A DNA stretch of 64,000 nt from Bryoerythrophyllum caledonicum (taxonomy: Eukaryota > Streptophyta > Bryopsida > Pottiales > Pottiaceae), in NCBI GenBank assembly GCA_963971425.1, contig OZ020514.1, forward strand, positions 11,475,218 through 11,539,217, written 5' to 3'. Below are positions 1 to 64,000 of the stretch, in pieces. Both the position numbers and the translations under genes were made by a program. The notes under the pieces are model-generated. The model saw only the letters and a program-made list of their open reading frames with translations, was not told where the DNA came from and made no database searches. The first letter of the stretch is position 1. Each line of letters opens with the position of its first letter.

Positions 1-50
1 AGGGTTCGCGCGCGTGCAGACAGTGGGGCCGGGCGGCGTGAAGGGAGCGG

Positions 51-250
51 NNNNNNNNNNNNNNNNNNNNNNNNNNNNNNNNNNNNNNNNNNNNNNNNNN
101 NNNNNNNNNNNNNNNNNNNNNNNNNNNNNNNNNNNNNNNNNNNNNNNNNNNNNNNNNNNNNNNNNNNNNNNNNNNNNNNNNNNNNNNNNNNNNNNNNNNN
201 NNNNNNNNNNNNNNNNNNNNNNNNNNNNNNNNNNNNNNNNNNNNNNNNNN
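51..250. other. assembly gap (200 N)
   Basis: A run of exactly 200 undetermined bases. Both sides are GC-rich, and the right side (252-330) repeats an 'acgcgcccg' core about every 25 bases. The gap therefore probably lies in a GC-rich tandem repeat that did not assemble. No gene can be called across it. Confidence 0.95.
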
Positions 251-956
251 GGGGTACGCGCCCGGTCTTAAATCGTACGCGCCCGGCCCCAAATGCTGCG
301 CGCGCGGTCCGAAGGCACGCGCCCGCCCCTTGATGTGACGTGGAAAGCCGTCTGACGTGTCGTGCACACGTGTTTTACCAGGGGGTAAGTTGAAAATTTG
401 ATTTAGGGTTCGTAATTTTTTTTTACACGCAACTGTCCGCCAAAAAGTGCTGTCCGTCCTGTCCGTCCGTCCTACTGTCCGTCCGTCCGCTGTCTTTGGG
501 CCCCTGTCCGTCTATGTAGACAACCCTGGGTTGCAGCAGTATTAGTGCACAAGCAAGGGGAGAGGAGGTAGCAACCCAGAATGTGGGGTCCTCGGCGTCC
601 ATTGACCGGGTAAGCTCCAATCCAGATCCTACTTCTCCGGTAGTTGCAAACAGGATAGAGCGGGCACTGGACTTTTCTACTCCTACAGGACCGCATCATC
701 CCTGAGCCAATATTAATGGGACAAGACTCACCCCACCCTTTTCTGCACCCACGTGCTTAACAAAGAGGCAAGGAAGGCATAGATTGATTGGAGGAAGGAG
801 ATGGAAGGCAACCCAAAAATCCTATCAGACAGGAAACCTTAGGAACTGGAGACTACTAGACATTAGGAATGGCCTAACTCCCGCTAGAGTAGAAAGGACA
901 GGCATTATGTGTGAAACACCGACTTTCCCTAGGCTACAACTCCCCCTGTATTTACC
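251..956. other. GC-rich repeat edge, GTCC microsatellite and LINE 5' flank
   Basis: The left end (252-330) holds short GC-rich repeats. Positions 448-511 are an imperfect (GTCC)n tract. The rest leads into the L1-like LINE ORF that starts at 957 and may include its 5' region. I found no ORF1-like protein here, and the 5' end of the LINE cannot be placed. Confidence 0.5.
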
Positions 957-3900
957 ATGAATGTGAAAGTCTTAACCCAAAATGTGCAAGGGCTTATTAA
1001 CCCTGACAACGTGGCCAAACTAAAGAACTATCTGAGACCTTACCTAAGTAGTCTAGACATCTTATGCCTACATGAGCACAAATTGAGAGGCCTAACTCTA
1101 GACACCTTAGCTTCTAGAGTATGGAGGCAGTCAGAGGCCTTCAATTGTGCAGCTGTGGAAGCCAACCAAGCAATAGCAGGATGCGGGGGACTAACCATTA
1201 TGATCTCCTCTAAAATCAAACACCTAGTAATAGGAGAAAGATCCTCAAGTGGTAAAACGGTTCAGTGGGTTGTCCTTAGAGGAGCCTCTAGAGGTGACCT
1301 TGGTATCCTTAACATCTATGCACCACACTCTCCTCTACAGAGATCCATGTTATGGCAAGAGCTGATGAGGATTCTAAATCCTAACCTTAAGTGGATTATT
1401 GGTGGGGATTGGAATTTTGTAGAAAACCCACGAGACAAATTATCGACCTCACGGAGGCAAATTTCAAGTGGAGAATTACATGGCTTCAATTTATTTAAAC
1501 CATTCTTTGGGGTTCAGGAGTGTTTTAACCACAACCAACCAATAACCTTTACGTGGGACAACCGACGCATTGGAAAGGAGAGAATTTTTGAGCGACTAGA
1601 TAGGTTTTACACCTTTTTAGTCCCACGAAGTAACCAAGAGGAACATATTAAGAAATATGAAATTCTAAGGAACAGTGGACACTCCGACCACCTTCGAGTT
1701 ATCCTCCACATAGAACTAGATCACTTGCCCCCTCGAGGCTCCAAGTATAAGGTGAACGCATCTATCTCAAGGATGAAGAGGTTGAGAAAGAATTGAAGAA
1801 GAGATGGCAAGCTTGCCCCCCTCACCTTAAATTCTTTGGTAAAATTAGATGGGTACTCAAGTGGTACAAGTCTTTCTGCATAGAAAAAGCAAAAACAAGA
1901 AGGCAAAAGGAAGAGGAGGCAAGGGTGAACCTAGAGAGAGCCAGGAACAACCTTCACCAGAGCCCAGATGACCAAGGTGCCTAGGAAGTAGAGAAACAAG
2001 CTAGGGAAGCTGTCACCGAGTGTGAGGACTGGAAATTGGCAGGACAACAAATTCGAGGAAGGACAAAGTGGAAAAGGGTGGGAGACAAACCTACAAAGGA
2101 ATTCTTTAGTACATACAGGCAGAGACCCTCACACTCGAGCATAACAAAACTATTGAATGAAGATGGAGTCCGCTTTACAGAACAGAAAGATCTTGAAAGG
2201 GAGTGCTTTAACTTCTACTCAAATCTATACTCTAGAAGGGCACAATTGAGGGAAACCATAAAGGCTCAGGAAGTCTCCCTAAGTGGACCAAACTCTAAAC
2301 TCTCTCCAACCATGTAGGAGATGCTCAAGGTGGATATCACTCTTGCGGAACTAACCTATGCGGTAGAACAACTTGCCACAGGAAAGTCTCCAGGACCAGA
2401 TGGAATTAACACAAAATCCTACAAACTTATGTGGCCTAATATTGGGAAAGAGTACCATGAGATGCTGAAAGAAACACTAACAAGAGGGAGTTTTCAGGGG
2501 AGGAGTAGTCGAAGGACTTATAGCACTAATCCACAAAGGAGGAGAGAGAGACACTTTAAACCACTGGCGCCCTATCACCCTATGGAATCTGTCTTACAAG
2601 ATTTTTGCCAAAGCCGTCCAAATACGACTTCAACCCATCCTAATGGAACTCATTAGCCCAGACCAATCACCCTTCCTACCTATGAGGTTCATCTTAGACA
2701 ATATCTTCTTAACACAGGAAACAGTCCACCATGCCAAGGTGTCTAACCAACCTCTTTTATTCCTGAAGTTGGATTTCTCCAAAGCCTACGATCGAGTAGA
2801 TATGAACTTCTTGTTTAAAGCCTTGATCAAGATGGAATTTCCAAAAGAATTCCTAAACATGATCTATCTATTATTCGAAGGAGCAAAAGCCCGAGTCAGC
2901 GTAAATGGACGCACCATGGAGGCTTTTTACATCGAACAAGGAGGCAAGGATGCCCACTTGCCCCATACCTTTTCCTGATAGTAGGTAAAATCCTGAACTC
3001 TTGCCTCAAAAAGGAAGTTGTGAGAGGAAGGATTAAAGGGATAAGCCTCCCTGGAACAGAAAACACCCAAGTGTTAACCCAATATGCTGATGATACATCC
3101 TTAACATTAGCCGCAGAGGAACATGTAATCTTGAGTACACTGGAGGCCCTAGGGGTTTTTAATTATGCGTCAAGTTTAGTGATGAACCCCGACAAGTCAA
3201 CAACATACTACTGGGGGAGTGTCGGGCAAACTAGACCTGCATGGCTCGACAATCTCCCCTTCAGATGGACCCAAGAAAGGGAGATATCCAAACTACCGGG
3301 CACGGCTTTTGGTCTTGACTTAAACACTGATAACATTGACGGTTTCTTGGAAGACAAAATTGATAGGAAACTAGAGTACTGATCAATAGTTAAAGCAAAT
3401 AGCACTGCCAGAATCATTATTGGCAATAGTGTCCTTGTGTCGACAACTCTTTTCTACATGGCATTGTGGGGTGGGAGCTCTACGGGAATTAAACGAGTGA
3501 CTAGCAAAATTAGGAACTACATGTCGGCATGATCCCCCAACCCCAGCAGAGCCAGAGTTGCTTGGAACCTCATCTGCCAAAGAGAGAGGAGGGAGGGCTC
3601 AATGTGGTGGATCCTAAGGAAGCTATGATCGCACTTATGTGCAAATGGATTATTGCTGCTTGCATGCCAAGTAAATCAAACTTCATTTCACTACTTCGCT
3701 TCCATTTATCACATTGCCAACCCGAAAGAGGACTGAAATTGCCACCAAGTATGTGGTGGGGCTTCAGAAAAGGTTTCCAAGGCCCTAATGGATCTCGACT
3801 CTGGAACAAGACAAAGGTGGCTTGGCAAGCCTTGGTGTGAGAGGTCACCATCACCCCTGCAAAAACTAAAGAGGAATGGTTCACTACACCGCTCTTGATC

Positions 3901-6139
3901 AAATCTGGAGCGTTAAGGATGGGTTTTGAGTTTCCCAATAAGCGAGCTGCTCAGCTTGCACGGCAGAGTTTGGAGTACACTAGGGACCTTTGGTCTTATG
4001 AGGAGAATAGGATTCTCAAATTTGAGGAAGCAGCTCCGCGGTATGGTTTAGATGATGGTGAACTTCGTCCATGGAGGAGATTCGAAGACAGACTCAGGCC
4101 AACCCAAAATTACTGGGTTACGGTGGGTACTCACTCGGCTAAAAGCAACGAGTGGCTTGGTATTTTTGCTACTAGCAATGATCACACGCTTATCTGCGTG
4201 TTCACTGGAGATGCCATCGATGGAAGAAGAGATATTGGTAAACAAGGTGCGTGGTCTCTCAGGGAACATGGAGGGCTCTTCTTGGTTTCCGCCCAAGCAC
4301 GGATCCTCCTCCGGAGACCGATTAATGGAAATCCCAGTACCATCATCCTTCACGGGCGGCTGGAGAGAGTGCGAGTTATCACTCTCAAAAGAGAATGTAA
4401 GCAAGGTGTCATTTTATTTTATGGGAAAACCAGTTTACTCACGTGGGATCCAGATAGAATCACTTGGACTAATGGAGAACCATTGCTCTCCTACACCACC
4501 AAGTTTGATAGGCAGATGTTGCGCGCCAGACGACCACCTTCCAATGTGGTTACAACTAAGTGGAATCAGGTGCTTCCCTCTGGTTTCAAGCTCAAGTGGA
4601 GGAATGTGTGGGACTCTGAGAGAGTTGGCAAAGAAGCAGGCCTGATTCGGCAACTCTGGCACAAGGCCATTGCCGTTAACCAATGGAGAAGTAGAGTTAT
4701 CCACGACATTGATGATAGCTGTAAGGTCTGCGATAGTGGCGAGGTAGAGAGCATCGTTCACAGAATCTGGTACTGTGCGCAGGTGCGCTCCTCGTGGACC
4801 TATGTTGTCAAAATCCTCCAACACATCAGCAGCTCCTCCATGCAAAGATGGGTACTCCCCACTCTCCAGCAAGCCGTGTTTGCTGCCGGCGCTCCGCGTA
4901 AATTCGGGAAACTGAGTAGGTTGTGGCTATTGCTCCGTGGCATCACCATCTGGACTTTGTGGATTGCTCGTAACGACTGGGTGTTTAACCCCTAAGGTAC
5001 CAAGACAGTTTTACACCAAAAACACTTCAAAATTAATGGATTCTAGTGCAATGAATAAAGAAGGTAAAAAAAACTTTGATTTTTAGTTCTTACCGTAGGA
5101 TCTCAATAAAGGCTTATTAAGTAATACATATACAAAATTTCATAAACTTTGACCGCACGGATTGAAAGATTATAGTGTTTGAAGTCAAGCAAATGGTTCA
5201 TTTTCTTCCGTGCGTTTAGTGGATCAGCAGACTTTGACTTCAGTTGGTGTCAAGAAATTTCACTACACAAGGTCTAAATTTATTACCATCTTGTTAAGCA
5301 TGACTTAAGCTCCTTACACACCAATTTTTAGAGGTAGAGACGGGGTGTAGCATATTCAAAACAAGTGTGCAAGGAGTGGAGGCTCGAAATTTGTTAATTC
5401 ACACTTTAATTTTTTTTGAACTTAATATGTTTTCGATTGATAATCCGAATGGTCAATAAGAAGGTTTACATTACATATTGTTGTGGAAAAAATAAAAAGT
5501 GAAAAATATGAAAATCTCTAGGTTTTATGTGGAAAAGAAGAAGTTTTTTTGGTACCTTGCCCAACAATGAGTGACAATGTGTGAAAATGTTTGACTTGGG
5601 TTGGTATGCTATTTTTCACTAAAGACAATAACTTTTTTTTGACAACATGAAGGGAAATAATATTACTTGCGAGTACTAAAATTCTCACTTTCAATAGAGT
5701 GTCCTATCAAAAGTTTTTGGAGGTGCCCGAGGTGCCCGCCCTCCCCATTTAAAATTCAAAACCCTATAACTTTTTTATCAAATGTCCAATTTAGGAAAAA
5801 ATTGTTTTCCCACTGAGCTCTTGGTAATGTCTTTCTATAGTAAAAATTTCAAAGTGGAATGTTGGAAATTGACACCATAGGAACCTGACCGATTTTTCAA
5901 AAAGCCAAATTTGGACACTTGGTCCTTTAGGGGTTAATCAACACCATTGGACTCCGTACAAGGTTGATTTGGCAAGGCCTTACCGATTAGGCATGATTGC
6001 GTGGGACAAAATTCGAACGGCCAATTCGGTGATGAACATGTCAAAGGCTGCGAATAATTTTGACTCCAAGTGGGGCTGCAACAAGGCGTTGTGTACTAGG
6101 TCGGATAACCCGGTGGTGTGGGTTAGAGAGTTTCATTAG
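957..6139 (+). pseudogene. L1-like LINE ORF2 (endonuclease-reverse transcriptase), broken
   Basis: The first 280 codons encode an APE-type endonuclease with recognisable motifs: LTQNVQGL, the acidic LCLHEHKL, GGDWNFV, ERLDRFY and HSDHLRV. The frame shifts near 1793. Stops follow at 1982-1984 and 2315-2317, and further shifts occur near 2490, 2650 and 3000. RT motifs remain in pieces: KSPGPDGI (about 2383), FLKLDFSKAYDRV (about 2760) and YADDT (about 3082). A long open piece at 3895-4988 ends with a CKVC...H zf-RVT-like region and the typical NDWVFN tail. It is interrupted by a DNA element at 4989. The frame resumes at 5938 and runs to a TAG at 6137-6139. The protein cannot be functional as it stands. 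Confidence 0.85.
4989..5933. mobile_element. 945-bp nonautonomous DNA element with TTAA target duplication (piggyBac-like)
   Basis: The element begins ccccTAAGGTACCAAG and ends with the near-perfect inverse, CTTGGTCCTTTAgggg. It is flanked on both sides by TTAA (4985-4988 and 5934-5937). Removing it with one TTAA rejoins the LINE reading frame exactly across the NDWVFN codons. A TTAA duplication with termini starting in CCC is characteristic of piggyBac-type elements. No transposase is encoded, so this is a MITE-like derivative. The superfamily assignment rests only on target site and termini. Confidence 0.85.
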
Positions 6140-6237
6140 TGTCCTTGGTCTCTTTCTGGCTTTGTGCTGCCGGCCTTGGCGTGCTATTCTGTTGGTTTTT
6201 GTTTCTCTGCAATGCAAACCTCGTTTTGTTTTGTGCC

Positions 6238-6254
6238 AAAAAAAAAAAAAAAAC
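6238..6254 (+). other. poly(A) tail of the L1-like LINE
   Basis: Seventeen consecutive A residues close the LINE 3' UTR about 100 bases after its TAG stop. This marks the 3' end of the copy. Confidence 0.85.
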
Positions 6255-6539
6255 AAGTCAATAATAATTGTCATGACAACTAAAGTCAAAAGCCAGTTAT
6301 TCTCACACTGTATTGTATGAAATTAGACACGCAATATTGGAGTCAGTGCCAATAACTGACCCGGCCACCAACAACGTACACCTACAAAGTTGCGAGGAAC
6401 GCGGTTGACGAAGCCGGCGGCTTCCAAGCTGCACAGACATCGTCAGTAGCGACATAAATACTTATTAATTTCACTTTCGTACCGACAGAGGCCGAGCACC
6501 TGCTCAGCCACCGAATCAGCTCACTAGGATTAGTAGCTC

Positions 6540-7385
6540 CTCAGACCCAGTCCTTGACTAACTAGTCGATCAGATGCATAACAACACTGTATGATTAGTA
6601 CTCCGTCTGAGGGCAACTAGGAACAGTAGCAGCGGTTTCTAGTTCGATCGCCTTGCTCGTATGTGAGGACCTAGCTGCTCAGCTCAGTTAGCTCAGACTT
6701 AATCCTTGCAGTGGACAGTAGCGTAAGTTGGTGATCAGACGACTCACAACACTCTTAGTATGTCTGCAAGGAAAGTTTAGAGTTCGATTACCGCTTCATG
6801 TGTATCCTTGAGCTTCCGAACTGTGGTAGTCGTGTCTTGTTGGTGAAGTTGCCGGGATTTGAATTTCGAAGAGGCGAACCGACTGATGATTGAGTTGATC
6901 AGACCACTCATTACAGTCTAGTAGAGCGTACGCAGTAGTGGTAGTGGTTTCACTGTAGTTCGGTCACCTTGGTCGGGATCCTTGAGCTAGCTTTACTGTG
7001 GTAGAGTCTGAGAAGTGAGTTGCAGTAAGTCCTTTCAGGGTTCAGCGGAGGGCGGTAACTGAGGATTAAGTTGTTCAGAACACTGTAATAGTCGGTCTGC
7101 AAGAAATTCAGAAGTAGTAATTATGGTTTGTAGTTCGATCACCTTGTGAGGATATGTGCCCTTAAGCTAGTCTAGCGTAGTCGGTTATGTTGCAGGAAGT
7201 GAATTGCCTGGTTTTTAGGGTTTCGTGAAGGAGCGCTATCTGATGACCAAGTTGATGATCAGACGACTCAGAACAGGAAACGTCTGCAAGGAAAGTACGA
7301 GTAGTACTACTGGTTTGTAGTCAGGTTTGAGCTTCGGTGTTGCTGTGGGAGTGAATTGCAGTGGGTTTCTTTTAGGGTTTACCAC
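6540..7385 (+). repeat. imperfect tandem repeats upstream of the bestrophin-like gene
   Basis: About five diverged units of roughly 150-190 bp share the ordered blocks 'gatcagacgactca', 'gtctgcaaggaaag', 'tagttcgatcaccttg' and 'ccttgagct'. The last unit runs into the start codon region at 7392. They probably form the promoter and 5' leader, which would then have grown by tandem duplication. The rest of 6255-6539 shows nothing recognisable. Confidence 0.65.
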
Positions 7386-7391
7386 GTCAAG

Positions 7392-8522
7392 ATGCATCGC
7401 AACACGGTGTACGGGCACGCGGAATGGGCGAAGCACAAATCGTCGTGGCGGCACTGGCGCCACATGATGAGCCTGGCCTACTCCGGCGTGATCCGCGGCA
7501 TCGGCCCGCCAGTGCTGCTCTCGACGCTGTCGGCGCTCTTCGTGACCATGATGAACTTCGGCGTGATGCACAGCCGCTTCCCGCGCTGGGTGCCCATGCT
7601 GCAGATCTCCATCACGCCCTTCAACCTGATCGCGCCCGTGCTGGCCTTCCTGCTCGTCTTCCGAACGAACTCCTCCTATCAGCGCTTCGACGAGGCGCGG
7701 AAGGTCTGGGGGTCGAACGTGAACCGGTGCCGCGACCTCGCCCGCCAGTGCCTCACGTGGATCCGCGCGCCGCAGGACGCGTCCAAGCTCCGCATCATCC
7801 TCAAGTACATCAAGGTGTACCCGTTCTACCTGAAGCACCACCTCACACTGGAGGTCGCGGAGCAGGAGCTCCGCGACGTGCTGGAGCTCCACGAGATCGA
7901 CACCATCGCCAGGACGGCGCAGAACCGCCCGATCTACGTCCTGCAGGTGATCTCGGAGCTCATCAACCAGTGCCACCTCCCGGACTTCGAGCGTGTCACG
8001 ATGGACCTCAACTTGACACAGTTCCACGACAACGTCGGCGCGTGCGAACGCATCTTCAAGACGCCGATTCCAGTTGCGTACACACGACTAACTTCCAGGA
8101 TGCTCATCTTGTGGCATTTGGCGCTCCCGTACGGTCTCTGGGCGACGTGCAAGTGGTTGACGGTGCCGGCGACGTGCATGAGCAGCGCGGCGTTGTTCTA
8201 CATCGAGCAGGTGGGCGTCTTGATCGAGGAGCCGTTCTGGGTGCTGGCGTTGGACTCCATCTGCAGCGGCATTGGCGCGGCGGTGAAGGGCCTGGAGGTC
8301 GCGCATGAGGAGGCTCTAGTGCTCGGGATGGCCAATCACGTCAGGCACGTTAAGATCTTGGAGGAGATCGATGAGAGCGAGGACAGTCCTCTAATCAGCG
8401 GACCTGAGAACGGGGATCATGTGACGATCACCTTAGACAAGAGTAAGTCACATCATCATGGCCCGCGGCCGGTGTTCAAGGACGGCATTGCCATGTTTTC
8501 CAGGTTGAAGTCTGTGTCGTGA
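7392..8522 (+). CDS. bestrophin-like (UPF0187/VCCN1-type) anion channel protein
   Basis: A single-exon ORF of 376 codons, GC-rich compared with its surroundings. Bestrophin-family landmarks are visible: a first hydrophobic segment (about residues 34-57), the strongly conserved block FRTNSSYQRFDEARKVWG (about 96-113), a helix near 235-255, and a final hydrophobic segment preceded by IEEPF (about 277-281). The family contains chloride channels; the plant members VCCN1/2 sit in thylakoids and tune proton motive force. I see no obvious N-terminal transit peptide, so the chloroplast location is uncertain. The start is the ATG at 7392; an upstream in-frame TTG at 7356 is not a likely start. The polar C-terminal tail (about 320-376) is probably outside the membrane. 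Confidence 0.88.
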   Translation: MHRNTVYGHAEWAKHKSSWRHWRHMMSLAYSGVIRGIGPPVLLSTLSALFVTMMNFGVMHSRFPRWVPMLQISITPFNLIAPVLAFLLVFRTNSSYQRFDEARKVWGSNVNRCRDLARQCLTWIRAPQDASKLRIILKYIKVYPFYLKHHLTLEVAEQELRDVLELHEIDTIARTAQNRPIYVLQVISELINQCHLPDFERVTMDLNLTQFHDNVGACERIFKTPIPVAYTRLTSRMLILWHLALPYGLWATCKWLTVPATCMSSAALFYIEQVGVLIEEPFWVLALDSICSGIGAAVKGLEVAHEEALVLGMANHVRHVKILEEIDESEDSPLISGPENGDHVTITLDKSKSHHHGPRPVFKDGIAMFSRLKSVS

Positions 8523-9454
8523 CAACATTTTGCAGCGACTATGTGAAGATGTATATTAGATTACATGATGATGAACTACGGCTGTGATACTTGCTATGGA
8601 GGTCTGACATTACCTCCTCGACTTTTGGATGGAGTTACATAGTTTTTGTACAAGCACTAATAAGTGAAATGGTTCAATTGAAGAATGGCCTCAGCTTTCT
8701 CTCTTCCTTTCAATTGAAGAATGGTCTCATGTGTACGTAAAGAATGGTCTCACCTTTCATGAGAAGAAGGGACTTTGCTGTCTGAGTCCAAAGCAGGTGC
8801 ATAGCTACCAAATTCCTGTCAATCAAAGCGTCTGAAACACTCCAGAATGCAAAATGGTAATAAAATTGCCAGCCACTGCATCAACGAACCCTGAAAGGTA
8901 ACGAAGTACATGTTCTAAATTCCCAGTTCAACAATAAGCAATTACTCTGTCAAAGCGTCTGTACAATACAAGAAGTTCCTCTCGATACATGTTATGGATT
9001 TCCAATTCAACGAGAAGCGAAGAATTCAAAAAGACCGGTCCGGTCACCGTCTCATCAGCCGACTTCTTTCTCTCTTCCTGAAACGCTCCAGCATAATCTC
9101 ATCAGTGGCAGCTTGCCTTCTATTCCCCACCTCCAGTGTCTCGCTGGAGGTATCGATCGGTTTCCGCCCTCCTCCATCGCCTCCGCCTTTGTTCTTAAAA
9201 GGCTCCGGATGCTCTGTTGCCAAAATGGGAAAAATCAAGTTACTTGTAAAGCAAGGCAAAGAGTGAAAAGGCGGCTAAGATACATTCTTCCTCATTCTCA
9301 AAAGGCGACTGAAACTAAAGCTTGAAGACCACCAAGCTCTTCCACTGATCAAATAGGAATTAAGAGTGAGGAAGAGCAGTAGTATAAATCAAAAGACCGG
9401 TGTCTTGTTGAAACTTTAGGTGACTTTACGAATGATTTTGATGTGATCTGATCG
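8523..9454. other. intergenic region between two convergent genes
   Basis: This holds the 3' flanks of the bestrophin-like gene (+) and the HCA59-type gene (-). Around 8680-8760 a short phrase, 'gaatggtctca', recurs three times. A small ORF at 8994-9266 has no recognisable protein character. I see no further gene. Confidence 0.6.
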
Positions 9455-10538
9455 TCACGTACCACTGCGAAGTTTCTCGGCGTACTCGCGTCCTCGTTGA
9501 AAGTAATCCGCGCTGTAGCTGGCTGGGATGCTGGACTCGGCCCTGCCACGCCCTACAAACGGACGCTTGTCTTGCAGCTGCTTCTTTGCAGCCTCGGTTT
9601 CTTCAATGTTCTTGAGCTTGTACCTAAAGTAAGAGCACCGTCAGTACATCCTCGCTAGATTATCTTAACCTGGGAGGATTAGGTTTATAGTGACTCACTC
9701 TATAGGTAGTTGCACTTCAGCAATTCCAGTCGTCCACTGTGTAGAACTTTCCTCCCCGTTTCTTCTTCTGACCTGACCGATCCAAAGAAACCACGAACAC
9801 AACATTAACTTTGCCCAGCCTGAGGCCAATGCAATCCTAAGTCATCATTGGAACTGGAAGACGAAACTGAGCTAACATTTCTATAGAAGAACGTACCTTG
9901 AGATGCTCAGGTGTTATATAAAGGTCATCTTCCGGGGCTTTCACTTCTTCTTCTTCTTCGACGACACCGAGCTCCCTTCCCCTCTTCTTCGCCATCTCTT
10001 GCTCGATATATTTCAACCTGTCACATGTCATATCCCACAGCACCTGGATCAACAAAAAGATGTCTTGCACTCACATACTAGTGTCTTCAAGGGTCACAGC
10101 TGAACATATTTCAGTGTGTCACATGAAAAATATATCTCAGCAGAAAGATGTCTTGCACTCACATGTTAGGGTCTTCAACGGTGACAGCCGTCTCTTGAGC
10201 GAAGGTGTCCTGCAGCACGAGCTCCTCCTTGTCGCCCTCGCCCTCGCCCTTCTCTGCCGCTTTGGCATCCACTCCTCCCTCGGGCTGCGCGACCTGGTTC
10301 GCTGCAATCCCTGCTCTCCGCTCCCGCTGCTTCTGCAGAAATCTCACCTCCTCCAACGTAGACCTGCGCACGACAAACCAACACCACTTCAACAAAAACC
10401 TCACCTCCGAAGCTAAAAAGAACTCGAAACGAAACCCTAACGAGAGTCGGTTCTGCACCTGATTTCCTCATCTTCCTCGGATTGGTTGTCCGACTCCGGC
10501 GCGCTCCGCTTGCGAAACCGCTTCCCGTTCGCGCCCAT
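9455..10538 (-). CDS. HCA59/Tls1/C9orf78-family spliceosome-associated protein (CSU2-like), five exons
   Basis: Minus-strand gene of exons 10538-10459, 10363-10163, 10017-9897, 9772-9699 and 9623-9455. All introns are short GT-AG, and the joined phases give an uninterrupted 214-residue protein. The order of motifs matches the family also called C9orf78 (animals), Tls1 (fission yeast) and CSU2 (Arabidopsis): a basic N-terminus, an acidic EEIR...EEVRFLQKQR helix, a Thr/Phe block with LQDTFAQET, the MLKYIEQEMAKKRG motif, DDLYITPEHLK, and VQLPIEYKLKNIEETEAAKK, then a tail with YSADYFQRGREYAEKL. Family members act in nuclear pre-mRNA splicing; CSU2 is linked to COP1 light signalling. Length is shorter than the human protein, normal for the compact plant form. 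The gene name is given by family, not by a search. Confidence 0.88.
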
Positions 10539-11240
10539 GATAAACAGCTTGCAAAATCCCACCAAAACCCGCAAAACCCACCAAAAATTTCCACGCTCAG
10601 GCTCTGAAGACGCTCATCTGCTGCCGGAATCCCGCACCACGCTCCATCATTGGGGAGAATTTAACGCTCCGCCTCAAACCCTAAAAACTCCAAAAGCGAA
10701 ACCCTGGGAAAACTCGTCAGGATTCTTCACTGGACCCAATATTTGAACAGGATGCTGCACCTGAAAGCTTGAAACTCCATCGGTACTTGCAATACACGCT
10801 CCTAACTACGAGGGACGATAACATCAACAACGCAGAGCAGACAGATTGTTGTAGGCTATGCATCCGCTGCGACAGAATTTCTTCCCCAGACACAGAAGTA
10901 GGTGTGATACTCTGGTAATCTGGGTTGATACAGTGTGAATACTAGGGTGATACTAGGTCGAAATAGCATGATACCCTCGGCTGATAGCCGGGTAATACTA
11001 GTGTGATACCTCGTTACATCAGGGTGGTATCACGGCGCTCACAGGATCGTCGTCATCATTTTAGGTCAAGGAGTCTACATTTGTGCTTCCTTTCGGAGAC
11101 AGGATTTTGGGAGAAGAGAGACGCATGGAGCCTCGGAGGAGCGCGATGCGAGCTGTGGGAAGAGAGTCGTTGACGATGTTTTCTTCTTGTGAGGATGGCG
11201 GAGCACCTTCTGTCTTCGTTTCCAGAACTTCACTCCTATT
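10539..11240. other. intergenic region
   Basis: This contains the probable promoter and 5' leader of the minus-strand HCA59-type gene. Around 10895-11030 there is a loose repetition of 'gtgatact'/'tgatacc' phrases. No coding sequence was recognised. Confidence 0.5.
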
Positions 11241-11528
11241 TTAATGTACGATTGTGCAGTGTGCTTTTGCAGTAGCGATGTGAGGGAAAGGATGCTGTCC
11301 TGTCAAGCTCTCAGCGCAGGTTACAGCAAAGCTACAGACACCGGCCTTCATCGAGTACGGCTTCATCTCGGTCGTGCCTGAAATGCGATAAACCTCCGCG
11401 AACATTTCCAATGCACTTGATCCCTTTATCATTTCCAACATGTGTTCCTTATCCATTTGTGCGTTCCTCGGGAACAAAGTTGCTCGGGCATCGTCATCGA
11501 GGAAATAGAGCGATGCCAAGCAACCCAA
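11241..11528 (-). pseudogene. protein kinase C-lobe fragment
   Basis: A 95-codon open piece contains SGTTEMKPYSMKAG followed by CSFAVTCAESLTGQHPF. This matches kinase subdomains VIII-IX, where the conserved form is roughly KxDVYSFxxxxxExLTGxxPF. The invariant Asp of subdomain IX is replaced by Gly. No glycine loop, catalytic Lys or HRD/DFG motifs are in frame around it, and upstream sequence is broken by stops. I read it as a leftover exon or degraded copy of a plant receptor-like or cytoplasmic kinase. Confidence 0.6.
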
Positions 11529-12380
11529 CTCGAGCTTCCTCTATGCTCTACAGCCAATTCTCTTCTACAGAGCCATTATTCAGCCATAGTCCCTTGTCCA
11601 AATCATCAACCGCCTCGTAATACAGTTGTTCCTGTACAGAAACTCCAGACCTTTCAGGTTCATGAAAGTATGGCCGTGCTTTTCTTGTAGAAATCCACAA
11701 GCCTCTTGCATTGGTTCATATTGATTCGGACATCTTGTCTCGAATCAATCACCGTGTCTATGATGAACACGGCACGTATGATTGGATTAGGAAAACTCTG
11801 TGAGTCCCTCGTGAATCACTAGTACCATTTAATATTGATGTGTAATTACTGAAGGTTCTCATGTCAGTCATGTTCTTACGTACAGAAGCCTAGCTTCGTT
11901 TCACAGATACAATGATAGTTACATTCGATGCACATGGAGTGAAAGTTGGATTCGGCAACATGGTCATGGAGTTCTTCTAATGTGGAATATCTGGTTTGTT
12001 TTAGGTTGTTGTTTCAGATGCGATTGAGCAATGGAGGCACAAGTGGATGTGAGGCGCTTTCGAGCGATTACGCGTTGCTAAAGACGTTAGCATGCGATCC
12101 TCTTCAATATCAACGTGAATGCAGAATCCAGTTCTTGTTCATGTTCTTCCTTTGATTAAGTATCATGCTCATTTTCCAAAGTAGCTCTTAGCCTTTCCAT
12201 TCATATGCACAATGAAACATTCGGAGGTGGAGCATGAGCTTTCACCTTCATACAGGAATCTATACCTTTATTTTATGATGTTCATGTGCACTGATCCCTC
12301 TTCGCTTTTTTCAAATACTACGATATTGAGGAGCTCCTGTGTCGGTGAGTCGAGTAATAGAATATATAGTAAAATATAAA
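11529..12380. other. intergenic region without recognised gene
   Basis: AT-rich sequence with only short ORFs. Possible remains of the kinase-related pseudogene may extend to about 11700 on the minus strand, but the reading frames are too broken to support a call. Confidence 0.4.
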
Positions 12381-12509
12381 CACCAGTATACGTGGCTGTT
12401 TTTGACACTCCAAATTCAACATTTTGATATTTTTTAGATTTTTAGATTTTTTCTTCCTTTACCGGAAAGTGTAAAATTTATAGTGTCGAGAACAGCCACA
12501 CTTTCAGTT
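12381..12509. mobile_element. short MITE with GGCTGTTTTTGACAC termini
   Basis: About 125 bp starting cacCAGTATACGTGGCTG and containing gtggctgtttttgacac at the left, with its near-inverse gtgtcgagaacagccac at the right. It shares its termini with the better-preserved element at 13039-13171. No coding capacity; exact ends are uncertain by a few bases. Confidence 0.6.
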
Positions 12510-13038
12510 CAATGAAACCAGTAATTTTATTTCCAAACACGCACCTGCATTCAGTTAAAAAAAAAGGAAGTACTTGTTACTGTATGGCTAAGTTTTCTTC
12601 CATATGAATATGCGCTTCCAAATTTAGTAGGAAGTTCATAGAACATCGTTCAACTTATCATTTCTTCGCAAAACAGAGTACTCCTCCGAAATGATGAAGT
12701 GAGAAAAATCAATTTAAGTTTGGTTAAGCACCTTCAGTTGTGCAAAGTGGGAGTTGTGGATGCTTCAACTTCGCAGTTTGACCACGAACTTCATTGTTGG
12801 TAGCAGTATAGTCTTCAAATCTGAGCCTTCACCTGCTGCATGTGATGTCAAATGTTGATTTAATGTACTGTGCACTCTACAATGGAGAACAAAACATGAC
12901 ATGAATCAGTAGATTAACCTCCATCCTTAAAAATATATATTCAAAGAAATGGTATTGGAATAAATAGCTTCGATTAGGTCGATTATAATCCGCAAGCTGT
13001 TTCCAGAACCACAAGTTGAGGCTTGTCATTTCGACAGC

Positions 13039-13171
13039 CACTAGTACAAAAACGGGGCTGTTTTTGACACTCTAAATTCGACACTTTTGGTAATGTATTG
13101 AAAGAAGTGTTGAAAACCTGTTTATAGTGTAAACATGTCGAATATATAGTGTCTAAACAACCATACTAGTG
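13039..13171. mobile_element. 133-bp CACTA-like MITE
   Basis: It starts CACTAGTACAAAAACGGGGC and ends with the inverted terminus CATACTAGTG. CACTA...TAGTG ends are diagnostic of the CACTA (En/Spm) superfamily. The internal gctgtttttgacactctaa block matches the element at 12381. Too short to encode a transposase. The expected 3-bp target duplication is not exact here (agc/aga). Confidence 0.7.
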
Positions 13172-14550
13172 AGAAAAAGAGGAGTTTGTGGCTGCCCAAA
13201 GTTAGTAGCCAATAATTGGTACTTTAGCATGGGTGATCTTTAGTGTAAAAGTGGTACCTCTTTTTTAATGCCACCATAGATGTGCTCAACAACTTGGTTA
13301 AAAAAGCTAATATATGTTTTTGTTTCATGCCAGGCTATGTATTCTCCATACTGGCCTGGTATTCTCCAAAAACTCTTAGTTCTCTTTCACCCGTTATTGT
13401 CCTACACATAAACTCAAAGCACCTGAGTTTTTGACTCATCTCAGTCCAAGAGATTTACGACGAAAGTATATATGATTAAAGAAAACCAGGAAGGGAATTA
13501 CCTGAAGCTTTGGAAGAGCACGGTCGCACTGAAACGAATGACGAAGGACCTGCACAAAATAAAATCTTCAAAACTAGAAAGATGGAGTGAGTTAAACAAG
13601 GAACATACTGGTTTCTAACTAGTAGTAGCTCAACTTACTGTGGAGCTTGAGTTGCAAGTTTGTGAGCAACATAGAAAACTCCAGTTAAACTTCAGTGACA
13701 GGGAAGGTTAGTATATAAATAAAGGAGGTATCTTATTGCAACCTTGGGTTTACAGATTCTTTGATATACTAATTTTAACACCAGTGCAACAGTTGGTGTT
13801 CGTTGGTGTTCGTTGAAGTGTGGGATTATGTGATACAAATTAGCGTTGAATCGTTGTGTGAAAGCACATAACACGAAAAGAGAAGATGGTGCGGAGGAGC
13901 ACGCCATGGTGCGGAGGGCATATGTTGTTTGTATACGTCGGCTCATGTTTACTTTCATACTCACACTTCAGAGTAAGGTCCATGCTTATTTTCGCACTCT
14001 CACACTTTCACTTGATCCGCATGATCCCCACGGTCCCTCAGAAAGCTTCCACACATGAAGCAAGCCAGATTTTCTTGCAAGTGCTATTCTGAGAGTTGTG
14101 AGAAGTACTGCAAACATAAAGTATCAAAAACCAAGACAATGTAGCGCAGTCTTCAGAGATGTGCGTATCGATAAAGAGAGTCGCCGGGTTCCTTGACTAA
14201 TATCTTTAGAAACTTCACCATAAGACCCTGACCCAACCATGTATAATTTTCCTGCCTCGGAAACAAAAACAAAAGCCACAGCTTCACATTTGAGCGGACT
14301 AACTAACCAGCAGAATTTCCAAGTACACCTCCTAACAGAGCATGCTTCAGAATGAGCTCCAATGATAGTTCTCAAGTAGTCTAAATTCAAAATTCACCTT
14401 GAAGGTGAGGAAGACGACTAGTATTCATCAAAAGGTCTCAAAGACTACTTCAACTTCAATCGAGAGACCTTCAAGCTCTTCTTCCCTGATCAGAAAGTAA
14501 CTTGATCACAGAAGATGAAACATAACTTCTGAAGATATTGCTACCAATCA
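13172..14550. other. region downstream of the BTB gene containing a duplicated segment
   Basis: Positions about 13380-13700 are a diverged copy of about 15730-16180. Both contain 'tctctttcacccgtt', 'caggaagg', 'gcacggt', 'aaggacct', 'tttctaactagt' and 'gttaaacttcagtga' in the same order. The right-hand copy lies upstream of the BTB gene, so the left-hand copy may be what remains of another BTB gene's upstream part. No intact gene was found here. Confidence 0.55.
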
Positions 14551-15240
14551 CTACTTTCTAGTACGAGGAGTCGTTCGCAAGAACCGTTCTTTCAAGAAGT
14601 CCTGAACAAGCTCAGGATCTGTCTGCATCTCCGAGATCAAACGCTTTGATCCAACGACCTCCATGTAGTTTTCCGAGATGTATTTCCACCATTCAACGAT
14701 ATAGCACTCATCGCCCATGAGTTTAAACTGGGCAAAGTACTCCCAGCAATTCTCCGGTGTTATATGAAACTTCAAATAGGCGGCTATTGTCGTACCCAGC
14801 CTCCACACTTGGTACTCAGAGCAAATCTCGAGGAGCTCGTCGAAGTGCTCGTTGATAGACTTCTCAAACTCCAGCGGCGCAACTCTGCCGTTGAGGACGT
14901 AGATCAGCACTAGGAACAACTTGACTCCTTGGATGGAGATATTGGGGAGATTCACAACAGAGGTGAGCTGTTCCTGCTTGAACGTGTCTCTAAAGACCCA
15001 TGAGACACTCCCCAGCACTGCTTTGTGGGCCTTGACTGAGCCGCCCTTGGCATTCATGGTGATATCGGCCAAAAGCCCATCCTCGAGCATCCACGAAAAC
15101 TGTTGGTTGAAGTACTTCATCTCCACTGCGTCGAAACTCGAGTTTTCCAAGTTGAGGAACTCGGAAATGTCTACGTTCGGTTCCTCATCAGGCTCCGTAT
15201 TCTCCATGGTGCTCATCGATAGAGTGCCCTCAAAGTTGAC
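14551..15240 (-). CDS. BTB/POZ-domain protein (3' exon, possibly incomplete 5')
   Basis: An open frame on the minus strand encodes 221 residues from an ATG at 15216. It carries a BTB/POZ fold signature: LLADITMNAKGGSVKAHKAVL at about residues 48-68, followed by VFRDTF and a helical SEYQVWRL region. The C-terminal part resembles the helices after the BTB domain in plant At1g21780-like proteins. Such proteins usually serve as substrate adaptors for Cullin-3 ubiquitin ligases. The frame stays open upstream of the ATG to a good 3' splice acceptor (CAG at 15241-15243), so this may be the last exon of a longer gene. A candidate upstream exon lies around 15400-15590, ending at a donor near 15400, with a MATH-like look. 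I could not join the exons with certainty. Confidence 0.75.
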   Translation of the reverse strand, partial: VNFEGTLSMSTMENTEPDEEPNVDISEFLNLENSSFDAVEMKYFNQQFSWMLEDGLLADITMNAKGGSVKAHKAVLGSVSWVFRDTFKQEQLTSVVNLPNISIQGVKLFLVLIYVLNGRVAPLEFEKSINEHFDELLEICSEYQVWRLGTTIAAYLKFHITPENCWEYFAQFKLMGDECYIVEWWKYISENYMEVVGSKRLISEMQTDPELVQDFLKERFLRTTPRTRK

Positions 15241-15840
15241 CTGTCATTTCCAAGTTCATCTCGGAATCAGTAACTACAGCAAGTATATTCACGGTTCATC
15301 TCATGCAAATTCATTTTCTAGATCAACTTGGAATTGCATTTCGAGACCACCATCAACAGTTTATCATTGAAATCAAAAGCTCCCTAACTCACAACGCTTG
15401 ATATCAAGGGCTTGCATGGTTTGGAGAACCGAATGACACACACTACAAATGAAATTACGTCTGGATAATATTCGTGGAGGTGACTGTAGTAATAGCACAA
15501 CTTAAAACTGCCTATCAACAAAGAATATTGGAAGACAATCTTTTCGGCACGAGCTTTGAAATCACCTTTGAACCAAGCGGCCTGTTTGTAAGGAGCAACT
15601 GTTAAAAAAGAAGAAACTTGAAAACAAACTATGAACCTAGGATCAATGAAGAAGAAGAAGAAGAAGTGGAGCAAAAGCAACTATGCCTCGGATATCTGCT
15701 CTTAATCTGTGCAATTTGTGTAACAGATTGTTCACTAGTTGCTCCTCTTCTTCAATCTCTTTCACCCGTTGTTGTTCTACATGTAAACCCAACCCACCGG
15801 TGTTCTCAAATCATGTCAACTTAAGTGATTTATGATTAAA

Positions 15841-16000
15841 CTATATATGATGAAAAAAAACAGGAAGGAGCACGGTTGCACTAAAACTGATGGTGAAACG
15901 AAGGACCTCCATAAACCAAACTATATATGATGAAAAAACACAGGAAGGAGCACGGTTGCGCTAAAACTGATGGTGAAACGAAGGACCTCCATAAACCAAA
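15841..16000. repeat. 80-bp tandem duplication
   Basis: Two nearly identical copies of an 80-bp unit lie head to tail (15841-15920 and 15921-16000), differing at a couple of positions. The unit lies upstream of the BTB gene in the segment that also has a copy at about 13.4-13.7 kb. Confidence 0.85.
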
Positions 16001-16236
16001 TCCTCGATACTAGAAAGAAGAAGAAGAAGAACTCCAGTCTCCGGAGAATACTGGAAAGGTGTGAGTAAAGCAAGGAACACACTGGGTTTCTAACTAGTGG
16101 TAGGCTCAAATTGGTGTGGAGCTTGAGTTGTAAGTCAGTGATCAACATAGAAAGCTCTAGTTAAACTTCAGTGAAATGACTTATGTGGCTGAGATTCCAA
16201 AAATTAAAAGCCATGGAATACGAACATCCTGAGGTA

Positions 16237-16953
16237 AGGTAAGACCCCCGCATAACCAACCAAAACCCATAGCCAACGCCTATAAAATTGGGGTAAGGTA
16301 AGCCCCCTAAAATCAACAAGTTAAGGAATGTGCATATGTGGCGAGAGGAGATAATCATACTATTGTTTTTCAGTGATAGCCAATAGAATAACAATTCCAA
16401 CCCAAGTGATTTCATATTTTTTCGATGAAAATGGAATTAGTTATGAATTTTCAAATTATGCAGCCATGTTTAGTGGGTGGCCAGCAGTAGGTACCCCCAT
16501 AACCAATGACCAAAAGTAAGGGTCTTGACTAATAGCAAACCTCCATTGGGAGCTGAGTTGGTGGTAATGGGATAATGGAAGAGGGTTGGATATACCCAAA
16601 TTTTATAGGCGTTGGCTATGGGTTTTTGTTGGTTATGGGGAGGCTTACCTTATATCCAATCCTCTTCCATGATCCCATTACCACCAACTCAGCTCCAAAT
16701 TGAGGTTTGCTATTAGTCAAGACCCTTACTTTTGGTCGTTGGTTACGGGGGGTACCGATTGCTGGCCACCCACTGAACATGGTTGAACAATTTGAAAATT
16801 CATAACTAATTCAGTTTTCATCAAAAAAAATATGAAATCACTTGGGTTGGAACTGTAATTCTATTGGCTATCACTGGAAAAATAATAGTATAACTATCTC
16901 CTCTCTCCATGTATGCACATTCCTTAACTTGTCGATTTTAGGGGGGCTTATCT
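16237..16953 (-). mobile_element. MITE copy C (TA target), inverted and split by MITE copy A
   Basis: The ends AGGTAAG...(left) and ...CTTATCT (right) are inverted repeats starting AGGTAAGNCCCCC. TA dinucleotides lie outside both ends (16235-16236, 16954-16955). Subtracting the nested copy and one TA leaves 360 bp, the same size as copies A and B. Orientation is opposite to A. No ORF. TA target duplication suggests a Tc1/mariner (Stowaway-like) origin, although the termini are not the classical Stowaway sequence. Confidence 0.75.
16296..16650 (+). mobile_element. MITE copy A (355 bp), nested in copy C
   Basis: It starts AGGTAAGCCCCCT and ends AGGCTTACCT, with TA on each side (16294-16295, 16651-16652). 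Removing it and one TA restores copy C, compared with the uninterrupted sequence of copy B at 62930. Internal sequence matches copy B along its length, including the 'gtgggtggccagcagtaggtacc' neighbourhood. Noncoding. Confidence 0.8.
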
Positions 16954-17500
16954 TATAACATATAGACTGGTTACAATGATCATCCACGCCAAATAGATGT
17001 TAAGATGCAAACAAAAAGAGATCATTTTCTAAATTTTGGAACTTGCCCAAAAATGGAAAACGTCCCTCCATGATTAAATGGGCTTTTAGTGGTCAATTAA
17101 GACTTAATCTTTTTTTTTTGTGCAACCTTCACAAACTAACAACCTCATGATAATGATTAATACAAGCATAAGATATTTTAACCACTAAAGGAGCAATGTC
17201 TCATTGAGAGACGTTTTGAGTTCTAATAGGGTCCTTTGATCTCAAAATTGGTCAAAAAACAATTCTTGTATATAGTGCAAAAGAACTTGTCTTTGGTTAA
17301 AATGTTATTTTGCACTATGGACAAGAATTGTTTTTTGACATCTCTAAAGAAGGTAATATTTTCTATCTATATGAGAACTCAAAAATCTCAACGTTCAATG
17401 GACAAATTTGTTTGAAAATTTCAAAAGAAAAAGACTTATTTCAAAATTCAAACTTTAGATACCACTCTAAAATTAAATTTGTTTATCCAGGATTAAATTT
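16954..17500. other. AT-rich region with a 32-bp inverted repeat
   Basis: Nearly perfect inverted arms at 17251-17282 and 17307-17339 could form a hairpin with a loop of about 24 bases. The right arm and what follows resemble 5605-5690 inside the TTAA element, so this may be a diverged relative. No gene. Confidence 0.5.
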
Positions 17501-17504
17501 TTGG

Positions 17505-17640
17505 ATGTGGGCGCGGATGGACCGCAAATGGGGCACGGATGGGGCGCGGATGGGGCACATACGGTTTAGGACGGGTTGCGTACAGTTTAGAACAGGTTGC
17601 GGATGGGCCGCGGACGGGTGCGGATGGGGTGTAAAAGTGA
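17505..17640. repeat. GC-rich minisatellite (core GCGCGGATGGGGC)
   Basis: Short degenerate 10-13-base units alternate gcggatgggg, gcacggatgg and related words. The reverse-complement form occurs at 54630-54850 and again near 57310-57420. The first two copies lie at the upstream edge of the two RING-family pseudogenes, so the repeat probably belongs to the duplicated segment. Confidence 0.7.
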
Positions 17641-18179
17641 GGAGGAGATAAAAGAGCATCACTCTTTCCCACTTTCTACAGGCGCCCTGACGCATTGCCT
17701 TTTCGTTAACGGCGGTGTGCGGAGTTTCCAGGTGAAAAAGTGGTCCTATTGAGGACATAGATTTCCTCAAGGGGGAATTTTTGTCCTCAAAAGCAACAGA
17801 ACAAGTACCAAAGACATTACAGATTCCTTATAGGCCGACTTTTTAAAACTTCATTTTAACACTATTAGACAACACTATTTTGAAGTGCATTGCTTGGGAT
17901 TTATTTTAGCACTATTTTGAAGTGCAATTAGTTATAGGCATTTTGTAAAGAATTAGTCACTGCCAGGATTTTCATATTAGAATAGTTAGTTTAGCGGCTT
18001 AGCCATTAAATATTAGGATAGCCATTAAAAGCATTTTGTAGTGATGGTGCAATTTTGCAAAAAAATCCACAATGCATGGCGGTGGTGGAGATGATGCGGG
18101 GTGGAGGAGGCCGAACGCCCCAAGCGCGGAAGCGGGTACTTCAATAAAACCAACAAATGGGGCGGCTTTGAAGCTAGAT

Positions 18180-19790
18180 ATTTTCAAAAACCTTGATCTC
18201 TTGGCGTACGATGGATGGAAAGATGTGTCAGAGCCATAGACATGTCAGCAAGCCTTCAATCTTGTTGGTTTTGTGTACCTCGATTGATGGTATCCCGAGA
18301 AACTTCACGTGGATCATTGCCGCAATAGACAAATCTCGTGGAACACCATTATAGATGTCGATTTGGAGTGGAGGTTCTTAGAGATTTTACAAGCTATTTT
18401 TTCCAAGGGTCGTGGCCAAAAAATAGCATTTCCAGAAGAATAGCATCAACGGTGTACGCGGAATGTGTATTGCAGAAGCAAGTTCATTGGTCAACGATTC
18501 ACCAACTTGTGATCGCTGGTGGCAACGTTGGGATGTATCTTAGTCCATTACTTTCTGCAAAACAACCCATCATAGACATTCCTTAAACCCCTGTTCCACA
18601 ATGGTTCCACAACAACCGCAATTTGGTTAATCCCCCAGACGCTCCATTGCCGTTCGATTGATAACTCGCAAAGAATCGAACTTCCGCAACAAGAGCTCGA
18701 GAGGTGGCGGTTGGTGACCATTTATGTGATGAACTTGGCATCCATAGCAGCGATGCAATGGATGTGGAGTCAAACATGCCAATTAGTAGCGGAAGTGAAC
18801 ATCCCAGGACTAGATACAACAAAGTAATGGAACATGGAATGGCGGGTTTTAATATCACGGATGGCACGGCGCGGCAATACCAACAATTACGTACGGGATT
18901 TTCTTCGTTCAAGGCATAGATGGAAGAGCGCAAAAGATTGTTGCGGAGTGCACATCCCACCATACGTTGAAAACCTTGTTACTAACATCTTGGCCAACGG
19001 AAAAAACTATGTATCCAAGCAATTGGGATGACATGGATCCACCGGTGTTTATGGCCAATGGTAGCATTGATTGGGCGCGTGTTGTGGACGAGGATCACCA
19101 CTAGAATATTGACGAGACGTTTGGTGGCACCGAAGATATCCACAAAATATGGCGATATGTGGATGAGAAGACCATGGTTGGATTGTGGTGTGCCATTTGC
19201 CAAAGTCCATGGGGCCCAAAAGGATGTTTTATGCTTGGAACATGTGGTCATTTATACCATCCACAATGTGTATCTGATGATATGATCGAGAAACATACAT
19301 ACACTATTTGTAAATTGCCTTATCATCCCGGTCTAAATCTTCAATTTGGCCTCCGGGATTTCTTGCGGCATGCCAAGCCATTGGGTGGATCGCCAAGAAG
19401 ATCATCCAGATTTTGATGTTGGCGCCAATGTAGGCAATCCGTTGAGTGGAATTGGAAATACAACGTCCCGACTGCACAACTTATTGGAGCAGACAAGGAA
19501 GCTGACACCCTAAACGATCCATAGAATTTAATGCAGGCGGTATAGGGGTTGTATCTTAACCAACCACCGGATTGCGGCTTGAAGATGTTTTTTTACAACG
19601 TTATGGGGTGGCATTGCGATCTTGAGATAATGACATTTTGTGGGGCGTGGAAAACGGACCGCATTACAACTCCTCTGGAGAGTTGGCGCTCACCACAAGA
19701 GATTTCAATGGCTTTTATTGTAATTTGGATGGTATCCAGAGGCATGTAGTGCAGAAGAGGACTTGGTTTTCGAAAGAACGTACCATCAGC
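18180..19790 (+). pseudogene. RING-like zinc-finger family pseudogene, copy A
   Basis: Pieces in several frames align in order with copy B (52040-54214, minus). They are a DLEWRFLEIL block (about 18356), a YAEC...VHWSTIH block (about 18453), a SIDWARVVDEDHH block (about 19060), a RING-like C-x2-C...CGHLYHPQC motif (about 19192-19270) and a KMFFYNVMGWH block (about 19580). In the fourth block a TAG interrupts DEDHH-NI where copy B has Trp. Frame changes separate the blocks. The intact ancestor would be a protein with a conserved N-terminal domain, a coiled coil and a RING-like finger, perhaps a ubiquitin ligase. I do not recognise the named family. Confidence 0.65.
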
Positions 19791-20569
19791 CACGACTGAG
19801 GTCTGCAGCCCTTGACTTCATTTTGAACAATGTTTCCCCGGTAGTCAAGGCTTGACTGGAAGGTGAACGGAATCTACAAAGACAAGGAACAGAGGTGCCT
19901 CGTGCTTCTCATGGATACCAAACGCGCGGTATTGATAGTGTCTCCTTGTTGCATGCAAGCCAACCAAGATAAATAATGCCTAGAGATGCGGCACATGTGG
20001 ATCTCGACGCGGATGACAAACAATAGAAGCGCCTAGAGTTGCAGCATCAATCAAATATTTAGGAAAAACAATCGATGTTATTTTTGAATTTTTTTGGTGT
20101 ACACCGTTGCAATGAACATCTAATTGTCATATCATGTAAAAAATAATGTGACATTATATGTATAGAAGGTATTGATTCAAAGGCTTCTTTTGGTGCATTA
20201 ATCTCATGTCTACGTATTTCAAAAAAATGTATGTCATGTGCAAAACTAAAACTGCCTTCAATAGTTCAATTTTCAACATAGAGAAGGTATTTTTTATTTT
20301 AACAAGAAAAATCTTTCCTTCTCTTCTTCTTTATTTGTGTTTTTTTTGTTTTTGGATGTAATGTTTATATTTCCTTCTACCTCCTCCCCTCTTTTATTTT
20401 CCTTTCTTTCTTGAAGACAATATTCTGTAGGATAAACAAAAATTCAACATAGGTTAGAATTTATTTGTTCTTGGTAAAAAAAATATTTGTCCATATCAGC
20501 AAGATTCTATGTCCATGTCATCGGGACTCTTTTTAATTTTGATTTTTGATTTTCCTATAATTTCACTAA
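19791..20569. other. AT-rich intergenic region
   Basis: Trailing part of the RING-family segment and AT-rich sequence with T and A runs. No gene or clear element is visible. Confidence 0.5.
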
Positions 20570-21560
20570 ATTAAAAAAATCAAGAACCTTTTTTCTTGGA
20601 TTCCTATCCTTCTAATTTAAGTAAGATATTTATGTAAGATCTTGTCCCTCTCCCTCTCTTTCTAATTAAGATAAGATCTTCATTTATAATTGTCCTCTCC
20701 CTCCCCTTCTAATTTAGTTAAGATATATATATATTTGATTGTCCCTCTCTCCTTTCTTGTCCTCATCCTCTCTTTCTAATTAAAACAAAAGCTTCGTTTA
20801 TGATTGTTCCTCTCCCTCTCCTTCTAATTTAGTTAAGATCTTCATCTATGGTTGTCCTTCTCCATCTCTTTTTATTTACGATAGTCCTTCTTTTCCTCCC
20901 TTTCATTCCATTTTTAGATTAGGGCTTCATTTTTGGTTGTTCATTTTTATTCTTTTCATTGAGACTATCCACATCATCAGGACTCTTCTTAAATTTAGAT
21001 TTTGAGTTTTTTTTCCCTCTAATTCAATTGAGATCTCCTTATAATTCAATTGAGATCTTTATAATTAAATGTTTTCTCTCCCTTTCATTCTAATTTTCCT
21101 AATAACTTTATTTGTAATAATCCATCTCCCTTTCCATTTCATTCTATTTTGATTGAGATGTATATTTATAATTGTCCCCGTCCATCTCCCACTCCTTCTA
21201 ATTTAATTAAGATCTTCATGTATGATTGTCCATCTCTCCCTCCCTCTTCCTTCTCCTTCCATTTTAGTTGGGATCTTAAAATTTTGGTTGCCCCTCTCTC
21301 TCCTTTGTCTCCCTAATTTTAATTTTAATTTTTTGATGTTTTTGATTCCTCTCCTTCTAATTTAATTGAATTCTTTATTAATCATTTCTCCCTCTCTCTC
21401 TTTCTAATTTGGTCAAGATCTTTATTTATGATTGACCCTCTACCATTCCCTCTCCTTCTAAATTACTTGAGATCTATATTTATGATTGTCTCTATCTATT
21501 TCTCTCTCCTTCCTCTTCTCCTTCCATTTTAGTTGAGAATATTAAATTTGTGGTTGTCCC
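20570..21560. repeat. degenerate pyrimidine-rich minisatellite, about 45-60 bp unit
   Basis: About twenty diverged units of the form 'ccctctccttctaatttaattaagatcttcatttatgattgtc' run to 21560. Sequence of the same kind (ggttgtccctctctctccc) resumes at 51279, right after the large retrotransposon. The retrotransposon therefore landed inside this repeat. Confidence 0.8.
21552..21560. repeat. left target-site duplication of the outer LINE
   Basis: The 9-mer ggttgtccc is repeated at 51279-51287, immediately after the outer element. The flanking minisatellite continues naturally across the joined site. Confidence 0.75.
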
Positions 21561-23946
21561 GAGGGTGGAACACGACGAGGAAGAGGCACGAACAATGAAC
21601 ACTGAGTAGAGCTCCGCATTTCCTGGTGAGGGGAGAGGAGAGGGACTTAGTTGCAAAACCCTAGAACACGCACAACAGGAGGTGGCTGACCCTACTGTTG
21701 AGCCTGCGTAAGTCTTGGTTGTTGGAAAAGGGGTTAGGTGTGGAACGCAGGGTATGAGTGTTGGAAAGGCTCAAAATTTTTAGATCTGGGGTTAGTGGAT
21801 TGTGGTTTGAGGGTTGATGGTAAGATCTTGCTGTGTGAATTCTGAAGCTTGGGGCACCGGTGTTGGAGCACAGATCTGGTCGTCTCAAACTCACCCACAA
21901 GGTCACTCCACCCTAGATCTGAGAATAGATTGACTAGATCTGCTACCTCCCACTTACTCCCTCCCTCTCCCCGACCCAGGTGCTCAAACAAGTAAGATTG
22001 ACGACACGTCCGATCCACCATCGCCGCAAGGCATCAACACCGCATCACATCAGGCTACCTCTTACCCCTCCTCCACCTTTTTGTCCTTTCCTTACCTCAC
22101 CATTGTTATTCATACACTGTCACCATGCCTTGCTAGTAAAACACACGCTTTACATAATAGTTATAACATCACATGTTTAAGAAAGTTGTATCCTCAAGAG
22201 TATTATGCGAAATTAGTGTTTACAGATTGCACGCGGGAGCCCTGGAAATTTTTTCAAGACCTAGATCTAGCTGAGAAGAAGCAGAAACTCTACAACACCA
22301 AACTGGAGCCACTCCGCGAGCAACTTCAAACAATCTGCACCACCGGCACAACACTACAGAACATCAGCAGCAAAGAAAAACAGCCTGAAGGAGATTTGCG
22401 ACAGAAGATCAGCAGGCGCACAATCACAGCGCATAGGCAAATACAACACGAACACAAGCAGACAAAGACAAGAACAGAACAGGTGAGTTTAATTGCTAAA
22501 CCTTCATCTTTCGTTACTCCCCTCCAAAAATCCTCCCCCTCCCGCAACAGGTGCCCCCTCTCTCCCACAGCCTGCATCATCCTCTCCCACTACCCTCTCT
22601 CTCCTCCACCCTTCACCCCCCCTCTCTCTTTTTCCCTCCCCCCCTTCCACAGCGATCGCTGCTCTACCCATACACTCTCAGTAAACCCCCCCTCTTCCCC
22701 CACAGCCCCTCCCTCCCTCCCCCCACAATCCATCGCTCTCAACACCCCGACTCGGCAAATTCCAACCCCAGCCCCTTCAGCCCGTGTGGAAGCCGCAACT
22801 CCTTATACCGAAACCCTCAAGCAGGTAGACCTAGAACAGTTAGAGAACCCCTGCGTACAAACTCACAGGATCTGCAAGCCAACAAAATCAAGATCAGAGT
22901 CTGCCCAAGGACGTATAAGGAGTACCGAAGGAAACGAGCAGAGTGCGTACACAAAAACTCCCGCAGACGGCGCACGCACATTCCCCACAGGCAATAAAAG
23001 ATTGTGCGTCCTCTCAGACAGGAAGAATCTGCTGGCCTCCGCAGAAGCAAGTGCACAACGAAGAAGACTCTGCACGCAGAACCCCCAGCACTGTCAGGCA
23101 CAAACAAGAGCACCGAACTCTGCCAAGAACAATACACCAAGTACTGCAGGTTGTGACCGTCAAAAGAGGAACAGACAAGACGGTAATCAAGAAGCAGGAG
23201 AAGGACAAAACCAAGGCAAGCGTAGCGGCAGACAAGTGAAGAACCACGACCAGCAAGAAGGAGGAAGAGCGAAGTACGCAGCGCAACACAAAGACAGACG
23301 TGCACAAAACCAAGAACAACACGAAGACATACGAACAAAGCACCAAGAGGAACACGAAAGACGAGCGTGCACAAGACCTCACAACGACTACAAGAGACCC
23401 CGTACTCATATAGTCGCACGGGTGACCGCTAGACCTGTCTCCTCCAGCGATCCTACATCAGCTTTCAAACCTCCGAAACTGCGGTCTGGCAGCCGCTGCC
23501 AGCGGTCTGCAATCGATTACCTGTAGAGCCCCAATCCCCTGCATCGTCCTAATTCCCTGCTGCGCTCCGTTCCGAAGTCTTCGCACGTTACCAGCAATCG
23601 TGCCCAACGCCGGAAGTCTGTGACCGACCTCCTGTGACTGAACCCCTGCAACCTGCGAGACTCAAATCGATTGCAACCCCCCAATTGCGACCTACCTAGT
23701 CAGACCCACGACCTATACTCTACGACCAGCGACCCTCTATTTCCCCTATCTGTGACCCTCCTTCCCCACCGACCCTCCCTCTCAACTCCTTTCGACCCCC
23801 ATCTCTCTTTAAGACCCCCCACATCAAACCTCTTTTTCCCCAGTGACCCCCTCTCCTCCCAACTGCGACCACCCCCCCCACCCGTGACCTACCGCTTCCT
23901 CTACTACCTAAGCGGCGGTGAGTACACCACTACCTCCCCCTCGCAA
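21561..23946 (+). other. 5' region of the outer LINE
   Basis: It starts with a block shared with the inner element (tgagtagagctccg). A pyrimidine-rich tract follows (about 22510-22740), then an A/C-rich stretch and many 'gcgacc' words (about 23560-23900). A 481-codon frame is open at 22081-23526, but its composition is low-complexity and it has no counterpart of the same sequence in the inner copy. I treat it as 5' leader or poorly conserved N-terminal extension, not as a supported protein. Confidence 0.5.
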
Positions 23947-25175
23947 ATGGCGAGCATCATCCCCCCACTAGCCCTAGGAACTTTTGGTGACCTCTCTGAC
24001 CCCCATACACTACTATCTCTAACACACAAAGCGGTAGACATGGAGGTGGAGAGTTCTTCAGAGAGCTCCAAGAGGATTACAGAAGCCCATACTAAAACCT
24101 CTTCCATAGAAGACGCACCAACCCCATCAAAGAAAGCAAGAGGCAATTTCCCCCCCTGGTACAAGTCTCTACTCCTGACTTTACCTCTTTTCATTTTTGG
24201 TTAGGCTTCTCCACCATGGAGAAACTTGCCATTGATGCTGGACAGGAACCTCTATTTAGTGGAGAAAGTATAATAGACATGATCACACGAGGAGTGCCCA
24301 AGGAAGAAGCGGAGGAAGCCTTTGGAGTTGAGGTGGCTTATCCGAGAATCCCACAACTGTTATATCCCTCAATACGGCAAGACAACATTGAAGGGCAACA
24401 CTATAACTTGACACAAGTACCATTTGACATTCCCACCTCCCCTCTGACCGGTCTTTCCCTTGACTTCCACGTAGCAATTCATTTTGAATTGCTAGAACAC
24501 AACATGTATCATGATGACGTGAAGATACTCACGATCGCTAGACTCGAGCACATGGGGATCCCTCTTGGCACTAGCCTCATGGACCCTGTTGCAGTCCTAT
24601 GCAAAGGGGTCAAAAAACATGGCATGGGCATATGGGCAGGGATAATTAAGCTCCACCTCCTCAGGCCAGAGGTGGATGCTATATCTCTACTTAGAGGCAC
24701 CAGGTACTTCATATTACAACTAGACCCTCTAGGCCCAGCTATCATGGGGAAGGTATGCAAGACCTTCCACGCAGTAGCAAGGAAGAACCTATCAGTGAGG
24801 ATTAAGAGTGATAACCTCAAAGGTATTGCGGCACACACACTCTACCAGGACATAGTTATGAACGGATTCACTAGGAAGATGGAGTTCGAAATAGTGGACG
24901 TGCAAAAGGTGCTTGGAGAGTCACACGCCTTCATTGTTGCCCCAACCCCACAACAAGCCAAGAAATTCGAACTTCACCAAATCACTACACACCAAGAAGT
25001 GATTCCAGCAAGGGCTACTAGCTCGAGTGGATTTGGAACCATTGATCGAGCGAAAAGAGATGCTCTCATGGTCACACTCTCACAACTCCCCATCCTCATG
25101 GGTGTTGAGGAAACTTCGGCCATCATCAACAAGGTGTTCGAAGAGAAGAATGTTATATCCATATGGTTCCATAGG
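23947..25175 (+). pseudogene. ORF1 of the outer LINE, N-terminal part, frameshifted and interrupted
   Basis: A frame from the ATG at 23947 contains VDMEVESSSESSKR, similar to AMEVEASGETHKR in the inner copy. The frame shifts between about 24170 and 24204, then continues from 24216 through a conserved region (PRIPQLLYPS, QVPFDIPT, LDFHVAIHFEL, GIWAGIIKLHLLRPE, GKVCKTFH, SHAFIVAPTPQQA). The conserved core is about 320 residues. It ends in the IWFHR codons, where the inner LINE inserted at 25175/25176; the rest of the gene is at 40216-40701. I do not recognise the fold. By position it should be the RNA-binding chaperone-like ORF1 protein. Confidence 0.75.
25164..25175. repeat. left 12-bp target-site duplication of the inner LINE
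   Basis: tggttccatagg occurs here and at 40204-40215, exactly at the two ends of the inner element. Joining the outer copy across one of them restores a continuous ORF1 frame (IWFHR-QEGGK). Confidence 0.92.
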
Positions 25176-26740
25176 GGGCTCGATGGCTGAGTAGAGCTCC
25201 GAAATTTCTGGTGAGGAGGGGTGAGGGACTCAGTCTCAGAGAGTGGAGACACGAACAACAGGAGGTTGCTGGCCCGTTGTATGTCCCTAGTGTGCTTCAG
25301 ATTTGAGAGGAGGGGAGGCTATCAGTTACATATGTTGGGCAGGGACGTTTTGAACACTAGATCTGCAAAAGGTGAACCGTGGAAGAGCTGCTGAAGTCAT
25401 TTTTGAGTGGTGTTTAGATCTGAAGCGGGGAGACACACGTGTTGGTACACAGATCTGTACTTCTCAGCTCATCATACGGTAGGATCTGGAGTAGATCTAG
25501 AGAGGGTTACCGAACCTGAACGCCCCCCCCCCTTGAGTCCCACCGCCCTTCTCCAATCCAGACCTCGTCAACACCATTGAGAACAACAACGAGTCAAGAG
25601 TGCAGCGTTGCTGCCATCGCATAAACGCCCTTCATCACCTTCAGGCCACCTCTTACCCCCCCCTCATCTCCTTATTTCTTCCTTATTGCATCATTGTTAG
25701 ACTCACGTTATCATTTTGCTCTCTTAGTAACACATACAAAGTACAAAATAGATCTAACATCGCTTGTATAAGTTGTTTGTGCATCATATCTGAAAGACAA
25801 CACTGCAGAACAACCTCTGAAGTGAAGGAAGACACGATATACCTCACAGATCTGCCCCAAGGCAACATCAACGCACCATATCAGGCTATCTCTACTCACT
25901 TCCATCTCTTTTTTGCACTAGTTCAGCTGATCCATAGCAACACTACACACTTCAGCACATCCACACACACTAGAGGTAGTACACAGAAATCTCACTATGT
26001 ATACACATGCACAAAGCTCTACATCATAATACTAACAGAACACTTCAATAAGCTTGTGTGTATAGATCTCGGGCGGAAGCGCTCAAAATCTTCTCCAGAT
26101 CTGAATCTACCTTCGCTCCAACAACAAGGAAGCACACCATCAACACCGCAACAAACGACACGGCAACAAGAGCGGACGAAAATACAACGCAACAGCCAAC
26201 ACATCTGCGACAACCCCATCTACAGCACAACAGGACCTCACAGCAAAGATTCGACAATACAAGGTGACAACAACAACATACAACACGCAACGGAGAGCAC
26301 CTCCAGACCAGAGAAGACAAAGGTGGACTGCTGCCCCTCCACAACAAAGATCTGCAACCGACGTCATCCCCGCACCAAGATCGCAGCACGCAACAACACT
26401 GCATCTGGAAGTGAAGTGCAACAACTCCACAACAAAAACCGATTCAACTCATCATCGAACCGAGGATCAACCCTCATCTACACAACAGGGAGTACACTCA
26501 ACACACCTTCTCCTCTCACTTCCTTCACTCGCATTCCTTACCTCCATCTATCCCCTACTGCAGCCCTCCCTTCCCCTCCCCTGTTTCTTCCCACGCCCTC
26601 ACCACTCCGCCCACCCCTCCCACCCCTGTCCATCTCCCCCTCCCTGCCCCTCCCACTACTCTCCTCACTCACTCTGTTTCCCTCCCCTCTCTCCTCTTCC
26701 TCCCCGAACACCCCCTCCCCACTACTCTCCTCACTCTCCA
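25176..26740 (+). other. 5' region of the inner LINE
   Basis: It begins with the block shared with the outer copy. It continues with an A/C-rich region and a pyrimidine-rich tract (about 26500-26740) in the position equivalent to that of the outer copy. A frame is open from 25600, but the first codon is GTG and the sequence is not protein-like until the repeat at about 26830. Confidence 0.5.
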
Positions 26741-26829
26741 TAGACAACGACCATACTGATCAGTATACTGTCCCACTCGATCCCTACAGCGACCGTGCTG
26801 GTCAGCCCACAGACCCCACCGTAACCCGT

Positions 26830-27620
26830 AGCGACTTAGCTAAAACAGATAGCGACCCCGTCGATTTGTATAGCGATCCTGCTAACATCCGTTACGACCC
26901 TATCAAGTCTCACCCAAACCCTACTGCTCGTGTCAGCGACCCTGCTGCCCGAGGCAACGAACCTGCTACCTGTGCCAGCGACCCTACTGATTATACTAAC
27001 GACCCTACTAATTGTGCCAGCGACTCTGCGAATTATATTAACGACCTTGCTGATAAAACCAGCGACCCTGTTGCTCACTTCAGCGGCCTTGTTGATTGCT
27101 CCAGCGGCCCTGTTGATCGTTCCAACAACCCTGTTGATCGCTCCAACAACCCTGTTGATCGCTCCAGCGACCCTGTTAATCGCTCCAGCGACCCTGTTGA
27201 TCACTCCAGCGACCCTGTTGATCGCTCCAGCGATCCTGTCAATCGCCCCAACGACCCTGTTCCTTATGCTAACGACTGTGTTCCTTGTGCTAACGACAGT
27301 ATTTCTTGTGCCAGCGACCCAGTTCCTGATGTTAGCGACCCTGCTGTTTGTACCAGCGACCCTACTGACTGTGCCAGTGACCCTGCTACTGGTGTTAACG
27401 ACACTGCTGCTTGTACCAGTGACTCTGCTGATTATGCCAGCAACCCTGCTGCTCGTGCCAGCGACCCTGCTGCCCGTGTCAGCGACCCTGCTGCTCGTGC
27501 CAGCGACCCTGCTGCCCGTGCCAGCGACCTTGCTGCTCGTGCCAGCGACCCTACTAATCCTCATAAACACCCTGCTGACTGCAACAGAGACCAAGGTGAT
27601 CCCTGTAGCGACCCAATAAC
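26830..27620 (+). repeat. 21-bp tandem repeat encoding a 7-residue SDP repeat
   Basis: More than thirty units of 21 bp, consensus near 'agcgaccctgctgctcgtgcc', read in frame as SDP-A/V-x-R/x-A/S. The frame is continuous with ORF1 downstream. The opposite strand is also open over long stretches because the repeat lacks stops, which is a by-product. Confidence 0.8.
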
Positions 27621-27657
27621 ATTTCAATACGACATCCCCTCACAGGACAGCACAAAT

Positions 27658-29313
27658 ATGGACCAGTGGAGTAGTAGATGCACTCTCATGTATGGAGACG
27701 CCATGGAGGTAGAAGCAAGCGGTGAGACACACAAAAGATCCCCGAGCATTGCCCCCACAACAAGCCAAGACGAAGTATCCCTTTCCAACAAGAAAAAGAA
27801 GAGTTCCAACAATGAAGGTATGATGCACACTCTTGACCTAGATGCATCCTCCCTCAAATTTTGGATGGGCTTTCAAGTGATGGAAGATATGGCCAAAGAG
27901 GAGGGACTTGAGCCACTAACTTGTGATGAATCCATACCTAGCATGATCACAAGAGGAATTAGAGAAATGGAGGCCAAGGAAATCTCCTTAGCAACTCCGG
28001 CATTCCCAAGAATCCCCCAAATCCTCTACCCTTGTGCAAGAAAAGGAATCGTGGGCCAGCACCTCAATGTAACACAAATCCCATTTGACATTCCGGTTAA
28101 TGACACTACGGGGCTTGCCCTAGACTTTCATGTTTCAATTCATTTTGAGTTATCTAACCTTGTACTCATGCATGATGATGTCAAAGCTATGGTGATTGAT
28201 AGGTTAAAGTTCATGGAGATTGAAGTCGGCAAAAAGGTAATTGATCCCATCTCCATCCTTTGTATGAGTTTAAAGAATGCCGGGAAAAAGGGAGTATGGG
28301 CGGGGGTAGTCAAATTGCACTTGCATAAGCCAGAGATAGATGGCATTGGACTTCTCAAAGGTCTTAGACCCTTCATTTTAAAACTAGACAAACAATATGC
28401 TCTTGGCAAAGTTTGCAAAACATACCATGATATATCAAGAAACTCTAACCTCTCTATCAAAATAAAAAGTGAATCTCTTAGAGGCATGACCGCTAATGAT
28501 CTTTTTGTGGAGATCCTTCACAATGGTTTTAACCGTGGGCTTGAGTTTGAAGTAACAAGTGTGCAGAAAATCAAAGAGGAATCCCATGCCTTCATTATTG
28601 CACCAACCCCACAACAAGCGGCAAAAATCAAGCTCCACAAAGTGGCAACCAACCACGAGCTTTTGCAACCAACGAACATTGTTGGAACTACATCGAAGGG
28701 CATCAACCGTGAGAGTAAGGCAAAGAAGGACGCCATTACCTTAACCCTATCACCACTACCTATTCGTATGAGCATGGTTGACACTAGTGAAGAGATTCAC
28801 AAAATCATGGGAGCGGGTAATGCCACTCACATTTGGTTCCATCGGGATGATGGGATTAGATACAATGGTAGTGCTAATGTTCATTGAATCAACCCTGTAA
28901 TCTATAGGAAGTTTGTAGGGAAAGTTATCAAGATGGAAGGACATTACGTGGACTTTGCACCACACCGAAGAAGTCTTGATGGAGTAGAGCCACCGACCAA
29001 GGAGCAAATTGTGGAATTTGGATTCCTAGATGTTAACAAAGCTATTGTTAACACCGTGGAGGCCTTCAAGATTGATGAGCCAACAAATGTCCTCACGAAG
29101 AATGACATCATTGCCATCGTGGATTCCAAGGTGGAAGAAAACAACAAAAAAATAAGACTAGAGACGAAAGCATATGCGGACAAGAAACATGATGAGTTGA
29201 AGGCCCAAATGATCACCATCCAAGAGTCAATGAGCACGGCCCTCGCATCCTTGCAAGCCATCACCAAAGTTATGACCACCCCAAGAATTGAAGGTGAGAC
29301 GTCAAACATGTGA
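27658..29313 (+). pseudogene. ORF1 of the inner LINE, with one in-frame TGA
   Basis: The ATG at 27658 opens a frame that is also continuous upstream with the heptad repeat. The conserved core (about 27836-28880) parallels the outer copy: PRIPQILYPC, QIPFDIPV, LDFHVSIHFEL, GVWAGVVKLHLHKPE, GKVCKTYHD, SHAFIIAPTPQQA, IWFHR. A TGA at 28885-28887 stands where the outer copy has Leu. The same frame continues to 29313 with YRKFVGK, APHRRSLDG and a charged, coiled-coil-like tail. One nonsense change explains the break. An ORF1 protein with a C-terminal coiled coil would fit self-association of RNA-binding chaperones, but the core fold is not one I can name. Confidence 0.75.
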
Positions 29314-30519
29314 AGAAGGAAGACCGCAAGACAAAAGGTATCATACACATACCATCCCTTCTTATACACAAGACCCACACATTATACAATAGAAGACAAT
29401 ACAAGGTAGAATACTTGATAGCCTACATAGTAGAATACATGGTAGAATACATGGTATTGAACAAAATAGTCTACATGGCACAATATATAAGAAAATACTT
29501 GGCCGTATACACAGACGTACACCCCCTAGGATACACATACTTCAATACATACACCCTACCCTCATGTTGTATTAAAAATAAATACATAAAGTATACCAAA
29601 TATATACTATCTTGCACAAAAATACCTGGTATGAATACTGATACACACACATGTACAATTACGGATACAAATACTGATTTGCATACAGATATAAATACTT
29701 ATCAGAATACGGATACGAATACTAATCTGAATACGAATATAAATACTGATATGTACATCAATACTAATACTGATACATATATAAATACAAGTACTAATAC
29801 CAATACCAATACCCATACGTATGCTAAAATAAAAATGGGGACACGCACTAATATAAACATAAACATAAACACTAGTACTAAGCCAAACACAACTATACAC
29901 ACATACACAAAGACAACTACACACCACCAAAAAATAATAATACACATACACACATACAAAGACAAATATACACAACCAAAAGAAAAGTACAAAACAAAAC
30001 ACCAAAACCACACACAAAAACAAGCAATCCTAAAACAAAATAAAAAATCCCTCCTACTACAAACTACTCATACTCAATGGAGAAGACAAATACACATCCA
30101 CCCTATAGTATACCATGCTACACAAAACAACATAGATCTTCTTACTAGTATTTACTATGTAGCAAGTAGAAAAGACATACACATGCTTTCAAACAAACAC
30201 AACCTCAACAACATAAAAATAATAAAAGCTCTAAAATTCACACAAAAATCAAAAATTATGAAACACAATATCAAACCCACACATTATAAACTTCTACTAC
30301 TTGTAGGCGGAGAATTAGAAATAAATCCGGGACCGTATACGATCAAGTATACAAATACAGCTTCATATACATGTACGGGGACATATACATATATGGATAC
30401 ATATACAAATACATATCAGAATACGGACACAAATACATCTACAAGGTACAGATACAAATACAAGCATAAACACATATACGGAAAAAAATACTAATGTAAA
30501 TACAAATACAAGTAAGGAT
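29314..30519 (+). other. Thr/Asn-rich low-complexity frame and first 2A-like module
   Basis: A frame open up to 30494 encodes Thr-Asn-Thr-Asp-type repeats derived from 'aatactgatac' words. A conserved block with YKLLLLVGGELEINPGP (motif at 30312-30335) follows, then more Thr/Tyr repeats. It ends in TAA in a different frame from the following ORF (30520). In the ancestor it was probably joined to the large ORF, separated here by a frameshift. Confidence 0.55.
30312..30335 (+). other. 2A-like motif 1 (ELEINPGP, degenerate)
   Basis: A Leu-rich lead followed by GG-ELEINPGP. The 2A consensus is D(V/I)ExNPGP. The first Asp is Glu and Val/Ile is Leu, so activity is doubtful. Confidence 0.7.
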
Positions 30520-33500
30520 ATGGACACGGATACAGATACAGGTATAAATACTCAAACAAGAACTTATCAACCATTGCAAAAACCAATATACAAAATAGAA
30601 AGAATGATAATAATAATATACTACTTCTCACACAAACTAAGAAAAAATTCCAAAAAGAAAAGTATCAAAACCAAAATAAAAAATAAAAGGAATAAGAGAA
30701 AAGATGGGATTAAAATAAATAATAGAAGGAAAAAGAAAATAAGTATCATAACTACATATAACAAAATAGGAAACAATATAAATGAAAACAATCATAAATT
30801 TTTTGTAATAAAGATACATAAGGGTAGAAGGGATTCTAAACCCAAAAACCATCAAAAGGCAAGGAATACTAGAATGGCTAAAAATAGAAAAATGAAGGAG
30901 AGTAAAAAGGGATATAATAAATTAAATAGAAAGAAGATAGATATTTATAAAATTTCAGAAGTCTTAATTAGAGCAAGTAATATTAAAAATAAAATAACAA
31001 AAATGGAGCGGATATGTAAGAAGAAAAGAAAGGGTAAAGTAGAAAACCATTATCATAAGAAAAAAAATAAGAAGAACATAACAAGAAACAGTAGTACTAA
31101 AAATAGAAAATGCTCCCTAAGAAATTCAAAAATAAGGGATGGAAAATGCACAAAATTAGTAATGGGAATTAGTTATAATAAGAATACAAATGTGAAGAAC
31201 ATATCTATAAACAGCAGTACTAAAAATAGAAAATGCTCCCTACGAAATTCAAAAATAAGGGATGGAAAATGCACAAAATTAGTAATGGGAATTAGTTATA
31301 ATAAGAATACAAATGTGAAGAACATAGCTATAAACAGCAGTACTAAAAATAGAAAATCCTTCCTAAGAAATCAAAAAATAAGGGATGGAAATTGCACCAA
31401 ATTAGTAATGGGAATAAATAACAATAAGAATACAATTAGGAAGAATATAGCTAAAAACAGCAATACTAAAAATAGAATATGCTTTCTAAGAAATGCAAAA
31501 ATAACGGATGGAAAATTAACCAAACTTGTAATGAGAAACAAAAATGACAGAGTAAAAATAAATAGAGAAGACAGGGATAATAAAAGAGTACAGATTAAAA
31601 ATAGAAATTGGAATATAAACTACATGGATAAATGGAAAATTAATAGTAATATTAAAAACTATATATATAAAGTTGGGGAGAGTTTGCGATTAAATAGTAG
31701 AAATTTGATGAGAGAATGTAGAATTATTAAAATAGGAGGTGGGATTCATGTTTCGCCGGCCGGTTGGGCGCCGAAGGCGGCAAAAATAGACTTTCTAAAA
31801 ATAGAAATTCTAATAAAAGTAAGAATATATACGAATCTGATTGAAATAAATATCAATCTGTTTTTAGAAATCATAGTTTTAGACAAATTAGGTTTAGAAA
31901 GAAATCTTTTAGAAAACTCATTTTTTCAATATACGGGTACATATACTGATACGTATACTGATACGTATACTGATACATACACCGATGAGTATACTTATAA
32001 ATATACTGATACAAATACTGGTATGTATATAAATACAAATACTTATACTTGTACAAATGCAAATACCAATACAAATAGTGGTACGTGTACTCATACGAAT
32101 ACTAACACAAATACTAACATAGATACTGATACAAATACCAAGACAAAAACCGTGACTTATACTAATACAAACATACAAAAGAATACTAATATAATACCAC
32201 ATAAAACTACATACACACACACAAAGACAACCACACACCATCAACGAAACACATACATATACATACACACATACAAAGACAAACACACACAATCAAAAAA
32301 ACACAAATACCAAAGCCACATTCAAAAACAAAAAATTCTAAAACAAAACAAGAAACCCATCTACTACAAACTACTCATATTAATTGGAGGAGACATGGAG
32401 ACTAACCCAAGACCCATGCCGAACATATTAAAAAGACACCCCGCTTCGCACAAAAAGTATACCAAAACATATTTTATACCAAATACTAATACAAACACCA
32501 AAACAAACAATTGTACAAACCACAAAGTATATAATAACACCGCATATGAAAAAAAGGATTTAAAAGCCACTTTAAAAACCAACATAAACCCACATACAAA
32601 TAGTCTTAAACATAATAGTTACATATGCACACGGACAAAAACAACCAAGGTAAAATACAACCAATTTTACATACATCCATACTCTACTAAAACAAAAACA
32701 ACCACAAAAAACACATGGACTAAAAATAAACTAAAGACGAAAACAACTACACCTACTATAAAAATAAATAAACCCACAACTCATACACAAAATACAAATA
32801 TCCACCTACCCCCAAACCAACAAGTCATTAATAACACAATAAAGCTTTTAAAATACACCACTAAACATATATACCACAAACTTCTACTACTTCTAGGAGG
32901 AGACATTGAAACCAACCCGGGACCCATGCCCAATATACTAAAAAGACATCCTACACCACATAAGAAAAATGCCAAAATCTACTTTATACCTAATACCATA
33001 AAACTCCAACCAGAATATGAACACATTGCAAAACCCTTCGCACCATTTCTAAAAAACACACATACATTACACCACATACAAAACACTTCCCACCCAAACA
33101 TTGCCCAATACATACAACAAAAAAATACGCATCCACCACCCCACATCTTATATGCACTAATAATCACTACTCATCCAAACATAGATGAATGTAACCAACT
33201 TCTAAATCCACAAAATTTGAACACAATTACATGGACTAATACACTCCTACAAACCTTGCTAACCTTACAAAACCCACCAGAACGACACATTTACACTCCA
33301 CACCCCTATACTGAATTCCTAGTAGACAACCAAAATATTATAAACCATGAGAACTCAATACATAAAAGACTATACGACTTCTTACATAGTCAAGACATAC
33401 CACCCTCAAATGATATAATAAAACTAAAATTCCCTTACCTCCCTAACAACCTCATAAGTGAATCACTAAAATGTCTGGACCCTATAGCAGAATACACCCA

Positions 33501-36500
33501 CCCACCCCCACCTCTTCCCTACATCCCTCCTCAAAACCAAAATCAAAACATTAGACCAAACCAAGAAAATACATACATAATCACATGGAATGCCTCCTCA
33601 CTAAACAGTGCCCTTCCTAGCTTACAAACTCTAGTCGCAAACACAGACACACCACCGGCTCTTATAGTTATACAAGAAACAAAACTAACCGCCACAAAAT
33701 CTACAAAATATATACAAAATATATTTCAAGACTATAAACTCATCTTTAACAATACACATGCACTTACAAGATGCATGCAACAAAGGAGACCATACACACC
33801 GGGCCGTGGTGGCCTCCTTACATTAATACACAAAAAATATACATTCCCCGGCAACATCAACAAAATCCCTACTCCAATGCACATATCACCATACATTCAA
33901 ATAATTAAAATCACTAATCACCCACTACAATCGTGGTTAATCTTTCACATGTATATGCCATCCCATCCCGAAGATACTAGATTTATCTTAGATATACAAA
34001 ACACTATTACAACCCATATTAATAATCATCCCAATCATACATACCTATTATGTGGAGACTTCAATAGAGACATAGTGCTAATTGGCCGCCAAAATGGGAA
34101 CCATCACACCCCCCCTCAAAACATTGATTACCAATGGCGCCGCTTCACAGAAAACTTAAACTTCACTTACATCAATACCGATACACAATTCTCTAGACAA
34201 GGTGGCCACAATTATAGTGATTGGAGTCTAATAGATGGATTCTATATAAATACAAACAACAACACACAATACACCTCCACAACAAACAAAGATAGTATTC
34301 TCAATTCGGACCACTCACCCGTACAACTGCACATCCCAAATAACACACTAATTAGTAGAACTCCTACAATCCCAAACAAAGACACTATACGCATACTCAA
34401 CCCCATCCCAAAAACCAACATAGAAAAGTTCAACACAAAATTCTTCGAAGAAAACACCGTACAAATAGACTCCCTCATAAACACTCTTGAAATCAATAGT
34501 CAATTAACACAAGCTCAATGGCAAGAAGCATGCCACTCTCTAGACAAACTCATCAATAAAATCTCTGATACACTAGAACAAACTTGTAGAGCACACCCAA
34601 TACCCCAAATGACAAATAGAACCTCTCAACAAGGCGGGTATCTACCGCGCAAACTTTCTAAAACTTGGAAACAACACTTAACCACATACCATACCATACG
34701 TAAAACCATTAGAATTGTAAAAAACAACCCTCAATGGCGTAACCACCCCATACACAACGAACTACTAAATATGCAACATATCCAATTCCCTACCCCGCCT
34801 CCTCCGGACCTTCCCCATGATACATGGATAAAAGATATCGCGATAATTGCAAAAAATGCCAACATACAAGCCCGGAAAATAATCACAAAATACACAAAAG
34901 AAAACATTAAAAAAGCCATCTCAAAATACAGACAACTATACGAAATCAGCCCCAAAAAAATTAACAAAAAAGTTTTTAAAAACCTTGAATCCCCACCAAT
35001 GGATTGTATCAAAGATCAATATAATAATATTCTAACTAGCCCCGAAGACATTGCGAATGAAATATTCAACCAACAAACAAAAACCAATAGACCAACAGTA
35101 CCAACATGTAATTACCAGCCACAACATACAATAGAATGCACATGTGCAATACGCCAATACCCTTGGCACGACCTAGACGGATATACCCTTGACAAACGGG
35201 GCGAACCAGAAATTCCACTACATAAATACCTCAACAGAGCCACATACGATACATGCCTCCAAAATCTTGGAAATAATAAAGCCCCAGGCCCAGACCGCAT
35301 ACCAAATTCAATACTGAAAAACATGCCTCCAAGATTTCATAAACTACTATTCCTATTCTTTTCTCACTGCTATAAACAAAAACAAATACCAAATTCATGG
35401 AAAACAAGTGCAACAATTCTACTATACAAAAAAGGCGATCCATTCATGCTACCCAATCATAGACCAATTGCACTAGCTAACACAATATATAAGCTTTTTA
35501 CCAGTACACTCACCCACATACTATCCTCATACGGCGAAAAATTCAAAATCCTACATGATAGTCAAGAAGGATTTAGAGCGGAGAGAAGTACCGCACGGCA
35601 AATACAAACTATAATAGCCGCATTAGAAGACGCAAAATTTACTAACCAAGATATATACATACTATACGTGGACTTCAAAAATGCCTTTGGCTCAATTGAT
35701 CATGCCAGACTTCTAGCAATAATGTCAGACCTTGGCTACCCAAAAGAGACAACTACACTTGTTGGAAACATCTATTCCCAATCATCTACTTGCTATATCG
35801 GCGAACACTTTGGGAAAACAAAACCTATACCCATCCAAAGAGGAACTATACAAGGGGACACCCTTAGCCCATACTTATTTATTATATTTTTAGAACCACT
35901 ACTTAGATGGCTAGAAAGAGGCAATAATGGATATACTTTCGGCACATCACAAGTCACAATAAACTCCGCCGCATACGCAGATGACCTAGCCACCATAACT
36001 AACAAAATCAAATCAATCCAAATACAACTCCATAAAATTGATAGATATTGTAAATGGGCTGGCATGGATGTGGGAGTTCCAAAATGTGCGGCTACCGGAT
36101 GCCCAAACAAATCTAAATTGAACCCTACCACTTTCAAAGCCCTAATGCAAACCTCTAACATCAACTACCGCAACCAACCAATCCCTATACTACACCAAAA
36201 CGAACCATACATATACCTAGGTACAAATCTTGTTCCCTCACTAAAATGGAAAATCCAAATCCACACTACAACCACAAAGCTCATCAAACAATGCAAAGAA
36301 CTAACAACATGCCCAGCCACCATGAAACAAAAAATAAAAATGGTTGATACCGTACTACGCCCAGGTGTGGCATACAGTTTCTACGGTGTACCATACTCTA
36401 TGCCAGCTATCAAAAAACTTGATAAAAAAATAATAGCCATACAAAAAACCATATGTGGATTACCAAAATGTATGTCAAACGCAATAACCCAACTACCACA

Positions 36501-39500
36501 TAACCTATTTGGACTTGAAGCTTTCTCCCTCAAAAACGCATACCTCCGATGTATAGGCGAACAACTGCAAAATGCTCTAAACGATAAAGGAAGACTTGGG
36601 AAAATATATAATGGATTAACTCACTATGTCCTTGCCCAATATGGTGGCGCTGAAAACATACCGAGAATTAAAAAAAGTGACTGCATAAGATCACCAATAA
36701 CACGAACATTCTTCTTATTAAAACATATAGCTAAAGCCCATCTTAAAAGTACGCTCCCGAACTTCCTCACTAATCCTACGACACTAGAAATACTATGGCG
36801 CCAAGAAACATTAAATCATAACACACTCAATGCCCAACTCTCCCAAAAGCTTCTACAAAAACTCCTCTCAAAAAATATTTTTGAACTAAACCAAATCATC
36901 TTACCTAACGGTACACACATCATGAACAATGAGGACTTCAAAACCTACCACTTCACCCCATCTAAACTAATAAAGAGTGCCCTAAGTGTTGCTAAACAAC
37001 TATTTTGCCACATAACATGCCCCACTATATGTCATACTCCTTGCAACATACACCCATACTCTCATACACTTAAAGATCCATTCATCACCTTCAACAATAA
37101 CATCATCCCAAGAAATATTCCCACACCAACCAATCCCCCTAACCCTCCACATACATACCACCCCCGCCCCCCAACATACATCCCCAAAAACCCTACAAAA
37201 TACCCCATTAATAATATCATAAACCATAAACATATCCAACACACAGACACAAATAACATGCAAAATACCTACACAAAATATCTATGCCAATGGCAACACA
37301 ATGATAATACATACAATAAATGGCTCCCCCAAAGAGACCTTTTTCCACGGCATGACACCAGTACCTCCACACATAACACTGAAAAATTAAAACAATACTA
37401 CCTAAAGATCCAAAACAAAATATACTCAGATATCATCCTTGCCCACCATCCACAAGAACAATCCTCAGACTCAAGGTCCGTAACGCCACCCATAATTATC
37501 CCACTCTTAAACATCTACACAACAAAATGCAACCCCGAAAATGATATCCTTACATCCTCAAACACAATTCAAATAGATAACAATCAAGCACATCTATACG
37601 AAGAAAACGGCCGACATTTACACACCATACCCATTACCCGGCTCCAATGGTTATGGAACCAATATCATACAAAATTACAATCCCCTACAAACATTGAACC
37701 AACAACCCAACCCTTTGAAACCGAACTAATATGGCTTTACCAAAGATATAAATATCGAATACCAAAAACTGACCCCCTCAAAAATGCGCAATACACAATA
37801 CCCACCCCCATTTTAGACTCACTGATATCATCCTTTAACATTGAACACTCATACTTTTCCTCCCCGATTACATGTCCTACCAAACTAAATAAATTCTACT
37901 CACCGTACGAAAGAGACAAAATAATTGGATCCCTAGGCAAGGCCTTTGAACACAAATGGATCGGAAATGGAATAGCTCACCCCCACAACGAGGAAGACAT
38001 AGAACAAGCCATACATTGGGCTAGACTTGCCGCCAAACACGATCCAAATAACACAAAAACAATCATCGTCACACCGAACAACAATTGGTACCAAAACAAC
38101 AACCAACATTCAAACCCATTCCCAGATTCCCACATCATTGCATTATTCGAAGCAGACACAATACCATACGAAGAACCTAATATCCCACCCGAGCTAAAAA
38201 AACCCCGAATAGAGCCATCTACATTACAAATACTATGCGTCCATCATCAAAATCAAAACCTGGGCTCCCTAGAACAACTTGCAGAACTTACCTCCATATC
38301 AGACAATCTAGACATACAACGACCATACACAAAACCGGCCCCACCAACACCCATACAAACCCCCGTAAACAAAAGTAAAAAATGGTCAAAATTAAACTAT
38401 GATAACAACACATTAAACTACTCCGTCATACCTCCCCCTCTCCCAGACTACCCAACTCATACCACACCAAAATTTAACCCCGCATACAGTTATTACACCG
38501 ACGGCTCCTTTAAACCACCGGAACAAATTAGCCCGGGCTCTTGGCGAAGAGAAAAAGCTGGCTATGGCATATATAATGCTACCAAAGAAATTAAACTAGC
38601 CAAAAGACTCCATGGACTACAAAATATCCTCAGAGCAGAACTCATGGCCATTCACAAAACACTACAAATCATTACAACAAAATACAAAAATGAACCTGCA
38701 CATATATTCACCGATTGCATAAATGCACTCTACCTACTAAACACTCAAATAACACACCCAACCCTTCACAACAGTCACCCCGACCAAACCATACTAACAT
38801 CAATGGTACAAATGTTACAAAAACGTACACAAATCACAACCCTTCACAAAGTCAGAGCCCATGCCAACATTGATGGCAACGAACAAGCAGACAAACTTGC
38901 AAAAGAAGGCCGAGAAAAAACACACAAAAAAGCCAAAGACCCTCACGAACATGCTCATGCCACCCCATACTACTTTCAAAAAGAAGATTGGCCTTCCAAA
39001 GAAGATACCCCCGACAAAGGCCCAATTAGATTTCTGGGCAAATATCTCAAAAAACAAGACCTCTACAACAACCTGGATACAATCTCAGAAAATATTCCTA
39101 ACATAGAAAAATGGACTAACAATAACGACATAGACAATGAACTCTCTACAAACTTTTGGAAAAACCCCATCATCTCAGACTCACAAATAACGTGCCTCAT
39201 TAAATTCCGTACGGGTCAATACATGGGAAACGCTTGCAAACAACTCTTCTTTGGAATAGAAAGATTCCCATCCATAACATGCCCCATATGCCCCTCAACG
39301 GACCCCGACACATGGCTACATGTGCTACTCAAATGCCAAAACCACCACATACACTCTCTAATTGTTAAAAGACATAACAAAGCGGTATGGGAAGTCCGAA
39401 AACTAATCACCTCCTACAATAAATCGAGATGTTTCATACTTATGAACGCCGGCACTTTTAATAGCAATCCACAAGAAAACACGGTCCCCCCATGGCTACT

Positions 39501-39732
39501 TCCATGCTCATGTATGACCCAAAGATGTCATTGCAATGCTAGGTTCAAACCGGACATTCTTTGTGTCAAAGGTTTACCATACAACGACCCACCACCCGAG
39601 AACACCAACCAAGACTACACCATTCAATTCATCGAATTTACATATTGCAACGATAGATTCTCCCCGGAAACAATACAAGACAAAATAGATAAATACCAAC
39701 CCCTCATAGACGACATCATTGCCCTCGGCTAG
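30520..39732 (+). CDS. inner LINE ORF2: 2A-like, APE endonuclease, RT, RNase H, REL-like (truncated by TAG)
   Basis: 3070 codons from an ATG. The first 801 residues are Lys/Asn- and Thr-rich with basic repeats and two 2A-like motifs. The second (32902-32925) is canonical and should release a 2269-residue enzyme starting with Pro. Enzyme motifs follow in order: APE endonuclease (TWNASS about 33580, IQETKL, CGDFNRD about 34055, SDHSPV about 34306); RT (NKAPGPDRIP about 35275, DFKNAFGSID, GTIQGDTLSP, YADD at 35974-35985); a chromodomain-like piece (about 37210-37420); RNase H (YTDGS about 38494, RAELMA, FTDC, DGNEQAD); CPIC...H...C; and a PD...EFTYC...K-KYQ region (about 39547-39690). A TAG at 39730-39732 replaces the Trp codon of the outer copy and cuts the last 74 codons. 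Coding strand is A/C-rich and G-poor. Confidence 0.85.
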   Translation: MDTDTDTGINTQTRTYQPLQKPIYKIERMIIIIYYFSHKLRKNSKKKSIKTKIKNKRNKRKDGIKINNRRKKKISIITTYNKIGNNINENNHKFFVIKIHKGRRDSKPKNHQKARNTRMAKNRKMKESKKGYNKLNRKKIDIYKISEVLIRASNIKNKITKMERICKKKRKGKVENHYHKKKNKKNITRNSSTKNRKCSLRNSKIRDGKCTKLVMGISYNKNTNVKNISINSSTKNRKCSLRNSKIRDGKCTKLVMGISYNKNTNVKNIAINSSTKNRKSFLRNQKIRDGNCTKLVMGINNNKNTIRKNIAKNSNTKNRICFLRNAKITDGKLTKLVMRNKNDRVKINREDRDNKRVQIKNRNWNINYMDKWKINSNIKNYIYKVGESLRLNSRNLMRECRIIKIGGGIHVSPAGWAPKAAKIDFLKIEILIKVRIYTNLIEININLFLEIIVLDKLGLERNLLENSFFQYTGTYTDTYTDTYTDTYTDEYTYKYTDTNTGMYINTNTYTCTNANTNTNSGTCTHTNTNTNTNIDTDTNTKTKTVTYTNTNIQKNTNIIPHKTTYTHTKTTTHHQRNTYIYIHTYKDKHTQSKKHKYQSHIQKQKILKQNKKPIYYKLLILIGGDMETNPRPMPNILKRHPASHKKYTKTYFIPNTNTNTKTNNCTNHKVYNNTAYEKKDLKATLKTNINPHTNSLKHNSYICTRTKTTKVKYNQFYIHPYSTKTKTTTKNTWTKNKLKTKTTTPTIKINKPTTHTQNTNIHLPPNQQVINNTIKLLKYTTKHIYHKLLLLLGGDIETNPGPMPNILKRHPTPHKKNAKIYFIPNTIKLQPEYEHIAKPFAPFLKNTHTLHHIQNTSHPNIAQYIQQKNTHPPPHILYALIITTHPNIDECNQLLNPQNLNTITWTNTLLQTLLTLQNPPERHIYTPHPYTEFLVDNQNIINHENSIHKRLYDFLHSQDIPPSNDIIKLKFPYLPNNLISESLKCLDPIAEYTHPPPPLPYIPPQNQNQNIRPNQENTYIITWNASSLNSALPSLQTLVANTDTPPALIVIQETKLTATKSTKYIQNIFQDYKLIFNNTHALTRCMQQRRPYTPGRGGLLTLIHKKYTFPGNINKIPTPMHISPYIQIIKITNHPLQSWLIFHMYMPSHPEDTRFILDIQNTITTHINNHPNHTYLLCGDFNRDIVLIGRQNGNHHTPPQNIDYQWRRFTENLNFTYINTDTQFSRQGGHNYSDWSLIDGFYINTNNNTQYTSTTNKDSILNSDHSPVQLHIPNNTLISRTPTIPNKDTIRILNPIPKTNIEKFNTKFFEENTVQIDSLINTLEINSQLTQAQWQEACHSLDKLINKISDTLEQTCRAHPIPQMTNRTSQQGGYLPRKLSKTWKQHLTTYHTIRKTIRIVKNNPQWRNHPIHNELLNMQHIQFPTPPPPDLPHDTWIKDIAIIAKNANIQARKIITKYTKENIKKAISKYRQLYEISPKKINKKVFKNLESPPMDCIKDQYNNILTSPEDIANEIFNQQTKTNRPTVPTCNYQPQHTIECTCAIRQYPWHDLDGYTLDKRGEPEIPLHKYLNRATYDTCLQNLGNNKAPGPDRIPNSILKNMPPRFHKLLFLFFSHCYKQKQIPNSWKTSATILLYKKGDPFMLPNHRPIALANTIYKLFTSTLTHILSSYGEKFKILHDSQEGFRAERSTARQIQTIIAALEDAKFTNQDIYILYVDFKNAFGSIDHARLLAIMSDLGYPKETTTLVGNIYSQSSTCYIGEHFGKTKPIPIQRGTIQGDTLSPYLFIIFLEPLLRWLERGNNGYTFGTSQVTINSAAYADDLATITNKIKSIQIQLHKIDRYCKWAGMDVGVPKCAATGCPNKSKLNPTTFKALMQTSNINYRNQPIPILHQNEPYIYLGTNLVPSLKWKIQIHTTTTKLIKQCKELTTCPATMKQKIKMVDTVLRPGVAYSFYGVPYSMPAIKKLDKKIIAIQKTICGLPKCMSNAITQLPHNLFGLEAFSLKNAYLRCIGEQLQNALNDKGRLGKIYNGLTHYVLAQYGGAENIPRIKKSDCIRSPITRTFFLLKHIAKAHLKSTLPNFLTNPTTLEILWRQETLNHNTLNAQLSQKLLQKLLSKNIFELNQIILPNGTHIMNNEDFKTYHFTPSKLIKSALSVAKQLFCHITCPTICHTPCNIHPYSHTLKDPFITFNNNIIPRNIPTPTNPPNPPHTYHPRPPTYIPKNPTKYPINNIINHKHIQHTDTNNMQNTYTKYLCQWQHNDNTYNKWLPQRDLFPRHDTSTSTHNTEKLKQYYLKIQNKIYSDIILAHHPQEQSSDSRSVTPPIIIPLLNIYTTKCNPENDILTSSNTIQIDNNQAHLYEENGRHLHTIPITRLQWLWNQYHTKLQSPTNIEPTTQPFETELIWLYQRYKYRIPKTDPLKNAQYTIPTPILDSLISSFNIEHSYFSSPITCPTKLNKFYSPYERDKIIGSLGKAFEHKWIGNGIAHPHNEEDIEQAIHWARLAAKHDPNNTKTIIVTPNNNWYQNNNQHSNPFPDSHIIALFEADTIPYEEPNIPPELKKPRIEPSTLQILCVHHQNQNLGSLEQLAELTSISDNLDIQRPYTKPAPPTPIQTPVNKSKKWSKLNYDNNTLNYSVIPPPLPDYPTHTTPKFNPAYSYYTDGSFKPPEQISPGSWRREKAGYGIYNATKEIKLAKRLHGLQNILRAELMAIHKTLQIITTKYKNEPAHIFTDCINALYLLNTQITHPTLHNSHPDQTILTSMVQMLQKRTQITTLHKVRAHANIDGNEQADKLAKEGREKTHKKAKDPHEHAHATPYYFQKEDWPSKEDTPDKGPIRFLGKYLKKQDLYNNLDTISENIPNIEKWTNNNDIDNELSTNFWKNPIISDSQITCLIKFRTGQYMGNACKQLFFGIERFPSITCPICPSTDPDTWLHVLLKCQNHHIHSLIVKRHNKAVWEVRKLITSYNKSRCFILMNAGTFNSNPQENTVPPWLLPCSCMTQRCHCNARFKPDILCVKGLPYNDPPPENTNQDYTIQFIEFTYCNDRFSPETIQDKIDKYQPLIDDIIALG
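31080..31545 (+). repeat. 123-bp tandem repeat encoding a basic 41-residue unit (inner copy)
   Basis: About four units with a 123-bp period (the agtac anchor recurs at 31093 and 31216) encode STKNRK-C/S-LRN-KI-DGK-TKLVMG. The period is a multiple of three, so the frame is kept. Net charge is strongly positive, which suggests nucleic-acid binding. Confidence 0.8.
32392..32415 (+). other. 2A-like motif 2 (DMETNPRP, degenerate)
   Basis: It is preceded by YYKLLILIGG and followed by MPNILKRHP, the same flanks as motif 3. Arg replaces the essential Gly of NPGP, so skipping should be lost. Confidence 0.75.
32902..32925 (+). other. 2A-like ribosome-skipping motif 3 (DIETNPGP, canonical), inner copy
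   Basis: KLLLLLGG-DIETNPGP followed by an in-frame ATG matches the 2A consensus D(V/I)ExNPGP, with the usual Leu-rich lead. The break would fall between Gly (32920-32922) and Pro (32923-32925), just ahead of the endonuclease-RT part. Function is inferred from the motif. Confidence 0.85.
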
Positions 39733-40167
39733 AATGTGGACCCCCTTATTGTTATCACATCCGGCGCTCGTGCCACCACCTTTATCCCATCTATGAAAAC
39801 TCTCGAAGATACCTTCAAGATATCCATTGATACAATTAAAACTACCTTTAAAAATATCAACACCATCTCTATTCAACATGCCATGTCTATTTTACTGCAT
39901 AAACGCAAAATCGAAAACAACCAAGTCCTCCCTGATAGGCAAGATCCCCCTTAGGAACTTCGCCACTCTGTCTCTTCCTGATTGGCTGCCTGTTTGGTTT
40001 TGTTTGTTGTTGTTTAGTTAGTTTGGTCGTGGTTGGTCGTTGTCGGTTGGTTTCTGGCTACTCGTTACATAGTGTCTACCTTCGAAAGGGGGAAGTAGTT
40101 CCAGTTCGCTAATTCCTTGTCCGGTGGGCATGGTCTTAGCAATGGAACGAACAGACACTTTATTCAC

Positions 40168-40190
40168 GCCGGTTCCCTTCGGGAACTGGC
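40168..40190 (+). other. 3'-terminal stem-loop of the inner LINE
   Basis: gccggttccc-ttc-gggaactggc forms a 10-bp stem with one G-T/U pair and a 3-base loop, followed by gttcttcttcttc to the element end. It probably marks the RNA for the element's own reverse transcriptase. Confidence 0.75.
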
Positions 40191-40203
40191 GTTCTTCTTC
40201 TTC

Positions 40204-40215
40204 TGGTTCCATAGG
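40204..40215. repeat. right 12-bp target-site duplication of the inner LINE
   Basis: Second copy of tggttccatagg; the outer element's ORF1 resumes directly after it. Confidence 0.92.
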
Positions 40216-40701
40216 CAGGAAGGGGGGAAGCACAATGGTAGTGCTAATGTGCAACTTATTAATCCCATTATCTACAGGAAACTGCTAAACAAAACATTCA
40301 CAATTGGTAGTCACCACGTAGAAATTGCTCCTCACCGTAGAAGTCTTGAAGGCATTGCACCCCCCAACCCCTCCCTGGTCGAGAAATGGGGTTTCAACGA
40401 CATCAACAAGGCCCTAGTCAACACCGTGGATTCAATCAAGGTCACACCCACCCCTGCCGGCATCACCAGGTCGGAAATGGCAGCCATCATGGAAGCAGGT
40501 AACCAGAGACTACGCAAGGAGCTATCTACTCTTCGAGAAGACATCATCAAGGAAACACGAGAGTATACCAACAATGCCACCAATGAGCTCCGCACCAAAT
40601 TCACCAATGTGGAGAGTTTGATGGCCTCCACATTACTAGCATTACAAGATATCTCGAGGTCCAAGCTTCCCGCCCTAGGAGATCCGACAAACGTGGATTG
40701 A
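40216..40701 (+). pseudogene. ORF1 of the outer LINE, C-terminal part
   Basis: It continues the frame left at 25175: QEGGK, HNGSANVQLINPIIYRKLL, APHRRSLEG, then a charged helix-rich tail (RKELSTLREDIIKETREY) typical of a coiled coil, ending in TGA at 40699-40701. It aligns with 28855-29313 of the inner copy at clearly reduced identity. Apparent codons before 40204 in this frame belong to the inner element's 3' end. Confidence 0.85.
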
Positions 40702-41599
40702 CCACGGACCACAGACAAAGTTTCCACCAACATGGAACTTTGTGGTGGATTGGTAATTTGACCTCCTCTACACTTATCACCCCTACTCATAGTTATCCCT
40801 CTATCACCATCATAGTTGTCATTTTGGCCACTGTCATACCACCATCTCAACTTCTCTCTCTAGTTTTATCTCACAAGTCATCTATGTTACCTCTACGTCC
40901 TCATATGTCTATTGTCATATTTCTCCTCCTAAACTATTATGATAGGTCCTCCTCAATAGATCCACCGCACCTCTTAGATGCACCCACCTCCACACTTCTC
41001 TACACTTACCCCCACAATATCTACTATACTTTTTGCAACTCGTTGATAGAAATCTACCTTATAGATACATCTCCCCCCCTCCTCCCCCAACATTTAGTAA
41101 CCTTCCCCTCCCCCACCATAGTCTTCTCCTTCTCTAGAGTTATTGGAAAAATCGCATGTATCACACACATACATAGATACAAGCCTCGGACCAACAAACT
41201 CTCCTACATTCTAGGACTCCTTGTTTCCTCGTATTCTCTTATGAATTTTACTCCTAATACATACACACTTTGTCCACACAAGTGTATATGGAACACATAC
41301 CTCCTTCGGGAAACCACATACAAACTACACTCAATACCAAAGATTGCACACCTACCACCAACAAAGGGCAACTCTACCCTCACAAAAAACACATTGAACT
41401 CCCACAAACATACTCAAAACACACACCACATCCCTTGGGTAAACACACACACTACATACACATCTCACAAACATACTTACCAACCACAACATATTGAACA
41501 TATTGAGACACATATTAATACAAACAGACACAAGAATACACATACAAATACACATACAAATACACATACAAATACAAAATCAACAACATATCATGAAAG

Positions 41600-41630
<31 letters not shown>

Positions 41631-43983
41631 GTTGAATACATACAATCAAAAAAGAACAAAACAAAATACCGAAGCCGCATACAAAAAACTCCAAAACAAA
41701 ACAAGAAACACACTCACTACAAGCTGCTAATACTACTTGGAGGGGACTTCAAAACCAAAATAAAAAATAAAAGGAATAAGAGAAGAGATGGAATTAGAAT
41801 AAATAATAAAAGAAAAGTAAAAATAAGTATCATAACTACATATAACAAAAAAGGAAACAATACTAATAAAAACAATAATGGAAATTTTGTAATAAAGATA
41901 AATAATGGTAGAAGGGAATCAAAACCCAAAAACTATCAGAAGATAAGGAATATCAAAATGGCTAAAAATAGGAAAAACAAGGAGAGTAAAAAGACATATT
42001 ATAAATTAAAAAGGAAGAAGATAGATATTTATAAATTTTCAAAAGTTTCAAACAATAAGAACATAGGAACAAACAGCAACACAAAAAATAGTATATCCTT
42101 TTTAAGGAAATCCAAAATAAGGGATGGAAAATTACCTAAATTAATAATGGGAATTAATTATAATAAGAATACAAATATTAAGAACATAACTATAAACAGC
42201 AGTACTAAAAATAGAATATGCTTCATAAGAAAATCAAAAATAAGGAATGGAAAATTAACCAAAGTAGTAATGAGAAGTAATTATAATAAGAATTCAAATG
42301 ATAAGGAAATAGCTATAAACAGATGTACTAAAAAAAGAATTTGCTTCCTAAGAAAATAAAAAAAAAGGGATGGAATTTTTACCAAAGTAGTAATGAGAAT
42401 TAATTATAATAAGAATACAAATATTAAAAACATAACTATAAACAGCAGTACTAAAAATAGAATATGCTTCCTAAGAAAAACAAAGGTAAGGAATGGAAAA
42501 TTAAGCAAAGTAGCAATGAGAATTAATTATAATATGAATATAAATATTAAAGAAATAGCTATAAACAGCAGTACTAAAAATAGAATATGCTTCATTGAAA
42601 AATCAAGAATAAGGGATGAAAATTTCACCAATGTAGTAATTTATATTAATTATAATAAAAATACAAAGAGTAAAAGAATAGCTATAAATAACAGTACTAA
42701 AAATAGAATATGCTTCATTGAAAAATCAAGAAGGGATGAAAATTTCACCAAAGTAGTAATTTATATTAATTATAATAAAATTACAAATAGTAAAAGAATA
42801 GCTATAAACAGCAGTACCAAAAATAGAATTACTAAAAATAGAAATTCTAATAAAAGTAAGAATATACTTGAATCTGATTGAAATAAATATCAATCTGTTT
42901 TTAGAAATCATAGTTTTAGACAAAATATGTTTCGAAAGAAATCTTTTAGAAAACTCATTATTTCAATATTCGGGTATATATACTGATACGTATACTGATA
43001 CTTATACTGATACATACACCGGTGAATATACTTATAAATATACTGATACAAATACTGGTATGTATACTGATACACATACTGGTATGTATGTAAATACAAA
43101 TACTTATACTTATACAAATGCAAATACCTATACAAATAGCGGTACGTGTACTCATACGAATACTAACACAAATACTAACAAAGATACTGATACAAATACC
43201 AAGACAAAAACCGTGACACACACTAATACAAACATACAAAAGAATACTAATATAACACCACATAAAACTACATACACACACACAAAGACAACCACACACC
43301 ATCAACGAAACACATACATATACATACACACATACAAAGACAAACACATACAATCAAAAAAACACAAATACCAAAGCCACATTCAAAAACGAAAAATTCT
43401 AAAACAAAACAAAAAACCCATCTACTACAAACTACTAATATTAATTGGAAGAGACATGGAGACTAACCCCAAGATCCATGTCGAACATATTAGAAAGACA
43501 CCCCGCTTCGCACAAAAAGAATACCAAAACATATTTCATACCAAATACTAATACAAACACCAAAACAAACAATTGTACAAACCACAAAGTATATAATAAC
43601 ACCGCGTATGAAAAAAGGACTTAAAAGCCACTTTAAAAACCAACATAAACCCACATACAAATAGTCTTAAACATAATAGTTACACATGCACACGGACAAA
43701 AACAACCAAGATAAAATACAACCAATCATACATACATCCATACACTACTAAAACAAAAACAACCACAAAAAACACATGGACTTAAAATAAACTAAAGACG
43801 AAAACAACTACACCTACTATAAAAATAAATAAACCCACAACTCACACACAAAATACAAACATCCACCTACCCCCAAACCAACAAGTCATTAATAACACAA
43901 CAAAGCCTTTAAAATACACCACTAAACATATATACCACAAACTTCTACTACTTCTAGGAGGAGACATTGAAACCAACCCGGGA
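40702..43983 (+). pseudogene. outer LINE: low-complexity and basic region, frame-broken
   Basis: It corresponds to 29314-32925 of the inner copy. Open pieces are 40698-42359, 42393-42881 and 42868-43551, separated by stops and frame changes. The first 2A module is destroyed: GGDF is joined directly to KTKIKNKRNKR (41740-41775), so the stretch that separates these parts in the inner copy is missing. The second module reads DMETNPKI (43453-43476). A TAA near 43783 replaces Lys of the inner copy. The piece just before 43987 is open and holds the intact third motif. Confidence 0.75.
42060..42840 (+). repeat. 123-bp tandem repeat, outer copy, about six units
   Basis: Same basic unit as at 31080-31545 (aaacagcagtactaaaaata anchors about every 123 bases), but with more units and a few frame-breaking changes. 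The copy number differs between the two elements. Confidence 0.8.
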
Positions 43984-43986
43984 CCC
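43963..43986 (+). other. 2A-like motif 3 (DIETNPGP, canonical), outer copy
   Basis: Identical octapeptide and Leu-rich lead to the inner copy, directly before the ATG of the enzymatic ORF. In this copy a stop lies about 60 codons upstream, so ribosomes would reach it only by starting within that short stretch. Confidence 0.85.
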
Positions 43987-46900
43987 ATGCCCAATATACT
44001 AAAAAGACATCCTACATCACACAAAAAAAATGCCAAAATCTACTTTATACCTAATACCATAAAACTCCAACCAGAATATGAACACATTGCAAAACCCTTC
44101 GCACCATTTCTAAAAAACACACATACATTACACCACATACAAAACACTTCCCACCCAAATATTGCCCTATACATACAACAAAAAAATACGCATCCACCAC
44201 CCCACATCTTATATGCACTAATAATCACTACTCATCCAAACATAGATGAATGTAACCAACTTCTAAATCCACAAAATTTGAACACAATTACATGGACTAA
44301 TACACTCCTACAAACCTTACTAACCTTACAAAACCCACCAGAACGACACATTTACACTCCACACCCCTATACTGAATTCCTAGTAGACAACCAAAATATT
44401 ATAAACCATGAGAACTCAATACATAAAAGACTATACGACTTCTTACATAGTCAAGACATACCACCCTCAAATGATATAATAAAACTAAAATTCCCTTACC
44501 TCCCTAACAACCTCATAAGTGAATCACTAAAATGTCTGGACCCTATAGCAGAATACACCCACCCACCCCCACCTCTTCCCTACATCCCTCCTCAAAACCA
44601 AAATCAAAACATTAGACCAAACCAAGAAAATACATACATAATCACATGGAATGCCTCCTCACTAAACAGTGCCCTTCCTAGCTTACAAACTCTAGTCGCA
44701 AACACAGACACACCACCGGCTCTTATAGTTATACAAGAAACAAAACTAACCGCCACAAAATCTACAAAATATATACAAAATATATTTCAAGACTATAAAC
44801 TCATCTTTAACAATACACATGCACTTACAAGATGCATGCAACAAAGGAGACCATACACACCGGGCCGTGGTGGCCTCCTTACATTAATACACAAAAAATA
44901 TACATTCCCCGGCAACATCAACAAAATCCCTACTCCAATGCACATATCACCATACATTCAAATAATTAAAATCACTAATCACCCACTACAATCGTGGTTA
45001 ATCTTTCACATGTATATGCCATCCCATCCCGAAGATACTAGATTTATCTTAGATATACAAAACACTATTACAACCCATATTAATAATCATCCCAATCATA
45101 CATACCTATTATGTGGAGACTTCAATAGAGACATAGCGCTAATTGGCCGCCAAAATGGGAACCATCACACCCCCCCTCAAAACATTGATTACCAATGGCG
45201 CCGCTTCACAGAAAACTTAAACTTCACTTACATCAATACCGATACACAATTCTCTAGACAAGGTGGCCACAATTATAGTGATTGGAGTCTAATAGATGGA
45301 TTCTATATAAATACAAACAACAACACACAATACACCTCCACAACAAACAAAGATAGTATTCTCAATTCGGACCACTCACCCGTACAACTGCACATCCCAA
45401 ATAACACACTAATTAGTAGAACTCCTACAATCCCAAACAAAGACACTATACGCATACTCAACCCCATCCCAAAAACCAACATAGAAAAGTTCAACACAAA
45501 ATTCTTCGAAGAAAACACCGTACAAATAGACTCCCTCATAAACACTCTTGAAATCAATAGTCAATTAACACAAGCTCAATGGCAAGAAGCATGCCACTCT
45601 CTAGACAAACTCATCAATAAAATCTCTGATACACTAGAACAAACTTGTAGAGCACACCCAATACCCCAAATGACAAACAGAACCTCTCAACAAGGCGGGT
45701 ATCTACCGCGCAAACTTTCTAAAACTTGGAAACAACACTTAACCACATACCATACCATACGTAAAACCATTAGAATTGTAAAAAACAACCCTCAATGGCG
45801 TAACCACCCCATACACAACGAACTACTAAATATGCAACATATCCAATTCCCTACCCCGCCTCCTCCGGACCTTCCCCATGATACATGGATAAAAGATATC
45901 GCGATAATTGCAAAAAATGCCAACATACAAGCCCGGAAAATAATCACAAAATACACAAAAGAAAACATTAAAAAAGCCATCTCAAAATACAGACAACTAT
46001 ACGAAATCAGCCCCAAAAAAATTAACAAAAAAGTTTTTAAAAACCTTGAATCCCCACCAATGGATTGTATCAAAGATCAATATAATAATATTCTAACTAG
46101 CCCCGAAGACATTGCGAATGAAATATTCAACCAACAAACAAAAACCAATAGACCAACAGTACCAACATGTAATTACCAGCCACAACATACAATAGAATGC
46201 ACATGTGCAATACGCCAATACCCTTGGCACGACCTGGACGGATATACCCTTGACAAACGGGGCGAACCAGAAATTCCACTACATAAATACCTCAACAGAG
46301 CCACATACGACACATGCCTCCAAAATCTTGGAAATAATAAGGCCCCAGGCCCAGACCGCATACCAAACTCAATACTGAAAAACATGCCTCCAAGATTTCA
46401 TAAACTACTATTCCTATTCTTTTCTCACTGCTATAAACAAAAACAAATACCAAATTCATGGAAAACAAGTGCAACAATTCTACTATACAAAAAAGGCGAT
46501 CCATCCATGCTACCCAATCATAGACCAATTGCACTAGCTAACACAATATATAAGCTTTTTACCAGTACACTCACCCACATACTATCCTCATACGGCGAAA
46601 AATTCAAAATCCTACATGATAGTCAAGAAGGATTTAGAGCGGAGAGAAGTACCGCACGGCAAATACAAACTATAATAGCCGCATTAGAAGACGCAAAATT
46701 TACTAACCAAGATATATACATACTATACGTGGACTTCAAAAATGCCTTTGGCTCAATTGATCATGCCAGACTTCTAGCAATAATGTCAGACCTTGGCTAT
46801 CCAAAAGAGGCAACTACACTTGTTGGAAACATCTATTCCCAATCATCTACTTGCTATATCGGCGAACACTTTGGGAAAACAAAACCTATACCCATCCAAA

Positions 46901-49900
46901 GAGGAACTATACAAGGGGACACCCTCAGCCCATACCTATTTATTATATTCTTGGAACCACTACTTAGATGGCTAGAAAGAGGCAATAATGGATATACTTT
47001 CGGCACATCACAAGTCACAATAAACTCCGCCGCATACGCAGATGACCTAGCCACCATAACTAACAAAATCAAATCAATCCAAGTACAACTCCATAAAATT
47101 GATAGATATTGTAGATGGGCTGGCATGGATGTGGGAGTTCCAAAATGTGCCGTTACCGGATGCCCAAACAAATCTAAATTGAACCCTACCACTTTCAAAG
47201 CCCTAATGCAAACCTCTAACATCAACTACCGCAACCAACCAATCCCTATACTACACCAAAACGAACCATACATATACCTAGGTACAAATCTTGTTCCCTC
47301 ACTAAAATGGAAAATCCAAATCCACACTACAACCACAAAGCTCATCAAACAATGCAAAGAACTAACAACATGCCCAGCCACCATGAAACAAAAAATAAAA
47401 ATGGTTGATACCGTACTACGCCCAGGTGTGGCATACAGTTTCTACGGTGTACCATACTCTATGCCAGCTATCAAAAAACTTGACAAAAAAATAATAGCCA
47501 TACAAAAAACCATATGTGGATTACCAAAATGTATGTCAAATGCAATAACCCAACTACCACATAACCTATTTGGACTTGAAGCTTTCTCCCTCAAAAACGC
47601 ATACCTCCGATGTATAGGCGAACAACTGCAAAATGCTCTAAACGATAAAGGAAGACTTGGGAAAATATATAATGGATTAACTCACTATGTCCTTGCCCAA
47701 TATGGTGGCGCTGAAAACATACCGAGAATTAAAAAAAGTGACTGCATAAGATCACCAATAACACGAACATTCTTCTTATTAAAACATATAGCTAAAGCCC
47801 ACCTTAAAAGTACGCTCCCGAACTTCCTCACTAATCCTACAACACTAGAAATACTATGGCGCCAAGAAACATTAAATCATAACACACTCAATGCCCAACT
47901 CTCCCAAAAGCTTCTACAAAAACTCCTCTCAAAAAATATTTTTGAACTAAACCAAATCATCTTACCTAACGGTACACACATCATGAACAATGAGGACTTC
48001 AAAACCTACCACTTCACCCCATCTAAACTAATAAAGAGTGCCCTAAGTGTTGCTAAACAACTATTTTGCCACATAACATGCCCCACTATATGTCATACTC
48101 CTTGCAACATACACCCATACTCTCATACACTTAAAGATCCATTCATCACCCTCAACAATAATATCATCCCAAGAAATATTCCCACACCAACCAATCCCCC
48201 TAACCCTCCACATACATACCACCCCCGCCCCCCAACATACATCCCCAAAAACCCTACCACATACCCCATTAATAATATCATAAACCATAAACATATCCAA
48301 CACACAGACACAAATAACATACAAAATACCTACACAAAATACCTATGCCAATGGCAACACAATGATAATACATACAATAAATGGCTCCCCCAAAGAGACC
48401 TTTTTCCACGGCATGACACCAATACCTCCACACATAACACTGAAAAATTAAAACAATACTACCAAAAGATCCAAAACAAAATATACTCAGATATCATCCT
48501 TGCCCACCATCCACAAGAACAATCCTCAGACTCAAGGTCCGTAACGCCACCCATAATTATCCCACTCTTAAACATCTACACAACAGAATGCAACCCCGAA
48601 AATGATATCCTTACATCCTCAAACACAATTCAAATAGATAACAATCAAGCACATCTATACGAAGAAAACGGCCGACATTTACACACCATACCCATTACCC
48701 GGCTCCAATGGTTATGGAACCAATATCATACAAAATTACAATCCCCTACAAACATTGAACCAACAACCCAACCCTTTGAAACCGAACTAATATGGCTTTA
48801 CCAAAGATATAAATATCGAATATCAAAAACTGACCCCCTCAAAAATGCGCAATACACAATACCCACCCCCATTTTAGACTCACTAATATCATCCTTTAAC
48901 ATTGAACACTCATACTTTTCCTCCCCGATCACATGTCCTACCAAACTAAATAAATTCTACTCACCGTACGAAAGAGACAAAATAATTGGATCCCTAGGCA
49001 AGGCCTTTGAACACAAATGGATCGGAAATGGAATAGCTCACCCCCACAACGAGAAAGACATAGAACAAGCCATACATTGGGCTAGACTCGCCGCCAAACA
49101 CGATCCAAATAACACAAAAACAATCATCGTCACACCGAACAACAATTGGTACCAAAACAACAACCAACATTCAAACCCATTCCCAGATTCCCACATCATT
49201 GCATTATTCGAAGCAGACACAATACCATACGAAGAACCTAATATCCCACCCGAGCTAAAAAAACCCCGAATAGAGCCATCTACATTACAAATACTATGCG
49301 TCCATCATCAAAATCAAAACCTGGGCTCCCTAGAACAACTTGCGGAACTTACCTCCATATCAGACAATCTAGACATACAACGACCATACACAAAACCGGC
49401 CCCACCAACACCCATACAAACCCCCGTAAACAAAAGTAAAAAATGGTCAAAATTAAACTATGACAACAACACATTAAACTACTCCGTCATACCTCCCCCT
49501 CTCCCAGACTACCCAACTCATACCACACCAAAATTTAACCCCGCATACAGTTATTACACCGACGGCTCCTTTAAACCACCGGAACAAATTAGCCCGGGCT
49601 CTTGGCGAAGAGAAAAAGCTGGCTATGGCATATATAATTCTACCAAAGAAATTAAACTAGCCAAAAGACTCCATGGACTACAAAATATCCTCAGAGCAGA
49701 ACTCATGGCCATTCACAAAACACTACAAATCATCACAACAAAATACAAAAATGAACCTGCACATATATTCACCGATTGTATAAATGCACTCTACCTACTA
49801 AACACTCAAATAACACACCCAACCCTTCACAACAGTCACCCCGACCAAACCATACTAACATCAATGGTACAAATGTTACAAAAACGTACACAAATCACAA

Positions 49901-51015
49901 CCCTTCACAAAGTCAGAGCCCATGCCAACATTGATGGCAACGAACAAGCAGACAAACTTGCAAAAGAAGGCCGAGAAAAAACACACAAAAACGCCAAAGA
50001 CCCTCACGAACATGCTCATGCCACCCCATACTACTTTCAAAAAGAAGATTGGCCTTCCAAAGAAGATACCCCCGACAAAGGCCCAATTAGATTTTTAGGC
50101 AAATATCTCAAAAAACAAGACCTCTACAACAACCTGGATACAATTTCAGAAAATATTCCTAACATAGAAAAATGGACTAACAATAACAACATAGACAATG
50201 AACTCTCTACAAACTTTTGGAAAAACCCCATCATCTCAGACTCACAAATAACGTGCCTCATCAAATTTCGTACGGGTCAGTACATGGGAAACGCTCGCAA
50301 ACAACTCTTCTTTGGAATAGAAAGAATCCCATCCATAACATGCCCCATATGCCCCTCAACGGACCCCGACACATGGCTTCATGTGCTACTCAAATGCCAA
50401 AACCACCACATACACTCCCTAATTGTTAAAAGACATAACAAAGCGGTATGGGAAGTCCGAAAACTAATCACCTCCTACAATAAATCGAGATGTTTCATAC
50501 TTATGAACGCCGACACTTTTAATAGCAATCCACAAGAAAACACGGTCCCCCCATGGCTACTTCCATGCTCATGTATGACCCAAAGATGTCATTGCAACGC
50601 TAGGCTTAAACCGGACATTCTTTGTGTCAAAGGCTTACCATACAACGACCCACCACCCGAGAACACCAACCAAGACTACACCATTCAATTCATCGAATTT
50701 ACATATTGCAACGATAGATTCTCCCCGGAAACAATACAAAATAAAATAGATAAATACCAACCCCTCATAGACGACATCATTGCCCTCGGCTGGAATGTGG
50801 ACCCCCTTATTGTTATCACATCCGGCGCTCGTGCCACCACCTTTATCCCATCTATGAAAACTCTCGAAGATACCTTCAAGATATCCATTGATACAATTAA
50901 AACTACCTTTAAAAATATCAACACCATCGCTATTCAACATGCCATGTCTATTTTACTGCATAAACGCAAAATCGAAAACAACCAAGTCCTCCCTGATAGG
51001 CAAGACCCCCCTTAG
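43987..51015 (+). CDS. outer LINE enzymatic ORF, open to its natural end: APE, RT, chromodomain-like, RNase H, zinc motifs, REL-like
   Basis: 2342 residues from the ATG after the 2A-like motif. Approximate residue positions: APE endonuclease 215-470; RT 790-1080 with YADD near 1017; chromodomain-like YLCQWQ...NKWLPQRDLF near 1440-1490; RNase H 1850-2010 with D-E-D-D set (TDGS, AELMA, FTDC, GNEQAD); CPIC...H...C...RHNKAV near 2115-2150; and a final region with KPDIL (about 2207), IEFTYC (about 2233), K-x3-KYQ (about 2250), GWNVDPLIV and a helical tail. The last part looks like the PD-(D/E)XK endonuclease of algal RT elements. The length is about twice that of common LINE ORF2s. This ORF has no internal stop and keeps the Trp lost in the inner copy. 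Confidence 0.88.
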   Translation: MPNILKRHPTSHKKNAKIYFIPNTIKLQPEYEHIAKPFAPFLKNTHTLHHIQNTSHPNIALYIQQKNTHPPPHILYALIITTHPNIDECNQLLNPQNLNTITWTNTLLQTLLTLQNPPERHIYTPHPYTEFLVDNQNIINHENSIHKRLYDFLHSQDIPPSNDIIKLKFPYLPNNLISESLKCLDPIAEYTHPPPPLPYIPPQNQNQNIRPNQENTYIITWNASSLNSALPSLQTLVANTDTPPALIVIQETKLTATKSTKYIQNIFQDYKLIFNNTHALTRCMQQRRPYTPGRGGLLTLIHKKYTFPGNINKIPTPMHISPYIQIIKITNHPLQSWLIFHMYMPSHPEDTRFILDIQNTITTHINNHPNHTYLLCGDFNRDIALIGRQNGNHHTPPQNIDYQWRRFTENLNFTYINTDTQFSRQGGHNYSDWSLIDGFYINTNNNTQYTSTTNKDSILNSDHSPVQLHIPNNTLISRTPTIPNKDTIRILNPIPKTNIEKFNTKFFEENTVQIDSLINTLEINSQLTQAQWQEACHSLDKLINKISDTLEQTCRAHPIPQMTNRTSQQGGYLPRKLSKTWKQHLTTYHTIRKTIRIVKNNPQWRNHPIHNELLNMQHIQFPTPPPPDLPHDTWIKDIAIIAKNANIQARKIITKYTKENIKKAISKYRQLYEISPKKINKKVFKNLESPPMDCIKDQYNNILTSPEDIANEIFNQQTKTNRPTVPTCNYQPQHTIECTCAIRQYPWHDLDGYTLDKRGEPEIPLHKYLNRATYDTCLQNLGNNKAPGPDRIPNSILKNMPPRFHKLLFLFFSHCYKQKQIPNSWKTSATILLYKKGDPSMLPNHRPIALANTIYKLFTSTLTHILSSYGEKFKILHDSQEGFRAERSTARQIQTIIAALEDAKFTNQDIYILYVDFKNAFGSIDHARLLAIMSDLGYPKEATTLVGNIYSQSSTCYIGEHFGKTKPIPIQRGTIQGDTLSPYLFIIFLEPLLRWLERGNNGYTFGTSQVTINSAAYADDLATITNKIKSIQVQLHKIDRYCRWAGMDVGVPKCAVTGCPNKSKLNPTTFKALMQTSNINYRNQPIPILHQNEPYIYLGTNLVPSLKWKIQIHTTTTKLIKQCKELTTCPATMKQKIKMVDTVLRPGVAYSFYGVPYSMPAIKKLDKKIIAIQKTICGLPKCMSNAITQLPHNLFGLEAFSLKNAYLRCIGEQLQNALNDKGRLGKIYNGLTHYVLAQYGGAENIPRIKKSDCIRSPITRTFFLLKHIAKAHLKSTLPNFLTNPTTLEILWRQETLNHNTLNAQLSQKLLQKLLSKNIFELNQIILPNGTHIMNNEDFKTYHFTPSKLIKSALSVAKQLFCHITCPTICHTPCNIHPYSHTLKDPFITLNNNIIPRNIPTPTNPPNPPHTYHPRPPTYIPKNPTTYPINNIINHKHIQHTDTNNIQNTYTKYLCQWQHNDNTYNKWLPQRDLFPRHDTNTSTHNTEKLKQYYQKIQNKIYSDIILAHHPQEQSSDSRSVTPPIIIPLLNIYTTECNPENDILTSSNTIQIDNNQAHLYEENGRHLHTIPITRLQWLWNQYHTKLQSPTNIEPTTQPFETELIWLYQRYKYRISKTDPLKNAQYTIPTPILDSLISSFNIEHSYFSSPITCPTKLNKFYSPYERDKIIGSLGKAFEHKWIGNGIAHPHNEKDIEQAIHWARLAAKHDPNNTKTIIVTPNNNWYQNNNQHSNPFPDSHIIALFEADTIPYEEPNIPPELKKPRIEPSTLQILCVHHQNQNLGSLEQLAELTSISDNLDIQRPYTKPAPPTPIQTPVNKSKKWSKLNYDNNTLNYSVIPPPLPDYPTHTTPKFNPAYSYYTDGSFKPPEQISPGSWRREKAGYGIYNSTKEIKLAKRLHGLQNILRAELMAIHKTLQIITTKYKNEPAHIFTDCINALYLLNTQITHPTLHNSHPDQTILTSMVQMLQKRTQITTLHKVRAHANIDGNEQADKLAKEGREKTHKNAKDPHEHAHATPYYFQKEDWPSKEDTPDKGPIRFLGKYLKKQDLYNNLDTISENIPNIEKWTNNNNIDNELSTNFWKNPIISDSQITCLIKFRTGQYMGNARKQLFFGIERIPSITCPICPSTDPDTWLHVLLKCQNHHIHSLIVKRHNKAVWEVRKLITSYNKSRCFILMNADTFNSNPQENTVPPWLLPCSCMTQRCHCNARLKPDILCVKGLPYNDPPPENTNQDYTIQFIEFTYCNDRFSPETIQNKIDKYQPLIDDIIALGWNVDPLIVITSGARATTFIPSMKTLEDTFKISIDTIKTTFKNINTIAIQHAMSILLHKRKIENNQVLPDRQDPP

Positions 51016-51236
51016 GAACTTCGCCACTCTGTCTCTTCCTGATTGGTTGCCTGTTTGGTTTTTTTTTTTTTTTTTTTTTTTTCTCGTTAGTTTGGTCGTG
51101 GTTGGTTGTTGTTGGTTGGTTTCTGGCTACTCGTTACATAGTGTCTACCCTCGAAAGGGGGAAGTAGTTCCGGTTTGCTCATTCCTTGTCCGTTGGGCAT
51201 GGTCTTAGCAATGGAACGAACAGACACTTTATTCAC

Positions 51237-51261
51237 GCCGGTTCCCTTGTCGGGAACCGGC
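51237..51261 (+). other. 3'-terminal stem-loop of the outer LINE
   Basis: gccggttccc-ttgtc-gggaaccggc: a perfect 10-bp stem with a 5-base loop, followed by gttcttcttcttcttcc to the end. The stem is kept although loop and one stem position differ from the inner copy. Confidence 0.8.
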
Positions 51262-51278
51262 GTTCTTCTTCTTCTTCC

Positions 51279-51287
51279 GGTTGTCCC
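51279..51287. repeat. right target-site duplication of the outer LINE
   Basis: Second copy of ggttgtccc; pyrimidine-rich host minisatellite continues after it. Confidence 0.75.
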
Positions 51288-51418
51288 TCTCTCTCCCTTT
51301 TGTTCCTTTCAGTTTTTTTCCTTTTGCATTACTCTATTAAATAAATAAAAAATCTCAAGTCCGATTCCTCCTAAAATGCCTTGTCTAGTTTAATGACTAG
51401 CTAATGACAATTTGCAAT

Positions 51419-51530
51419 TAAATACAGTCCCCACATGGCTATTACAACAAGCATGTGGTACTCAAAGATGACATTGTGAAAGGCTTGTGAACTTGTATTT
51501 TGTGGTTGACAAGGGTTTTTGACGGGCTCG
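51419..51530 (+). mobile_element. diverged fragment of a related LINE C-terminal region
   Basis: The translation NTVPTWLLQQACGTQR-stop-HCERLV parallels NTVPPWLLPCSCMTQRCHCNAR of the giant LINEs (50540-50605). A TGA stands for Cys. The similarity fades after about 51530. This is an old relative, not part of the outer element, which ends at 51278. Confidence 0.55.
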
Positions 51531-52039
51531 GGTTGGGCATGGACTAGGTGTCATCTTTCCCTTGGAATTTTTTAGTGATAGTGTTTTTTGTGGTAAAAGG
51601 GGTGAAGATGAGGCGAACAATTCAGGCAACAAAATTGACGTGATGATAAATATTAGTAGTGGCAACGTGGAAACATAATTTGAACCTTAAAATTGATAAA
51701 TTCAAAATGGGCAAAAATATCCCTTCATGTACATCTATACGTATATATGGCTATGTCTATAATGGCAATGACATAGACGTGGAATTTCCATTATACTAAT
51801 TGAAGGGGGAAACTCTTGCCGATCATACTATTCGATCTTTTTTCTTTTACTTCCGCAAAATACTGTGACAGTCTTGCACGGTTGGAGGAGGCACCGTCTT
51901 AAGCACGAATATTACTACGTGTCCGATATCCACTGCGTTCATGGAGAATCACCAATTCCGGATATTGAGGTATGTCCTCACCATTTAGCCATTCCTTCAC
52001 CTCCGGGGTAACTTTGTCAAAATGGCATCAAGCGCCACC
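51531..52039. other. intergenic region without recognised gene
   Basis: AT-rich sequence between the LINE fragment and the 3' side of the minus-strand RING-family pseudogene. Nothing further is supported. Confidence 0.45.
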
Positions 52040-54214
52040 ATCAATAGTCATTTCCAATGGTAGCGTTTTCTCCAAAAACAAGTTATTTGTTCAATATTTC
52101 CAGCTAATGTAGTTCCACGGTAGGCTCTGCATAGTTTGAGATTGTCCACCGCTTGCTTGCTAGATGAGTTGTAATACGGTGGCTTTCCAGAACCGTGCAC
52201 CAATTCCTTCCTTTTAGGATTCCACTGCCACCCCATGGTTTGGTAAAAAAACATCTTTATGTCATACTCAGCTGGTTTGCGAGGATACATCTCGTTTGCA
52301 ACATGCATTAATTTGTCCAGATCATCTAGCAAGTTTTCACCTCCAAAAGTATGTCACAGTTGTGCCTTTGATGTGTTGTGCCTCCAGCTCCACTCAACAG
52401 GGTGCCCACTAGAGCTGCCAAGTTCAAAATCATAGTCATCTTGACAATAAACTCAATGGCTTGGCATGAAATCCGTCATGCCAAATTGCAGATACAAACG
52501 AGGATGTAATGGCACTCTACACATACGTACGTACGCGACCAAATCATACTCTTGATTAGACATTGTGGATGGAACAAATGGCCACATGATCCAATTGTAA
52601 AACACCCTTTTGGGCGCGAAGGATTTCCGCACATAGGACATGACGATCCGTTGGATGTCATTGGATGTGGTTTTAGCCACAACGGCTTCGCGATCAAATT
52701 GCGCGGATGGTCATGCATGTCCTCGATGTTCCAATGATGATCATCTTCTATGACGCGCTTCCAATCAATACTATTGTTGTTCTTCTTTATCGATGGATCC
52801 TTCTCGTCCCAACTTTTCAGATACACAATTTCTTCCACATGCCACATTGTAAGCAATAAGGTCCTCAATTTCTTTTTCCGACATCCATTTGGCTACAATG
52901 CTCTTGAATTCCGCCTCATATTGTTGTGCTCATACCACCGCAAACACCGTTGGAAGCATCAACTCTTTGCGCTCGGCAATGGTTTCTTAAACATATGCTT
53001 TAAGTTTAGTTCTCTCTGATTCCTTGTTCGCACAATTTGCCTTAAACTCTTCCAACTCACGTTCGGAATTTTCACGTGTCGTCTCCTTTGTAATCTTTTG
53101 TGCTTTGACTTCTTCTAGCTCCCTTTTCAAGGCTGCAACTTTGACCCTATAATTTCCATTACGATTCTTTAGTTGATCAAGCTCATTGCGTACTTGGGCC
53201 TTTTTGGCAAGCAAGTTGCCCTTCTTTGCTTTTAGCAAACGTGCTTTCAATGCAATTTCTACAACAGCGTCCCTCTTGAGTTGCAACCTTGTAATTTCTA
53301 CACAGAGCACTTCTCCTTGCGCCTTCAACTCAACACGCTTATTCCAAATATTTGGATCTTTATGAGCTTGCAAATCACTCATACCAACCATTGCCCTTGT
53401 TATTTCAATTGCCTCTCTCGGTCATTCGTATTCATGCTCACTTACAATTTTTCCAACGAACCCCCACATGCTCACTTACACTACTATTGTCCATATTTGA
53501 ATGGCTTTGCTTTGAGTAGCATTGGTCACCTTTATAGTTGATGATAATGGCGTTGACTCTACGTTAATCTCATTACTAATATGGATGCCCAATTGTCTTG
53601 CATGTGTGATTTCAAGCTCACACTTTGATTGCTCAAAGGCCTCTATTGCTTTAGTCTTTTTTAGGAGGTGCTTCTCGATCCCTTGGCAATGGTTCATCAG
53701 GGTCGTCAAAGAAGCTCAAATTATTGCGGAACCTTTGAGGAACGACATTTTTTGCAATCTCTACCGGTTTCGTCATGGAAAGGGGGTGTTCAAGAATCTT
53801 CCCACTACAATAAGGTTTGTGTAGCGTTGACCAATTTACCCTCTTTTCCAACTAATATTCCGCATACATCAAGGCTCTGATACATCTAGGAATATTATTT
53901 TTGGGTCATCACTCCAAGTTTGTGATGGCATGTAGACTCTTAAGGAACCTCCACTTCACATCTAGGTCTTTGATGTTGCGGTATGTGATGGCCTGCACTA
54001 AACAATGTTTTTTGTAGAACTCTTCACGCCACCATCTATCGAGATGCGGAAACTTAATATACTCCATTGCACTTGTGGCAGTCCATAGCTTGCGCACCCT
54101 TTTCCATCTTGGCTCTCCTAGAAGATCACGATTTTCATATACTTCAAGCTCCAAATCCACACGGTTCCTGTTTGGCTTCTTTGTAGAACTACCAATTCTA
54201 CCTCCATCATGCAT
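52040..54214 (-). pseudogene. RING-like zinc-finger family pseudogene, copy B
   Basis: Reading leftwards from an ATG at 54214: a basic N-terminal domain (EPRWKRVRKLW, FPHLDRWWREEFY, DLDVKWRFLKSL), then two stops and a block RVNWSTLHK (about 53840). A Lys/Glu-rich coiled coil follows (53391-52987). Next come SIDWKRVIEDDHHWNIED (about 52780) and a RING-like CPMC...CGHLFHPQC motif (about 52650). Last is KMFFYQTMGWQW (about 52260). Stops and frame changes separate the blocks, so this copy is also dead, though less eroded than copy A. The order of blocks suggests a ubiquitin-ligase-like protein with a coiled coil. Confidence 0.65.
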
Positions 54215-55100
54215 TGTGGGAAATTATTGGAAACCTCTATGGGCTTCAGGCGTTATGTTTGAATCTATTATCTTGGCTACATTATCAATTGTAATATGAG
54301 AATTCCAAAATGACTGCTCTACAATAACAATCCTAAAACTACTTGCACTTCAAAATAGTGCTAAAATAAATCCCAAGCATGTACTTCAAAATGGTGTTGC
54401 CTAGGAGTGTTAAAAAGTGTGAAAAAACCGGCCTTCAAGGAATCTTTGACATCTTTGGTACATGTTCTGTTGCCTTTGAGGACAAAAAATTTCCCTCTTA
54501 GAAGAATCTAGGTCCTTAAAAGGACCACTTTCCTACCTGAAAACCTCGCACACTCACCGTCAACAAGGAGGCAAGTGCATTTAGACGTCCTGAAGACTGA
54601 GAAAGAGCGAGGCCACCCACAACCTCCTCTGCCTTCTATAACATGTCCGCCTTGTCCGCGCCCCATCTGCTCCCCATCCGCGCCCCATCCATAGTCCCTG
54701 TCCTCGCCCCGTCCACGGTCCATCCGCAGTCCTCTTCTGTGTTCCATTTGCCCTCAATCCGCGCCCAATTTGCTCCACATTTGCGCCCTTATCCGCGCCT
54801 CTATCCGCGCCCCATCCGCTCCCCATCCATGCCCAATTCGCTCTACAACCGCGTGGTTCCTGCAGTTCCGACCCCTCGGAGCCTATTTAAAGGCAAGGGG
54901 CCCATTGTCAAGGTCACTTTTTTTCCCTCACACCTTGCCCAATGGAATCCCGAGGCCTTGTTGCGTGAGCAACAATGCACGGGTTTCGATGGTACATGGC
55001 TTAGGAGTGACGAATTGTGGGGAAAACCCTTACAATTTTTTTCTAGGCTCTTCACTTACACGTTACATAGTAAATAATCGATTGATTTATTTTTCCAACC
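54215..55100. other. upstream flank of RING copy B with GC minisatellite
   Basis: Positions 54340-54540 are similar, inverted, to 17740-17930 upstream of RING copy A ('cttcaaaatagtgctaaaataaatcccaa' neighbourhood). Positions 54630-54850 are the GC minisatellite (cgccccatcc) in reverse orientation to 17505-17640. The same minisatellite recurs at 57310-57420. An ORF through the minisatellite (54643-55077) is a product of its composition. Confidence 0.6.
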
Positions 55101-57080
55101 ATGGCTGACAAGAGGGTGCATTATCAAGATGCAGACATGCAACTCTACAAATCTTATCAGGTGGAAATTGCATTTGCTATTGCGACTAGAGATAGTGTCA
55201 ACGGTGCTACCTTGGCAAGAGGCCAAGGCAGTGGAAGTGGACCAAACAAGAGAAGTGGCAGACAATGCATCAGAATGAACGAGGATTTTTTTGCACTTGG
55301 ATGGAATAATTCTTGTGGATCACAATTACATTCATGAGGCACACAAGGATCTCTAGGAAAGTCGCGAGGATCTATGGGGGGGAGCACGTGGAGCTGTGGC
55401 GGTTTTGAGGATCACATAGTTGGATTGGAGATCAAAACCCGGGAGCCCACAGTTCAGGTGGCTCCAGTGGCGAGTCCAAGCATGGAGCGCCATGAGTACG
55501 ACATGTTTCATATCATGTGGTACCAAGCCCCGACGACATTTAATTTCATAGCTGCCAACAAATCTTTGGATGGAGTAGAACGCGGACGGGGCAAATGCCA
55601 ACCATTTCTGAGGACTCAGGACCTTGGAAGAAAAGGTCGAGGACCTCTCATCTAGATCAAATGAGCAAGCCTTTCACGGTCAAGGTTGTGGCAGAGTTCT
55701 CTTCATGGTATAAAGACCATGAACTAAGTTTGTTGGATACTAGACGCTACTTGAATCAGGGTGCTGATGGATTGGAATCGTTGGTAGAGAGACTAACTAC
55801 AGTTGTCGAGTGCGTTGGTAATGAAGAAACATTCTTCGAAGATAGACGCCGTTTTTTGTATGAAGATTGGGTAAAAGAATTTGTGGCAGCAACCGTTTAT
55901 AACCCCGTGCAGATACTTTAGGATGCATAGTACAAGAAAGCAAAAAAGGAAGGTTGCCTAAGCCCTACCTCGGAAGAATTTAAGGTGAAGAAATTCAAAG
56001 AGAAATTCAAGGACGGAGTGGAGAAAATCAAGCCTCGTGGGAGATCTGGCCAAAATATCTCTTGGATTGAGCGTGATTTGTTCGTGCGGATTGCAGCTAG
56101 AGGTTGCAAAGGAGTGGTGTGGCTTCCACAAGACGCGGAGATAAAAACATTGGATGGAAGGAACTATGAAGGTGGCTTTGGAATATTGCGACGCGTCAGT
56201 ATCGAAGGTGTAAGCTGCATTCCGCCAAGTTTAGAGTTTGTGGGGATGACAATGAAGGAGATTCAAGGACAAAGAAGCGGGAGAAACAATCAATCGAGGC
56301 GCTAGCGTGTCCGGTGGACCATGCGGGGGTTATCAAAATTCAATACCTTGATAGAAGAACGTACAAGTCATATACTCTATGGTGGAACTGTGGCTCAGTG
56401 GCATGGGTTTGGAAGATTGATTCAAAATACAAAGAAAAATACGATGATGACATTCTAAGAAGTGCTGGAATTGACCTTGATGCTTGTCTAGAATTAGGCA
56501 TTTATCGCAAATATTGGGCGTATTTAGCATGGGCACTCATGTGCATCATGGATGTCATTCATTTCCTACAGTTGTTGCACAATGATTTGAGTCCAAACAA
56601 CGATATGCTTCATTTTCCAAATGACAAAACCGACGCAACATACATCGGGCTGTGTGATTAAGGAATGGCATCATGGAACTGCAAAGATAAGATGTCGAAC
56701 TACGGCCGACTATCTACTAAGGATGTGCATGCTTATATAGGTAAATATCTACATGCCGCCCCCAAGCTATTCCATGTGTATGGCAAGCCTGGAACGCCAA
56801 CGTTCCCGAGGAGAATGGGAATAAAGCATAACCATAACCATAGATCATAGGCATATGCGCTGGGGTACTTAGCGAGGAGGATTTACAACCGCAATTGTTC
56901 TTCAAGCTTGTTTCAGAATAACAAAAATCCAAGTTCATTGTTGCATCGATTTTAGCAAAGTATAGACGAGTTGTTGAAACTATATCCACTAAAGAGATCC
57001 ACCGTTACGCATGTAGTAGACATGTTGAAAAGACTGCCGCACAACCTAGATACCCCATGGGACTTCTTCCGCAATGAGTA
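55101..57080 (+). pseudogene. protein-kinase-like pseudogene
   Basis: A start at 55101 (ATGGCTGAC) opens a short frame that stops at 55335. Further open pieces follow (55662-55918, 55985-56304, 56314-56661, 56665-56850). The kinase character is clearest at about 56573-56600, where LLHNDLSPNN matches the catalytic HxDxxxxN loop, followed by YIGLCD-stop-GMAS in place of the usual CDWG/DFG-type magnesium loop: a TAA stands where Trp is expected. A later CPHN-like region ends near 57080. No clear glycine loop was found. The gene is broken by at least five stops or shifts. It probably encoded an atypical plant kinase with a long N-terminal region. Confidence 0.65.
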
Positions 57081-58262
57081 GTATATTGTGATTTCATAGA
57101 CCTTATATTTGCTGGGTATGTAGCATCTTGTTCATAGCGTAAAGTGTTTTTTTCTTTTGTAATCCCTTTTTGGGACAAAAGAAATCCTTTTGGACTTCCC
57201 TTTTGTTTTGAATAAAGGCAAAGTGTTTATGAAACGAATTTCATCTTCCCATCCTGCCCTTCAAACCCTCACGAATAAAATATAGGAAATAACTCAATCT
57301 ACTATCATCCATAAACTGCCCCATCTACATCCAGTTTGCGGCCCATCCACGGCAGTCCATGCCCCATCCGCGCCCCATGTGCGCCCACATCCGAATCCCA
57401 TCCACGCCTGTCCGAACCCTTGTCAGCCAGAAAATACAAGTTTACAAAAAAATGATTCAAGGATTAACATTACATTCCTAAAGGTAAAAGCAATGATATA
57501 CACGTAGGATGTCATTGCCACCTAGGACAGGCACGTCGACGTTGAAGTAACTAAGTTACTCTACCTAGGGATAAAGCCCATCTTTGACCCTACGTTGATC
57601 CTATTGTGTTGTAACGAGACGGTTTGTAACAACACAATGTCACGATAGACAACTCTGCCGCTAGATAGCGTAGGTGGGGTGGGCAGGTTAGGCCCCACTA
57701 GCGCTGAATACAAAGCAGAGAAGTTGACCAAGCAAGGTCCTAGCCTACCTCCATCCACTTTGCTGCCAAGATTGGCCGCCTAGTCTACCCAAAATGGTTC
57801 TTATTTTTTTTAAAAACGCACCGTAATTATGATGCTACTATTGTGTTACCCCATTACACCCTATTGTTGTCGCTGCGACCGGACGTCGGTGGCACTTGCT
57901 CCGGGCATCCCACCACCTGGCTGCATCTCCAACCAGGCTAGGGCCATCAGAAATAAAGTCGGATCTCTTTAAACCATGTAGACGGATGGTATGAGAAAGG
58001 GAGTGTGGACAAAACGTGGCCCCTATTTTTATATTGGAAGGGGGGCCTACATAGATCAAGTTGGTGTCTCTATGGGCAATTTGGGGCTACAAAGGGCAAA
58101 GTTGGCCAAAAAATTCTAAGAAAACTTCTAGAAATCATGTACAAATCATCAGGGCAAGGGCAATTGGTTGAGCACAAGCTGAAGACGAAGGCATCATGTA
58201 CAGACACGGCCACATCACCTTCTTCGAAACCTGCAAGTATTTTATGCTTCTGCTTCTGCTTT
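57081..58262. other. intergenic region without recognised gene
   Basis: It includes a short GC-minisatellite stretch (57310-57420, gccccatccgc). The remainder has only short ORFs with no protein-like features. Confidence 0.5.
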
Positions 58263-58366
58263 GTCCACACTGCTAATCCCTTGTCCGGTGGCCATGGTCT
58301 TAGTAGTGGTACGAACAGACACTTTATTCACGCTGATCTCCTTCGAGGACCGGCGTTCTTCTTCTA
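58263..58366 (+). mobile_element. 5'-truncated 3' end of the giant LINE family, with target duplication
   Basis: A 104-bp insert matching the last about 100 bp of the giant LINEs ('ttgtccggtgg', 'catggtcttag', 'acgaacagacactttattca', a degenerate stem-loop and cttcttcta). It is flanked by the 10-mer cttctgcttt at 58253-58262 and 58367-58376. A strongly 5'-truncated copy is a normal product of target-primed reverse transcription. Confidence 0.8.
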
Positions 58367-58376
58367 CTTCTGCTTT

Positions 58377-59494
58377 CAATTTGTTGCTGTCATCACAGCT
58401 GTAAATAGTATACTACCTTGATAGGAAACAAATACAGTATATGGTTATGCATAGCTTGTGGGGGTTATTCTGTGTACTTATTTGCCGACATTTTTATGCA
58501 AAGCTTTGGGGGAGTTTTGTTGTTAATTGAGGCCTCGGATTCTTTGAGGCACATCTCTGGGACGTGATTCTGAGTTTACCTTGTCTTGGCTATGTTCTAG
58601 TGCACTGTGAGGTGTACTTGTTTCTGATCTCATATGTTTCGCTAGAATATGCAATGAAATTGGGCTCTGTTCAAGTGTGTTGTGCAATAAAGCTGTAAAC
58701 TCATGATCTGCTTCACTTCAATGGTACACGACCTATACAAGCTGCCAGCGTTTTGGTGGTGTGTAGTCTCCACCACACTATTGTTTTTTTAATTTTAGTG
58801 CATGTGCACATTACTGATGCGTGTTTTATTATTGAAATAGATATCACCGTAATTATTATTAAAACAGAAAGCACCGGCATTGATCTGTGAATTCAGGTGT
58901 GGATGATCTTCAAGCGCAGCAGTCGAATATGGAGATCCCACTGTGTAGGGTAGACTCCAAAAGCGACTCCAAAAGCAGTGCTTGAATCCCGCTCATTTGA
59001 TCGCTTCCACTTAAAGACATCCTACTTGAATTCGCGCTGTGAAAAGAGGTATAAGAAAGAGCTATTTGTCACATGACAAAAAGAAGTATTTGAAAACTCA
59101 CAACTAATTTCCCCTAAATACATACCCTATAAACAGATCCACATGCCGCCAAGGCCGAGCGGAAGAGCACTGTTGCGCCAGCCAGCTCCAGCTCACGGCA
59201 GCCAGCCTCACGAAGGCGCGAAATCCTCATGTGCATGAGCAGATCCCACAACAGGTCAAAACTTACATGAGCCATCTACGAACTCCCGGAGAGCAAGTGG
59301 ATCCAGACACCACCACTTTGAGATCAGTGGTGCTCATGATGCATAACGTTCCTATCCAGCTTGCTGCAAGTCGCCGGCCTTCACAACCATATCTGCAACA
59401 TCCTCATTCCTCATCAGAGGGGCAGAGCAGGGTAGTAGTACTAGCTAGACGAGTAGTACTGCTTCCTCCGAATCCGTTACTCCTGATCAGCTAG
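58377..59494. other. upstream region of the glyoxal oxidase gene
   Basis: Only short ORFs. It should hold the promoter and 5' leader of the gene at 59495, but no element was identified with confidence. Confidence 0.5.
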
Positions 59495-61788
59495 ATGGGG
59501 ATGAGAGGGAGCGAATGGCGTTGGATTGTCGCAGTGGTGGTGGTCTTGAGTTTGTGTACTTCGGTGGAGGGCCAAGCCGGTGGGAGCTGGAGGTTGATTA
59601 CAAAGAATGCGGGAGTGTGCTCTATGCACACGGCGGTGACGCATCTGGGTACTGTGGTGTTGCTGCATCAAACCAACAGTGGACCTTCCAACGTCACCTT
59701 CGAAGGTAGTGTTTGTCCACCCAAACTTGTTTGTAGAGATCTACCGGTCCTTCGATTTGGATATGGAAGACTTCGAACCAGCGGTGTTTGATGGTTTCTA
59801 AACTGAAAGTAGAGGTTGAGGTAGCTCCCTTTGAGGAGGAAGAAGGAGAGGGCAGTTTGGGAAATCCGACTCTCTAAACATGAGTATTCATGTGGGTGTT
59901 ATCTGGAGTTGATCAACATCTAGCGAAGCAATGACGTGCTCACGTAGTCTTGGATAAGCAGATTCTTTAGGTCATGGCAGTTGCTGAAAGTTGAACTTGC
60001 TTGACAGGCAGATGCAGGACGACGACCTATGATCAGATTCTCAAGACGGACTGCTTCGGCCACTCGGTTGTTTTGGATCCCGAGAGCGGTCGAGTGCGTC
60101 CCTTGATGGTCCTCACGGACACGATTTGCTCCTCGGGTCAGTTTTTGGCTGACGGCACTCTAGGGCAAACCGGTGGCGACTACGAAGGAATCCGGAGGAT
60201 TAGGTGGGTGAGTTCTTTCATGCCAACTGCAAGTAACGAACACTTGCAGTCACGATTCCGAGTTCCTCCACTGATCGGTCTCGACGTCTGTTGTTGCTCT
60301 TCACGCAGGACGCTCGCACCGAATTGCTTCGTCGTGGACCCGACCCCGGGCTCCAACACGACGTACTGCGACTGGAACGAGTTGAAGTCCCGCAACCTGA
60401 CCACGGACCGGTGGTACGCGTCCAACACGCTCCTCCCGGATGGACGGCAGCTGGTGGTGGGCGGGCGTTACGCGCCGTCCGTGGAACTCGAGCCACCGAT
60501 TCGTGCCACTGACGTAGCGTACTACCTGCCCTTCCTGCGCGAGGCCGACATCCTGCCCGGCAACAACACCATGTACCCCTACGTGCACCTGCTCCCCCAG
60601 TACGGCCATGTGTACCTCTTCTCCGGCCGCGACTCCATCATCTTCAACTACATGAACTACACGGTGGTCAAGAAGTTCGACAAGATCCCGGGTGCCGCCC
60701 GGAACTACCCGAGCGCCGGATCCTCGGTCATGCTGCCTCTCACATACGGTTACGACTACCACAAAGTGGAAGTGCTCGTCTGCGGCGGCGCGAGCAACGG
60801 ATCCGCCAGCAGCAAGAACCAGTTGCCGTGCCAGGTAAGCTCCAGGTTCAGCACCATGTAATTCTTCACATTACATATACGTTAATCTGAACTTGAGTCG
60901 AATCATGCAGGTGACGTGTGGGAGGCTTCATGTGACCGACGTGAACAACTCAACGTGGGTGATGGAGGACATGCCCATGCCGCGGTGCATGGGCGACATG
61001 GTATTGACGCCCGACGCGAAGGTACTCATCGTGAACGGCGCGGAGAGGGGGTGTCAGGGGTGGAAGTCCGCGTCGGTGCCGACGCTGAAGCCTGTGCTGT
61101 ATGACCCCCTGAAGCCACAAAACACGCGCTTCACTGTGTTGAATCCCAGTGCCACTCCGCGCGTGTACCACTCCACCGCGAATCTCTTGCCGGTAAGTAC
61201 ACCAACTCCAACTTGTACAGGCAGCTACTCGCCCTCAATTCAGAGGACAAGACAGCAACCTGATCTCATACCCGGCGTGCACAGGACGGGAGTGTGTTGA
61301 TCGCCGGCAGCAACGCGAACCAGTTCTACAGCTTCAAGCAAGATAACATGTCGACGACTTTCCCAACGGAGCTGAGCGTGGAGGCTTTCACGCCGCCCTA
61401 CGCCGGCGGCGACCGCCCCACCATCCTGTCAGTGAACGGAACGACGTTCAAGTACGACTCCATCGTCTCGATCACGTTCTCCGACCTCAACCGCGGCAGC
61501 GGCGACCCCCCCGCGGTGGACGCCGGCGACACGTTCCTGTACACGATGAACAGCAGTCCCTGGTCGACGCACTCGTACTCCATGGGGCAGCGCTTGATGA
61601 CGCTGCGGCCCAAGGGATTCTCCGCGCAGGCGGTGAAGAAGCAGGGAAACGTATGGGTGAACGAGCGCACGGCGATGGCGCGGCTGCCGCTCTACCACAC
61701 CACCGCGCCGCCCGCGTATTACATGCTTTGGGTGGTCAAGAACGGCAACCCCAGCAACAAGTGTGTCTGGATCCGGATGGTGAAGTGA
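59495..61788 (+). CDS. secreted glyoxal/aldehyde oxidase (galactose-oxidase-like), five exons
   Basis: Exons 59495-59705, 60008-60203, 60309-60834, 60911-61192 and 61285-61788 join at GT-AG sites in consistent phases to 572 residues, a usual length for plant glyoxal oxidases. Residues 1-26 form a secretion signal (VAVVVVLSLCTSVEG). The four features of the copper-radical enzyme are present: the Cys in TICSSGQFLADG, the Tyr in ARNYPSAGSS, the Tyr-His in RVYHSTAN, and the second His in WSTHSYSMGQR. The enzyme oxidises aldehydes in the cell wall and releases H2O2. The second intron is a multiple of three without a stop, so the exon-3 frame appears continuous with it; the splice reading is preferred because it restores the conserved RTLAPN junction. 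It lies downstream of a truncated LINE end, and no neighbouring partner is visible. Confidence 0.92.
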
Positions 61789-62929
61789 CGAAGACATCGT
61801 CTCTAGATTTAGCGTCAGCTAAACCTCACACCAAGACCAAGGTTGAGAGGCCACCAATGAGATTGCGAAAATGGCCAAAGTTTGGCCTCTCGGCCGTCGT
61901 CGTCCTCCACTGTGCCTCCATGGCAACATTTTTAGGGAGTTTTGGTCTTGGGTCGCCGTTTTCAGCCAACCCAAACTTCCATGTATGACGAGGAAATATA
62001 GGTTGTCTCTACATGACTTCTGAATCAATTCATAAGTCATTTAAAGACAACCTGCAATTTTTATTTGAGATTTAGGAGGGTATTAGATTGGTGGGTGGTG
62101 TTGGATTGACATACATATGTTTAGGAGACAAAATTTGGTCTTCAGAGGTGGCCAACATGAATGACAAAGGTTATATGACAAAGGTCATATTGACAAAGGT
62201 TAGAGGTATGGAACTATTTCCTTCTCTCCATAGTAGATACCATTGAACCACTATTTGTTCATTTTTTACAGCAAATCCATATGGGAAGAGCTTGGTGGTC
62301 TCTCAACTATATATCCTCATTAATTCCTACAAAACCATAATTATGTTTTTGGAAATACCCTTTTAATTTATTTTTCATAGTGCCAATGTAAATTTAATAT
62401 AATTATCTTTTTCAACTTTGTAGCACTTGTTAGACAACTCTAGGAGAATGCACCAAATTGTTGATAGGATTGTTTATTCTAGAGAATGGAAAAGTAGAAC
62501 ACTTGAAGTGAGTTAATTCATTTGTTTTGCATATTAATTTAATAACAGGGTTGCCACACTATTGTTCCTTGGTTAAACAGACTGTTTATATTTTCCAAAG
62601 ATGCATTTTTTAGCAACCACAATCAACATATTGTTAGATACTTATCCACCAAATTTTAGGTGTAATTGAAATGTCCCAACATATTCATAAGAATCTCAAA
62701 ACTCCAGTTGCACTTCAGTTAAAGGAAAGAGTAGTGAAAAGAGAAGATAAAAGGTGGAGCTGAAGACGAAGTTAGTGAAGGAAGATGAATATTCGGAGAA
62801 TAGTATGTGAGACAGCTTTGCACAATCACGTCTCTCCTAATTCTCTAGACTTCAAAGGTATTTTCCAGGAGCCTGGGGAGAAAACACTGCTCGTAGAGAC
62901 TAGTACCACCACCATAGTCCACCCAACTA
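61789..62929. other. downstream region of the glyoxal oxidase gene
   Basis: It holds a 24-bp inverted repeat (62000-62023 / 62030-62053, aggttgtct ends) about 210 bp after the stop, which could be a small hairpin or MITE remnant. No gene is supported. ORFs antisense to the oxidase are shadows. Confidence 0.5.
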
Positions 62930-63284
62930 AGGTAAGCCCCCCTAAAACCAACAAGCTAAGGAATGTGCATATATGGAGAGAGAAGATAATTATACTATTA
63001 TTTTTTAGTGATAGCCAATAGAATTACAGTTCCAACCCAAGTGATTTCTTATTTTTTTTGATGAAAACTGAATTAGTTGTGAATTTTCAAACTGTGCAGC
63101 CATGTTTAGTGGGTGGCCAGCAGTAGGTACCTCCCACAACCAACGACCAAAAGTAAGGATCTTGACTAATAGCAAACCGCCATTTGGAGCTCAGTCGGTG
63201 GTAATGGGATGGAAGAGGGTTGGATATACCCCAATTTTATTGGCGTTGGCTATGGGTTTTTGTTGGTTTTGGGGAGTCTAACCT
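62930..63284 (+). mobile_element. MITE copy B (355 bp), TA target
   Basis: It starts AGGTAAGCCCCCC and ends GAGTCTAACCT, flanked by TA (62928-62929, 63285-63286). It is the uninterrupted equivalent of copies A and C at 16.2-16.95 kb, including 'gtgggtggccagcagtaggtacc'. Noncoding. Confidence 0.8.
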
Positions 63285-64000
63285 TATAAGTAAACGCATA
63301 TGAGTGTGGTGGAGGTGGCTTATGACCCCCATCTGGGCTTGGACTTGGACCCCTTTAGTCTATCGGGTCAAACCCATTTGGTCACATGGGTCCCAATCTT
63401 GGATTCCATGGACTAGATGGAGGTTAGAAGCCATCCCTACCGCACTCATGTGTGTTTGCTTTATGGTGGGGGATCTTGAGACTTTGTTGTATGGGTACCC
63501 AAAATGACCTTGGGGGGATGACATGTCGGTTGTCTCTTAGGCATTTAGTGTAGGGAAGTACTTAGTGTAGAAAAGTGTTTGTCCTCGAAAGGGGAGAGTA
63601 GTTCTATTACACTAACGTATGTCTCGTGGCCATAGGCTTAGCAAAGAGAATGAACAAACACTATATACACGCCGGTCTCCTTTGGGAACCAAAATTCTTC
63701 TTTTTCTAGAGACTAAGGTAGAGGCACCCAATTCCGATCACCTAAGCCAATTGGGGACTCAAATGACATCGTATGTCAAAAACATTTATGTAGAAAGATG
63801 CAGAATTAGGAATGAAACTCAACGAATATTTTTTCAAATTTAATTACAAAGATTTGGAATTGATGTAGAATTTAAAAGCCCAAAAACCACCACAGCCCAT
63901 AATCAAACTGTGGAGTAGGTGAGATTTGGTGCCCTCTTTCATCCAATGCCAACATTGAGAGTGAGTAAAAGAGAGATGACATGCCATAAATAACCAACTC
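63285..64000. other. right edge, with an old LINE 3' fragment
   Basis: Positions about 63555-63710 are a diverged copy of the 3' UTR end of the giant LINEs ('cctcgaaaggggagagtagtt', 'cttagcaaagagaatgaacaaacac', 'cacgccggtctcctttggg', then cttctttttcta). It includes the stem-loop position in decayed form. The rest, up to the window end, shows no gene. Confidence 0.6.

Follow-up and report, generated by a model that had tools for sequence, protein, structure and literature searches.

A giant, apparently recently active LINE in Bryoerythrophyllum caledonicum that appears to carry two endonucleases and a CAPAM-like domain

Kojima and Fujiwara reportedly described, in 2005, Dualen/RandI elements that combine APE and REL endonucleases with a reverse transcriptase (RT) and an RNase H in one element, and Dualen is also said to have a cysteine protease. 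R2-type LINEs insert site-specifically and, to our knowledge, have neither an APE nor an RNase H. In APE LINEs that carry 2A motifs, such as L1Tc and sea urchin elements, reportedly the subject of work by Odon et al. in 2013, the 2A lies directly ahead of the replicase. Dualen/RandI LINEs occur in Chlamydomonas and other volvocine green algae, according to excerpts of three papers (PMC4640811, PMC3636483, PMC8226300), and one of them (PMC4640811) mentions that dual-endonuclease LINEs have served as an argument for an origin of APE elements from REL elements. DNMT retrotransposons are recorded in charophytes and dinoflagellates in the available text of PMC5890265.

The locus analyzed here lies in a window of 64,000 nucleotides, the whole stretch of DNA that was studied, and it belongs to what appears to be a non-LTR retrotransposon (LINE) of giant size and recent activity, with two endonucleases and a CAPAM-like domain. 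The open reading frame (ORF) of 2342 amino acids that starts with ATG at position 43987 is real and forms the catalytic part of ORF2 in copy B, the second member of a tandem pair. The first-pass annotation had proposed a giant LINE ORF with two endonuclease types; that reading is partly supported, and it included neither the CAPAM-like domain nor the position in a second tandem copy. The features of the pair are as follows.

25600..28887, +: copy A ORF1, with a TGA end where copy B stays open (comparison by eye)
29310..30494, +: ORF preceding copy A ORF2; it contains another 2A motif, GGELEINPGP
30520..39732, +: copy A ORF2, 3070 aa, with NPRP and NPGP 2A motifs in frame
40108..40204, +: copy A 3' end, hairpin and TTC tail
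40204..51277, +: copy B, whose 5' truncation falls within an ORF1; it follows copy A immediately on the 3' side
43942..43986, +: in-frame 2A/StopGo-like motif LLLLLGGDIETNPGP, immediately preceding the ATG
43987..51015, +: catalytic part of ORF2, copy B (ORF listing, Pfam)
44617..45411, +: APE-type endonuclease, Pfam stretch at residues 219-392
46498..47283, +: reverse transcriptase RVT_1, YADD at residue 1017 (Pfam; best PDB matches R2)
48274..48405, +: tentative chromodomain-like stretch, weak (16.1 bits, below the Pfam cut-off of 25.1)
48739..49143, +: PCIF1/CAPAM-like domain (PF12237) between RT and RNase H (Pfam, E 5e-10)
49039..49050, +: HPHN in place of the PCIF1 NPPF motif
49546..49974, +: RNase H (Pfam), with D1859, E1905, D1930, and D1989 in copy B
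50341..50397, +: CCHC zinc knuckle CPIC...H...C, residues 2119-2137
50431..50832, +: REL motifs RHN, KPD, E, K-x2-KY, and GAR, residues 2149-2282
50566..50595, +: additional cluster of Cys residues, CxCx4CxC, lying after RHN and before KPD
51016..51263, +: 3' UTR, in which 51140-51279 folds with z -5.9 and 51235-51263 is a terminal 12-bp hairpin
51264..51277, +: (TTC)n tail, the 3' end of the element

Over their common 3' part the two copies are 98% identical, differing by 42 synonymous and 26 nonsynonymous changes (ratio 0.17), and copy A ORF2 stops early, at the codon of W2269. A plant-type L1 is also present in the window and makes the streptophyte host assumed in the first-pass annotation plausible. 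Long copies of the element measure about 15.6 kb and consist of an ORF1 followed by an ORF2 frame of 3587-3757 codons, in which GGDIETNPGP precedes the catalytic part; a 2A motif holds that position in all three long copies. With the 2A consensus taken from the accessible part of PMC12846837, (V/I)-E-x-N-P-G-P is found in frame ahead of the downstream product, where it would be predicted to cause skipping. In copy B the frame containing the motif closes 67 codons upstream. Copy A has an N-terminal extension of 802 codons; that it is open by chance was rejected, the longest open stretch among 300 dinucleotide shuffles being 115 codons. Pfam scans of ORF1 from two long copies, of the ORF2 extension from one, and of a set of window ORFs showed no protease, although a divergent one could escape them. 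The size of about 15 kb, the RNase H, and the 2A-like motif of the first-pass annotation all hold, by Pfam and in the long copies.

Four Pfam domains score over their curated cut-offs in the 2342-residue ORF: Exo_endo_phos (residues 219-392), RVT_1 (838-1099), PCIF1_WW (1585-1719), and RNase_H (1854-1996). The APE, RT, and PCIF1_WW domains do so in both window copies, and the RNase H in copy B, with none reported for copy A. The APE motifs recognized earlier by eye are present (TWNASS 220, QETKL 250, GDFNRD 377, SDHSPV 461); the six APE residues that were checked are unchanged in 19 of 19 covering copies, and the checked RT residues in 20 of 20. The RNase H varies among copies, E1905 being K in one and D1989 being N in two. 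A PDB search with the RT gave R2 as the best match (E 1e-32), followed by L1 (E 4e-20), and a seven-row RT tree, which contains no Dualen, Utopia, Tad, or I rows, joins the element to R2 with support of 83/92. Two of the rows in that tree are LINE RTs (L003 and L004, 25-26% identical) that one scan of genome contigs found in contigs of bacterial MAGs, where they are presumably contaminants from a eukaryote; they served only there and, with other loci, as decoys for the REL pattern described below.

The element is abundant: in the 437-Mb genome its C-terminus has 130 scored matches with an identity of at least 97%. Copies usually terminate in the hairpin and a (TTC)n tail: at eight of eight loci, copy B included, TTC tails adjoin differing flanks, and the hairpin is whole in seven, one arm being absent from L033. 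Target duplications of 10-13 bp were found in four of the six 5'-truncated copies among 20 sampled. The 5' truncation, the 3' tail, and the duplications fit target-primed reverse transcription, and a fixed target site was rejected because the flanks differ between copies. In a set of 25 copies (copy B and 24 others), pooled pN/pS values are 0.15 for the RT, 0.21 for the APE, 0.22 for the RNase H, and 0.23 for the CAPAM-like domain. Nine of the 24 others have stops within the ORF, located outside the REL motifs or, in copy A, at W2269. Relatives were also sought elsewhere. Nothing useful came from viral contigs, which were scanned with the whole ORF and its C-terminus, with alignments of the RT and of the R2 REL, and with a VDFKNAF pattern, or from the 31 loci L001-L031; the matches at L001 and L002, 21 residues long with no related ORF listed, were rejected as spurious.

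The C-terminal series of CCHC, RHN, KPD, E, K-x2-KY, and GAR follows the order of the R2 REL, and the motifs are colinear with the R2 chains 9nl3, 9nl2, and 8gh6, with about 24 residues from K-x2-KY to GAR. Most of the series had been picked out in the first reading and was recovered (RHNKAV 2149, KPDIL 2208, IEFTYC 2236, GWNVDP 2268); the KYQ motif is likewise there (KIDKYQ 2253), although its spacing is K-x2-KYQ and not K-x3-KYQ as had been given. Inserts follow RHN and KPD, and the second acidic residue is Glu where the R2 chains carry Asp. That substitution would suit a REL fold that is present without cutting, with the APE making all cuts and the REL domain only binding target DNA, and APE elements are compatible with 10-13-bp duplications in varied targets. 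We consider this arrangement unlikely, since all 25 copies keep the active-site candidates D2210, E2237, K2253, and K2256, as well as the residues of the knuckle, RHN, KPD, E, K, and KY. A cutting REL, alongside the APE, is the reading that we prefer.

The PCIF1/CAPAM-like domain is kept across subfamilies. In the window copies it scores 36.1 and 35.7 bits, over the curated cut-off, and the match spans profile positions 8-144 of 176. The PF12237 region has been re-identified as a CAPAM-like methyltransferase and not a WW domain, according to the available text of PMC7641849. The extent of this homology and its conservation would be expected if the domain still methylated RNA adenosines of the element or the host through a noncanonical motif, serving in counter-defence or host-cap mimicry; an AlkB m6A demethylase of orchid Gypsy elements, for its part, is active in vitro as excerpted from PMC9289625. 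However, the NPPF named as the motif of PCIF1 in the accessible part of PMC8868631 aligns with HPHN, and NPPF is absent from all 19 rows of our alignment (HPHN in 15, HPHT in L074 and L078, HSHN in L046, DPHN in L080). The replacement argues against methylation, which we regard as quite unlikely, so that the domain may bind the capped 5' end instead.

Profile comparisons with the R2 REL are weak, and a REL provable from sequence profiles alone was rejected. The 19-row profile scored 20.4, above all 60 column shuffles (maximum 18.1) and above CAPAM rows (11.2) and RNase H rows (12.8), with an hhalign probability of only 2.5%; its KPD half scored 18.7 (shuffle maximum 18.9), and a single sequence scored 19.3, below the shuffle maximum of 21.9. 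For the KPD half, 186-287 of 2000 shuffles equalled the pairwise scores, and windows elsewhere in the ORF reached up to 30-32 against 24-29. The hmmsearch score was about 5 bits, although it ranked first, and PDB searches with the C-terminus gave no nuclease match. Such scores would be expected of an ordinary APE LINE that ends in the usual Cys/His-rich RNA/DNA-binding domain and resembles a REL by coincidence, the CCHC zinc finger being conserved in many LINE ORFs (PMC10499050, as excerpted). Yet the motif chain extends well past the knuckle, in R2 order, and the ordered pattern from knuckle through RHN, PD, and acid to K-x2-KY never arose when the C-terminal 303 residues were shuffled 200,000 times; the first half alone arose once, the second half 46 times, and the knuckle 557 times; the pattern was written post hoc, with the R2 chains and the element known, and one of three R2 chains (9nl2) fails it. 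In a six-frame translation of the window and L001-L031 (686,782 aa), neither pattern half is found outside the two copies in the window, and the knuckle alone is found 19 times. The REL motif residues are mostly invariant across the 19 rows, D2210, E2237, K2256, and Y2257 being so throughout, gaps aside, and two of these rows have REL pieces that are 64-72% identical; pN/pS over the REL is 0.18. We thus judge mere coincidence very unlikely. Because the profile scores are weak, our REL assignment rests on the ordered motifs, their invariance across copies, and purifying selection. Of the dual endonuclease first proposed, the APE stands by Pfam and the REL is favoured by its unchanged motifs, with weak profile scores; the architecture of an APE and a predicted REL in one ORF is well supported.

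A chance or compositional origin of the PCIF1_WW match, as might be read from shuffles that reach the pairwise score (4 of 1000 against human PCIF1, 1 of 1000 against zebrafish) and a PDB E value of 0.26, is extremely improbable, as 150 of 150 scored loci in the element's own genome (15 inspected individually) exceed the cut-off, at up to 59.2 bits, against 0 of 14 control genomes, and SYFSSPITC...GSLG of the element is colinear with CFASPLNC...GSRG of PCIF1.

Taken as a whole, the ORF is very probably the catalytic region of ORF2 from a giant LINE with recent activity, which would work as follows. The long ORF2 would be translated, and in-frame 2A skipping would start the enzyme as its own chain, in the predicted order APE, RT, CAPAM-like domain, RNase H, zinc knuckle, REL. 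The RT may recognize the 3' UTR, which is structured and ends in a hairpin, together with the (TTC)n tail. One nuclease would nick the target, the 3' end priming reverse transcription, and the other would cut the second strand 10-13 bp away, leaving the short target duplications; that the APE cuts first is a guess. RNase H would remove the RNA. The CAPAM-like domain may bind the capped 5' end, or RNA close to the cap, which may help uptake of the element's own RNA or completion of the 5' end.

It is possible, if somewhat doubtful, that this large LINE lineage has fixed a CAPAM-type reader of the cap or 5' end, its active site replaced, in a dual-endonuclease replicase, and that one replicase is combined with many strongly diverged ORF1 modules. 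If so, there would be a new LINE route for handling the RNA 5' end, and ORF1 swapping would be a mode of evolution. If both nucleases are under selection in a relative this young and abundant, the division of labour between them becomes testable. The CAPAM-like domain would connect LINE replication with a family of cap-modifying enzymes, and the modification-related domains of plant-lineage retrotransposons, few so far, would gain an example from a LINE.

With R2-type LINEs (R2Tg, R2Bm), whose RT is the closest among solved structures, the element shares the REL motif order after the CCHC knuckle, but it has an APE and an RNase H and its copies sit in varied flanks. Like the 2A-carrying APE LINEs, it has a 2A directly ahead of the replicase; unlike them, it carries a predicted second endonuclease and a series of as many as three 2A-type motifs, of which one (NPRP) is degenerate. 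Its architecture resembles that of Dualen/RandI, with an APE N-terminal to the RT, an RNase H, and a predicted REL C-terminal to the RT, although Pfam finds no cysteine protease in it. Its CAPAM-like domain, placed after the RT and before the RNase H, the 2A motifs, and the size of about 15.6 kb set it apart, and none of these was met in the available portions of the Dualen literature. Both have microsatellite-like 3' tails, (TTC)n here and (ATT)n or (CTATTT)n in eight RandI families as excerpted from PMC3747384. The PF12237 region is common to the element and the cap-specific m6Am methyltransferase PCIF1/CAPAM, with NPPF changed to HPHN or a variant and the domain fused into a retrotransposon polyprotein. 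Among the PCIF1/CAPAM papers listed, judged by title and opening of the abstract, none deals with such a domain in a retrotransposon. As in the DNMT elements (PMC5890265) and the orchid AlkB Gypsy elements (PMC9289625), both as far as excerpted, a nucleic-acid-modification domain has been captured by a plant-lineage retroelement, here a LINE and a domain of CAPAM type.

The ORF at 43987 to 51015 (forward strand), the catalytic part of ORF2 of a giant LINE, encodes 2342 amino acids and lies in the second of two tandem element copies. The features are as follows, all domains being Pfam matches over the curated cut-offs.

40204 to 51277, copy B, second of the tandem pair, containing ORF 43987 to 51015
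Residues 219 to 392 of the ORF, APE (exonuclease/endonuclease domain)
Residues 838 to 1099 of the ORF, reverse transcriptase (RVT_1)
Residues 1585 to 1719 of the ORF, PCIF1_WW
Residues 1854 to 1996 of the ORF, RNase H

APE, RT, and RNase H had been recognized in the first-pass annotation, which overlooked the PCIF1/CAPAM-like domain; every motif quoted there is present, except that K-x3-KYQ is really spaced K-x2-KYQ. A weak chromodomain-like stretch, below the Pfam cut-off, lies between the RT and CAPAM-like domains (48274 to 48405).

Despite the name PCIF1_WW, an account in PMC7641849 describes PF12237 as a CAPAM-like methyltransferase, not a WW domain. The match scored 36.1 bits in the ORF and 39.6 bits in a shorter piece, against a cut-off of 31.1 bits. 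All 150 scored matches (of 2614 candidates) in the source genome exceeded the cut-off, reaching 59.2 bits, and a PF12237 search of 14 control genomes returned none. An open frame of exactly 3087 amino acids recurred in 33 of the 150 rows, pointing to a very recent amplification and a very young subfamily. Near each of 15 examined matches (of 150) we found RNase H and R2-type restriction-like endonuclease (REL) sequence of the same family, the REL at L080 lying on the opposite strand, in a neighboring copy. HPHN falls on the NPPF motif in a local alignment with human PCIF1; an alignment of 19 family copies has HPHN in 15, HPHT in L074 and L078, HSHN in L046, and DPHN in L080. Because NPPF is missing from all 19 rows and the domain is constrained (pN/pS of 0.23 over 25 copies), we infer a CAPAM-derived binding domain rather than an m6Am writer.

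The C-terminal region was compared with the REL residues of the R2 PDB chains 9nl3, 9nl2, and 8gh6. The order knuckle, RHN, KPD, acid, K-x2-KY, GAR is common to the ORF and 9nl3. A five-motif pattern (knuckle to K-x2-KY), written after both R2 and ORF sequences had been seen, matched 0 of 200,000 shuffles, and R2 chain 9nl2 itself does not match it; each half occurred, among 686,782 translated amino acids, only in the two window copies. A single-sequence profile scored 19.3 against R2 REL (shuffle maximum, 21.9), and a 19-row profile scored 20.4 (maximum of 18.1 over 60 column shuffles) with a probability of only 2.5% and an alignment confined to the knuckle-RHN part. The KPD half alone gave 18.7 with the 19-row profile, against a shuffle maximum of 18.9, and in pairwise alignment with R2 it did not outscore other stretches of this ORF.

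Conservation was followed in 25 copies: copies A and B, three long copies, and 20 of 130 scored genomic matches to the ORF's C-terminus (about every sixth, row 73 replacing 72). Knuckle, RHN, KPD, E2237, K2253, K2256, and Y2257 were unchanged in all 25, and pooled REL pN/pS was 0.18. The set includes decayed copies, since stops interrupt the ORF in 9 of 24 when copy B is left aside. Across the 19 rows, which include the REL pieces of L074 and L078 (64 to 72% identical), C2119, C2122, H2132, R2149, H2150, D2210, E2237, K2256, Y2257, and R2282 were invariant (up to two gaps allowed), and K2208, P2209, N2151, C2137, and K2253 varied. L078 and L079 contain stops, and part of the departures is therefore decay. 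The case for a REL is carried by conservation, the profile tests being weak.

The suggestion of an approximately 15-kb element with RNase H and a 2A-like motif held: the copy on contig C7 spans about 15.6 kb from ORF1 frame start to 3' end (the true 5' end may lie elsewhere), RNase H is over its cut-off, and GGDIETNPGP, which matches the StopGo consensus as presented in PMC12846837, precedes the catalytic Met in all three long copies (C7, C2, and C6). Their ORF1 frames, stop to stop, are 1412, 1322, and 767 codons and their ORF2 frames 3757, 3686, and 3587 codons, respectively. C7 carries an additional GGELEINPGP. Degenerate NPRP copies of the motif in C7 and C2, and MVTNPRP in C6, may represent a recurring dead 2A. 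The catalytic Met was found by pattern in 13 of 20 sampled loci (in L052 it is that of a neighboring copy); the 2A was an intact (G/S)GDIETNPGP in 11 of these, degenerate in L054, and cut short in L061. Five further loci were 5' truncated, and L056 and L058 fell outside the pattern. In the window, 2A-type motifs (ELEINPGP, DMETNPRP, and DIETNPGP) stand in series at 29310 to 32925, spaced by Thr/Asn- and Lys-rich segments.

The first eight loci, including copy B, end in TTC repeats followed by differing flanks, with a complete terminal hairpin in seven (L033 lacks one arm). Tails of the 20 sampled loci were mostly TTC repeats, with poly-T in L047. Duplications of 10 to 13 bp flank four of six 5'-truncated copies (L047, L050, L052, and L065, the duplication of the last overlapping the element start by about 6 bases), and L060 and L063 have none; L050 and L052 apparently lie inside other copies, as judged by eye. 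These tails and target duplications of truncated copies are the mark of target-primed reverse transcription. Short pieces of the element's 3' end also occur alone at 58272 to 58368, bordered by a CTTCTGCTTT repeat (by eye), and at 63574 to 63707, either as severely truncated insertions or as SINEs with a common tail.

Identity between copies A and B is 98% over the 3' 8.4 kb and at most 79% further 5'. The ORF2 frame of copy A comprises 3070 amino acids, with a premature stop at the codon of W2269. Tandem 123-bp repeats in the ORF2 extension (31049 to 31537 and 42049 to 42829) are open in copy A and broken in copy B. The long copies and copy A share 94 to 98% DNA identity over their common 3' 8 to 9 kb; the ORF1 proteins of the long copies, copy A, and an extra window ORF at 24216 (loci L040 to L045 and window stretches 24216 to 28887 and 40204 to 40700) are only 32 to 55% identical to one another, which could reflect either ORF1 swapping or a mosaic make-up of the elements. 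Identity to copy B switches at about 3.5 kb from the ORF start, from 72 to 92% to 96 to 100% in L056 and from 77 to 88% to 91 to 98% in L058, so that both are chimeras in which the catalytic ORF has a diverged 5' half and a 3' half much closer to copy B. Since closely matching 3' parts accompany diverged ORF1 and these switches, the 3' end has recently spread, or been converted, across older, diverse 5' parts.

The window corresponds to C1:11475218-11539217 of a 437-Mb assembly. Around the element lie glyoxal oxidase, BTB, and bestrophin genes and an L1 of plant type whose zf-RVT match stays below the cut-off, a neighborhood that fits a streptophyte host without proving one. The L1 (933 to 4992) is decayed, with APE, RT, and zf-RVT in several frames. 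An inverted, diverged repeat pair (17500 to 19680 and 52160 to 54850; 67 to 77% DNA identity in pieces) flanks the LINE array and is possibly another transposon.

RandI families of green algae are described in PMC3747384 with (ATT)n or (CTATTT)n 3' ends. No protease was found by Pfam in ORF1 of two long copies, the ORF2 extension of one, or the window ORFs scanned. Because of this, and because the RT clade is placed only by a 7-row tree that lacks Dualen rows and joins the RT to R2 at 83/92, we regard the element as Dualen-like in its working, not as a proven Dualen member. The likeness lies in the combination of APE and REL within one LINE, as Dualen is characterized in PMC4640811 and PMC3636483, which resembles the APE and REL-like motifs of ORF 43987 to 51015.
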